From the NCBI GenBank assembly GCA_019096065.1, contig JAGUCH010000004.1:6572001-6636000 (forward strand): 64,000 bases of DNA, given 5' to 3'. Below, piece after piece: positions 1-64,000 of this stretch. A model generated the notes under the pieces. The model had not been told where the DNA came from and searched no databases. It saw only the letters and a program-made list of their open reading frames with translations. The position numbers and the translations under genes are program-made. Position 1 is the first letter of the stretch; each line of letters begins with the position of its first letter. This DNA comes from Paracyclopina nana. Lineage: Eukaryota; Arthropoda; Copepoda; Cyclopoida; Cyclopettidae.

Positions 1-320
1 TTGACTGACTAAAAAAGCCAAAATGAGTGGATTTTTCTCGCGAAGAGGGCCGGCGTGCAACACCTTTAAGGTCAAAGCTACCTGTGTGCGAGTTGCATTA
101 AAAAAGTCGCGAGATGGCGCAACTGATTTGTCAACAAAAAGATAACTCCTCAAAAGTGTTACCAACAAAACTACTGGGGCCAAACATATGCTTTCCCAGG
201 CTTTTTCACGCAATAACGGGCTTTATTTTGTGGTTGCAGCACCCTCAACACTGTAAATTGACATATGGAGCTGCTTGAAATTCGTAAGCCCGAAGCCGAA
301 TGTTTGCTTCGAGTCAAAAA
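1..320. other. 5' flank of VPS45
   Basis: No coding exon is recognisable here. The stretch is the upstream flank of the VPS45 start codon and probably carries its promoter and 5' UTR. I see no repeat or RNA gene in it. Confidence 0.5.
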
Positions 321-2125
321 ATGGATCTTATGGCATTAATGACATCACGGATAGACCAGATTTTGGATAGCGTGGGTTCCGGCATGAAAGTTCTTCTCAT
401 GGACCCTGACACAACGACCTCGGTGAGCCTTTCGTGCCCTCAAAGTCGAATCATGCGAAAGGAGGTGTTCCTGTTTGAAATACTCCATCCAAGGTAAAGC
501 TCATAAATACAGTCTGTAGGCATCTTTGTAAAGGCTCGTTTTAGGACTCCCAATGCTGCTGACAATCTCTCATACCTAAAGTGTGTGGTGTTAATTCGGC
601 CGACTCAAGAGAATTTGCGGCTGCTCTCGAGAGAAGTTGCCACTCCTAGATATGGGTCGTATTACATTTACTTTACCAATCGAGTCAAAAGGGCTGACTT
701 GAAAACTCTGGCTGAGGCTGATGGCAATGAAGTGGTGACTGACTTGCGGGAGATTCCATCTGATTTTCTTGTGTATGAATCCCATGTGTTCTCGACCAAA
801 ATCCCATCACCGATCAAGAGCTTGCGGTGGAACAAGAACAACTCTGCGCTTGCCAAGTGCTGTGACAGTATCAAATCCTTGCTTCTAGCAGTGAAAGCAA
901 CCAAGGCTAACATTTGCTACATGAAAGAGTCGCCGATTTGCGAGGAGCTGGCTCATGGTATCAAAGATGAAATTGTCCACGAAGGCCCTCGAGAGGCAAC
1001 ACTTGTGATTTTAGACAGAAGAATCGACCCCGTAACTCCCTTGCTTAACCAGTGGACTTATCAGGTATGACCTCAAAAAGTTGGGAGTCAACTATTTTTT
1101 ATATATTTTTTTGTTTGTTTCAAGGCTATGATCCACGAGCTGATTGGGATGCAAAACAATACTGTTGATCTCACAGGTAGGGAAGAAGTGCCAGATGAGA
1201 TGAAAAAAATGACACTTAGCGCTGATAGCGATGAATTTTATCGACTCAACATGTACGCAAATTTCGGTGAAATCGGACAAACGATTCAGGGATTGGTGAA
1301 GAACTTTCAAGAGAAAGTCAAGGGACACCAAAAGCTGGACAGTATCAATGACATCAAAGACTTCATCACTAGCTACCCCGAATTTAAGAAAATGTCAGGA
1401 ACTGTGAGCAAGCACGTTGCCCTTGTTGGTGAACTGTCAAAGGAGGTTAAGAACAACGGATTGCTGGAAGTGTCAGAACTGGAACAAAATATCGCATGTG
1501 GGCAAGAAAAAGACAACAATATTGCTCAGCTTCTACAAATTTTGGCTTTGCCGACCATCAGACCGAAAGATGCATTACGACTGATCTCCCTCTTTACCAT
1601 AAGATATGGTAGAGATGTCGAAAAGAATCTTGAGCTACTATGTAAATCTGTCAAAGGTACCTGATAATTGTAGTACGCATTACTAGCTTTATGACTATTT
1701 TATACACATTAGGGGCTCCTCGCAAAGAAGTCTACGATGTCATTCACATGGCAAATAAGTATGGAAAAATCAAGTCGAGGCTCCTTTTCGATGACAAGTC
1801 AACCCCATTTAGCGCTAATTTCTTCAAAGGTCTCAAGGGCGCCGAAAATGTCTATACTCAGCATGTACCTCTGATCGCCAAAGAACTGCTTCCAGATATT
1901 GTTAGGGGGAAGATGCGGGCTGACCTGAACTATTTACGGCAGGCTGATCCAACCAACAAAGTTATCGTTTTCTTCATCGGAGGTTTCACCTACGAGGAAA
2001 CGCGAGCAGTTGCCATGTTCAACAAGGACAATGGCTCCAATGTCGTGATAGGTGGCACGTCTTTGCTGAACTACGATTCCTTTATGGAGTCGGTGAGAGA
2101 GGCATGCATTTCTCAAGAGCAATAA
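321..2125 (+). CDS. VPS45: VPS45, Sec1/Munc18-family vesicle fusion protein
   Basis: Four exons (321-493, 545-1064, 1125-1656, 1713-2125) join in phase to a 545-residue protein, close to the family's usual 570. Family knowledge: VPS45 is the SM protein that binds Tlg2/syntaxin-16-type SNAREs and promotes fusion at the trans-Golgi and endosomes. Seen in the sequence: the N-terminal GMKVLLMD segment, IRPTQEN, LLNQWTYQAMIHELIG across the exon 2/3 junction, FKKMSGTVSKHV, and KGLKGAENVYTQH near the C-terminus. These are VPS45 signatures and differ from STXBP1/Rop. The start at 321 is preferred because it leaves the normal SM-protein N-terminus; the TG at 300 upstream is not needed. Introns are only 51, 60 and 56 nt. 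The stop codon TAA lies inside an AATAAA hexamer, and the gene converges on DHDDS 63 bp away. Confidence 0.95.
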
Positions 2126-2126
2126 A
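2121..2126 (+). terminator. Poly(A) signal of VPS45 overlapping its stop codon
   Basis: AATAAA at 2121-2126 contains the VPS45 stop codon (2123-2125). If it is used, the 3' UTR would be only about 10-30 nt. Confidence 0.6.
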
Positions 2127-2188
2127 TTCTTGTTGACTGCATTGATCATACAGCTTGATTATTAAATATATTATATGTAACAAAACAA

Positions 2189-3168
2189 TCATGATTCTAG
2201 GGTATCAAGAAATTGTGATATCCTCTGACTTTGACAGCTGCTTTCATCATCATGCGCGGCCTCCTTTTCGCTGTTCATAAAGTTGGGTACGTAACGGTTG
2301 TGCCTTTGGTAGTAAAAAACTGCCATAAGTAAATTGAACAGACTGAACTCTGGCCACAGAACTTGAGAAAAGTAAGTGACGCTGAATGAGGTCTGCCACA
2401 ATAGGAAGTCGGACAGTCTCACTTCTCCAGAGGTTCTCACCAGCAGTTCAGGCCTGGGTGAGAACCCGGTATAAAGTGACCTCTCGAGAAGTTCTTCACT
2501 TATATCATCAGGCTGTAGTAAGCCTTCCTCTACTGCTTTTGAGACTTTTTTCACTGCTGAACACACTTCTTCGCGCGAAGTGTATGAAAACGCAACATTT
2601 AGAGTGCATCTGAAAAAAGAATCCTTTGATGGGGGAAAAAGAGCAAAAGTTGTAGCACACGTACCTGGAGTTATCTTTGGTGAGCCCTGTTGCTTTTTTC
2701 ACCAAATCTTGTAAATCTTTTGGAAGGAGGGTTAGATTCCCAATGACATTGATGCGAACACCTTGCTCACATAGCCGATCCTTTTCCTCTATAAGCCTTT
2801 CAAATTTTTCGGTGGCCAGCTTAAGCAAAGCATCCACTTCTTGTTGAGGCCGTTTGAAATTTTCTATACTATATTAAGTCAAAGATGTGAGGCTGCTATC
2901 TAACATATGCGATGGAAAACTTTTACCTAAATGCGTAAACGGTGACTTCAGATATTCCTAGATCATCACACCACTGAAGTGTCTGAGCAAGCTTTTCGAA
3001 ACCTTGCGTGTGCCCCTCAATTTTGTCCAGGCCTAATCGTTTGGCATAGCGTCTATTTCCATCCATTATAAAGGCAACATGACGTGGAACCGAGCCACAT
3101 CTCAAAATTCTGATGGCAAGCGATTCCAGCCAGCTGTACTCGTAAGGCTTTTCCTTAATCCAGGACAT
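2189..3168 (-). CDS. DHDDS: Dehydrodolichyl diphosphate synthase catalytic subunit
   Basis: Three minus-strand exons (3168-2927, 2868-2665, 2609-2189) join in phase to 288 residues. Family knowledge: this cis-prenyltransferase elongates farnesyl diphosphate with isopentenyl diphosphate to make the long polyprenyl chain of dolichol, at the ER membrane with NgBR/NUS1 as partner. Seen: [12 protein letters not shown] with the catalytic Asp at about residue 36, [12 protein letters not shown] across the first junction, FSYTSREE, and [17 protein letters not shown], which holds the diphosphate-binding arginines. The C-terminus is shorter than in the human protein. Introns are 58 and 55 nt. The gene converges on VPS45 and diverges from LAS1L, with about 500 bp between the two start codons. 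Confidence 0.95.
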
Positions 3169-3666
3169 GATTCAAGTCACAGATAGTATTTGCGCACCGA
3201 GTCCAAAGTTTTCGACAACCTCAGAAGTGTCACAATTTCATTGGTTAAAGCGTTGCGTTGCTGGCCGGCAAATCTGTCTGACGAAATTCTGCCACATAAA
3301 CAAAGTTGCAAAAGTTTGTCAAATGGAGCGTTGAACTTTAGGTGAATTGGCACTTGTGCGAGCCTTCAATGGGACTCTGACGAGGATAATGGAGTTGGGA
3401 AAAAACACTGAACTCCCTTCAAGATTTTCTCGAATCCGCTCATCGACATCGAGTGACGTGACAAGCAGTCAGGTGCTCATTGGCTGCTGTTTGTGAGCTA
3501 GAAGAAAATCCTGGTTTACAGTCATTTATTTACTTAAAATGCCAGAAATGCATCAAAAATATTAGCTATAATGCTTTTAGGTAACGCTTTACTTTGAGTT
3601 GCTCCAACTTTTGTAAACAAAAACAAACGTGTCTAGCTTTTTTTATTTTATTTTTTTGAAGAAAAG
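3169..3666. promoter_or_regulatory. Shared DHDDS/LAS1L divergent promoter region
   Basis: The DHDDS (-) and LAS1L (+) start codons are 498 bp apart with no other gene between them, so this stretch must hold both 5' UTRs and probably a bidirectional promoter. No specific core element is called. Confidence 0.5.
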
Positions 3667-5231
3667 ATGAAACATTGCGATTTTCGAGTTCAACCGTGGC
3701 TTGACTATGAAGAATGGAGTAAAGTGAAAGACTTGATAGCGTCTGGTCATCTTTTGAAAGCAAAGAATATTATTGAAATCTGGAATCACCGAGTGCCAAG
3801 GCTTGATTCGGGTAAGAATTAAATGATTCTGTAGTTGTTGTTTTTTAGTTTGTAATTTCATGTTAAGGTGTGGAGACAACCTATTGCTTGATTGAAGCAA
3901 TTCTTCTGAAAGCTGATGAAGGTGCTCATGCGCTGACGTTGGCGTCAAGTATCAACAGATTTCTTAACCTGATCACCCACGCTGGCATGAACATGTTTAA
4001 CTTGTCCAAGTATCATGATGTCGCTAAAGTCATGCGAATCCCTCGATGGATAGTTGATGTCAGACATGAGACAAACCATGGCCAAATGCCTAGTTACATT
4101 GTCTTGAAATCTGCAGTGTCTTACTGCTTCAAGTGGATCGTAAACAACTACTGGGAGTATGAAGATACTTTGAGAAAAAAGGAGGCAAGTCTATTCTCAG
4201 ACATCCGAAATTACGGAGGCTATGAGCAAATCTACCAGATTTTGGACTGCTACAAGTACTTGAGGATCTATTCCATCTGGGGCAACAAATATCTTGAGGA
4301 GATCAAAGACCAAGAGGAAATTTACAGTTTTCTGGAAGGATTCATCAGTGACATCAAATTAGGCCAGCCCAAAAGTAAAAAGGCGAGACTTAGCCCAAAC
4401 AATGGAAAAACTACCATTCATGAAAGTGCTGTGTACGTGAGAAACAAGATACACAAGTTGATCAGTGTGAACCATGACAGTGACACAAATGCTCTCATCC
4501 ACTCTTTGACTCATGATCAGCTTATGTTGCCCCATGACGAGCTTTTGATCTCTTTGAAAGAAAACACTGACAAAGAGATACTTCCTGAAAATCTTATCAA
4601 AGTGTGGAAAGACGTAGTGTCGATGCTGCATCAAGGTGGCTTGCTGCCTAAGCTAGCTACTAGCTTGGTCAAGGTGATGGCATCAACACCATCTGGTTCG
4701 TTAGAAAATCAATTGGCCTTGAAATGGATTGAAAAATTCATCGATCCACTGACTGGTGTTAAGAGTAAAACCTGGCTCAGCATAAAACCCTCTGAAAATG
4801 AATTCTCTGAAGGAAAATGGAATGGCTTTGTGGAGGCCTACATAATGAGCAATCATCCAACTTTGACTGCTCTGATTGACAAGTTATCCATCTTCAGGCA
4901 TCCACCCTTGACCAAAGATCAATGCAACAAGATAAAACGGTTGACAAGCATTTGTCAAACTGCAGATATTGATTGCAGTGAGCCCATGGCCGAGGAATGG
5001 GATGTCAAAACTTTGGAAGACGTCCATTTCCGGGGTGAGAATATTCAAGAGGTCGACCGTTGCTGGAAAGTATCCTCCCACATAGATTGGAGTTCAGTGC
5101 CCTTGGGCCATTTTGTTCCTGCCCAAGAAGATCTCAATGAAGAAGTGGAATTAGAGCCATTTTTAACATCAGAACATGACGAGGTTGTCAGCATTGTTGA
5201 TTGGGAAAGTGTCATGCTAAATGCGTCGTAG
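3667..5231 (+). CDS. LAS1L: LAS1-like pre-rRNA processing endoribonuclease
   Basis: Two exons (3667-3811 and 3868-5231, intron 56 nt) give 502 residues. Family knowledge: LAS1 is the HEPN nuclease that cuts ITS2 of the pre-rRNA for 60S subunit production, working with the polynucleotide kinase NOL9/Grc3. Seen: the HEPN catalytic motif R-H-E-T-N-H at about residues 114-119 (R then H five residues later), preceded by the typical MRIPRWIVDVRHE segment; a leading W-x-EW type N-terminus; and an acidic C-terminus with WDVKTLED and DWSSVPLGH, as in LAS1 tails. The ATG at 3667 is the first in frame and opens a normal N-terminus. The second exon carries 90% of the protein. Confidence 0.93.
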
Positions 5232-8084
5232 AAAATAGCTACTCGTCGAAAACGCAATTCATCCATCGAAAACCGATTACGTAATTAATAGCTATTGAAA
5301 AATGTAGCTCTGAAGAAGCGTGCGGCATTTTTTATGGATAAGTGATTATTGTCCATCACACAAAGTATATGGCAGTCAGATCACTATTCGAACCTGGCCA
5401 AATTATCATCCTGCAAGGATCGTGGCCGCACCCAAAAGCAGATGATATTTTTCCATATGTGTTCATTAAGGCAGTAATGATATGGCCAGTCCTCCCTTTT
5501 TGGTAATATAGATATGTAATTATGCAAAAGAGGCCCTAACTACGCTCTGATCTCGTTGCTTCCACGTTTCGTCTTTTGAAGGCAGTAAATCAAATATGAG
5601 GAGTTGATAAATTGCCATTATGCGTCATTTGGCTCGTGCCCGTTCATTTGAAGAATGGGTGTGAAAACCCGCCCACCAAAGCGTATTTGCATACATTGTT
5701 CACTGGTATGCGTCAATTCGAACAGAAAACAAATATAGAGGAATGTCCTGAAAAAATTGACCTTGACTTGTGTTTAAGCCTAGCTGACATTATTCGCTGC
5801 TGCTGCTGCTGCTTCTTCTTCCTAAACTGACAACAGTGCCTCGATTCCGTTTATGGAAAAATTCACTCATCCAAGCATGTACGCTACATGACCACAATTA
5901 TAATGCTAAATGTGACATGAACATGCGTGGCACAAGATTCTGTCGGGAAGATATTTTGTGTCATATCTCCTCTTGTCAATTCTTCGCTGAATATAATGCG
6001 GATAGTTATGCGCTTACGTCGTTGGCCAAATTCCTTTGTCAACAGTACTTTTTGGGTATGGTCACTTCCTGGTTATTTTCACAAAGATAACATAAATTTT
6101 GCAGCAAAAGATAGGCATCTTAGTTTCGTCAAATTCCCTTTTTTACAGCTTCAGGTGTTGAATTGCACACATCAACTTCAAGACGTGGTGTGATTTGTTG
6201 TCTTGAAAATCTCATGCACTTTTTTTCCGCCAATTGTAATTTAATTCCCAAGAGGAAAAAGAAGATCCATCGCGAATTGGAATATATTGCGAAAAAAGGT
6301 ATGATATGTTTGAAGAAGAGGCCAAAGGCGGGTCAAGGTAGGTCATTTATGTGTGCTATTAAGGATGGGCCCTCCCGAGGCGCCAAGTAACAGAACTAAC
6401 ATGAATTGTAATGAAGGAAGAATGCCCTGCCCATATGACGCGTGGATTCGGCTAATCTTGAGGAAATCAATGACAGCCACGAATTCCTGCCCAAGGGGAC
6501 TTTTAAAGCAAAATCCCCAAGCATACATGGAGATGGGTCACTATATTGCATAATTTTTTAGCCCTCCTACAATTAGTATGCAGATTAGTGACCCACACAC
6601 GCTGAGCTCTAAAAGTGTGAATGACCCTATTGAAATGGAGATTCACACGCTGCTGGCAAAGCCGCAAGAAGTACGTACATATAATATGCATGAATAATCA
6701 TTGTTTGCCCATCCTCAAAATCTCTGCGCTTATGCTACGTAGCTGTTGCTTCTTCATTCATTACGCATTTTTTACTGTACTTTACGCAAGGCGCGCTCTG
6801 CACTTCCTCCGTTGATGCTACAAACTCGCATATTTACTTTTATCTCAGATAAATTCGAGCCTTTTTATAGGATGCAAATACATTGCATGTCTGGTTCATA
6901 TCTAGTTTCTCAGTTGGAAGGCCTAGACAATTTCAGTTGCTTGTGCTTGGGTTTTTGCCCTGAAATTGAGGAAGTGATGATGGTTCTCGCGTCCTGTACG
7001 CACCTGTACGCAACCACGTGCGAGTGCGTAACAACACCTATGTGTGTTTTAGTCTAAAAACAGATTCTTAAGTGACTGCAATCAAAAAACATCCCCCGGT
7101 GCTTGAGTGAGGTGAGTAGAGTGACAATACATATATAGCTAATCCACGAACGTGGAAAGAAGAGTAAAGGTTTTTGAAAAAGCAATAACATATAATTCGC
7201 GACTTTTTCATGATCTTTATTATGTAGGTTGTTGTGCTGAAAATAGCATTTTATTTGCTTGCTAAAAATTAATTTTTTTCAATGCAAGCCAAGCTTTGAT
7301 TCCAAGCAACAGTTAATCATAAAATACTGCATCATCTTGCAACATATAATTAACAAAGGTTAATCTTCAGCATCTTTAAAAAACCAGCCACAATTGAATT
7401 TATTTGCTACCCTACTTTTTGCATTCCTATTTGGACCATTTTGGCGTAAGAGTGATGGATCAGCACAAAAATTAAATAAGCTCAAAAGTTCCATACAGAG
7501 CAGCATGAAGTGTACCAAGGCCAATCCAGTTTTTTGAGCAATTATATAAAATTGCGTCGACGCAAGCTCCATTTGCCAACGTAGCACGTGTTTTACATGA
7601 TTTTTTGCCACTTCGTTAGCTTAATTTTTTGCATAGCATGACAGACGGCAGCAATCGCAAAAATTGTCTGAGTGGAAATAGTCTGTCAGGTGTGGCCACT
7701 CAGCAATTTAGCCACTTCTTTATTGACTTAGTCTAAGTATATACACTTAATTAAAATGCTGAATAGATTGCCAAGTATAGTCCCAAAATGTAAAAAAAAG
7801 TGGCTCGCGTAAACTTAGCATTGACTACTACGCTACTTTTTCTATTCAAAATGTCGTTCAACTTTTGCTTCTATTGTCATTATCGGATGAAATCATGTGT
7901 TTCACTTCCGTAACTTTTTTTGATAGGAGATCCATCTAAAGCGCGAGCACACACAATAGAAAATGTTGAGAGATGACTGTTAAACATGTTTGATTGACAT
8001 GGCCTACAAAATGCCAAAAAGCTGTGACTGTCAAATCAATATCGACTACCATAATTTTTTTTAAATAATACTGCTCATTTTGCA
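5232..8084. other. Intergenic or 5' UTR region without recognised gene
   Basis: Small open frames occur on both strands, but none has a recognisable domain, splice phase support or conserved look. A short CTG/CTT-rich triplet run lies at about 5796-5823. The right part probably holds an untranslated exon and intron of the small peptide gene, because a 3' splice site ends at 8084. Confidence 0.5.
5796..5823. repeat. CTG/CTT triplet microsatellite
   Basis: About five CTG units followed by several CTT units; a simple low-complexity tract. Confidence 0.7.
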
Positions 8085-8093
8085 GGAATCACC

Positions 8094-8408
8094 ATGACCA
8101 AATCTCCGAATCTAACAAGACTGTGCCTAGTTACCTTTGTGGCTTCCATGCTCCTAATTGAGGGGATCGTGTGCCCATTTCCTTTGGATGATCCCCGCTC
8201 GGTTTTGAACCCCATAATTCTTCCTTGGTGGGTGCATGCTCCTCTTCGCGTGAGGCAGTTTTTGCATCTGGCAGTCACTGGAACTCGTCTGCCCCCGAAT
8301 GACCTCCAGAATTTGCCCCCATCTCGACCATTGTTTAGGCTGAGACGGCCTCAACGACCTCAACGACCTCAACCCCTCTCGCCGCGTCCGCAGCAACAAA
8401 GGCCTTGA
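8094..8408 (+). CDS. Small secreted Pro/Arg-rich peptide precursor
   Basis: A 104-residue protein with no family I can name. Seen: a hydrophobic leader at residues about 9-27 (LCLVTFVASMLLIEGIVC) reads as a signal peptide; the middle is proline-rich; the C-terminal 30 residues are strongly basic and proline-rich, with a furin-like RLRR followed by PQRPQRPQPLSPRPQQQRP. The PQR unit is encoded by a 9-bp repeat (CCTCAACGA) at about 8350-8375. A 3' splice site (TTTGCAG ending at 8084) precedes the ATG by 9 nt, so a 5' UTR exon lies upstream. AATAAA lies at 8554-8559. Inference: a proline-rich antimicrobial peptide precursor or a secreted signalling peptide. The gene itself is likely real; its role is uncertain. 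Confidence 0.6.
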   Translation: MTKSPNLTRLCLVTFVASMLLIEGIVCPFPLDDPRSVLNPIILPWWVHAPLRVRQFLHLAVTGTRLPPNDLQNLPPSRPLFRLRRPQRPQRPQPLSPRPQQQRP

Positions 8409-9100
8409 AAATGCAAGACTCGTGAGAGTCACATATTTATGTAACTGATCAGCTAAAGAAGAGAGAGAGTCTTTGTGATGCTTGACACAATTCGAGCAAA
8501 TTGTCTGTTTACAATAATTATTGGCTTTTTCAAAGGATTTATGCGAGACCAAAAATAAATACTGCCATAAGTGACAATATTTGCACAATTTTTAGCATAG
8601 GAGGAGTCAATGCCCTATGAGCCTCAGTAATTCCGACGCATATTTATATGACCTTGGGTTGATCCGGGGAAAAGTTGCATATTGTTATTAAAAATTAAAT
8701 GGAGTTGATGTGACTTTCCTGAAGACTCGAGAATCTCAGAATTTTATTGGCTAGAACTCGAAGCATGCTCACTAAAACGTGAAGTTAGAAAGGTTCATTC
8801 ACAATAGGTAGGTAACATGTCATATAATACTCTTGAGTGCCTCGTCGTCCTCGATACTCTACTGCTGATTTATTTCATAGTTTACTATAGCATCTTAAAA
8901 TAGTGGTTAAACTTCCGTTGTCCTAAAGCCGCTAAACTAAATTACAAAATACGCAGATATATGTAGTAACAAAAAATCAAAGAGTTCTATGCATACTATT
9001 GATGAGTAGGAGACTGTTGAGAGACGAAGTGGAGGATATGGTAACCATAGCATAGGATTTCGAAGAAGACCTCTTTGGTGGCGAAAAAGCAGCCTGCTCA
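8409..9100. other. Convergent intergenic region
   Basis: Lies between the peptide gene (+) and the Nudix gene (-), whose 3' ends face each other. Besides the poly(A) signal at 8554 I see no gene or repeat. Confidence 0.5.
8554..8559 (+). terminator. Poly(A) signal of the small secreted peptide gene
   Basis: AATAAA about 145 nt after the stop codon at 8408, in the right orientation. Confidence 0.5.
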
Positions 9101-10435
9101 TCATCGAGCTGCATTTTTCTTGTACAAGCTATGTACTGGAATGTGCAGCAACTCGATCAATTCGGGAAGATCGGGCTCTGGAAAGATTTACAGACAAGAT
9201 AAGTACAACAGACATATCCAGCCTTATTGTGACTTAAGTGCCTTTTCAACAACACGCCCACGTCATTGAGTGCAACAACTCCCAAATTAAATTCGAAGCT
9301 TTTACGGTAATAATAATAGGAGACGTATTTACCCGACTCTAACGACAGCAAACCCTTGCGAATGAGGAAGTCTAGGAGGACTGGACAGCTCGTGGTTTTC
9401 ATTTCAGGATCACAGATCTTGTCAATGAGCTCTTTGCCTGGCACGAGAATGAATTCCTCCACTTCGCCGTCATTGTTACTTGGCACAAAATCTTTTGGCA
9501 GCTCGATGTCAAACACGAACTCGGTTTGGGGGAAAATTCCACGCTCCGATTGGAAGAAAAAGCTAGCATAGAGAGACCCTCGTTATGCAATGAACAGCTT
9601 TACCAAATAGTAAAGCAAGGACATACCTGACACAGCCGGCTGGCTTAACCTGTTCGGCAATTTCGGCAGGTAAATTGGCCTCTTCCTGAGTTTCCTTGAT
9701 CACGGTCTCTGTGACGGAGAAGCCTCGCGAAAGGCCGCCAGCGACCTAAGGGCCAAAAATAGGATTGCATGTTTGAACAGGGCAGCATTGCACGAACGAC
9801 AGTACTTACAAAGTTATCAATCCTACCAGGCCAGGTTGGCTTGGTCTTGGACCTCCGCTGCATCCAGAGCGAAATTTCTCCGTCGTCACCAACGACGTAA
9901 CCGTTGACGTCAACACCATACTGACGAAGGCCGAACATGCAAGTGGCTGCTCGCTCCATGGTGAAGAGAGGTGGCTGGCCGTACTCACACCGAATATCGT
10001 AGGTCTCATTTCTCCAACCTTTGAGGGCGGTGAAAATGTTCTTGTCCCTCAGTGATCGGAGGGCACAATCCACTTGAGCTGAAATTTCATCGTATCCAGA
10101 GACCCCAGGGCAAAGGTCGATCTTATCCGCACTGATGACAAAGACGGATGGGTAGGGCAAAAGCTCTTTTTCAACATCTCGTGACACGAGTCCGATATGG
10201 TGGCCTTGGCAGTACAGAGGCTTATACTCGCTGCCATTGATACCTTTGGGGATGACAGCTGTAGCATATCAACGAGAAACTTGACAAATGCGAGCTTACC
10301 GTTGAAGTAAAAGTTGTTGAACGTTCTGGCCAACTTGAGCAATCTGGATCCTCCTCCAGAGGCGTCTCCGTTTCCATTTTGAAGGCTGCCACTCGCAGTC
10401 ATGGTTGCTTTCGTGTAGACAGACGAACTACTCAT
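9101..10435 (-). CDS. Nudix hydrolase, DUF4743 / YJR142W type
   Basis: Five minus-strand exons (10435-10300, 10243-9810, 9745-9627, 9562-9333, 9177-9101) join in phase to 331 residues. Family knowledge: proteins with an N-terminal DUF4743 domain and C-terminal Nudix domain are related to yeast YJR142W and plant NUDT20/24, thought to act on damaged thiamine diphosphate derivatives. Seen: GWRNETYDI and MERAATCMFGLRQYGVDVNGYV before the Nudix domain; RRSKTKPTWPGRIDNFVAGG entering it; a Nudix box at about residues 193-217 containing E-T-V-I-K-E-T-Q-E-E. The canonical box RE-x-x-EE-x-G is altered to KE-x-x-EE-x-N. The C-terminal exon restores the family ending (EPDLPELIELLH). A 3' splice site just upstream of the ATG implies a 5' UTR exon. 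Confidence 0.88.
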
Positions 10436-11530
10436 GAACCTGAGCCAAAACAGTCAAAGATGCTTAAAGTGCAGAGGCTGGGAGAGCAATAGTGACTCAC
10501 TTACTTGGCTGTCGGCATTTGGATGCATCGCAGTTGAACGACGGGCCTGCTGACGGTCTGGTCAGCGAATTGTGTCGCGGTCTGAAACGAGAAGAATAGC
10601 TGTGATTGAGCCGAGGCTGCACCGAAATGCGTCGGGACGTAACGGCGGCTATCATGCTCACAGTGCAAAGTGAAACGAGCAGCTCACCCTTAACAGGGGT
10701 GTGGATCCAGTTATGTCTGGAATGAAGTCGAAACACAGCTGTTCCCCACGATCCACTTCTTCTCGTTCTCGGCAGTAGCAGCCGCAACAGCAGCAGCAGC
10801 AGAGGCATTGGTGCGGACAACGCCGCTTCTACTCCGGCTGCTGCTGGTGCATCAAAAGAAGAGAAGACATGCGCACTTCCTAGCGCACACTTCATTCATA
10901 TGCGAAATACCTGAATATTTGCTGCAGACGGCCAAAAATGGGCTTGCGATGCGACGGAGACAAGATCAATGCCCTCTCTTGCTAACTTCCAGACAATAGC
11001 TCACAACAAGCAGCAAAAAAGCACTGCCCAGCCGCTCAAATGAGGGGAGGGGAGTAAGGCGGGTCGGTAATGCACTTTACTCGTGCGAGACGCCTCGCAT
11101 TGCAATGCGGCACAAAAATGAGACCTTTTTCAGAAAGCTTTCTACGACTCGTTACTGCCGAGAACGCAGCAACAAACTATGCTAATAATGCAACGTTCAA
11201 TTGACGAGAAAAATAATCGGAGCGATAGGAAAAATAATGCGGTCTTACCCAACTTGATGGAGCAGCAGTAATTTTTCCGGTAAATCCTGATGTAAACACC
11301 AGAAATCGCGACATTACCCAACTGAGAGTCTGAGAGCTGAGACAGGAATTCGTTCGGGCGCCTTGCACTCAGCACACTAAACGCGCTTGCGAGTAGCGGC
11401 TGCTTCTGCTGGCTTTGCGTTAATTGTCCCAGTATTGCGTCAGCTGACACGAGCTTAGCAAGCTCGCAACGCAAGCCATGCAGCTGAAAATCGGCGATGA
11501 CAGTAGCAAAAGCGAAAAGCATGGAACGTA
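10436..11530. promoter_or_regulatory. Divergent Nudix/RELCH promoter region
   Basis: About 1.1 kb between two divergent starts. It holds at least one probable Nudix 5' UTR intron (3' splice site at about 10441) and a short CAG tract at 10786-10802. No independent coding gene is supported. Confidence 0.5.
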
Positions 11531-11538
11531 ATGGTTGA
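11521..11538 (+). promoter_or_regulatory. Overlapping upstream ORF at the RELCH start
   Basis: ATG at 11521 opens a 5-codon reading frame ending with TGA at 11536-11538, so it overlaps the RELCH start codon at 11531 in another frame. Its context (A at -3, G at +4) is strong. If the transcript starts upstream, it should lower RELCH translation. Confidence 0.5.
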
Positions 11539-14500
11539 TCCGCAAAGGGTAGCGGACTTCCTCATCAAGGAGGGGTTCCTCCTCACGGCCCTGGAGCTCC
11601 ACGTTGAGCTCACGGAGAAAGGCAACGGGCTGCCCTCCTTGGACAAGTTCTTCCAGGATCAGAAGAACTTCGAAGCGTTCACCACATCCAACGTCAAATG
11701 CTCGCCGTTATCCTCCGCCTGCGGTAGTCAAGCCGGACTGGACGAGTTGTCGCTGTTTGACCTCACCCGCAACTCGGAGGACTCGCACGTCCACAACAAC
11801 GTGCACGATAGGGTGGCCGTGCTCGAATTCGAGTTGCGAAAAGCTAGAGAGACGATTTTCACGCTAAGGGAAGAGCTGACGCAGCAAGCCAAAACTTTGG
11901 ATGACGACGCGGAAACTGTCAACCTTCATGAAGATGACAGCGACGACGATGGCGACGATCACGAAGCCATCAAAGCGCATGAAAAGAGGATTGTCAACTT
12001 CCTCGTCAACGAATACCTATTGCAATATGGCTACAAGCTGACATCCATCACGTTCAGCGACGAAAACAACGATGCGGACTACTTCGAAGAGTGGGACAAT
12101 ATTGGCATTAACGTGACAAAACCTCCCAATTTGCTGAGGCTCTACAGGGACTTTGGCAAGCACAAAAGTCCGCATCAGAGCAAGGATGCAAGTTGCATGA
12201 CCGAGGACGACCCTATTGTGTCTGAGATGCGGCAAAAAGTGGCAGCCAATGCAGAGTCGTTCACAAAATTGGAGCTGAAGTGCCTCGAATTGGAGACCTT
12301 TCTGGATCATCAAACATCGGCCAACCAACAGCTCAGCCTTCAGTTGAGGGAAAAAGAGGCAGTCATCGAAATTCTTAGATCTCACAGAGACAGCAATAGG
12401 GATGTTGAAGACGTTGCACCTGCTGAGAATGTGGATGACAAATTGCCTATCATTCCTGCAGTTATCGCAGCTCCAGCAGTGAAGTCCAAATTCCTTGCGT
12501 TGATGGAGAAACGTTGCTGTCCAGACGAAACGCTCGACGAAGTTAATGTCAAGGATGACATAATCACTCAGTTGGCTGAGAGCTTGCCAAAAATTGTTCC
12601 TAATATTTTACTTAACAAGAGAGAGGAGCTCTTACCTCTGCTACTGACAGCCATCCAACACCACCCAAACAATCAAACTAGGGACCTACTCTTGAACCTG
12701 CTCTTCAACCTGACCAAGAAGCCGGACAGTGATCAAAGAAGGGTGATTTTGAAAGGGTTCAAGAAAATTGCCCAAAGCTTGGGGAGTGATCGGGTGGAAG
12801 CGGAATTGCTGCCTCAACTATGGGAGCAGCTCGATCACAAATATCCGGAGAGGAGGCTTTTAGTGGCCGAAACATGCGCTGTGCTGATGCCTTACATTCC
12901 TGCCGAACTTATCGGCTCTCTTGTTTTTTCAATGCTGCAGCAACTGGCCCTAGAGGACAAAGACCTCGAAGTCAGGGTTAGCAGTGTGACCAGTTTTGCC
13001 CTTTTGACTTTGCACTTGAAAAGTGACTCGAACAAGACAGAAAACGTCTTGGACATTGTAAATGTACTCCTACAAGACCCGTCCCAAGATGTAATCGATG
13101 CCGTCCAACAAAAGCTATTGCCATGTGTCTCAAAGTGGCTGCTGGATCACGACAATTTTGAGCTTACCACATTCCTTGAGAGCAGGCTGCAAGACCTGCT
13201 CCGGCTTGGCTCTCCAGTTGAAGATGATGATGAAAAGCTGGAGGAAAAAGCCAAGACTCTTCACATAACCTTGCCTTATATGATTACTATGCTAGTCAAT
13301 TCGTTGCCACAATCTGCCAAAGACAACAGTCCTCATGACGGATTGCACAGTTGCTTTGCAACTAGCCTCAATGAGACTTTTGAGCTGTTGTTCGAGGAGA
13401 ATGCAATGTTCACACCCATCGATCTGAATGCTTATCTCAGCCGTGAATGGTATGAATCCTGGCCTCAACTGGATTGGTTCAAGTCCACTTGGATCAGCCA
13501 AGTGATCAAAGTGCTGACCTTGATTCCAGGATCGGACTCAACTGAAAAAGCGACACTTTTGTTCATAAAGGTCTTTTCTGAGCTCTGTGATTACGTTGGG
13601 CCAAGATTCGTTCGCAATGTGTTGGCTCCACAATTTCAGCAATACTTGCCACCCCCTCCGCTAGATATTGTCTCAAATGAGTTTTCTCAAGAAGAGTTGG
13701 CCTTGTATGAGAGCTGTCTGTTGCCCGTGTATGTACAAGGAGTATTGACGAAGATTGAGAGCTGCCATGGGATTGCAGATAGGCTGCAAGAGCTGGCCAT
13801 TTCGTATTGTACTGCAGGCATCCGTACGTGGCCTTTAGAGGCTGCAATTGAGCAAGTTGTCAGTCACCAAGCCGATCCTGGACACAGAGATGCCATAGCT
13901 GAAATGGCTTGGTCATTGGTTGTCCATGCCTCTCCTATGGTCAAAGTGATGGCTTGCACTACTTTGAAGTATTTGGCCAAGCAACAGGGAGAGGAGGATC
14001 TCGTGGGACACAAAATTCTGCCCGGATTAGTAACGTTGTCATCCGATCCTGAGCCTCTTGTGAGATCATCCGCGATGGCTGGTCTCGCCCAAGTCATCAT
14101 TGCTAACAAATCTAGTGCTGAAGCCCGAGAGAAATCAGCTTTCCAGCTCGTGTCTTTCCTCAATTTGGATCACGAACGGATTCTGGATGTTCAAGTCAGT
14201 GCCATAGAGGCTCTTGGACACACCGTGAGCAAAGACAATTGCCCTCATAAACTTAGAGACGATTTGCTTTTGCCAAAGTTATCCGAGTTCTGCGATGCAA
14301 TTGGGTAAACTACTATAAAAGGTTAAATTAGCCTCCTTAGTCTAAATTGCAATTTTGCAGGGACAAAGACGATGCCAATAGGGTGACAGTCTACAGAGCC
14401 ATGTTGACATTGGTTTTCGGCCCTCTGTGCTCTGGCACTTATTCAGGCGGATCCTTGGACGACGAGCCTCCTCCAAGGTTGCCATTGAACACAGTACAAC

Positions 14501-14769
14501 TCCATGTGGTGCCAATTTTGCGAAAATTGGCCACTGATTGCCAACGGCTCAAAGAGGCAAATTTGGAAGCAGCCGCTTCAAGCCTAATCAGTAAACTAGA
14601 GGCCATTCATGGCACTTCGTTCAAGATTGCGTTGGCTGATCAGCAGCAACAGCAGTCTTCGGCTCATGGCATTTCTAGCTTAACTTCCTCCACGTCCATG
14701 GATGAGATGAAGCAAAAAATGGGGAAGCTCTTCCAAAAGCCTGGCGGTCAACCTTTTTGGAAAAAGTAG
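11531..14769 (+). CDS. RELCH: RELCH (LisH, coiled-coil and HEAT-repeat protein)
   Basis: Two exons (11531-14304 and 14361-14769, intron 56 nt) encode 1060 residues. Family knowledge: RELCH/KIAA1468 binds RAB11 on recycling endosomes and helps non-vesicular cholesterol transfer to the trans-Golgi. Seen: an N-terminal LisH-like segment (VADFLIKEGFLLTALELHVEL); a coiled coil at about residues 95-125; a second LisH-like segment (RIVNFLVNEYLLQYGYKLTSITF) at about 155-180; a further coiled coil at about 235-285; then HEAT-type helical repeats to the end. Human RELCH is about 1216 residues, so this one is somewhat shorter in the linkers. Almost the whole gene is one 2.8 kb exon. The ATG at 11531 is the first in frame. 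Confidence 0.92.
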
Positions 14770-14796
14770 CAGAGACATGACTAATGTGTTATGAAT

Positions 14797-14802
14797 AATA
14801 AA
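14797..14802 (+). terminator. Poly(A) signal of RELCH
   Basis: AATAAA 28 nt after the RELCH stop. The next gene's 3' splice site (TTTGCAG, ending 14897) is only 95 nt further on. Confidence 0.6.
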
Positions 14803-14904
14803 TTGCCTTTCTATTTGCCACACTTCACCCGTACGTGGAACTCGAGTGCGTGGCGAATTACTTGATAAGCCTGGCTCAGCTGATTTTTCTTTTGCAGCGA
14901 AAAT

Positions 14905-15823
14905 ATGAACAAGAGGTTCTCGGTAGCAACTTTCAATGTCCATGAATGGGCTGATGCCAAATGGGAGGACAACTTGGATCGAGTCTCTGAGCTCGTCAAG
15001 GTTTGATACTTTAATCTAGTATTTGCTTTAAAAGCCTAGTAATTAATTAATTGTACAGAAGTATAATCCGGATTACCTTTGCCTGCAAGAGGCATGTGGA
15101 GCTGAAACATTGACGTTTTCCGAAACTAGTGGATATTCACATTGTCTGCGTTGGTCTGCTTGCGCAATAATGAGCAAGACTCCAATAGAACTGGTTCAGT
15201 ATGCTAATTGAATATTGCCATGGCATCAATAAACTCTCTCAATTACTTTATTGTGCAGGTCAAAGAAGAGTGCAAGGTTCGTGTCCGCAAAGGTGGCACT
15301 GGATGAAAACCTTCATTTGGTCTTGACCTGCTTACATCTGGATCACAGAAAGGAGCCCAAAAGACTTGTAGAAATAGAAGCCATCCATAATTCCTTGTCT
15401 GATGTATTTAAGGCAGATTACTGCCAGATTTGGACCGGGGACTTTAATGCCTTGACAAAAGAAGATTACTCTGCTGAATATTGGAACGAAATCACATCCG
15501 TGCGAGCAAGAAACTCTTGGGAATTGCCTCAGGTCGATGTCACAAATAAGGTATGCTATATGGGCATAAAGTCATAAAAACATATTCCGGCTTGAATTCT
15601 CTGTTTACTCCAGGTGAAAAGTTGGGGGTTCAAAGACACGTGGGCAATTGCAAGGAAGCCGAATCCCATCAAAACATGTCGATTCGACACCAGAATCGAC
15701 TATGTTTATGCCAACCAAAAGTTGCTTGACCATTACAAAGTCGAAGAGGTCGTTCATATTGATGACACCGCATCGGATCACAACATGGTCAAAGTTACCT
15801 TCAAACGCAAAAACTGTGACTGA
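14905..15823 (+). CDS. Endonuclease/exonuclease/phosphatase (EEP) fold hydrolase
   Basis: Four exons (14905-15000, 15059-15198, 15259-15550, 15614-15823) join in phase to 245 residues. Seen, in order: ATFNVHEW, CLQEA (metal-binding Glu), HLDHR, GDFNA, DTWA, RIDYVYA and ASDHNMV; these are the catalytic motifs of the Mg-dependent EEP superfamily (DNase I, APE1, TDP2). It has no signal peptide and almost no sequence outside the catalytic fold. The substrate cannot be told from the sequence; TDP2-like or small phosphodiesterase roles are both possible. A strong 3' splice site sits 7 nt before the ATG, and RELCH ends only 135 bp upstream, which suggests either a hidden 5' exon inside RELCH or trans-splicing. 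Confidence 0.85.
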
Positions 15824-16479
15824 AATCTACAAAATTCTATGTATTCACGTGCATGGTTGTGATATTTCCGCTTTAGAAAAATTCTGATTTCTTTCGGTAA
15901 AAGAAAAAAAATCTGCTTTTATTTGTGATGATGGAAAAACCTTGTATATTTGTGTAAAGCGTAAATAGGTTCTTTTCAAGATTGTAGGCTCTGCAAGCAA
16001 ATCACATCGAAAATGGCAATAAACGCCAGAGCCTCCTTCGAGTTTTGCTTTGATGTTGAGATCCTCTTACTACCAAATAAGAGGCATTTATGGATGAGAA
16101 TGACCTCTTTCCGATATCAGTGGAAAACTAGGTCGAAACTTATGCACGTGGAAAAACTCGAGCTTTTTCTGCCCCCAAACAAACAATAAGGGACAATTTT
16201 CTGTCTTAAGGGTGATGGTGTTGGTGGTTGCCATAAATATATAGAGGGAACGTGAGGGGTCACGCACACACAAAAAAGTTGATTTTGTCAGTGATGAAAA
16301 GAAAGCCTCCTACTAATTGATCATCAACGTTGAATCAGGTGGTGGCTGGCTGTGACTAATTCCATTTCCTGCTCACTAATTGTGTCCTATAGACATCATG
16401 TTTTCACGCACTGTGGGGACATTTCCCCTCAAAAATACTTTTTCCACTCAAAGTGTATTTTTAGGGTATTTTCTGCAAA

Positions 16480-16680
16480 TAACTGATGCACTGAATTCAG
16501 CGTGAAAATCAAAATACTTCAGCCACTCATAAAATGTATCTTAATTTTCAAATGACAAATAATTGATACATTGAATTTAACGAGAAATTATATTGCATAA
16601 TTTTTGTATACATGCACATTTAGTTACCGATAAAAATTGATACACTGAATTTGGCGAGAAAACTGAAATACATTTGTGGG
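16480..16680. repeat. Diverged tandem repeat, about 75-80 bp unit
   Basis: Three imperfect copies of a segment containing TGATACATTGAATTTAACGAGAAA-like sequence begin at 16481, 16561 and 16635. No coding potential. Confidence 0.6.
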
Positions 16681-18971
16681 TTAGAATTTATGCGTGAAAA
16701 AGTGCGGAAAAAGAGAGAAAGCAACAGCTCTGCTCTTCTTGTTCAACCTCATCTTGAACAACATCTTCTCTTCTTGGCTGTTCTCGTCGCCGCCGAAGTC
16801 GAAGCGCGCGTATATGTTTTGCCGCCTCAATCTCAAACCAGTTGCTGAAGAAAGCCCTGATGAAATACAAGTGTATATGTTATTCACCATCTATAACTAT
16901 CGTGCGTTATGATGACAATTGACATGAAGAGCAGTTGCGCTACCATGACGTGAAAAATGACATCATTATTGTCCGGTAAGCCATTGAGTATATAAGCATA
17001 ACTTGGGTTGCCATGCTCTCCTCTTTTATATTGCTTCCTTCTCAAAAATGCTGCTTTCATCAAAACTTCTGACCCCTCTTGGTATCTACAAGAGTCTGAT
17101 CTGAAAAAAATCCAACCCTCTTCCTTCCATTGATATTTTATTGAATTTTACTTTAATTATAAATAGAGGACAAAACTGTAAAAGAAAACATAAAAACAGC
17201 AACTATTGTATGCTATCCGTTTTCCTCAATTTCCTCGATTTTTCGGGTCAGACTCTATATAGGGTATATAGCATTTTTGGTGAGGGGAGATGAAGAAGAA
17301 GGAATCATCGGAGAGAAGAAATCGTCGTGTCAATGACTTTTTCTCTTTGCTTCTTTCAAGCATTTTTTGTCGAAATTCTATCACACTCAATATACAGTAT
17401 AGCTTTCGCGCGCACTCCTAAGCACCATAAAAGGAGTCTCATTCGGTCGTTTCCTAGCTTGCACAAAATCAATTTCCTCCTACCACTATATAACATCACC
17501 CTCTTTTCTTTGAGATCAACTCAGAGGTCAACTGTTGGTTGCAAACCCATTTATCTTGATCTAGAACAGCAAAATTTTCAGCAGCAGCAGCAAGTCATGG
17601 TGCAGAAAATTACTGTTGCACAATGATGAATTATGCGTGTGCAAGGCATACAGAGTACGCTATAGCAGTATAGCCATGGTAGCTGCTGCAAAATCCCCAG
17701 GATTACACATTTTCAACATGGCATTCTTGACCGCATTTCTGCTCCTTGGAATGTAATGAAAAGCCACCTTTATGACTGCAGCAAAGGCATATATACATGT
17801 ATATGCACAATTGTCAAGTACACATATACTACTACTTGGCACGTTAATTAGCCCTTGATTAACTGAGGTCGTCTAGAGGGTTTTTTCCATGAAAAAAAGG
17901 GAGATCCTAGCTCGAAGAATTGGGAAAGTTTAAGCACTTTGAGTCCTGCCTGGCTCAACGTTGGCGGTTCCCTTGGGACCTAAAGGACCTAATTGGGTGG
18001 CACGTAGTGCGACTGAAAAAAAAGAAGCAAAGTTCGATATTTTCCAGGTTTTTTTACCTACCTACTACGGCTCCGCTATTCCATATTTACATTTAGGGCG
18101 GCAAAATCGAATTATGTAGCCTCTCGCTGTCTATATGAGAATTAGAGCCAAACTTTGCTCTCGCGCGCCCAAATAACCTACTTTTAAACTAATTGAGTTT
18201 TTCCCTACCATGCTGCATATATGTTAGTAATACTGTGGGGCATATCTCACACGATTCCATGAATGCGAAATGATCCGTTTTATTTTCATTTCCGCACCTC
18301 TTTTCCCCCTTCGAAAGAAGCATGGTTACTACATGGCCTCGCCCCCTTTAAAGTAACAGGGTCCCAAGGGGATAAATTGCTGGATAAATTGCAAACTCTG
18401 CACACCAACACTGCATGGCAAGCTCGAATGCTAAGCCAGGTTTAATTATGATTTACAGAGCAAAAGTGCGATTATGCACTTATCCAATTTACATGGTTCA
18501 AGTTGAGAGGATAAATTCCTTGAAAAAATGCTCATTTCGGTGATTGTGTCAGTTGATCCTTGTCGGTAGATTTCCATGAATAACAAACGAACACTGTAGT
18601 ATATATGGTCTTTTCAACCTTGCTCGACCCCTTATGTCACATCATTCATCAGAGAGCAAAACATTGCGTTTGACGAACTTTTCCTTGCAAGTAAAACAAC
18701 CCTCTGCGCTGCATCATTCATATCCTCCTACATAGCTATATATGTAGTTCATTAGAGAGGACCCTTCTTTTGTAGGATGGAGAAGTGCAACTTTCTTCCC
18801 TTTGAAAATCAGCAGAAAATGACAAACTTTTTCTCCTTCTCCACCCAAGAGCTCAAAAATGGAAGTTGAGTTGCCATATGATAAAAATCTTGAGCGCGGT
18901 GCAAATTGGGAGCAAATTCTTTTTTTCCTCCCCTGGCTTTTGCTCTAGACTTGCTGCAATTGCGTATACTA

Positions 18972-19368
18972 TATACCGTCTGACCGTTCAAAATTGGACG
19001 GTGCGGGAATTACAAGTTTGTGTTATGAATTCATGAATTTTGAGGCTTAATGGGTATCGTTGGAAAGCTTGAACCTTTGGGCATCTTTTTTGTTTTCTGA
19101 CAAAATGAAAAATATTATTGTGAATTCCGAGTGACATCAAAAAAATAAATGATGCATCAGTTTTTCGTGACAATTTCATGGGTTGCCTTGGGAAAATTGA
19201 ATTTTCCCGGTTTTTTCCTCTTTCAATTGATTTTTTCTACTTTTACAAAAAAGGTGGAAAAAGGCTCAATCTTTCCAACGATATCATTTAAAAGTCCTGT
19301 ATTTGTTGAATATGTGACAAAAAGTTTAGATTCCCGTACCGTCCAATTTTGAACGGTCAGACTGTATA
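18972..19368. mobile_element. Hairpin MITE, TA target site, TATACAGTCTG termini (copy A)
   Basis: Terminal inverted repeats at 18972-19002 and 19338-19368 match at 30 of 31 positions (CTGACCGTTCAAAATTGGAC core). Weaker inverted similarity continues inwards, including TATCGTTGGAAAG on both arms, so most of the 397 bp can fold as one hairpin. It has TATA at both outer edges, as for Tc1/mariner-type TA insertion, and no coding capacity. Confidence 0.85.
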
Positions 19369-20448
19369 TACAGCCGTATCATAAAATGAGTTACTCTTTT
19401 CTTTATGGCTCCTGCCAGTCAAGTCCATCAAGCCGAAAAAAGCTAGCTGTACTGAAAGGGGAGAAATCGATACATTTCTCACCAGGTTTCTCCCATTTTG
19501 TAAGGCTTTTTAGCGAGAAATAATGGGTTTAATCCTCCTTTTACGAGAGGGAGCTTCAACAGCGCACAGCCAAAAGAAAATGCACAATTTTGAAACTCTT
19601 AGTATTTTTGCAGCTTTCTTTTTTGATGCTGTAGTCTGTAGTGCCACAGTAAAACTGCTGTTGCCTGATGTTGTTGATGATGCACATTTTTATGTATTCC
19701 ACCAACGTTTGAGCTGCTTCCCCAAGAAGTTTTCTTGTACCAGTTCAATAGTAGTACTGTATACATAGACCTCCTCCCCCATATCTCATAAAGCAAAGTA
19801 TGGCTTGGATTTGTTTGCCGACGTGGGATATAACCGCAATATCATATTTGCGAAGGCAACGAGAAGAAACTTCATAGATTGCTTAGCGCACATGTTTACG
19901 TTCACTGTTTTGGCGTAATATTTCAATTTTCCATATTTTCGCTACCAAATCTTCTTTAATGGAGCCAGCAAAGCCTTCCTAGTTTTATACATATAAAGTA
20001 ATAGGGAAAGAGGCTTACGCATGTGCTTGTTTTTCCGCGAACTTGTAGTGATGTAAATTGAGTTGTAGACAATATCTTTTAAAGGCTTCATTTTCGCCAT
20101 TTGCTACGCGTTGGTCTCAAGAGGGCGGAAAATAATGGTCGCTTTGAGACTTTTAAGATGCCAGCTTCTCCCAGTCTTTGTGGCTCTAATTTGAGGCCAT
20201 ACAAGTAGTGGTAGAGTTGAAAGGCAGCAGCATCCCCGGTATGTATAGAAGCTTCTTGGCTTTCTTTATAATTGCAGCAAGCGAGGAAGAGAGGGAGAAT
20301 TTTTGCAGCTCGTCCGCAACTAGCCACGTTCGCAATCCTAATTGCCTCATAAAAGGAGCTTGAGCCCTGCGTAGCAGTAATTTTGCTACACATATCCTAT
20401 ATTGCACCCATAGCTCTATTGGAGATATTGATTTTCTTCCTTTTTCAG

Positions 20449-23400
20449 CCTTGATCTGGGCGATAGTGGTTGTGGCCTCAATGGAGGACAGGAGGGAAGA
20501 AACGAGCCTCGGTGTCAATGCTCTGGAGAGGATCAAACGTGGATCAGAGGCTGTGGCCACAAAGTTGGGCCCTTCGTTCCACACCGAGCCGCCCATGAGT
20601 TTCACCATATCCAACGACACTGGTAGTACACGCAACTTTTTCTGCGCGCACCCTTGGAAATCACAATTGATGTATTCGTTTCCATCTTTCTTCTTCAGGC
20701 GGAGTAATTGATTGCACTGCCTATGGAGTTCCACCTCCGAAGATCACTTGGCTTCGATATGATCCGGAAATCAAAAGCCCCCAGGTGACGCCTATGCAGG
20801 AATTGGCACCAACTTCCAATGACAAATCTGCCCTCTGGGAAATATTGACTCACAACAACTCCCTGAAATTGAGGCCGTTTTCCCCATTGGAGTACAATCC
20901 CCAGGTTCACAAAGCGGCTTATGTGTGTCGGGCTTCCAGTGAAAGTGGCACCATCCTCAGCCGAACTATCAACGTGAAGTCAGGTAAGAACGCTCAAGGT
21001 CGAGACTCAAGGGTCAAAGGCCAATAATGCATCAGGCGGAGTTCTTCAATATTCCTATACTTGGAAAGCAAGTGCCAGTCATGCGAGTACGCGATTCCAT
21101 CTCTGGCTTGCCAACAGTCTCTTCCGATGTATGGCTGCTTTGATCATCATCATTAAGTATTTATTGAGCATTGTAAAGCTCAAGGGAAGAGCACAGGGGA
21201 AAATTACAGCTCTCGTAAAAGCCTCCAAGATGTTTCCACCAAAGCACTTATGAAAGATGAGTTGGTGCGATTTGTCACTCTAGCTGTCATCCAGGCCTTG
21301 GAACATCACTGTTTAATTGGATTACACACATAAAGAGGAACCTCAACAGAAAGTAATGAAATTTTTTTGCAGAGTTGTGAGATTAGTCTTTAATTTATCT
21401 ATTTCCCCAAAAGTTTGTTGAAGTAGCCCAAAAGGGTAAAAATTTAGAGCTTTTTGTCCACCATCTGGCACCACTTTTATTCAACTGTGCATCAGCGCCC
21501 TCTCTTTCCGTAGCGGCCAAAACTAAAATTAGGATACAGTCCATAATACTAATTCCTTTTTTTGGGTAGTCTTTTTGCATTATCAATCAATTTCTGTGTG
21601 ACCAAATGGCCAGTGCTTTCCATAACAGTTATGGTTCGTTGAACCACAGATATCTTATGAAGTTGCTAAGTGTCTCTCTCGAGTTTGTATGTACGCGTAT
21701 TTGTCCAGCACAGCTCCATCTATTGAAGTGTTGATTCAGTTCAGATCGATGAGGAAGCACGTGGCAGCTTCTTCACACGCAAACAAAGATAGAGTATTTT
21801 GGGCGAATTTTTAACTTCCTCCAGTTCTTCTAGGCATCAACTGATTACGTTCCAGAGCATTAAACAGCAAGTAATCTACACTTAGAGAGAGAGCTGGCTG
21901 TTCTCTTCCTTTAATAGCTGAGGGCTTTTCCTTTCTCGCTATACAGTGCTACTCATATTCACTGTATTGCATAGAATTAATGGACATTATTGGGAGATCT
22001 GTCGACTGTAGTACACTGTATGTTCAAGATGCTTTGCCCACCCCATTATCTAGAAGGATTTCTGCATAAAAAGCATTTTCGCACACATGTGTACATTTCA
22101 TGCCAGCTTAATCTTCCATATTGGTAACATAAACAAGGGGAGCATGTGAAATCCATCATGATTCATCCTGATGAGGTACATCTAATTTTGCAAGGAAATC
22201 TTGGAAATTCACAAAGGGGCTCAAAATCTACAATGCAGCAAAAGTTTGGTCCCAAAAGCTGCGGTCAGTTGCCATATAATGTAATGATGCCATCGTCGTG
22301 TGGTCGCAACCATTTAACCTACGCATAAAAACGGAACCATATAGTATACGTACAATAACGCTAGCAGCTAGAATGATGACGACCAAAACTATTTGCACAC
22401 CACTGATGGCTGTCCTTGATGGTCGTTTTCGGCCTTTTATTCCGTGGTGCCATATGGCCTTGTCATCGCAGCATTCATGCATCTCAAAAGGTAGAAAACC
22501 TGAAAAGGGCTCATAGCTAGCTAATGATGCCCACTTTCCAGCTTTGCCCTTATTCTGCTATAATTGAACTCCATCACCAGAAAGCATGCGTTTCGGTTGC
22601 ACACAGTGCAATAATTTATCTTGAGCGCTGTTCGATTTGTGACCTCGAGTCAGTAGGATGTACTTAACTACTACTGCTACAACCGCCCCCGCTGTGAAAG
22701 GAATTGATGAGTCACATCATTGGATAACATATTGCCCGTGCGAGATGATAAAAAGGCCTTTCTTCGGTGCTTTTGATGACAAAGGCTCCTCGGGAAAAAT
22801 GCCCCCCACAAGAGAGGAACAAGGCCTATCATATAGATCCAATGTTTGCCCTCGAGCAAACTTTTGTGCCTTGTAGATTTTTTAAGCCACGCAAGCAAAG
22901 AAACTTTTTATAGCCAAAAATTAAAGCCAGGCGGAAGTTTAAGCAACTGAAGGAGAGCAGTTCAAGCGTTCTCAGCTGGAAAACAGTCCATCCATCAACT
23001 TGGGTGAAATCCTCGCAAATCTGCGCCTTGGGTTATGTGAAAGCTCTAGTGACGCCCTGAGGATGAATTTCCTCGACGCCCAAAAACAAAAGGACCGAAA
23101 TGCGATTTTTCGAGCCCCCTAAAACAATGTAAAAAATAGCTCAAAGAGAGCCTAGATAAATTCCAGGAATGTGGGTCAAGTGCTCCGACAAGAGATTAAA
23201 GGCAAGCTTAATGCAGACTTTCCCGATTTATTCAGCAGCCTTAATAGTGCTAGAATAATTAATTCACCTTACGATAGAGTCTCTTCCATAAGCGAGAGTC
23301 CCATCCTCCTCAGGTTTTGCATGGACACGCGGTGAAATCTCATAATATGATCCTGGGCATCCTCGAAGAAGGCCAACTTGCCGAAACACATTGGGCAAAC

Positions 23401-26400
23401 ATACAATTTGGTCACCAGCCTCGGATCCGTGATGGTATCGCCAAAGTTGGGCACGAGCTGCGATTGTTGGTAGCGAATTACAGGATTGTTGGAGTTTGGA
23501 TTCAACTCAAAATTGGTGAATGGCTCTCTTTTTCTGACCAAGCCAACGTAGCAGACATCTTGCATCATATTAGCAGGGCCTTCCAGGCCGAAATTATCGA
23601 TCGTTCTTTCGTTACTGATGGCAATGCTGGACACGTCAATTTCATCTCTCACAGGAACAGAAGAAGGATCAGGGGCCGAATTTTCATCCGAGGCAACAAT
23701 CGTGTCGGCCTCAACGTTGTCATCCATTTCAGTGATGTCATTGTCGACTTCTGCTTCTCTCGTGCTTTCATTTAGTTGAGGTGATTCAACCTCAGAGTTA
23801 TTGATGATCGTTTGGTGCACTTCGCTAATATGCATGTAAACCTCTCGACTAGAGTCGAAATTGAGGTCGCATATCGCGCACGTTGTGGCCGATACATATT
23901 GGGCAATTTTGGCACATTTGCCCTTGTGAACGCTCAGAAGTCTGCTGGAAACGAGATCCTGGCAGTAGGAGCACGTCATCAAACTGGGCGATGCAACATG
24001 CTTGCTAGCCTGTTGTTTCGGTTCCTGGTCTTCTTGCTGATTAGCCGGAGTGCATTTTTCCTTATGCTTTGTCATTTCAATGCCGATTCGGTATGATTTT
24101 CCACATCCATCGCAAGTAGCCCCTGGGGCTTTTTTGGGTGAGCTAATCAAAGTTTCAGATTGACTTGATTCTTCATCATCTGATTCCACGCTTTTAGCAA
24201 ACTCTGCCTTGTGGACATTGCCAATATGAAGAAACATTGACCTTGGCGAGTCATATTTCTTACCGCAAATCTTGCAGGTGTCCTTATCAATGTAATCGCG
24301 ATACTTTCGGCAAATGCCTTGGTGGTGTTCCAGGTGGGACTTTGAAATCAAGCGACTGCAGTATCTGCACTTGATTCCACCTTTCGGAGGGTGGACAACC
24401 TTCTTTGTCAAGTTCTTCCTGGATGATGAGGACTTGCTTTTTATCCTTAGCTTGCATCGGGGCCGATGCTTTTTGAGTTCAAAGCTTAGCTTGAACTTTT
24501 TGTCGCACAAGTCGCATCGCCAGGATTTGGTGGTAGCTTGATCGCTGCCACTGATGACTTCGGGGTGGCACGCAAATAGATGCGAGTATAGTCCGCCCTG
24601 GGTTGGTGCAACTTTGGCGCAAAGCAGGCATTCAAAGCCCACCTGACTCTCAAGCATGTAACCGAAGCAAACCTCGCATTTTGCCACGTGGTTGTTGTAG
24701 TCGAGGTATTTTCCTTTGAAGGACCGACGGCAAGTTAAGCAGAAAGGCGGCCCAGGGACAACTTTGGCACCCGACTCTTCGGCCTTTTTTTGCTTACCCG
24801 AGCAGCTCTGCTCGTGCATCCAATGCCCGTATGCGTGGACCATTCTTTTGCAGTAGGTGCATTGCTTATGGTTAGCTGATGGCCTCGCCCTGGCCTTCAA
24901 TTTGGACATCATGTCTCCTCCCTCCATGGCTATTGGAAAGAGCACCTTACGAGTTGCGACTATCGTTTCCTCAATCTCACGATTGACGTGTGAGTTTTCA
25001 CTTCGCGGTTGCAACAACGCTCCCAAGAGCAAGGCTGAGTGACTCTGACTAAGACTCTAAGAGTCTGAGACTGACTGCTGAGCGTCGACTGAGTACTGAC
25101 TACTGAGTACTTACTACCTAATTGACGCTGAGCGGCTGAGACAACTAACTCAGTATTTCCGTTTTCTGTCTTCAGCACGCGGTTGTAAACTTGTAATGAT
25201 GCGAACTGAGTGACTGAGACAACTGTCGCAACTATCGCAACTCGCAGGACCTAGCTGATTTCAGTGCCGTAAATAAATAGCTCTGGCGTCTCTGCTCTGG
25301 CTGATATTTGAGATTCTGAGGAGGCGGGATAAGTTGACTAATTGACTTGAACCCAGATGATCGAGTAGGGATAAGACGATTTGTGAACGAATCCTAACCA
25401 TCGCAATTCATCATTTTCACATGTTAGAAAGTTAGAAATGAAAAGGCGCTTACACTTTGAAAAAGTCGCTGATCGACTGATCGGTGATCGCTGATTAATT
25501 TGAGTAATTTCTAAGCTTTTAAAATTTCACGAAAAAAAGGAAGAAATTTTGAAACTGGGTTTCACGAGAAAATTAAATCGTCCTATGCGTATATACTAAA
25601 TACCGCACACAAACGCAACGCAACGCACACTACTAAATACCGCACACTACTAAATACCGCACACTACTAAAAAACGCACACAGCTAGGAAATGGAAATGC
25701 ATTTGAAATAATTTGACAGGCAATTATTTTTCTAATACACCCATGATAAAAATAAATTGTTTCACTCAGTGCTTTACACTGCTAGTTAAATAATTAGGTT
25801 TGGCGCGTAAACTAATTTTCATTGATGGAAAAAATGGGCTATAGCAGTTTTTTTTGGGTGGCAAAATGAGAATTTGGCGACTAATTCAGAAATTCTCATG
25901 CCTGTGAAAAAGGCTTTTTGAAACACCGTCAAAAAGGCTTGTAAGTGTCAAACAATGATTTTCTGTTGCTTTGCAAGTAATTTTGGATAAAAAATGGACA
26001 CTTTTTCAGCCAAATTTCATCCTTTGATTAATTCGTGACTATATACAGTATATGTGTGCGGTATTTAGTAGGCAAACATACTAAATACCGCACACACTAA
26101 AAAACAGCAATAAAGGCAAACAAACCCACAAAAAACCCCCAGATTCTGATTGAGCTATCGGGATTCACTCATGTATTCATGCTTACTTGTGTTACTAGTC
26201 ACTAAAGAAATAATTTGTGCTTTCCTCCAGCCAGTTTCATTAGTTCATAGATATAATAAAATATAAAAAGTAGTGTGCGGTATTTAGTAGTGTGCGGTAT
26301 TTAGTAGTGTGCGTTGCGTTGCGTTTGTGTGCGGTATTTAGTATGTACCCGTCCTATGTCTAGCCTGATAATTCAAAAGTAAACAAAATATCATTTGCTC

Positions 26401-29400
26401 ATCTGTGATTTGCCATTTAGCGCATTCCCATGTGTTGGCAGAATTTTCCGATTAACCAAAATCGGCTCCCATTGAGTTTTGAATCACTTGAATGGCGCGT
26501 CTTCTCGATTTGGGATGCTGTCATCTTGGGAGAATTTTGATCACCTATCTAAAGGACCGACGGTGACGAACTTGGAATTAATTAAAAAATGAGAACAAGG
26601 AGCCGAGGTGAATTGATCAAGCTTAATTTTTTGTTTCAGTGCTTCGCGAGGATTTTGCGGTTCGTGTTAAGGCCCCTGTAGCGGCAACTTCGGCCTTATC
26701 TTTGTCTTCCTCCGAGACCGTGGAAGTGACCTCGGGGAACTCGTTGGTGTTGCGATGCGAAGTCTCGCGGTCCGCATTATTGTCTCATCTCGTTGTGGAA
26801 TCTTGGATGAAGATCGAGAATGGACGCCACATTTCGATTGCGTTTGCCAAAACCAGCCATGGCTACACTGTGCGAGGTCAGTACAACTGTATTGTTTGTT
26901 AACAAAGACTAGATAACAATCACAATTTCGGAGCTGTTACTGCTGAAGAAAATTGGTTTTCCTTTTCTTTTATCACCACTTTCCTCCCTCGGAGCCCCAT
27001 GGGACTTTGGGTGCGGCCCGAGTGAAAGCTTGCGTGCTGCTCCCATGCGATGATGTTGATGTGCCCTGCTAGTTATCTCCCATGACGTACAACTGTCAAA
27101 CTTACTTCTTTCCTTCTCCTTCTTCTTTGCAGACAGTGGTCATCTTGTGCTTCACAACGGGGACTTGGTCATTGTCAATGCAAAAGAGGCTGGCGAATAT
27201 TCTTGCAAAGTGAAGAACTTGCTCACGAACCAAGTTACCAAGGGCGATAGCCTCAAGGTTCTTCCAAGAGGTAAATTCTTTCCCCTCAAGGCCACAGCAG
27301 ATTAAAAACTTGAGAGCAGCAGCACATCAGCTTGCATAAATACAAAAGAGGAAAGTTTCTGCGAGCACCATATATAGAGCTTATGAATCATGATGATCAT
27401 CCACCTTATAAGAACAGTATAATGCAGCTTTTGCCAAGATGGATGCAAGACATCTGAGAATGGATGGACTTGACTAAGCATAAGCGTTGGCTGTGTGCAA
27501 GAAAGCAACAGCTGAGGCAAAGAGCACCACCATTTTTGTCGTCGTTTTTATTCACTGCATCTCCCAAGGGAGCGTGTGTGCTGTGTCATAAACATCATTA
27601 GAAAGCTCCTCTCTCTTTTTTGCATCACTACTGCCACACCTGGAACTTAATTGGAAACGAATTCAGCAAAAAGTGGCGGGGGAATTTATGGCTTTCGCTG
27701 CAGAATAGGCTTTGAATTAGGTACACGAAAAAAGGCTTTCAATACCACTTTCCAATTTTCCAGAGTCTGACTTCGATCGGCGTCGTCTGGAGAGACCGGT
27801 GATGCAGGATCCGTCAGCAACATACATTGAAGCCAATTTCGCATCCACTGCCATTTTGCCTTGTTTTTCGCTCGGCTCGCCTCCTCCCATCACAAGGTGA
27901 GAGATTGCAAGTTAGTCCGCATGATTGCACCTTCTTTGTAGAGCACTGGGAGCTTCATTTGGAATTTGTCTGGTTCCATTAATTATCATCACAACTGCAC
28001 ATTCCTTCCCCTTGGGCTGAACTATGCCAATCAAATTCGTAAAACAAAGATCAGCTCCCGGCCCCCAACTAAAAGGACGCATGGTGTTAAACACACCTTT
28101 TGTAACCATGTCGATTCGAGAGGGGGAAGAGCTGGTGATTCATATTCATTAGCTCACTGAAACGAGAGAAGCTGATAGGCATCAAAGCAAGCTTTTTTCC
28201 CCGGGTCCTCACTGAAAAATAGATGGTCGACCCAGTTTTTTTGCCAAAGGGAGTAACATTCTGCGCGTAGCATAAGTGTGGCTTGTCAGCAATATTGCAG
28301 AATGTCGCACGCAAGAAATGGAGGCTTTCAATACTCCCAAGGGAATATCTGGTACTTGTTTGATTTGAGGAGGCAGTCAACGACGAAAATGGGGCTTGGC
28401 TATAATTTTGAATTTGAACCTCTAGCTGGCGATTTTATTTAGCCCTCTTCTATAAGCAGTGCATTTAATCACAGAGTAATGAATGGGCTTGCATAAATTA
28501 GACATGCCAAGGTTGGAGTACTGACATTCAATTCAATATGGCATATATAGAGTTGTGCTAAAGAGGAGTAAAACTTTCCTTTAGCTCTCACATTAGGAGC
28601 TGAAGAGAAAGGGGAAGACCAAATGGGGTTAGTAAGGGCGAAAAAGGGCTTTTATTTCTTTCAGCTCACCCATTTGCAAGTTCGCGCGGATTGAGCCGTG
28701 AAAAAGAGGACTTTTTAAAGTTGGCAATAAATCTCGATTAGAACTTTTGTAGCATAGCCCAAAAAGTGCCTCGGTTTTCGGTGTCGTCGTCTGTGTTGAA
28801 AAGCTACTGGCACGATTGAAAATCCAGAATACAGGGCTTTTCCATTTGTTGGGATCAATGGAAAGCAATTTGTAATCCCCCTTAAGAAGGAAGGCAGTTT
28901 TTGTCACACGACCTTTGAAAAGGCCTACAAGAATTGCTGCGAAAAAGCCCAATGTAATGATAGTGTTGCTTGGTCAGAAAAACGTAAAAGGTCTCTCTCA
29001 TTTTCTCCCCAGTTGGTTCAAAGAAAGCCATCATCATTTGCTGGACCCTCTTCCGAATGACGCGAGGTTCAAACACGTGGGTGGAGCCATTGTTATTGAC
29101 AAAGTGACACTCCAGGATGCGGGCAGCTACAGGTAATTCGCAATTATGTGCTGAAGCTGTCATCAACCCGCTGATTGTTGTTGTTTTTGTTGTAGGTGCG
29201 TGTCAAGGAACTCGATCGGTGAAAGCTCCACCACATTACATCTTGTGGTCCGACAGGAATGGGTTGTGGTCGTCGAGCCTGATTTGCAAGTGGCGGACTA
29301 TGGCTCCAACGCGGAGTTTTATTGTAAAATCTTCCCAAAAGACCAAGGTGATCAACGAGTATTATCATTGCCTTGGCCATCTGCCAGAAAGGGTTTCCTC

Positions 29401-32400
29401 TTGAGAGTCATTATATGCACACACGCTCTTCCAGAAGCAGCAGTTGTAGCAAGGCCAATGGCACTTTTGGCAAGGACAAAAGGCTTTTGCATCTGCTTTT
29501 CTTTTATGCAACGAAGTAGTAGATACTATACTCTACATGTGAAACCTGGCTGCAATTTATCTTAGCAAAATGGATTGGCGGACTGTGACCAGAATTCTTT
29601 GCCGTCGTTTTGCAGGTGCTTCTCCTTCTTCTACTGCCGCAGAATCCGAGATGGAAAAGTTGGCCAAGTCTGTGAAATGGCTCAAAGATGGCAAGGTCGT
29701 GACCGAGAAGGACCTTTCCAAGATTCAAAAGTTTGGTCCCAAGTTGCGTGTGAACAATGCGCAAACAGAGGATAACGGGGTGTACCAGTGTTTCGTCACC
29801 TTGGCATCCGGCCTCGAAATCCAATCAGCTGGCGAACTCAGGCTTGGAGGTGGGTAATCCTCAAAAAGGGTAAAAAAAGTCAAATAAAGGTTCTTCTGTT
29901 GTTGTTGTCATTTCAGATACCCTTCCAAGTTTGTCTTACGCGTTTATTGAACAAACCCTGCAGCCTGGGCCTTTAGTCTCTCTCAAGTGTTCGGCCTCGG
30001 GCAATCCTACGCCAAGAATAACATGGACCTTGGATGGCTACTCTTTGCCAGAAAATGATCGGTAAGCCCAAGATGGAAAGTTATATCTACACGCTCCACT
30101 ATATGATATGTCTTCCATATCCCCATATGTGTGTGCGTGTTATTAAAGTGCGCTTACTATTTGACCATATCTGCTATCTAGATGCTGCTGCTAGCTTCCA
30201 CTTGCTCCCGCGCATCTCTGAGAAATGGAATTTTTAGTGCGCGTTTCCTCGTCTATCTGAGCCACAGTCATAAAAAGAGATACATATGCTACATAGCTGC
30301 GAGACTCTACTGCAGAAGCCCGCTACTTATGGGCCTAATTTTACAATGGGAGCCTTGAAAATAGGCTATATTTAAATTTGGAGTGAGGCCTCATTTCAAT
30401 CTCATATTTATAGCACTTACTGCAATTATTTTCTGGTGCAATAGATATGGCTTTCGAAATCTAACCCTCGTTAAGTTTGCCTGGCAGTCTCGTTTTACAG
30501 ATGGCAAATACGAGTCTGCTAGAAAGCAATTAAACATCCATATATAGCAAACACTCTATATATCTTCTGTGTTTTATTGCAGATTCATGATCGGTCAATA
30601 TGTGACCGTGCACGGTGACGTCATATCTCATTTGAATATCAGCGAGACCTTCGTGGAGGACGGTGGCATCTACGGCTGCGAGGCCAAAAACAGGCAAGGC
30701 AGATCCAGCCTACTATATATATGTAGGGATATAAATCATTCAAACAATGTGATGCGCAGGGCTGGCTCCAAAAAACACTTCGGACGATTGAATATTTATG
30801 GACCACCGAAGGCGAGGAGCTTTCCCAAAGATTTGAAGGCCATCGAAGGCCAAAAATTCATCCTCCACTGTCCCATGGGTGGCTACCCTTTGGACTCGGT
30901 CCGCTGGGACAAGGACGGAGGTCGGATGAGCTCAGACCTACGAAAGAAGGTTTTCGACAATGGAACGCTCATCATCCACCGAGTGGCCAAGGAGGTCGAC
31001 GAGGGAGGCTACGTTTGCGAGGCCTCGAGCAGGAACGGCCAGACAGCCTTGGCCTCGGTGGTTCTGCGCGTTATCGGTAAACATTTTAACTGTACTCCTG
31101 GTTATCATACTACGTTGCGCGTTGATGATGAAAAAACATGAGATTGCCTTTGCAGTGGCGCCCAAGGTGGTGCCATTTTCAGCCCCGTCCAATTTGCAAC
31201 AAGGCGACAGAACGACCCTGACTTGCACTGTGGCTCGGGGTGACTCGCCCCTGTCCCTCACGTGGATGAAGGACGGGGAGCCCCTGAGGGGCTCAAAAAC
31301 GGTGAAAGTGATCCATTTCGACGAGTTCAACTCGATGCTCACGATCGAGTCCCTCGGATCCGAGCACATTGGCAACTACTCGTGCCGCGCCTCTAACCAG
31401 GCCGGTCAATCCTCTGTCGCCTCTCAGATTCACGTGCACGGTAATCAGTGACTGACTGCAAATTTTTACTTTCAGTCCCACCAGTATTAGCGCCCTTCAG
31501 TTTCGGCAGCAATCCGATTTCACACTCTTCTACTGCTCTGTCCTCTGTCCCGACTTTGGGCTCCCGCACGCGGGTACTCTGCGGGCTTGTCCGTGGCGAC
31601 ACACCGGTCATGTTCAGCTGGCTGAAAAATGACCGGCCTCTACTGACAAGTTACTCTGGAACGACAGCAACTTATTCTGCAGTGACCATAACTTCTGTAG
31701 ATGAGTTTTCCAGCCTCCTGACCATTGCCAGACTCGAGAGAGGCCATGCCGGCAATTACACGTGCGTGGCCTCGAACGAGGCTGGCGAGACTAAATTCAC
31801 AGCCTTCCTGGACGTACAAGGTGACTCATTGGTGGCAGCAACAGCAAAATAATTGAGCAAACATGTTGTTAAATAACCATCCCGCACCTGCTTGGCTATG
31901 TAAAAAAAGGCCAGCCATGTGTAAACGCTTTCATAGCTCTGATGCTGCTGTAGAAGAACAGAATCCTAGTACAGAAGAAGTAGCCTCATTTTGGTGTGTG
32001 TGTGCTTTCTAAATCGAGCAGGAGTCCCTTGGGACATTTCTAGCAAATCATAAACTTAATTGGTGTTGGCTACTTTATAATATGTGTCATTTGCTGTGTG
32101 CCTCCTTACATATCATAGAAAGACATTTTCTACTGCTTCAACTCTCTTCCTTTTCTCTGTATTCTCTTCTTCTTCCTCTGCTTCTTCTTCTCTTACTGTA
32201 AATTGCATGAAATTTGCATTGTTCGAAATTCCCTCAAGATAAATGTGTCCCCTGAACAAAGCACGTTGCGGTGGCCTAGCAAAAAGCTCATCGTTATTTC
32301 TCGAGGGAGAACAGCTCAATGAATTTGTCCCAAGCCAAAAATGTCTAGCATCCTCGGGGGGGAGAAACAGGAGAGCCTTTCATTCTAAAGGCACAGCAAC

Positions 32401-35400
32401 GTGTTTTGCATGTTATGTCGCGCACAGTGATTAAAGTAGAAAGTTGTGCATAGTGTCTAATATCCTTTCAGTGCCGCCATCTTGGATTGAAAAGCCTCCT
32501 GCCAGCCTCGAAGTGACACTTGGACGGAAAGTCGAACTCTCGTGCACCGCAGATGGAGCCCCTCAGCCCAAGCTCACTTGGAAAAAGGAAATTGGTAAGG
32601 GAAACCCTTTAGGCAAACAGACAAATTGCTCCTCCATGATGATGGATCTTGTTGTTGCAGGAGGTGAAAATGGGGGAGGCGGTCAAAGAAACTTTGTGGA
32701 GATTTTCAACAACAATATGGGGGAAGTCATTGTGAGTCCTCAAGGGAGTCTGGTCATTCCGGAGGCAAGTGCCAGCCATGCTGGCAGATATTTATGCCAT
32801 GTGTCAAACGGGGTGGGTCAACCCCTGCACACCATCGTGAATATCACCGTCAAAGTTCCGCCCAAGATCACTGTGGACAAGTCGAGGATCAACGCGGCCA
32901 TCAATGATGACACCGTCGAGATTGAGTGCAATGCTGACGGCGACACGCCAATCACGGTCAAATGGGCAAAAGTAACTAAAATCGAATTGCTGCCACCACC
33001 TGCTCATTTCGAATGCCATATTTTGATTCCAGGATGGGATGAACTTCTTGGGAGGAAGCCACCAGGGAAGATATTCAATGGAGACGTTGACCACGGCCAC
33101 TGGCATCAAATCTGTGCTGGTCATTAGCCAAGTCATCAAGGAGGACGAAGGCTTGTACGAGTGTGGAATGACCAACCCTTTTGGCAGCGACACGCAAGCC
33201 ATCAAAATTGTAGTTAGAGGTAAGCACGTCTTCCCTCTAGCACGTAAATGAAGGAGATGAAATGTTGTACATTTTGCTATAGAGCCTCCACAAGAGCCTC
33301 GAAACCTTAGGGTTTTAGAGGCCACCAGTACCTCAGCTCGGCTCTCTTGGGAGGTGAAGAGGCTTCCCAATGCCGAGGACAGCCTGCCCATCAATTCTTT
33401 CACCATTGAATGGACTCCTCTGCAAGGTAAGCAAAAAACTTGGACTGATGTTGAGCGCGAAAAAAGTTGCTTTCTAGCTGGACATAGTAGCAATTCTTTG
33501 CATTGATATGGCAAGTCCCAATTAGGGAATAAGCTCTTGCTATAGCATAGCTACTTACTAAATGAGGAAGTTTTGAATAGATGTGTGGTGCTAAAGTGGA
33601 ACTTGGAGATGGAGTTGTCATACTATAGGATGGCTCGCATATTTCCCCTATTTACACACTACTGCTATAATACTATAGCCGCGTTGGTATAAAGAGAGGG
33701 GGACATTTTGTTGTTTGCTCTACTATTATACTACAGTGGTCAAAGTGTCCCAATTTCCCCCCTTTTTGCACTTTTTCAGCTCCCATTAATACATCCTTCA
33801 TTATAAGCGTTAAAAGTAGTGATGGAACGAGTCGAAAAAATTGGGTCCGAGCAAGTTCAGAGTTGCTGAAAATTTTTCCGAGCGAGTTCGAGTTGCCTCT
33901 AATGGAAAACTAGTTCGGTCGAGTTGGCAATTTTCAAAATCCGAGTTATTTCGAGTTTCAAGCATTGCTGCATAACCTGCATTCAGTGCATTGTTAATTG
34001 GATTTTTATTATATTTTAGCTAGAAATTAATTGATTGGAAAACTGTCCTACAAGAAGATAACAGTCAAGAACCATTCACAAGTTGCTTTGCAAAAATATT
34101 AGCGAATTTCAAATTAGCCATATTTGATTATTGAGAAGTTTGGCCAAATTTTTGTTTAATTTTTTTCGAACTTTCGAGTTCGCAATAATTGCTTCCGAGT
34201 TTTCCGAGTTCTCCCGAAATTTTTTTCGAGCGAGTAAAATGCTTATGTAGTCCGAGTAGAGTTAGCCTTTCGAGTTACCTAGTCGAGTTCAAACTCGTTC
34301 CATCACTAGTTAAAAGTTGAAAGCTGAAAGCCCACTGTGTAAATTAAGCAATTGGTCAAGCCATTGCTGTTTATGGATGGACTGCTATAAACCCTACAAC
34401 TAATAAAGAGGAATTGACGCGCATAGTGCTGTTTTATTGGTGGCAATTTCTGGCTGTTTATGGCATCTCTCTCTCTACCAATGTAAAGCGCTTGATTTTC
34501 TTCCGCACATTGGGTTTGACAGCCATCTGCAAACTTTCTCAACAGGAAGCCCAAAAGAAAACTTTTCTCTGGTGGTGGACCTGTTAATAACATTGCCAGT
34601 AGCGCAAATAGCAGAGCTTCGGTATATTGCAATAGGGTGTTTGGAAGTGTTTGTTGTACTTTTTTTTGCCAAGTCCCTCGATGTCATGGAAGTACAACCA
34701 CAATTCTTCTCTGTCCGACTTTAATGCATGTACTACTTTACTCACATGGGCTTTTCTCGCGAAAAGTACTAACTTTCAAATAGCCTTACTTTTTTTCGCC
34801 GCCAATATAGCGCACTTGGAATATTTTTTGCGTCAAATGCCAGTTTGTTATTTAGAAAGCCAAAGGCCGATGTTTCAAGAATATTAGCGGTGACATAGAC
34901 ATGGCTTGTTACTCTTTGCAGCTCAATGGGACTCATCCACCGTGCAAAAGGAGGTGACTGGCCACGTGCTGAGCTCCAGCATCGAAAACCTCCGGCCATA
35001 CACTCAATACAAGGCGAGGATCAAGGCCGCAAATGACCTTGGTTCGAGCAAACCATCCAATGTGATAGTGGTGAGCAGCTCCCATATACTATTTTTCACG
35101 AATATGCAATGCTAATGCATGATATCGAATCTCACAGTTCTGGACACTGGGGGATAAACCGACTGGCCAGCCCCTGGATATGAAGGCCGTTTCCACGTCT
35201 CCCACCAGCCTTTTACTTCAATGGTCGGATCCCGACGCAGCTCATTGGAATGGGGCCATTTTAGGCTTTCGAGCTGGTTGGCGTCGACTGCGGTAACCCT
35301 TATTTAAGAATAACGTATTTAATTGTATGCAAGTGCGCTGTAGCAGGAGAAGCGAGTTGGAAAGTGCTGAAAATGGCCGCCATCACCACCAAGATCCTCA

Positions 35401-38400
35401 AGGCCTTCTTCTGCCTATCGAGACCACTTTAGGAGCCTACAATTGGACTGAAGTGGAACGATATGATTCCACAGACCTCCAACTTATGCTCAAGGATTTG
35501 GAGCCCTATATGAGATACGAGATTCTGCTGCAAGCCTATAATCAATTTGGCAGAGGGCCTGTGGCAAAGCTCGAGGCAGACACCGACTCTGATGGTATAT
35601 GAGTGCTCCTACATTATTCTGGATGTACATCTACCAGTTCACGTTCTTATCTAATTGGTTTCAGTGCCGAACTCGCGGCCAGAGGGAGTCTCCTGTGAGG
35701 GTGTCACGTCAGCAGGAATCCAGCTCAAATGGGATCTAATTCCCTTGGATAACTTGCGAGGGAAGCTAACTAGCTACAAAATACACTATCAAGAGGTGTC
35801 GTCCCTAGACTTGAAGGACAGTAAGAGGATTCTGCGATTGCACAGAAGGGTCACTTCTAACAAAAAAGTCGCATCGTTTTCATTGAAAATTGTGCGAAAA
35901 AGGCCATCACTAATTCGGCTCTAGATTGATGCTAATACTTCAAAATTGACTTCCTTGATGTTTTTGGGCTACTAAAATGTTATCTTCAGAGATTTTATTT
36001 TATCAAACTCAGATTTTGTCAATGAAACTCTATGCCAAAAGGCTGCAAGAAAATCAGAAAAAAATCATATGTGCCAATAGATCCCTTGGACTTCAGCATT
36101 CCTCAAAGATGCTTTCCAAAAAACTTCAGTAGGACACCTTGGAATAATTTAGTACCCCTGTTGTGTTCATATATCCACATGCTTATGAGATTTGGAGGAG
36201 TTTTTGCCAACAAAACTTGTGGCTATTTCTATTAAAATTGGGGTGCTTTTGATCAATTTAGGCAATTGGCTGCCTAAAAACCTAATTTATTTACATTTTT
36301 CTAGCTTTAGAATAACTTTCCTATGATTTAGAATGGGATTTATCTAAGTAATGCCAATTTTTGGCATTCTTGAAGTTACGGTGCATTTTCACATACTTTT
36401 CAATGATGCGACTTTTTTATTAGGAGTGACCCTACTGTGGATTGGTAACCTTAAATATGATGCTTTCAATGAATGCTTTACTTAGGCTCCAATGGAGGGG
36501 TTGAACAAGTGGCACCCTCTGCTCTTAAAGTCATCAACATGAAGGCCACCTTTGTCCTTAAAGGACTACGACCCAATGGTAATTACAGCATAATGCTCAA
36601 CGCTCAGACCTCAAAGGGGGACGGAGCAGTTTCCTTGCCAATTTTCTGTCCAACCAAGCCATCAGGTAAGCCATTGAAGACGTGTCAGCAGCCATCCAAT
36701 TACTATTCTAACTTTATTATTCTGCATAATAAAAAGTACCCGGATCCCCTGAGGACTTGAAAATCACGATCAAAAGCGATTCGGCTGTGATAGTTTCTTG
36801 GCTACCTCCTCAAAGGAACTTTGTTCTCATCACAGGCTATACGCTCTTTCTAAGGTAAGCCCTTTTCTTTGTTTGTTGCCATTAGGAGCTTACCATGCAA
36901 AATTCAAAATACTTTATGCAAAAATCGCGTTTTTTTTCGGTAGCTTGTCAAAAATGGTCAAATGCCGCATTTTTTTGCAGTAATTTGTCAAAAACGGTTG
37001 AATACCATACTTTTTGAGATAATTTGTCAAAACTGGTCAAATACCGCACTTTTTTATTGGTAAAATGGCAAGAAAGGTGAAATACTGCTCTTTTTGTTGG
37101 GTAATTTACCTAAACTGGTTTTATATCGAACTTTTTCTCGGTAATTTTTTTGCCTCATTTTTTTTCGGTAATTTGTCAAAAACGTTCTCAAAAAAATGCT
37201 GCACTCAATTTGTAATAAACACAAATATTATGCGGCTAAGAGAGAAAAAAAAAGTTTTTTCGGGAAATTGCGAAAAATTGTGAATTGGAGGAATGCCGCA
37301 CACTAACGTAAAGCAACGCACACTACTAAATACCGCACACTACTTAATACCGCACACTACTTAATGCAACACACTTCTAAATACCGCACACAGCAAAAAT
37401 TCGAAATGCATTTGAAATAAATTGTCAGGCAATTATTCTAATACACTCATAATTAAAACAAATTGTTTTCACTTAGTGCATTACACTGCTAAACAATGAT
37501 TTTCTGTTGCTTCGCAAGTAAGCCAATTTGGGATAAAAAATGGACCCTCTTTTAGCCAAATTTCGTCCTTTAATGCTCTGTTCACCTACCAAGGAAATTT
37601 TTTCCTTCCGTTAAATTGTGTTTTACTTAAGCCTCCTATTTCAGAACTGATCATTTTTACTCACTTTTCATAGCTTCAATTAGACCACTTTTCCGACCTC
37701 TTTTGGTCATATGAACTAGAAGTGTTATGATTAATCAGAAGTACGAAAACTTAAGCATTTCGTTTAAGGCTGTCGTAAGATTTTAAGGAAACGAGGCATA
37801 GATGAACACCCTATTAATGTCAATTTGTGCATAAATGCCATTCAAAACTATCTGCTTCCTCCACAGATACACATTTACTTTCCTTAGATTAATTCAAAAG
37901 TATATAAAATGTGTTCATTATTTAGTAGGCAAACACACTAAATACCGCACACTTAAAGAAATGGCAAGAAAAAAAAAGATTATGGTTGAGCTATCAGGAT
38001 TCACACATTGATATATGTATTCATGCTTTCTCGTGTTTCTAGTCACTAAAAAATACTTTGGGTGATGGCAAAATGACTCGTATTGCAGGCTGAAGCTCAA
38101 TCTTGAGGGTACTAATTTAAAAATCTTTTCTCTTCCTTTGCCTAATCTAGGCACAAACAGGATGACAAGGAAGAAGTCTCCACGGATGAGGTGCACGTGG
38201 AGACATCCTTATTGCAGTACACCGTAGAAAACCTATCTCCGTCCGTGTACTACCAGTTCTGGGTGGTGGCCAACTCGCTCCTGGGGCCAGGAAATGCCTC
38301 TGTCATCCGCGGCTATCGGGTGTCCAAGTCCGGTTATCGCTCCGATGATTTAGGTATGTGACCGTAAATAATAATGCTATGAAGTGTGCCAAGCCTTCTT

Positions 38401-41233
38401 ATTTAGTAGTGGGCATACATTCTATCGGCCGTTCGCTGCAAGTGGCCCAAGGTGGCACCATCAATTTGCCTTGTCTCTACACTGCCAGTGGCAACATTGA
38501 AATCGACTGGTTCAAAGACCACCATCAAAGAGGCCGCAACAACATCCGCCATTCCGAGGCCAGAGCTCAGGGAAGAATTTCTATACGCAAACACCATTTG
38601 GAAATTACTAACGCTCAGCCTGCTGATGCGGGCAACTACTCGTGTCAGGTGAAAGCCTGGCAAAGGGAGGCTCACGACTCCATCACATACACACTCCTCG
38701 TACTAAGTAAGCTTATAGTATATACTGCTAAAAGTTAGACCTAACTTGCGAGAAACTTTTGCGAACTCCATGTAGAATGTGTGTACGGTTGGAGTGAACT
38801 TATTCATACATCTTTTTTTTTCAGGTGAACCCTCACGACCTCGCCTGAGGCTGATTTCCTCGGATTCCACCTCAGCCAAATTAGAGCTAAAAGTGGAGGA
38901 TGAGGATGAGAAGCAGCTTCTGCCTCTTCTCTGGTGCTCTGTGTTTCATCGAGCCAAATTCGGCCAGCCAGAGGAGACCCTTTTGCCAGGCAGAAACTTG
39001 AATAGCATTCACATCAACAGCCTCAAATGTGGGACGACATACAGGTCAGTGGCCTATTTATGGCAAGAAACTTCTTCCTCCTTTTATGTATGCTTTTTTT
39101 CCCTTTCTTGCAGTGTTTATGCCACCTGCGTTAATTCCCAAGGATCGAGTGGGGCTTCAGTCCCAATCGAGGACGTTCAGACGCGAGGACAAGTCCCTGT
39201 TGCACCATCCAACCCTGCGGACTTTGTCCACCCTTCCAATACTTCCGTGAGGCTGGACTTGTTCACGTGGAGCAAGCAGACATGTCCTGTCGATTACTTC
39301 ATTGTCAGCTACAGAAAAGAGAGGGTGAGATCAAGGGAATTGTGAAGCCTGATCGAAAAAAAATGAGATTTTGCTCCTTGATCTTGAGTTCCGATATTTT
39401 AAAGGCAACTAGCGCAAACAAGCTGTAGAGTTCGAGTGAAATTTCGAGTTCTAATTTCGAATGTTTTCAATGTAATTTCAAACAAGTTTCTTACGTAGGT
39501 ATAATTTTTTCCATCAGACTCTAGTAGCAAAGTATCACTGATGAATGTTTCACATGCACTTGATAGGATTTGCATTGGACCCTGGTTTCCAACGACTTGG
39601 GATTGCGATCACGCAGGTTCACCATTCGCCAATTGGAGCCGGAAACGTCGTATGAATTAAAGATAAAGGCCAACAATCCTGCAGGCTCGACAGACTTCTC
39701 ATACAAATTCGAGACTGTGTCCTCACTCGCAGCCTCCGCGGGCACGCAGCTGGGGATAGGCTCCACTCAAAACGGAGGCCAAAATGGCGATCGGGACATC
39801 ATCACCAGCGGAGGCCTCAACCAATTGCAAGTCATGCTACCCGCCATTTTGGGCCTTATGCTGGTCTTGTTAGCAGTTGCTGGATTTGCGGTTTGCGTCA
39901 AGCGAAGTAACAATTGCTCATTTAACGAGTTTTTTATATTGAGGAAGAAATCGTATTATATTCTTTAGAATTGGAGGATCGGACAAAGAGGCATTACCTT
40001 CAAAGTGAGGATCCTTTTACTGGCGAGAAACCAGACGAGAGAATTTACGCCCAAGTGGATACTTTGAATGCAGGCCACCACCGCCATCATCTTCAGCAGC
40101 AGCAAGCCGTTCTTCCTGCACCCAATCAAATGTTCTACAACAGTCATTTTGCAAACATGGACACAATGGGGAAAATCCCCCGTATGATAACTCTACATGC
40201 CAAAGTTAGTTCGACATTAGTTGCATAATGGATTTTTCTTGCAGAGAATCCTGATGACATTTACCCATATGCAACGTTCGTCCTTCCGGATGCGGATTGT
40301 GGAGCCTCCAGTTCAAGAATTGACGTATCTGCGACCTATCAGCAAACTCCAGACTCGATAAGGCAGCAGCAGCAGATGGTGCTCAACGAAAATAACTCGA
40401 CTACCCTTTTGCAGCCCAGAATCAGCACTCTCGTCTTCCAAGAGCAGCCCACTCTTCCACTCTCAGATGCATACAGCAATTCAGTAAGTGCATATCAACC
40501 GTGTCTACAGTGGGAATTTCATAGCATTGCATCTTTGCAGAGCTACTCCACTAGCAATCCCTACCAAGTTGTCCACCAGCAGCAGCAGCAGCAACCAAGT
40601 CACGGCAAAAAACGGCAAAAGAGGAAGAAAGGGACAAATAATCCTCAGCCTCAGCAGCAGATAATGAAGCAGCAGCCCGCAATGGGTCTGGTTTCGCTGA
40701 GGCAACATCAAGCTACTTTAAGGCGTAGCGAAGAATGTCTGACAACGTCATCCCCTGAATCCTCCGAGACTAACTCCGACTTGGAGCAAGATGGCCATCA
40801 CTTTAATAATAGTGGTCTAGTGCCAAACGGAGCAGAATCATCTGGCCAATTAGTCATGGAGCCAGTATGGACTCGTCAAGCGCCGTCAACTGGATATGGT
40901 CCTCCTCCGGCTGCTGACACAGATACGCTACCTAGTTCTGAGGAAGAGGAAGATCCGTATGACAAGGCTGCTGTCAATAATTCATCCCCTCAATCTGAGT
41001 CTCAGTCCGAGGACATGAACGATGTGCCCGACCAGCTACAGCAACAACGGATTTTCGTCAAAAAGGCCAGTGGGGGCTTTGTTGGGTTGACACCTCATCA
41101 ACTTCAGCAAATGCAAATGGTGGAAGTGCAGCAGCAGCAATCCTCTAGCAGGAAATCACTTTCCAACAGGCAAAGTCCTCGCAATGCAAAACGTACCAAG
41201 CAATTGCAGCCAACACATTCCAAATTGGCATAG
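20449..41233 (+). CDS. Dscam2: Dscam-like Ig/fibronectin-III cell adhesion receptor (5' incomplete)
   Basis: Thirty-one in-phase exons: 20449-20622, 20699-20983, 26640-26876, 27133-27270, 27764-27896, 29013-29132, 29196-29347, 29616-29849, 29917-30061, 30583-30693, 30760-31076, 31156-31440 (Ig7a), 31476-31820 (Ig7b), 32472-32594, 32661-32971, 33033-33219, 33283-33426, 34922-35070, 35138-35292, 35347-35594, 35665-35820, 36486-36665, 36737-36854, 38151-38353, 38407-38706, 38825-39044, 39114-39324, 39567-39906, 39969-40181, 40245-40483, 40541-41233. If one Ig7 exon is used per mRNA, the order is Ig1-9, FN1-4, Ig10, FN5-6, one membrane segment (MLPAILGLMLVLLAVAGFAV) and a long Gln-rich tail: the exact Dscam layout. 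Family knowledge: homophilic neuronal recognition and self-avoidance. Seen: GPSFHTEPPMSFTISNDTGG at Ig1, RLNIYGPP between Ig5 and Ig6. No Dscam1-type exon arrays are present, so Dscam2 fits best. The first exon with the start codon is missing. Confidence 0.9.
23269..24927 (-). CDS. Multi-zinc-finger protein nested antisense in a Dscam intron
   Basis: A single-exon gene of 552 residues starting at the first in-frame ATG (24927); the frame stays open upstream without a further ATG. Seen: about ten zinc-binding units, alternating C2H2 and C2HC types, such as CTYCKRMVHAYGHWMHEQSC, CLTCRRSFKGKYLDYNNHVAKC (C2HC), CLLCAKVAPTQ-H-x-CH, CDLCDKKFKLSFELKKHRPRC, CKICGKKYDSPRSMFLHIGNVH and CPMCFGKLAFFEDAQDHIMRFH. 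Triplets of CxxC...H...C followed by C2H2 with a VH ending recur twice, suggesting internal duplication. Acidic linker at about residues 390-460. Inference: a nuclear nucleic-acid-binding protein. No orthologue recognised. Confidence 0.85.
   Translation of the reverse strand: MEGGDMMSKLKARARPSANHKQCTYCKRMVHAYGHWMHEQSCSGKQKKAEESGAKVVPGPPFCLTCRRSFKGKYLDYNNHVAKCEVCFGYMLESQVGFECLLCAKVAPTQGGLYSHLFACHPEVISGSDQATTKSWRCDLCDKKFKLSFELKKHRPRCKLRIKSKSSSSRKNLTKKVVHPPKGGIKCRYCSRLISKSHLEHHQGICRKYRDYIDKDTCKICGKKYDSPRSMFLHIGNVHKAEFAKSVESDDEESSQSETLISSPKKAPGATCDGCGKSYRIGIEMTKHKEKCTPANQQEDQEPKQQASKHVASPSLMTCSYCQDLVSSRLLSVHKGKCAKIAQYVSATTCAICDLNFDSSREVYMHISEVHQTIINNSEVESPQLNESTREAEVDNDITEMDDNVEADTIVASDENSAPDPSSVPVRDEIDVSSIAISNERTIDNFGLEGPANMMQDVCYVGLVRKREPFTNFELNPNSNNPVIRYQQSQLVPNFGDTITDPRLVTKLYVCPMCFGKLAFFEDAQDHIMRFHRVSMQNLRRMGLSLMEETLS
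25588..26349. mobile_element. Palindromic array transposon with 9-bp target duplication (copy 1)
   Basis: The left arm (25588-25685) repeats ACTACTAAATACCGCAC in tandem; the right arm (26266-26349) is its near-exact reverse complement, including the GCAACGCAACGC variant. A third short inverted pair lies inside at about 26053-26097. The 9-bp word CGTCCTATG flanks both edges (25579-25587 and 26350-26358). No coding capacity. Non-autonomous; a 9-bp duplication would fit Mutator-type elements. Confidence 0.8.
30694..30759 (+). other. GC-AG intron in Dscam Ig5
   Basis: The 66 nt start AG|GCAAGG, the best consensus for a GC donor, and end CGCAG|G. Removing them gives AKNRAGSKKHFGRLNIYGPP, matching other Dscam proteins at this spot; keeping them adds 22 unexpected residues without a stop. 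Confidence 0.75.
31156..31440 (+). other. Dscam Ig7 exon, variant a
   Basis: Encodes a whole Ig domain (VAPKVVPFSAPSNL... to NYSCRASNQAGQSS), starting and ending in phase 1. It is homologous to the next exon, which has the same phases. Confidence 0.85.
31476..31820 (+). other. Dscam Ig7 exon, variant b
   Basis: Encodes a second Ig7-type domain (VPPVLAPFSFGSNP... to NYTCVASNEAGE), phase 1 to phase 1, with a longer N-terminal strand region. It lies only 35 nt after variant a; the gap has a 5' splice site (GTAATC) and a 3' splice site (TTACTTTCAG). Confidence 0.85.
33817..34308. mobile_element. hAT-type MITE with 8-bp target duplication
   Basis: A perfect 16-bp terminal inverted repeat (TAGTGATGGAACGAGT, 33817-33832 and 34293-34308) is flanked by an exact 8-bp direct duplication GTTAAAAG (33809-33816 and 34309-34316). 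The interior is rich in CGAGTT words. It lies inside the Dscam intron 33427-34921 and is non-coding. Confidence 0.9.
36938..37184. repeat. Diverged tandem repeat, about 40-bp unit, in a Dscam intron
   Basis: Six to seven imperfect units of the form GGTAATTTGTCAAAA-x-TGGT..AATACCGCACT begin near 36938, 36977, 37016, 37059, 37100, 37139 and 37166. The unit ends in the word ATACCGCAC that also builds the neighbouring array element. Confidence 0.7.
37293..38065. mobile_element. Palindromic array transposon, degenerate copy 2
   Basis: The left array (TACTAAATACCGCACAC units with TTAATA variants) spans 37293-37394, followed by the same interior as copy 1 (GCATTTGAAATAA, CAGGCAATTATT) and the same internal inverted pair at about 37920-37952. 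The right terminal array is missing, and about 280 bp of unrelated sequence interrupts the middle (about 37572-37888). It lies in Dscam intron 36855-38150. Confidence 0.75.
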
Positions 41234-41929
41234 AGAAATCTAAATGTGATCACATTAACTTTGATGTTTCTTACGCATTTTCTACGTAATTGGAATATAC
41301 TACTCAAAGATATTGACACCTACCTTATCACGATCGCGGCAAGGTGCCATTTTTTGCAGTGTCAATGAGGAATTTGGCATTTTCAGTTTCTATGAGCATT
41401 TTGACCAAAATAGTATCTCGTATGCAATGACCGGCCGGCATGGAGCAAATACTTGCTCACGATAGTCATCACTAACGCCTAGAAAGTCAGGCAGTTGTGT
41501 ACAGGGTAACGCAGCAATTTTGACCAAATCATGCACCAGATCTTTTCCCGCACGTCGAGTGTCATTCAGTATACACATCCGCAATATGGAGCTTTCTTCG
41601 CATGTAATGCAACTATCTTCACTATACATAATCTTACAGAGCTATAACCCATGTAATAATTGCAATTATCTCATTTATACTCTAGCTCATATGGCAATAA
41701 TTTCTAATAGTAGTCCATCATTGCTTTTTTATGATTAGGAGCACAACTTTGATGTCGCAAGTTTTAACTAAGAGCAGAAGAACTTGGCACGAGTTCAATT
41801 ATAGGTGGAGCTCTCGCAGCTATAAGCACCGACTCTATACAGCTTTTACCGAAAAACTTTTTTCGAGCGCTGTGTGACGTGACCTCCCGGAAGTGAGCCT
41901 GTGATAATAGCATGGTTTAGGAATCAATT

Positions 41930-43309
41930 ATGGCCTCCAATCAAGAATTAGCAGCAGCAGCAGCGCCACAACCAGGTGAAGATGAGGCCGCTGAAGCACA
42001 GCCGAAGCGAGACCAAACGCCCAAAGAGCCTCCGGTCACCTTCCGCGAGTTCGATGTAACTTTTAATAGGCTATCATAATTATAGGTAATTATAGCAAAT
42101 AATATTCCAGCACACGAAGGATTTTGAGGACCTCGTGCGGACCATCGTGAACCTCTTGGACGATGAGGAGCAAGATCGACTCCGGGAGATGGAAGACTGG
42201 ATCATCAAGAACGAAGGCACTTGGGTGCTCGCTGAGGGCTTCATTACGTTTCTTGGCCGAGTGCTGAACGATGCCAAGATGCCGAGCGAGGCTCGCGTCT
42301 CGCTCTTGAAGCTCTTGGCCTTCGGCTCCGGAATGGACGATTTTGTCCTCGTTCTTCATATGGACCGGAAAGATCACGTCCTCATGAATTATGCACAGCA
42401 AATTGATCGACTTCCCATCCGCGAGCAGGAAGCTGTGGCCCAGCTGGTAAGCCATTTAGAATGCATGCAACGACCTACTTTACACATATGCTTTATATCA
42501 GTTTGCCAACTTGTTCGAGTTCAACTCCTCGGCCGAGTGGCTCTTGTACATCTCCGAGTGGGCCTCGGGTGGCGTGGACTTGTCCAATGTGCGGGTCACC
42601 ACCAAGGTAGCTGTCAATGCTCTCCTGGGTGACACTCCGGCCCTACAAGACTACGGCACAGCCCTAATGCACAACCTTGGCACCAAGGAGGTAAATATGT
42701 TAGGATAGCGTTACTAATGGCAGATTTTTCCAATTTTATTGCCAAAATGTATATAAGGTGTTACTAACTTTGCATTTATATATGTGGCAAATATCGCGTA
42801 AGAAATGCAAGTTAGATAGTCGCAAAAGTGCGTCAAAAAACAATGCATGATACACATGGCTTTAAAAAAAAACTGTCGCAGTTTTTTAGCATTTCAACAA
42901 TTTTATGGGATAACTTGAAATGAAAATCACCACCAATTACCACAAATTACCACCAACCTTAGTAATTTGTAGGTTAGATAATTGTGCTACTACGGCTAAA
43001 GCAACGTAGCTTCATTTTTAGTTTTTTTTACCCAGGCAAAATTTAATTTATGTATTGCAGGTGTTTGATGATGTATGCACCGAATTGGCTATGGCCATTC
43101 TCCAGTTTTTCCAAGGGAAGCCTCCAGAAGAGCAGGTTTTTCGCTGCATGAAAGCCATGCACAAATTCTGCACCATCTCCCACAGGGACGTGCCCCAGCT
43201 GGTCAAAATGATCGGGCCTGAGCCGTCCAAGTTCTCCGGGCTTTCGCCTCGCGTCGACGAATTCGTCGCCGCCATCTCCGCCAAACTCGCAAAAGTCCCC
43301 ATGTTTTGA
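41930..43309 (+). CDS. PUL-domain protein (PLAA C-terminal-like)
   Basis: Four exons (41930-42055, 42111-42446, 42502-42690, 43061-43309) join in phase 0 to 299 residues. Seen: a short Ala/Pro/Glu-rich N-terminus, then an all-helical armadillo-like region from about residue 45 to the end, with alternating hydrophobic helices (SEARVSLLKLLAFGSGMDDF, EWLLYISEWA, VAVNALLGDTPALQDYG, CTELAMAILQFF, RCMKAMHKFC). Family knowledge: the PUL domain of PLAA/Ufd3 folds this way and binds p97/VCP; plant PUX/PPPDE proteins also carry it. Inference: a stand-alone PUL protein acting with p97 or in ubiquitin handling. The assignment rests on general pattern, not on a diagnostic motif. Confidence 0.6.
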
Positions 43310-43664
43310 GCAGCACTAATTTTCTACATCATGTTTTTCAGCCATCTTCGATTGCTCGTTTTTATTATTAACAATATACAATATGATTCAGAAGAAGGTT
43401 GCGTGATTTGCTGGCTCTTTCTTCCAAGAATTATGGATTCTTAAGTAGCATTCTCCTTGGCGTCGGTTTCAAGAGGTTCATTGCTGTCACCAGTGTTAGC
43501 ATAGAAATAGAAACGACGCCACGTGCGTGATTTAAAAATTCGCGAAAACAAAGACTTTCCCATATTCTTAATAGATTTACGTGTAGTGAATATCAGTACA
43601 GTTCACATACTCGTTTTTGAAGAAGCTGCCCAACTATATTACAGCACAAACAAGCTTGTGTAGC

Positions 43665-44297
43665 ATGGCCAGCACATCCATTGACAACGTGAGGCAAACA
43701 GCAGGAGAAATGTCTGGCAAAACTGGACGCAAAACCTCTTTTGCTGAAAACTCCACGTATCACACCTACCAAAGCACTCCTCTGCTAAGAGAAGACCATG
43801 ACGACGATCAGGTGGAAAGGTGAGCCAATTAAGAATATGCGTACTTTGCAATTAATCTAGTGCAATTTCAGGCCTGAAGCATCGCCTTTCTGCATGATGA
43901 AGCCAATTAATCAATTCAGAGGGTACTCATTTTGGTGCTTCATCCTCTTCTCCTTCACGGCTTTCATCATTTTCATCAAAATGGGTAAGAAAATTGGATC
44001 GCGCTTTTGCGATCAAAGTGCATATTAATTACCTTTATTTTCATAGTGGACTGCGATTATGACGACTGCATGACGAACCAGGATGACTACAACAAATGGG
44101 TTGTGCAGTGCATCATTGGCTTGAGCATCATTGCGTCCGTCTTCATGTTCTTTGGATGCATTTGCCTCGTGGTAAGCTTCTCATACATTATTTAAGAAAT
44201 CCAGAAAGCATTTTAATGCCGTTTATTTATTCAGCTTGCCAGGAATCAAGAGGAGAGAGACAGCCAACAAATGTACAGAGGTTACGTTGAAATCTGA
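43665..44297 (+). CDS. Two-pass membrane protein, family not recognised
   Basis: Four exons (43665-43819, 43872-43984, 44047-44171, 44235-44297) join in phase to 151 residues. Seen: a polar Ser/Thr-rich N-terminus of about 60 residues ending in an acidic DHDDDQVER; membrane segment 1 (YSFWCFILFSFTAFIIFIKM) in exon 2; a short acidic loop with two cysteines (VDCDYDDCMTNQ); membrane segment 2 (WVVQCIIGLSIIASVFMFFG) in exon 3; and a short charged tail. No signal peptide, so both ends are probably cytosolic. AATAAA follows at 44316-44321. I do not recognise the family. Confidence 0.75.
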
Positions 44298-44315
44298 AAT
44301 TGTCATAATAATAAC

Positions 44316-44321
44316 AATAAA
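44316..44321 (+). terminator. Poly(A) signal of the two-pass membrane protein gene
   Basis: AATAAA 19 nt after the stop codon. Confidence 0.6.
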
Positions 44322-44831
44322 CTTTGTACAGTACATCACGTCGTTGATATTTTTTAACTGCTAGCAATACTATTTTGATATTTTCAAACTTTTCATACAG
44401 TAGAATTTCAGAATTTTAATAGCTGTTTTTTGATAAAGCAACATCTTTGTGCAAAAGTCCATTTACATCAAAATCAAATAATTATAGCTTAAATCAAGTG
44501 AACTTTATTGAAAATATAAAAAACCTTATTGAAAATCATACATGCTTTATGGCAATTATATATGCTTATTAGAAATCAAATAACGTCACTGACATAGGAT
44601 TAGAAAACCTTTGTGATTCTACCAAAAATAAGCCGGCGGACTTAATAAACGAGCATCAATTCACTTAAGAGAGTTTTTAAAGTCTTCTCTTTTTTCGTTT
44701 CATTATGAATAAGCTGAGGACAAAATGTTTCACTCAAGTTTTACTTTTCTATCATTGAAGTATTAATTTATTAGGTAATTGTGCGTTAATTACCAGGATT
44801 CCGATGTAATATGAAATCGGGCTATAGTTTC

Positions 44832-45438
44832 ACACATTGACTTGAAGGAGGTCCTAACCCAAACTCTTTACAACACCCAAAAAATATACATTTTCTGAAA
44901 GCTTATGTTTTTAGTTTTCATTTGGTAGTAATTTAAAAATCCTGGCCTATGGCTTCCCATAACATAAAATTTTCAAAAACGTCTAGCACCTACAGTTTAA
45001 TATTTTTTGAGATTATAAATAGCAATGACCCCCTCTGAAAAAAGAAGGTCTAACTTTTTTTATTTCATAAGCAAGTCTGTAAAATGCACTCAAATTGAGA
45101 TATTTGCTGCCAAACTTATTATGCAAAATTAATCAAGTTGGCAGTAATCTACTTTTAGCATCGCTATATCTCCGTTTCTGTTCATCCTAGCGATTTTACT
45201 ATTAAGTAACTTAAGTTTTATTTTTGAATTTTAGTGGGGGTCATTGAAGCTAATTATCCCCAAAAAATGAGCCATTTTTGCGCAAAACGTTTTTAAAATT
45301 TTTATGTTATTGGAAGCGATAGGCCAGGATTTTTATTTTATCTCCAAATGAACCCTTGGGACATAAGCTTTCAGAAAATATATAATTCTGGGGTGTTGTA
45401 AGTAGTTTGGGTTAGGTCCTTTGCCAAGTCAATGTGTT
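44832..45438. mobile_element. MITE with long imperfect inverted arms
   Basis: The left arm (from about 44832, ACACATTGACTT... GTCCTAACCCAAACT) matches the reverse complement of the right arm ending at about 45438 over roughly 180 bp, including TTTTCTGAAAGCTTATG and ATCCTGGCCTAT. About 607 bp long, non-coding. I could not fix the target duplication. Confidence 0.75.
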
Positions 45439-45706
45439 CAATGTAAAAAAAACCAGCGCCATGCAAATGCTATTTGATGGTTGAAAATGTGTTTCTCGTT
45501 GAAAGGATTTAAAGATCGTTCTTTGGGTGGCGTCTTTCCTGTTTTAAAGTCATTAAGATGGTTATGACGCCACATTTTGATCGGTCATTGGAGAATCGCT
45601 CGAATTCCCAAAGGTCTGCGCGTTTTTGTCGCTCACGTGCGAAATGCGCAGCGCTACGAAAGGTGTTAACGACCTCTTGATCAAAATATTCTCAATTATT
45701 CTCAAA

Positions 45707-46145
45707 ATGGATCTCGAAGAGGCAACATGTCCCGTTTGCTTGGAGGAATTTTCCGAGATCCAAGGCTGCGTACGACTAAGCTGCAGCCACCTTTGCTGCA
45801 TTTCTTGCCTCAGCCAACTTCCGAAGCACATTTGCCCAGTGTGCAGGGCCAAACTCATCATCCAGAAACACGTGAGCGCATTCAATGCAGTGACAGCTAC
45901 GGAAATTTACCTTTTCTCTCAATTCATAGGAGATCCTGATCCCGGTGAATGTGGTGCTCATGCTGAAGCAGGCCGTCAAAGAGGACAGAGAAATGGAAGC
46001 AAGGGAGCTGCAGTTGAGTGCTGAAAGAGCTAATAGAACTGACATGAGCTGCAAAGCCAGAATTTGCAGGGCTCTCAAGTGCATCGTTGGACTTGTGGCA
46101 TTTGCTGCCGTCTACTTTTCCATCATCTACTACTTTGGAGACTAA
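45707..46145 (+). CDS. Small tail-anchored RING-finger protein
   Basis: Two exons (45707-45871 and 45930-46145, intron 58 nt) give 126 residues. Seen: a RING finger at residues about 8-47 (CPVCLEEF... CSHLCCISC... CPVCR, C3HC4 type) directly after the start; a charged helical stretch; and a C-terminal hydrophobic segment (CIVGLVAFAAVYFSIIYYF) with only GD after it. Family knowledge: this layout is typical of membrane-anchored E3 ubiquitin ligases. The ATG at 45707 is preferred because it starts just before the RING; the frame is open upstream. The stop codon overlaps AATAAA (46144-46149). Confidence 0.8.
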
Positions 46146-46149
46146 TAAA
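46144..46149 (+). terminator. Poly(A) signal overlapping the RING gene stop codon
   Basis: AATAAA at 46144-46149 shares two bases with the TAA at 46143-46145. Confidence 0.55.
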
Positions 46150-46397
46150 TCTACTTTTGACAATAATGCAGCCTTTCGTGACAGAAATTCATGTAATTTC
46201 AATTTGGGTTAAATTAAACATGCAAAAAACACTAACGAATTTCCAGCAGTTTTTGCCATAGTAATTTTTATTATTTTCTGTAGGAATTGAATTCTGGCAG
46301 CGTTGTAGTGCTATATGTAATTAAATCGACTCCGCCCCTCTTTTACGACCATTAATTTTGGCGTCATAGCAGGAATTTCTTCATGGCCTTCTCCTCC

Positions 46398-48150
46398 TCA
46401 TTTATTGAAATCAATGCTGGCTATGGCAGCTCTGTTCGTAATGACAAACTTATTGCCCGTGAGCTGGCTTTTTGTCTGCACATCCACATCGTACACTGGG
46501 CCTGTATCTTTGATGGTGGCCAAAACATTGAGCGAGTGCCTGTCAATGACTCTCACGATGCTCTTGTCTGTGCCAGTTGCCACAACGTAGTCCTTTCCCA
46601 AATATTGAGCTGAAGTCAAGTAATGAGGGTATTGAGGGTCTGGCTCGACTTCAGCCAAAACTCCGCACGTTGCATAGTCCAGAAACTGAAATGTACCAAT
46701 GTTTTCACAATGCTTTCATAAAGGGAAAAAGTACAGTTACCTGAAGGTTTTTCCACGGTCTCCAGTGAGCCACCATAAGCTCTTTACCCCTCCGATCAAA
46801 AGCTAGCCCATCTCCACAGACGAAAACTCCATAAATTGACCTCACTGCATGAGGTGACCTCGCATCCCACACCTAATTAACATTATGATTTATTCATAGG
46901 AAATACTATGATAATTGAGGATTAATTCACTCACTTGCAGAGTATTATCCCATCCGGAGGATACAAACTCGTGGGGATTGTAGGGATGATTAGCAATGCA
47001 AAATACCCTGTCAGTGTGCCCATCCACCTTGCTCGGGCTCAGGCTTCTCTTGAGCAATGAAGTCACCTGAAGCGTGCGTTCGTCGTACAATTTGATATGT
47101 CCATTATCCAGCCCAACTGCAATGACATCGGCAAACGGGTTGTAGCTCAGGCATAGATATTCCGCATCCTTGTTGTCATCCTGGACCTAAAATATATTTA
47201 CCATATTACAGTAATTGCCTCATATTATTATACACAATACATGTATAGCGATGAAAAGCATCTATAATTACTTGTCCAACGCAAGTGCCATTAGCATGAT
47301 TCCATATCCGCAAATGACCAGAGACGTATGTGGCAGCAATAAGAGGATTGTCTCCTCCAGGCTTGCATTTGATGCGAGATATGGGCATTGCCTCACTGAT
47401 GGTTTCCTCGTTTTCCAGCACACCATTCAGGTTCCCACCTCCAATGTTGAAAACTTTGATGGAGCCATTCATCAAGCCTCCAACTTGAAAGAGAAGAAAA
47501 AATCTTTTTAATGCCCATTATGATTACAGGGATTTCCTTGCATACCAACTGAATTCCCATCTGGAGTGTGCAAAACGCTGATGACTTTTTCTCCACAGTC
47601 AAAGTTGCTCTGGATTTGCAAGTTGCCCTCGAGCGTTGGTGCTTTTTCAGCTCCCTCTCCAGACAATATTGATCTGCTTTGAAGAACCGTAATTAAATGA
47701 CCTTTTCCTCCTGGAGGAGGTGAATAAACAACCTTGATTTGATGCTGATGGAGCTCATTGAACTTTGATTGCTTTCTCTTCTCGACAGGGAGGATTTGGT
47801 AATGGATCCACCTGGAGTCGAGATGACTGGTTTCGTAATGTCATTCTGGATTTTGGGCTTTGGCGTGATTCCTATTGAAACATCAGCGGTGCCATCAGAG
47901 GGCCTTAATCTCACCGAAGTCTACGAAAAATAAGCTCATCCAGTTGGTAACATAACATAAAATAAATTTTGGTTACTTACAGTGGAAACTCTCCCAAGGG
48001 AGGCAAACCTATCTTTCGTGGAGCTTTGAGAGACTTTATCCTTGAGGCAAAAAATTAGAAGAATATTAGAAAAAATTGGATCAAGGTTCTTACCTGGCTT
48101 GATTGGCGAGACATGGAAGAACCAGAGACTTGGGCATCTTTTTTCTCCAT
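46398..48150 (-). CDS. WD40-repeat protein
   Basis: Eight minus-strand exons (48150-48094, 48040-47981, 47920-47733, 47676-47546, 47483-47272, 47186-46935, 46872-46741, 46685-46398) join in phase to 439 residues. Seen: a Ser-rich disordered N-terminus of about 100 residues (RQSSQ, SLGRVST, SLSRRESNQSSMSSIS), then WD40-type repeats with GSIKVFNIGG, GHLRIWNHANG, GHIKLYDERT, SSGWDNTLQVWDARSP and IVRVIDRHS. The domain probably forms one seven-bladed propeller. The exact family is not recognised. The start lies only 138 bp after the TBC1D30 stop on the same strand, with a possible 3' splice site (CTTTTAG, at 48171) 21 nt before the ATG. Confidence 0.85.
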
Positions 48151-48219
48151 GATTGTGATGAGCAAGCTTTCTAAAAGCTCACATATGAACAAAGTGAAAG
48201 CAACTGCTTCACTAGCAAT

Positions 48220-48225
48220 TTTATT
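48220..48225 (-). terminator. Poly(A) signal of TBC1D30
   Basis: AATAAA on the minus strand, 63 nt after the TBC1D30 stop and 70 nt before the WD40 start codon. Confidence 0.55.
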
Positions 48226-48287
48226 GATTAAACATTGAACAGTGATCTCTCAACATTTAGCAAGTTCGTACAAAAATCAATATGCAA

Positions 48288-51200
48288 TCACTTATAGAGT
48301 CCCAATTTTCTGCCCACTTCCTTGGGCTTCCGGTTGGTTCGGGCACTATTGGGAAACGGGTTGAACGTTATTGGCTTGGTTGCTGGGTTGCTCTGGAGGG
48401 TAATATTACTCTTGATACTATTGGAGCTGGAGCTGCCATTGCTGCTGGTCTGGCTGATTTTCCTTTTATTCATCATCATTACAGCATTATTGTTGGCTGC
48501 CCCCATCGAAACTTCCTCTGGGGACAGTTGCTCAGGAATACAAGGTGTGGACTTTTTGCTCAAGAGCCTCTCCAAAATTTCCGAATTCTCCTTGATGATT
48601 TGCAAAGCTCTCTGGTTGGTCGGAGGTTCCTCTTCATTGGTTTTGGGCTCTGTCTCCTCAGAGGAGTCATTGGACAATGTCTGCTTGTCGAATTTGTCAA
48701 AAAGCTCCTCGAAGAAGGAAGTGCTGATATTCTTATGCCCAGGTGAAGAAGAAGACTTGAGCAAGTCCGGCTCACTCTGATTTTTGAGTGAATAATCTTC
48801 CATACAAATGCCATTTTCACTTTGAATGTCATTGGTGGAATGTGAAGTTTTCAACTCAGCCATCCTCTTATGTTGGGAAGTGTTTTCCTCCTCCGCATCC
48901 ATGGGAATATCCCCAATGTCTGAGTTGCCCTCCTCATCAGTGCCATTTTCACATCCGATTTCAGTTGTGGATGAACTCGAATCATGATTTCCAATCGAGT
49001 CCTCCACATGTTTCCTTTTGTGCTTCTTCCTATGCTTCTTCTCCTCAGTTGGGAGCACCAATTCGGGCTATAAAATGCGAAATAGAAAGCTTTAGTATAT
49101 TGATTTTGGAAAAGCCCTTGCAGCTACATCGATATACTATATACAGTCTGTCCCGTAGATTTCTGTACATTTTGAAATCAAAAGTTTGTGTTAAAACTTC
49201 TGGAAATAATAGACACAATGGATACCGTGGGAAAGCTTGAAACTTAAGCCAACTTTTTTAGTTTTGAGATTTTTAAAAAGTATTAATTCAAATTTTGATT
49301 TAGACCACAAAATTGATAGTTACTCCAAATTCACGCCCATTTTCATTGATTTTTTTGATGAAAAGTCACTTTCACAAAAAAATTATTTATTCAATTGAAA
49401 CATAAATTGGTTAAACATTTGGTGTTCGTAAACAAAAAATCCCAAAGATGTGATGTTTAAAACACTAATTTTGAAACTTTTTTAGTAGGCAGTGGCCATA
49501 TTGTCTTTTTTCTGAAAAATATCCTTTCCAATCATCCACCTTTCTGATGAGCCAGCACAGTGCTGTAAGATTTTTTTTCAGGAAAAAATGTTGAAAAATA
49601 GCTAGGATTAGCTTAGCTGAAAATTTGGTCAATCATAGCTGGTTTTGGCAAATTTGCTTTTTTGGGAGAAAAATTAAGGGTACCTCAGGAAAATTAAGTT
49701 TTCTCATTTTTTTACTTTTAATTTCTTTTATCCATTGAAGCAAAAAAAGATGGCCAAAGATTCAAGCTTTCCAACGATATCCATTGTATCTAATATTTCC
49801 CGAATTTGTAACACAAACCTTTGATTTCAAAGTGTTCAGAAATCTACGGGACAGAATCTATAGTATAGCAGCCTTTAAAATTTACCCAATTTGGTGCTAA
49901 ATCGAAAATTCACACATAAGCGTGAGTTTGTCAATTATAATTTAGTGTCATACTACTCTGGATAATATATAAAATGCAAACTTGATCCAACTAGTGAGCT
50001 CACACCTTTGTCACAAATTGGGCAGATAAAATTCCTAATTCGGCTGCTGATTTGTGTTTGGTAATCTAAGGCACTTTTTTAAATTATAAAAACATTGGTT
50101 TTTGTAATGAAATATATTAATGAGACTTCATTCAAAGACCAGGTTAACTTTCATTTTTTAGCTGTATTTGGATGAAACGTTTATGGGTACTTTTTGTAGC
50201 TATAACTAAGAAACTGTTATGCCCCAACTCTTTAAAAGAAAATAAGCAGCAGCACATGAACTATCCTTAAAGACAATTTTTTCCATGCCTTAATCAGATC
50301 TTTTTACATGAACAATGAGTGCAATAATTAAAATCGTAATATACGAACTCTACAATTTTGTCTTTTTCATCATTTCGGTTTGATCAGGTACTATTTTGAA
50401 AACTCATTGACAAGTGTGAATTCACACTTAGGGGTCAACTGAGGTCAAGTTTCCATCCTATCAGTTGGTTCATACCACCAATCTGAGTTTGTACTTTATT
50501 AATTTTCGAAATGTTAGAATTCGCACCTCAGGGTCAATTGAGGCAAGTTTGCATAATTGTAGATTTTCAAGGTAGGTAGATTAGCGCCGCCCCAGCTACA
50601 TAAAGTGTAATATGTGCAAAATTGAGAGAGCCTTACTTGAGGACAAGCATAGTGAGTTGCATTTACAGAGGGCCTTCGTTGCTCGTCCTTCACTTGAGGA
50701 GGACTGGGCTTCTGGGGATTAGCTCTTTTGGAAATGGGGGCTGGAATGGCACCTGGATGTGGAGCTCTCCTCGGCTTGGAAGTTGTCAATGGTTTCTTGC
50801 CTAGCAGTAAGTGATTCATGGCTGTGGACGCGTTGCCAACTCCTTTCTTGACATTATCCTCAACACCGTGCATGCTATTTCCGTCAGGTCCATTTTTGGT
50901 CCAGGCTGCTACAAAAAAAAAATGGGGAAAAAATAATGGAAACCCTCTTGCTCATATTTTTCAGGCTTGCTTACATGCAAGTATGATATGAGCTTGTTGC
51001 TGCCTTTGCCTCAGCTTTCGGTATTGCTGCCTCAAGGCCGAAATGTCTACAGTCAGCCTTTCTTTGTCGACATTCAGCTGGGAGGGCCCCATCGTCTTGG
51101 GATTTGCGGTCTGGCTTTTGGGTCTTATAGGGGAGTTTTTAGGCGAAGCAGTTGATTTGAAGAGACTCGACGCAACTCCAAAAGTTGCTGCCACAGCCAG

Positions 51201-54200
51201 ATTTTCTTCATCGTCCTCATCCTCATCATCACTGTACAATATTCTCAAGCCCTTCTTCGCCACTCCGATGCCCAGTGACCAAGGGGTGATGTTGTAGGTG
51301 TACTTTTCTCGCAAGTCACTCACTTCCACGAAGGGGAACGGAGCGATGTCAACTAGAGTCTAAGTAAAGCAAATAGAAAGCTGGCATTGATGGCACTGCC
51401 TTTCATGGTTATTTACCTTGATAAGCAGGTTCGAGTCAGATATGCCAAACTGGAGCATTTCCTGAGATAATTGGCCCATCGCACAATAAAACTCATCAGC
51501 GGAGCGGACAGTCAACACTCGGCTAGAGGCAAAATGAGATAATTTTACAATGTAACCATATAATAGCTCAACAGTATTTTAAGGTATCCCAAGAAATATA
51601 GCTCCTTCTAACAATAGAATTTTTCTACAGAGATACTTTCTTTTATGTATGCTTTTAAAAGCAGATGCGTATTTTTTCATCCATCTAATCATTGAAAAAC
51701 TAATTTACCAAATAATCAACGACATATCCTAATGAGAGCTACAATGTGCATTGTTCGTTGGTTTCTTAACTTGTCAATTCTTAAAATAAGGTCTTCATGA
51801 GAAGCATCTATTTTGCACAAAGATAATTGCTCAAAAAAGGGCAATTTGAGGTAGCGAAAAAGTCGAAACTTAAGATATGAGAGACGTATATCCATTTTCC
51901 CCCATCTCCCTGATCTAGTACGTACACAGACTGCATTGTATAACTAAGGTGCTCTAATGAGCTTACAAACATCAATTAGGCTTTTTGGTGATAATTAGGA
52001 TTATGTTGTACAAACTCACTCCTCGAGGCCTTTCCAAATAGCCAATGCCGTACGCAGGAGAACTTCGTTGCCCTCCAACAGAATGAGGTCCCACACTCGG
52101 AGAACAATGTCTCTTGGTAAACATGTTGAAAACAGAGTCAGGAACCATTGCATTGTAAACACGTTAGTTAATGGAGGCTCATAATTGGAGGCTGGGAAAA
52201 AACACAGCGTTGAAGAAGATGTGTTATCATTGAAGCATTAGAGCATATTATTACGAGAACATCCATCATTGGCCTCATTTTGTAAGTCATCCAAGTGTTT
52301 TGACAGTTTGGGCAATTGGAGCTTCATGAGGTCGCGGAAGACTGCCATGTCCACGGAGAGGCCGCGGAGGTTGCTGCTAAAGTAGTTTTCTGGGAGAATG
52401 CCCTCGATCATGTAGATCATCACTTTCAGCGCATCCGACTCTGCTTTCTCCATGACTTCCAGAATTATGGCAGCCAACATGTTGAAGCCTTGACAATAGC
52501 CTATGGCCTTGTTCCAACGAGCATAGGCCAATAAAACGCGTTTCAGCATCAGCTGGTTGGCCAGTGCATCCTCTCCACTGAAAAGGTCGCATCCAGTCCG
52601 ATGCAGATCCTAAATACAAAGGAAAATGGAAATCAATATTGTGCCACACCAATCTTTTTAATTCTTTTTTACATTTTACATAGAGACAGTAAACTACATA
52701 AAGGTAGGCTGTAGATTAAATATGTGAACTCACTCTAACAATTTGCAGTCCTAATTCATCATCATCCGGATTGCTCCATTCATTGAAGCACGACCTTTCG
52801 GCCTTTTTCCAGTCCACTCCCTTGTTGGCCAAATAGCGCTCCGACAAAGTTAGCCACAGCTGCAACAAATAGTTCATTTGATTCTATGGCAAAAAAGATA
52901 CGTACGTCCCCTATTTGAAAAGGACCTTGAACTACTTTCACTATTATTTATGCACCTTTTTGCGAAACTCCGAGGGGACGCCTTCAGGTAGTCGTGCAAC
53001 CATTTTCATCGCATCTTTCCACTGGATGTAACTGGGATCGCCTGGGAAAGGCTCAAGGCTGAACCGAATCCTGGTATCTTGGCCTTGAAGGAGAAATGCA
53101 ATATTAAAATACCTGACTCACAGCAAGCTGAAAGAATGCATTAATCTAGTTATACCAGCTTTCACCGCAGTCTTGACACCAGTTTGTACTCCGGACTTGA
53201 TGGAGTTGAAAATGGAAGAGAATTCATTGCCAAGACCATCAAGTGTGACCTCGGAGCTAGCATTCTTTTTCACTTGAGCCATTTCTTAGGGGAATTTTGC
53301 TGCTAGCCAGGGATCACTTGATGCCAAGGAGCAAAAGAATGAAAGCCATGCGAAGCAGAACAAACATTATGCAGTAGAAATTAATTTGCAAAACAAAAGC
53401 ACACAGTGTGTGACAGCTCTGGATCTACCCGCACAACTGAAGGACAGAACGAGTGGCATTCAGCTGCAAAATCGAGCGAGTGTGTGTGTGTGACCATGGC
53501 CTTGCTTTCTCACTCCGACGTCGCGGCTCTCCAGAAAAGAGCCAACTTTCCTCCTCCGACGTTTTTTTCAAAGGACTACAACTACCACTACATGAAAAAA
53601 CCACACGTGACTTCTCAAGCAGTAAACTCACTCCTCTTGGGACTGGATGCCTGAAGGATTGCTGTCACCAAATTGTATTGCCTCTCACGCCGATGCCTCA
53701 GCCTGTCACGCCGCTTAACCTGCCTGGTCAATTGGCTCATGCAGTACTGAATTTGAGCCTCGAGTCGTCGATTTTCTTGCCGCAGCTCATTGATCCCTGA
53801 AATGAATCACATTTCCATATTATGTATCCAAATGACAAGTGCACTTTGTTCCACTCGGTAAACGGATTAAGCAACTGTTTTTTCACAATCCAATTACCTT
53901 TCTCCTTGAGCTTGTGATGTCGAGAGGCCTGACTTTCACGAGACTTGCATCTAGATCTGCATGCTTGGTGGTGGCTTGCTGAGCCCCTTTGATTGCAAAA
54001 AGTCTGTCCTCGACAGCACACCTGGTCTCCAGGCTCGGATGTTGTGGAATATTCAGTCAAATAGTCAGACTCCTACATTTATAGCGTTTCCCAGCATGAA
54101 TATCAAAAAGTTTAATAATAAGCTAACCTGGCTTCCACTTGCGCTCGCGCGACGAGACGAATCCAATCCGTCGTGGTTACTTAAACCGTTGCCGAATCTG

Positions 54201-55949
54201 GCATAGATTTCACTCAATAATTCATCAACCAGGCTAGGCGTCTTTATGAGTGGGGATCTGCTCCGGATGGTCTTGTTCGGAGTCGGAGTGATATCCCCAC
54301 TATTGTTTCCTCCGCCATCCAAATCCTCTTGGGATTCGGTTCGTGTAAACGAAGAACTTGGGTCTGTACTCGATGAGTAATTATAGTAGTGCTCAAAGTT
54401 GCTGCTGGCACGATATGGTCCTCGTACGACGTTGTGCCAACTTCGATCGTCATTGATATGTTCATCATGGTCGTGTCCTACTTTTAGCATATCAAACAAA
54501 TCCAACTGGCTAAAAAACAACATTAAATCTAGGTCACATGTTATTCTGGAAAATGATAAAATACGTATACGTGTACATCTGCGTAGATCATTCTGACGAA
54601 ATTAAAGTACTTTTTAAGGAGTAGCCAAAGAAAGCAAAATCACTCACATTTCTGCGAGCTTTCATAAGAGAAGAAAGCCATTATTATGCTTCGCTTTGAA
54701 GGCAACTTTTTCTCTTATGTGTAAAGAAAGTGCGCATTTTCTAGGATTAATCAGGCGCTTACATATATATAGTAAGAGTTTCGGAAATGGTACCAATTAC
54801 TCTATATAGGTGTACTTACCGACTGGGAGATTGGTTTACCGGTGTCCGATTTGCATCTCCATTGAGGCTGATATCCTCAAAGCCAATCGAGTCGTTGCTG
54901 CCTTTGAGAGACAAGTAGAGGCTTGTCTTGTCCAGAATCATTTTGCTACTGCCAGTCGGTGACAAAGCAGATGATGCACTCATATTACTTCTGCTTCCAA
55001 TAGTTATGCTGGTATTCGTGTTATGACTTCCGCGTTGCTTAAGTTTTCGTTTCGTTGTTGCTACAGTGATTGCTGTAGGGTCTGACTCAGGCTTTGGATG
55101 AACTGATCTTTTGTCCACCACTTGTTGCAGCTTCAAATTGTGACTACGACCCGTCGCAGCAGCAACACCTGTTCAGCATGCAGTCGTATTTCACACTCAA
55201 CTACATTAATATGATACACCACGGCGTATCCTTCATTTTCTTACTCATCTGCTATAGAAAAACAAAAGGTTGCAAACTTTGCAAAAAATGTTCTGTAGGA
55301 TCTGCATACAAAAATCTTCTCTTTAGTAGAGAAAAATTCCAATTCTGAAAATCGTTCAGTCTACCTTTCTGATATAAGTTTAATCCGGATTTGAACAAAA
55401 TCAACCGATTTAATAGTAAAAAACAACGGATCCTTCTTAATTACATGCTAAAAGTAAGCAAAAGGCTGTAAAAGTTGCAAAAAAGTTCTGTATTAAATGC
55501 AGTTATTATAACCTTCCTTTTTCCAGGAAAAAAATCTAACCAGTCACCCTATATGATGTAAGGTTAATCCAGATTTGAAATAAGTTAGTTGAGTGTGGCT
55601 TTGGAACGTTTTTGGGTTGACTTGGAAGTAGGAGACCAAAGCGCTAATGATACACTTGTTGAGGATAACAAGTCACTGCTCTTAGACAACGAGCGTCTCT
55701 TAAAGGTAAAGAAGGTCCTAAAAAAAAGAGCAAAATAATTATGATCATCATTAGTTTTCCTTTTGAGACTTACTCTCCGTCCAAGCCGTTAACATTGTCA
55801 CCGCTGTCTTGATCTTCTGAGGTGGATTTTTCCCGAAGTGATGAGGCCACTGAAACTCTGCGACGATAATTGGATATCAAATCCTCATCATCTTCTTCGT
55901 CTGTGGAGAGTGATTCACGGAAGAAATTCGTTCTGGTCCTCCTAATCAT
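48288..55949 (-). CDS. TBC1D30: TBC1D30, Rab GTPase-activating protein
   Basis: Fourteen minus-strand exons: 55949-55774, 55717-55656, 55168-54820, 54509-54128, 54072-53898, 53796-53632, 53083-52956, 52859-52734, 52609-52255, 52191-52020, 51522-51417, 51359-50975, 50908-50637, 49067-48288; all junctions agree in phase, giving 1210 residues. Family knowledge: TBC1D30 is a Rab8-directed GAP linked to cilium control. Seen: PSLVDELLSEIY (conserved N-terminal box), a coiled coil (RQVKRRDRLRHRRERQYNLV), the TBC domain from about residue 450 with arginine finger DLHRTG and glutamine finger GYCQGFN, VFTMQWFLTLFSTCLP, REKYTYNITP, NHLLLGKK, and the terminal FNPFPNSA...RKLGLYK. All blocks match the vertebrate order. 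An alternative first exon lies at 53282-53156. Confidence 0.93.
49133..49867. mobile_element. Hairpin MITE, TA target site, TATACAGTCTG family (copy B)
   Basis: The arms match over more than 100 bp: CTGTCCCGTAGATTTCTG on the left and its reverse complement on the right, continuing through GAAATCAAA-x-GTTTGTGTTA to GGAAAGCTTGAA. 735 bp in the last TBC1D30 intron. Termini and the internal GGAAAGCTTGAA block are shared with copy A at 18972, so both belong to one superfamily. Confidence 0.85.
53156..53282 (-). other. Alternative first coding exon of TBC1D30
   Basis: ATG at 53282 opens 42 codons (MAQVKKNASSEVTLDG... TGVKTAVKA) and ends in phase 1 at a good donor (G|GTATAAC), exactly the phase with which exon 6 enters exon 7. 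It would replace the long N-terminus while keeping the whole TBC domain. Confidence 0.65.
55258..55588. repeat. Diverged tandem duplication in a TBC1D30 intron
   Basis: Two copies (about 55258-55405 and 55452-55588) share AAAAGG-TG-AAA-TTGCAAAAAA-GTTCTGTA near the start and TTAATCC-GATTTGAA near the end. Non-coding. Confidence 0.55.
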
Positions 55950-56439
55950 GATGCAATCTCCCACAAAGCACCGGCAACAACTGACATTGAAAATATACAC
56001 ATTTCAGCCACGTTGATATTGCTTTATATGTACATAGAAGGCAAAACTATTATCAACTACTGTAGGCATTTATTGTTGTCAAGATAGAAAATATCAAACC
56101 AACTTTATCATCAAGTTGCTTATACATCTTTGTGCCAACTGGAGAAATTCAACCAATTGCAAGTTTAAGGTACACAAATGATTTTCAGCGTGGAATTTGT
56201 GAATTGCTGAGTAGTTAATAGTTTGAAGGAAGGATTCTGCCTAACACCTGTTGAACGTTTTATTAAGACCTCAAGGGAGAGAGAGGCCTTTTTTGATAGC
56301 TATGCAATCCTGAGGTAATGTATAGCTACTCTGTCAGCATGTAGAAGCGTCAAACAATCTTTACTTTAGGCAGAACCACTTCGGAGCGTCGTCGAGCTTT
56401 GCAAGATGAACGAAAAGAAGGCCAGAAAAAGGCCTTTAG

Positions 56440-57215
56440 TCAATGACAATGGTCAGAAACGTCCACAATGGAAGCTTTTCTCCAACCAAATAAGAAATAG
56501 CCCACTGCAGCTCCCAGGATCACTGAAGCGCATAACCACGAGTTGTAGGTCATCACAATGAGCATGAGGAAATATGCAAGCGTGACTTGCACCAAGTGCA
56601 ACAAGGTGAGGACGAAATGAGCTAATGACCACATGTTAGTCTCGATGAACTTCACTGATGATGATGATGAGGTGGTAGCCTAAAAAAGGGGGAAAATGCA
56701 TTGCTCCTATGGCCTACTTATGAAGTTTCTCTTCTTACCTGATCCCCTCCAGCTTCTTCAGCTCCTCTGGCGTTGCTGTCAGCACCTTGATCATTTTTTG
56801 CTTGTCTTTGCAATTCAGTGGCATTCTGGAAAAATCAAAGTAAAGTAGCTGTAATTAAAAAAAGATATGCAGAAATGATGCTTACATTGGAAAAAGGGAT
56901 TGCTCTGAAGGCTCCTCGCATCCAATGCTCTTTGTATGACTTGATGGCTTCGTAGAGGATGCCAAGGAGAAAACAGCCAATCATGGAGCCAATGAGGCCG
57001 CCAACGGTACTGATGCGCCACACATCAAACAGAATGACCTCGTTGTAGCCTCCATGAAAGTACATCATCATCATGTGGTCCATTGCGGGTGAAATGTGTT
57101 GATGCTGAGCCCCATGATTGTCATGGTCCATGTCTTCCATCCCCAGCACCATTTTCTGGTGGGCTTCATGGCTGTCCATAGTCATGTGTTGGTGGTGTTG
57201 ATGAGTGTCCTCCAT
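56440..57215 (-). CDS. CTR1: High-affinity copper transporter CTR1 (SLC31 family)
   Basis: Three minus-strand exons (57215-56886, 56825-56739, 56679-56440) join in phase 0 to 218 residues. Family knowledge: a trimeric plasma-membrane Cu(I) channel. Seen: a His/Met-rich extracellular N-terminus (MEDTHQHHQHMTMDSHEAH..., MDHMMMMYFHGGYNEVILFD); membrane segment 1 (TVGGLIGSMIGCFLLGILYE); a cytosolic loop encoded largely by exon 2; membrane segment 2 with the selectivity motif M-x3-M (MLIVM); membrane segment 3 with GxxxG (GAAVG); and a C-terminal HCH copper-handling motif. All hallmark residues are present and the length is normal. Confidence 0.96.
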
Positions 57216-58205
57216 TACTGAAAGTGCAACAAGTCACTTGAAAGAGAAAATGTGGACTGTAAATGGCAACTTCAGAGTTGTCACGCTGATTCTGTGCAAT
57301 CAAGCGAAATTTGTAGCATCATCGAGCTACTTGATAACAACTTTAGTAGGACCAGCTGATGCAACCAGACAGCTACCATGCAGCATCTTGCAAGACAAAA
57401 GAATTTGTAGGTGAGCTCAAGGTCTCACCTACAGCACACCTAAATTAACGAAAACACTGCTGCAATGCAATGTTGCTGTAATGACATTTGCTATTCTTGT
57501 AATAAGTAGGGAAGTCGCCAATAAGAAAATTGGTCAATTTAAAAATGTCGTCAATAGGCAACACGAATACAGAAAAACAACAACTACCCGAAGCAGCTCA
57601 GAAATCGATATTAAATGTCAAAATTGCACTAACTTTAGGAAAGAAAAACGTTATTCGCAATCGAAAGGTTAATTTTAAAGATTAAAAAAGCAACTGCAAT
57701 AGGAATACTCCATGGGCTTCACAGAATGGGAAAATCAAAGGGAAAACTCACGGTTTGATAATTTCTCAGATAATATCAATCGGTGAAGCACGAGGACACT
57801 CAAAATTAAAGTTAAGATCCGAGAGGAGTTAACTGCTACGTTGCAAGCTAGAAATCAGAGTATCAGACTGAGAGTTGAAACAGTGACTTGTACTGAGGCA
57901 AAATTAGGCAGAACCGAGTTACTTTTTGTAAGGCAATTGGATCAACTAATCCTGCTTTCGTATGAAAGATAAAATAGCAAAGTTCAGCAAACATGATCAT
58001 AGGATGTAAAGTAATTTCAACAAAGTATTTTTCAACCTAAAATATAGAGCTTTTACATAGAAGCTTTGAGAAAATTTGTCTTATCTCGGACATTCGTCTT
58101 GTTTGCCCGTGCCATTTTGTTCACGATCATTCCTGATTCAGAAATTGGCGGCCAGAAGAAAATTGACAAAAACAAATGACAAACTGAGCTCTCCAGAAGA
58201 AAGCA
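57216..58205. other. Divergent CTR1/ESCO intergenic region
   Basis: About 1 kb between two divergent start codons. No coding exon or repeat is recognised; it probably contains both promoters and 5' UTRs. Confidence 0.5.
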
Positions 58206-59795
58206 ATGGAAATGGAGATTGCGGAAGCTAAATGTGCGACGCCCAAATCAGCACGATTCTCAAGACGTCGCAGTTTGTTTCCACACTTGGAAGATTCCGC
58301 GAAATCACCGAGGATTGGAAAAACTCCAGGTGATTCGCCCTCTGGGAAAAAATTGACGTAAGTTAACTCAACTGGTTCCTCGTTACCAAGTTTTTATCCA
58401 ATTTTTGCTAACAGTCCTCTAGCGCTTCGATTGGAAGACGAGAACGAGGCGATATCTCCGATCAAGAAAGCCACTTTTTATGGCCGTTCTTCAACTTCTG
58501 CTTTTGATCCTAAGAAGCGAGCCAAAAGTTCTTCAAGAAGTCCACCGAAAAAAGAAAGAAAGGAGAATACCAAGCCTGTTACGTCTGCCAAAAAATCCGA
58601 GAAGAAATATGGAATCAACAAGGGCGTTAGCCATGCAATCAAAAAGCCCAAAACCCAGAAGGTACAAATACCCATGAGTAGTTGAAAAATGGTGCTTCAA
58701 AAACACGTCTTTTTCAGAAAGAACCATTGGAGGCAACTCCTAAATTCAAGCTCACCACGTGCCAAGCCAAAACTCCCCAAATTGCTGGCAAAAGGTACCT
58801 AAAAATGATTTCAATTTATTCAAACAGTTCCTTCACAATAAATCGATTGCAGGTCATCGGGCAATATGGCTTATGAAATTAAGAATGGTGAGCCAAGTTT
58901 CAAGATTCTCGAAACACCCAAATCAAAGCCTTATTTCGAAAAAGCTCCGTACTACTCAGGCACTCCAAAAACGCCCAAAACACTCTTCACTCCCTCTTCC
59001 AAAAGTGATTTTATGGATGACTTGTTGGTTTCGCCTCCAAAACGAAGCCGTAGACATGCTTTACCCAGTCCAGTGAAGATTTGCAAAGATGACAACCACA
59101 ATGAGAAAATAGCTGACTTGTCCACTACTGACCACGACGAAAATGACGATGGGGAACACGAGGAACCTGATGAATGCATTGATCAAATAGAAAAGTTCAT
59201 CGAGGAGCACAAAACAAAAGATGATTCTTTGGCCGCAGAAGCTGAAGGCTTGGGTGATTTGCAACTAGAGCTCGAAGATTTGCAAGAAGAGAAAGTCTCC
59301 GAGCCTGAAGACCCTGAAATTGTAGAAAAGTTCTCCGATGGCTTCATCACCAAAGTTCGTGATTTTGACTGCAACAAGCATGCTACTCTTGAATCTGCTC
59401 TCAAAGCAGCGGGAATGAAGCACGATGACAAAGCCACTATTTATGCGTTTAAAATTGGCTCTGAAGTCGTTGGCATTCTGTTGTCAGAGCTCCTCACTGA
59501 AAATGACCGAGTTTACAGGGCTGGCAAAGTGAAGAACAGCAACGAATGGAATATGGTGGAAGTGCTAAGCCGGGTCTCCGTGGGGATTTCTGACATTTGG
59601 GTTCACGAGCAGCATCAGCGGAAAGGCATTGCATCTCGTTTAGTCACAGCAATGGAAGACACCTTTTTCTCCCACAAGAAGTTGAACAAAGGCCAAGAGT
59701 ATGCTTTTGCTCACAAATCCGGAGAAGGGGCCATGTTTGCTTCTAAATATGTAGGACACCCACAAGGTTACTTTTTGTCATACTCACCAAAGTAA
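58206..59795 (+). CDS. ESCO: ESCO-type cohesin acetyltransferase without visible zinc finger
   Basis: Four exons (58206-58357, 58415-58661, 58718-58794, 58853-59795) join in phase to 472 residues. Family knowledge: Eco1/ESCO acetylates SMC3 to establish sister-chromatid cohesion. Seen: a basic, disordered N-terminus rich in SP/TP sites; an acidic stretch at about residues 230-310; and a C-terminal acetyltransferase fold with VVGILLSELL, VGISDIWVHEQHQRKGIASR (acetyl-CoA loop, matching GISRIWV...RRKKIASR), and the family ending EGAMFASKYVGHPQGYFLSYS. Unlike other ESCO proteins, no CxxC...H...H zinc finger precedes the acetyltransferase; the few cysteines are isolated. AATAAA directly follows the stop. 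Confidence 0.85.
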
Positions 59796-59801
59796 AATAA
59801 A
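59796..59801 (+). terminator. Poly(A) signal directly after the ESCO stop codon
   Basis: AATAAA starts at the base after the stop; the next gene's ATG is only 113 bp further on. Confidence 0.55.
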
Positions 59802-59913
59802 AATATTGTATTGAGTTCTAATCCTGGAGGGGTTTGGTGGCGTGACCAACCTGCGTTGCGTACAAGTCACCTTCTAAACAAATTCTTTGACGTGGACGTA
59901 ATACTAAGCAAAA

Positions 59914-60490
59914 ATGGCACAAGCTGGGCCTCCTCCACATGGATATCCTCAGCACCCTCACGCACCCCAAAGACCGAATCCTTTGGGACCTTTTCGACCT
60001 GACAGGAACCATTCCGAGCCAGAAAGGTAACTTTAGTTCAATCAAGTCAATATTCAAAGTTATTTGATGAAACGTCAATAACAGGTGGGTATGCATTTAC
60101 CCTGCATACTTCAATTCCAACAAGTCTCGCAAGGAAGGAAGACTGCTGCCCAAGTCGAAATGTGTGCCAAATCCTACCTACTTGGAAATACGCGATGTCC
60201 TTCTCACTGCTGGATACAAGCCCATTTTGGAGAATAAGCAGTATCCACGAGAAAAGAGTCGTGAGCTGGAATTCCGAGGACGACTCCGAGTCCAGCTGAG
60301 AAATGATGACGGAAGTGCTCACATTGACAAGTTCAAGACAAGGGAATCTGTCCTGGAGCACCTGGGGGAGATGATTCCCCAGTTGAAATCCAGGCTGGCA
60401 AAGCCCCAAGGTGGCCAAGAGAATCAGCCACCCACGAAAGATGGCAGCGGATCTTCATCGGGTGGCAAAAAGGGCAAAAAGAAGAAGTAA
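59914..60490 (+). CDS. SRP19: Signal recognition particle subunit SRP19
   Basis: Two exons (59914-60026 and 60085-60490, intron 58 nt) join in phase to 172 residues. Family knowledge: SRP19 binds helices 6 and 8 of SRP RNA and helps SRP54 assemble. Seen: a Pro/His-rich N-terminal extension of about 37 residues, then RWVCIYPAYFNSNKSRKEGR, LPKSKCVPNPTYLEIRDVL, YPREKSRELEFRGRLRVQL and a Lys-rich tail (GGKKGKKKK), all typical. Length is near the usual 144 plus the N-terminal extension. Confidence 0.95.
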
Positions 60491-61365
60491 TTCTAGCTAT
60501 TGTATGTACACCGTATATATGTAATGCTGTTAAAAATAGATGCTGAGCGTTATTCTTTTGAAGAAGAGAGTTGAAGGCGTGGCCCAAGCAGAAATGTGTA
60601 GCTAGCCTTTTCACGGCCAGACTTGTAGTTAAGAGGATGAGTGACCTGACCTGACTTTGCCCGTTGCAAGTTGACTTTCCAAGAGTAAAAATCTGCTATC
60701 ACGTTCAGCTTGGCCAAGAGCAACCCAAAGAAAGCATTGCAGACAAACATATACAGTTATGGGTCTTGAATTCTGTTCTACTCCTTAATTTACAGCCCAT
60801 CATTCATAAAAAGGCCTACATTAAATGTAGTTTCCAATGAAGGCATTCAATATATCATAGAGTTTGTGGATTTGCACGGGTGATCAAGTTCTAATTGAGC
60901 ACATGAATTTCGACCTTGCTTGAAGCTCCAAGTTCAGGACACCTACACTTGATGATGTCGTTTGCATGACTTCAAGCGAGTTGCATCCTATCCCATACCA
61001 GGCAAGATTTTCAGGACTAGCTTAGCTTTAGCAGAGTAGTAGTAGCCTTTTGCAAGACACTGAGTGAGCACATCAAGGCTCAAAATGACTCTGGTGCATT
61101 TTGAGCTTCTTGTACTGCTCCAATGACCCATAATTAAGGTGCACCTTTTAATGACACATTGAAAAAAGAACGACAGACAGCAGAAAGCAGAAAAAAGGCC
61201 TGACGCCATTTTTGAGTGAAAGAACGACAGATAAGGTAGGCAATGATATAATGTATCAGATCTAGCCAAATGATGTCATACTAGCTTTCACTCTATGTAC
61301 TTTTACAGCATACATTTGAAAAAGTTAGACACTTTTGCACAATTGTTGCAGAAAAAAAGATCAAC
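60491..61365. other. Intergenic region upstream of the repeat protein
   Basis: No coding exon recognised. A 3' splice site (TTGTTGCAG, ending at 61351) sits 14 nt before the next ATG, so a 5' UTR exon of the repeat-protein gene lies somewhere in this stretch. Confidence 0.5.
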
Positions 61366-64000
61366 ATGCCTGTGGTAAAGACCATCAAGGAAGGCAATGT
61401 CACCACTGAGATCATTGACATGACTGAGGGCAAAGGCCACCTCTCCACCGATGAGATCTTGGCCAGGACTGGAGGCAAAGGTGGGGAATATGTGGAAGTT
61501 GGCCCAGATGGGAAAACCTACACATACTCTGTGGAAGTGGAAGAGGTGATTTCAGCCCATTTAAAATGTAAGTTAATTGATGGCTTGTTCTAATTAATTC
61601 AGGAGGAAGAAATGGAGGTGGAAGTGATCGAGTACTCAACTACAAGAAGCTCCAAAACTGAAGTGATGCAAACCAAATCAGTGCCAGTCGTGAGTGGAAA
61701 AGTTGTGGAAATGGGCTCTAGAGTGAAGCAAAGCGAGGTAAAAATGATAAGGCGTTTTTTGTGTTTTACTGGATTTTCTTGACTTAGCTTAGGAAATGTA
61801 TCCTTTTTCCCAAGTCTAATTGCGTAGGGAAAGTTAAGAAATTCCAGCCTTGCTACATTTAAAGAAAAGCAATCATTAGTGCCTGACTTCAGCATAACTT
61901 TCACGAACGCTCAAGAATTCACAGCACACATCATTTAACTCGAGACAATAATCTCCTCACCCCTTTATCGCACATCTTCCAATTCGTGTGATACAAGCCG
62001 CCCATTTACATGCACTTGACACCCTCATAATTAGAAAGCCACAATAGGTGAGGAAATTCCCTCATATGTGATATGGCCGAGGCCATTTTATTAGTGGTGG
62101 TCACCACACATGCATAGGGTCGATCTGGACATGCACACAAGAATTTGCTTTTGTTTTTCTGAAAGGCAAAAAACTTATAAAATGTCCTCATAGCAAAAAT
62201 GACTTCAAAGAGCTGTTATGTGCTGTTGAAGTAACCTTGACACACAATACTCAAATGAAATGAGTCTTAATTATTGCATTATCTTAGGAACGTGTCATCC
62301 CCATTGAAAAAACTGGGAGCTCCACCATTGCAGCAGAGGGAACAATCAAGATCCAGCATTCTTCCTCTTCTTCAGCTATGGAAGCTATCAACCTGCAAAG
62401 GTCCAAATCTGGAGCAGATATGAAAGCTCCAGAGGTCTCAGCTCCAGTCTATCCAGTTGAGGGGAAGCACAACTACCCACCAGACATACCAGTCAGGGAG
62501 GAGCCTTTGACCAAAAATGATTTGAAATTCCCAGTCCTGGGCGTGGAGGGAAAGCATAGTTTCCAAGAAAAGTCACCAGCACCTCTGGACGAAAAGCACC
62601 TGGCTGGTCCAGCCTATGATGTCCAGAGACAACATTCGTAAGAGAGCATAAGGTGCTGATTCTCAATAAGTGTAAGTAAATGAAATAACTTCAGGTATAA
62701 ACCAGAGGATGGAGTGAAGGAAACACCTTCATCTCTCAAGGGACCAGCCTATGATGTTTCCCATCAGCACAAATTCCCATCTGAGGGTAAATTGGATGTG
62801 CCAGAAGCTCCCAAGCAGAAGGAGCTACAACTGCCCATTTTCCAAGTGGAGCACAAGTCCTCTTTTACCATCCCAGAAGGCTCACTGGACAAGCCTCCCA
62901 TTCCTAAGCCTTTAGTTGGCCCCAAGTTCAAAGTGGACAGTGACCATTTGTACTCTGGGATAGACATGGACCTACACAATGATGTGGAGAAGCCAGCCAA
63001 ATTGACCACTGAATTGATCACACCCATTTATGCCACTGGAGACCATGAGAAAATGGCTGTAAATCACTTCAAAGAAGTGGTCATGCATGCTGAAATGATT
63101 AGGCTCCTTCAAGGACCAGTCTATGATGTGGACAGAAATCACCACTTCCAACAACTCATGGTCCATGCCTCGGAGTTGAAAGACCTTAATGGCCCTGTGT
63201 ACAATGTGGATACTAAGCATCACTTCCAGGAATTACTTACTCATGCCTATGAGCTGAAGCAACTGCAAGGTCCCATTTACATGCAGGATGGTACCAACAA
63301 GTACATAGCTCAAACACCAATACATGAGAAAATTGTTCCAATGAACCCACCTGTGTTCAAGGATGTGGGGGGTAAAAACTCCTATGTGCCTGAAAAACCA
63401 ATAGGTCCAAGGCCTGACCCCTTAATGATTGGACCTAGACTTCCAGGAGTGGAGACCAAAAACAGCTTTGTCCCTAATGATCCACCAATAGAAATTGAAA
63501 AGCTTATGGCTCCACCAGGGTACAGAGGCATTGATATCAACCCTCACAATCTATACTGTCCTGATGCTAAGCAAAAGCCTGGGGATCCTCCCATGGTAGG
63601 GCCTAAATTGCCTAACATAGAGTCTTCTCACAAGTATGGTCCAGTACCTGAGAGAGTTCCACCTGGGCCAAATGTCAATGGACCAGTCTATTCAGGAGTG
63701 GAGATTAGGAACCACTATGACATAGTTGAAGAGAGAGTCCATGGAGAAATTGTCATGGCAGGACCAAAGTATGCCAATGTTGAAGCCAGAAATATGTATA
63801 TCCCACCTACTGAGAAGAGGACAATGGATAAAATGATGAGCAACCCAGTAAAGCCAGGAGTTGAAGCATCCAACAAGTATCAACCACCTATGGACAGAAT
63901 TCCTGGTGAGCTAGCTATGACTGCCCCCAAGTACAGAGGGGTAAATGATCAAACCAAATACTGCCCCCTAGTTGAGAAGAAAGAAACTGAGAAGCATTTG
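61366..64000 (+). CDS. Repeat protein with [GA]P-x-[YF] motif units (3' incomplete)
   Basis: Exons 61366-61545, 61603-61737, 62288-62637 and 62695-beyond 64000, all in phase; at least 656 residues, cut by the window end. No family recognised. Seen: no signal peptide or membrane segment; a Gly-rich opening (TEGKGHLSTDEILARTGGKG, VGPDGKTYTYSVEVEE); an acidic linker; then about 17 imperfect units 22-35 residues apart, with core [GA]P-x-[YF]-x-x-V-[ED]-x-[KR]-[HN]-x-[YF], for example GPVYDVDRNHHF, GPVYNVDTKHHF, APVYPVEGKHNY, GPKYANVEARNMY and APKYRGVNDQTKY. Linkers are proline-rich. Early units carry His (H-x-F/Y), later ones Asn (N-x-Y). Inference: an elongated structural or scaffold protein, intracellular unless a leader is missing. 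Confidence 0.8.

Follow-up and report, generated by a model that had tools for sequence, protein, structure and literature searches.

Two adjacent Ig7 exons 35 nt apart in a Dscam-like gene of the copepod Paracyclopina nana: mutually exclusive splicing predicted from a sub-minimal intron

The Dscam-Like Gene and Its Neighbors

In this work, we analyzed a 64,000-nt stretch of the genome of the copepod Paracyclopina nana (assembly GCA_019096065.1, contig JAGUCH010000004.1, positions 6,572,001 to 6,636,000, forward strand; hereafter the window, with positions counted from its first letter). We found a Dscam-like gene on the + strand, which was modeled by splice-site scoring and homology at 20481..40000, starting with the first in-frame ATG observed and ending beyond the transmembrane segment, the latter judged by eye. 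The signal-peptide exon was not located in the gene model, and a long open frame runs on past the modeled gene to about 41230. Other Pfam matches in the window represent the Sec1 family (507-1067, + strand), RabGAP-TBC (52241-52609, - strand), a Ctr copper transporter (56838-57233, - strand), and an ESCO-type acetyltransferase (58842-59792, + strand). The 5.7-kb intron between Ig1 and Ig2 holds a 595-codon open frame on the - strand (23272-25056) with cysteine/histidine repeats that look zinc-finger-like by eye; this frame has no Pfam match at 1e-5.

The order of domains was examined with Pfam. Six Ig_3 stretches (five with I-set) precede the pair of Ig7 exons described below and two follow it. 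The downstream part has five fn3 stretches and one further Ig, followed by the DSCAM-specific C-terminal Fn3 model (PF25059, DSCAM/DSCAML C-terminal Fn3; 147 bits, two stretches), and no single Pfam model counted all six FN domains. When a single Ig7 is included, the modeled gene follows the DSCAM layout of Ig1-9, FN1-4, Ig10, FN5-6, and a transmembrane segment. The initial annotation had proposed that a single Ig7 restores this canonical layout, and the Pfam domain counts and the Ig6-7-8 register (see below) agree with it. Only two Ig7 exons, one Ig2, and one Ig3 are present in the gene model, in place of the large tandem exon arrays that Dscam1-hv genes have for these three domains, and the gene falls outside the group of hv genes and fly Dscam1 in our trees. 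By these sequence comparisons, it is a Dscam-like gene outside the Dscam1-hv group.

The Ig7 Exon Pair

The pair lies between two exons modeled as constitutive. Upstream is the exon for the end of Ig5 and Ig6 (30760..31076), which was placed by splice-site scoring and has a weak donor (TCG/GTAAAC), followed by a phase 1 intron of 79 nt (31077..31155). Exon a (31156..31440, 285 nt) and exon b (31476..31820, 345 nt) are both phase 1-1 and predicted to be alternative Ig7 exons; the intron between them, GTAATCAGTGACTGACTGCAAATTTTTACTTTCAG, is 35 nt long (31441..31475), starts with GT, ends with TTTCAG, and is pyrimidine-rich in its 3' part. Downstream of exon b, a phase 1 intron of 651 nt (31821..32471) leads to the exon for the N-terminal half of Ig8 (32472..32594), the acceptor of which is common to a and b. 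The sequence, translations, phmmer matches, and, for exon a, the register alignment all confirm the earlier description of adjacent homologous Ig7 exons, phase 1-1 and 35 nt apart.

Just upstream, a probable GC-AG intron of 66 nt (30694-30759; CAG/GCAAGG...CGCAG) was observed within the part that encodes Ig5. Since it keeps the frame and contains no stop, its retention would only add 22 residues to Ig5 and move the start of the Ig6 exon to 30583.

Exons a and b share 41% identity, and the length of each is divisible by three. Exon b is longer by approximately 20 residues, some of which lie close to the N-terminus (about SHSSTALSSVPTLG, window 31500-31570) and are absent from every other aligned Ig7. 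A hidden intron that removes these residues was considered and set aside, as no fitting acceptor was seen by eye. The isoform models with a, b, both, or neither are all stop-free on translation, and retention of the 35-nt intron introduces a stop three codons past exon a. Because the models with both exons and with neither remain in frame, the reading frame and nonsense-mediated decay cannot enforce a choice, and exclusivity has to arise at splicing.

For the identity of the domain, single-sequence phmmer searches matched exon a to the Ig7 region of the Dscam chain 3dmk (619-711, 7.3e-24) and, more weakly, exon b to 634-711 of the same region (1.2e-11). The Ig7 region of 6zr7 was matched by both exons as well (a, 1.2e-20; b, 3.1e-15). 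Titin ranks first for both exons, and other I-set proteins also match; such titin-topped lists are usual for Ig domains. The placement as Dscam Ig7 therefore rests on register rather than on rank. Joined Ig6-a-Ig8 aligns to 3dmk 538-808 in one run with 182.8 bits (the next stretch of that chain, 52.9), and a profile built from six Ig7 domains of this genome scores 72.4 bits on the 3dmk Ig7 and no more than 29.5 on any other Ig domain of 3dmk.

Intron-Length Floor

We compared the 35-nt intron with 103 other introns of this 92-Mb genome (ten contigs), which have a minimum of 50 nt and a median of 71 nt. The shortest are 50, 50, 52, 52, and 53 nt long, and 51 do not exceed 70 nt. Short introns abound in this genome, yet their lengths show a floor near 50 nt, and the a-b intron lies 15 nt below it (35 vs. 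50 nt), i.e., below the minimum measured for the organism, as is characteristic of steric exon pairs. Given that none of the 103 is shorter than 50 nt, the share of such introns is bounded at about 3% (rule of three). Some organisms do splice introns shorter than 50 nt. Within the window, the initial annotation had measured all other introns at 51 nt or longer; this holds in the gene model, in which the smallest is 51 or 54 nt, from 35293 (a low-scoring join). The two lengths reflect a NAGNAG acceptor (GTAGCAG, window 35293-35346) in FN2.

The sample comprises 43 introns from kinesin, Cpn60, and UCH genes, which were found by Pfam profiles, and 60 from three Dscam-like genes; AMP-binding genes were searched too, and none of their pairs entered the count. 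For the former set, 62 exon pairs were estimated from profile positions (lowest estimate, 4 nt), one of which lay outside the stretches examined and seven of which gave no join (one estimated at 49 nt, the others at 56 nt or more). Of the 54 joins obtained, we counted 40 whose residue count deviated by no more than one, together with three corrected ones; the other 11 were dropped (at least 61 nt as joined). Three apparent introns below 45 nt among the automatic joins (31, 31, and 38 nt) turned out to be 64, 64, and 62 nt on reading by eye, and the 4-nt estimate belongs to one of these three. For the three Dscam-like genes, the count took in only boundaries of adequate confidence, which left out four introns of the window gene (35821-36485, 36666-36736, 39325-39566, and 40005-40244; all longer than 60 nt as modeled). 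In two of the 103 introns, one end is misplaced by one or two bases (20622 for 20623; 35293-35345 for 51/54 nt), which leaves the minimum unchanged.

Splice-Site Strength and Branch Point

For both splice sites and branch points, scoring relied on generic matrices of our own making. Relative to 59 other introns, the donors of the Ig6 exon, a, and b are at the 2nd, 15th, and 58th percentiles, and the acceptors of a, b, and Ig8 are at the 24th, 73rd, and 44th percentiles. Exon b has the better splice sites and is thus expected to be the default. Two in-frame AGs inside exon b (31484 and 31490) would extend the a-b intron to 44 and 50 nt, and they score at the 10th and 0th percentiles.

Within the gap, CTGAC (31452-31456) scores best as a branch point; its A lies 14 nt downstream of the 5' splice site, with 20 nt remaining behind it. 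The same matrix, which is noisy and picks sites 7-21 nt from the donor in several ordinary short introns (some implausible), gave a median donor-to-branch-point distance of 36.5 nt when applied to 54 short introns. In one published study, joint recruitment of U1 and U2 has a threshold of about 50 nt between the 5' splice site and the branch point (PMC7969005). A review likewise describes joint splicing as impossible for exclusive exons with too short an intron between them (PMC6071210), and potential steric interference under a 50-nt criterion is given for 57 of 629 human exclusive-exon clusters in another work (PMC5740500).

Dscam Relatives in the Same Genome

Searching the 92-Mb genome (ten contigs) with exon a recovered three further Dscam relatives. 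A sister gene at C4:4.36 Mb, on the opposite strand, has the exon order Ig6 - Ig7 - Ig7 - Ig8 (Ig7 pair at C4:4358767-4357957, - strand), with two adjacent phase 1 Ig7 exons of 294 nt each, here called X and Y. We placed the start of X by eye, and both acceptors are low-scoring; that of X (ACACAAAAG) has no pyrimidine tract just upstream. The order is the same as in the window gene, but the X-Y intron is 223 nt long, compared with 35 nt. Its last internal AG ends at position 153, so that the branch point would be about 150 nt or more from the donor and no steric bar would apply. Another Dscam-like gene, at C4:3.21 Mb, has one Ig7 exon seen in the open-frame list.

The remaining relative is a Dscam1-type array at C8:5.00 Mb (C8:4990087-5007162) with 15 Ig7 exons. 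Like the window pair, it consists of tandem same-phase Ig7 exons, but its gaps have ordinary intron length: the 11 resolved of the 14 gaps range from 80 to 113 nt, including one of 103 nt that was taken from the second-scoring join since the first would cut the domain (three gaps were not resolved). The array is accompanied by 17 Ig2-type and 18 Ig3-type open frames, which were grouped through blast links without individual checks. This make-up (17 Ig2-type, 18 Ig3-type, and 15 Ig7) is unlike the counts of 8, 24, and 17 in Daphnia magna, as quoted in a review (PMC5465998). Given the 223-nt intron of the sister pair and the 80-113-nt gaps of the C8 array, the predicted spacing lock is peculiar to the window gene among the Dscam genes found here, and a sub-minimal intron is not the general way in which such pairs stay exclusive.

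A five-row tree built from constant domains joins the C8 gene to fly Dscam1 (100/99) and places the window gene together with the 4.36-Mb gene (80/83, not starred). With Ig7, the C8 gene again groups with fly Dscam1 (96/94 with nine of the 15 exons). For the two pairs, none of the constraints a+b, a+Y, b+Y, X+Y, a+b+Y, or all four together was rejected (p-AU 0.31-0.49). The Ig7 identities (a-Y 38% and X-Y 33%, next to 41% for a-b) lean toward a separate or much changed history of the two pairs and decide nothing.

The genome may hold two Dscam-like genes with two isoforms each. It is possible, though we are inclined to doubt it, that the Ig7 pair predates the split of the window and sister genes and gave two independent binary recognition systems, with the window intron later shrinking to a lock and the sister gene staying dependent on a regulator. 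If true, the two genes would provide up to four identity states and would form a natural pair in which to compare locked with unlocked exclusive splicing.

Proposed Mechanism and Alternative Explanations

We consider it probable (about three in four) that any one transcript includes only one of the two tandem Ig7 exons, with exclusivity predicted to come mainly from the sub-minimal intron. In this mechanism, the U1 snRNP at the donor of exon a and the U2 snRNP/U2AF at the branch point and acceptor of exon b would compete for the same 35 nt, such that a could not be joined to b. The Ig6 donor would join either a or b, and the exon chosen would then be joined to the Ig8 acceptor. The short intron would provide exclusivity without a dedicated repressor. 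The choice itself probably depends on splice-site strength and tissue factors, with b as the default and a requiring help or the repression of b; differences in choice between cells would still need a regulator. By analogy, we infer that isoforms a and b differ in homophilic binding. The choice of Dscam Ig7 helps to set neuron-neuron recognition, and in the window gene this choice seems to depend on hardly anything besides the spacing of the two exons.

The initial annotation had gone further and proposed a Dscam2-like two-isoform system enforced by the short intron. Steric exclusivity is supported by the anatomy of the pair and the intron sample. Equivalence to Dscam2 is not, because the sister gene has an Ig7 pair too, and thus the pair alone does not identify a Dscam2 ortholog.

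We also weighed the idea that the exons are exclusive chiefly through RNA-binding regulators or competing RNA structures, as in Drosophila Dscam2 and Dscam1, with the short gap being incidental or a back-up. The sister pair, if exclusive at 223 nt, needs another mechanism, and Muscleblind reportedly regulates Dscam2, to go by the title of a 2019 paper of Li and Millard. The 651-nt intron has seven hexamers of YGCUKY, presumably a Muscleblind-type motif, at 31926-32184 (shuffle mean, 2.6), the highest density of 26 introns of at least 300 nt, itself included, along with a 50-mer of 94% pyrimidine (32145-32194). The enrichment (Poisson 0.003; dinucleotide shuffle p 0.007) concerns a motif that was picked after the fact, and the shorter YGCY is not enriched in this intron (13.8 vs. 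13.2 per kb). Muscleblind- or PTB-type control through the 651-nt intron is possible. For structure, 22 inverted-repeat pairs occur within 30990-32600, among which an imperfect palindrome (31422-31451, arms 78% complementary) spans the donor of exon a. Folds of four stretches around the splice sites, that of the palindrome included, are no more stable than shuffles (z -0.44, 0.88, 0.69, and 1.73), and local RNA structure was set aside as the means of control. Regulators would account for the choice and need not account for a gap 15 nt under the floor. Taken as the chief cause of exclusivity, regulators or competing structures are unlikely.

The other explanations dispense with the alternation of a and b or with the short intron itself. 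Joint inclusion of a and b, through removal of a 35-nt ultrashort intron or use of the AGs at 31484 or 31490, would give a protein with 11 Ig domains; although the two exons are in frame and the 3' splice site in the gap is good (73rd percentile), none of the 103 other introns is under 50 nt, and serial Ig7 domains would depart from the Dscam layout seen elsewhere in the gene, making this outcome very improbable. We think equally little of the proposal that only one exon, most likely b, is normally used, with a being rarely included or in decay. In its favor, both splice sites of a are the weaker ones, but a is without frameshift or stop, keeps the conserved cysteines, the tryptophan, and the GNYSC motif, and matches the 3dmk Ig7 better than b does (7.3e-24 vs. 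1.2e-11). An assembly error that shortened an ordinary intron is conceivable in that one assembly was examined and the palindrome lies across the donor of a; the gap nevertheless has a donor, a branch-point match, a pyrimidine-rich stretch, and an acceptor, the window is without N, and the other repeats around the site are short, so we give this idea hardly any credence. One-at-a-time use of a and b, kept exclusive mainly by the sub-minimal intron, is the reading that we favor.

Comparison with Known Systems

Among the fly genes treated by Armitage et al. (PMC3364881), Dscam2 has alternative Ig7 exons, Dscam3 and Dscam4 have a single isoform, and Dscam2 and Dscam4 are closely related. The choice between the Dscam2 isoforms is cell-type-specific and their homophilic binding isoform-specific, according to two further papers (PMC5991427, PMC11292952). 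Drosophila Dscam2 and the window gene are both non-hypervariable Dscam paralogs with two Ig7 exons, the alternative use of which is predicted in the window gene. In the window gene, the spacing alone is below the splicing floor, and a second gene of the same genome also has an Ig7 pair. The single isoform of fly Dscam4 makes the presence of Ig7 pairs in both the window and sister genes of interest, and the finding in the window bears on the history of Dscam-like genes. The sister paralog, which combines the same exon pair with an intron of normal length, serves as an internal control for the question of whether a spacing lock takes the place of exclusivity that depends on a regulator.

In other arthropods, two-alternative arrays of the equivalent of Dscam1 exon 9 (Ig7) are often observed in Chelicerata, e.g., sDscam-beta1 V7, according to PMC4835542. 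Both these and the window gene have Ig7 exon pairs, but the chelicerate sDscams are shortened genes with 5' cassettes. Alternative splicing is described for the bee Dscam-family gene AbsCAM in PMC6469410. For crustaceans, the survey in PMC3364881 gives no closely related Dscam-like genes in Daphnia pulex, except for two earlier-reported regions of other domain organization, while D. pulex orthologs of Dscam-like genes are mentioned as unpublished in PMC3236188, and the review cited above refers to Dscam paralogs in at least one crustacean (PMC5465998). In the literature searched, which mostly excludes subscription papers, we came across neither a Dscam-like gene with steric exclusion of its Ig7 exons nor a genome in which two Dscam-like genes have Ig7 pairs.

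As for the mechanism, a distance of less than about 50 nt between the 5' splice site and the branch point blocks joining in OGDH 4a/4b, alpha-tropomyosin, and alpha-actinin, as given in PMC7969005. In OGDH, this involves distant branch points within a longer intron, whereas in the window gene the whole intron is 35 nt. The case nearest in gene family differs in exon and domain: steric hindrance is said, in the title of a 2013 paper by Yue et al., to act at Dscam exon 17 (transmembrane exons), while the window case concerns an ectodomain Ig7 and, in contrast to exon 17, comes with no outstanding local RNA structure. Steric exclusion of paired exons is thus known, Dscam exon 17 included, and what is new, as far as our searches reach, is its predicted action on the Ig7 of a Dscam-like gene.
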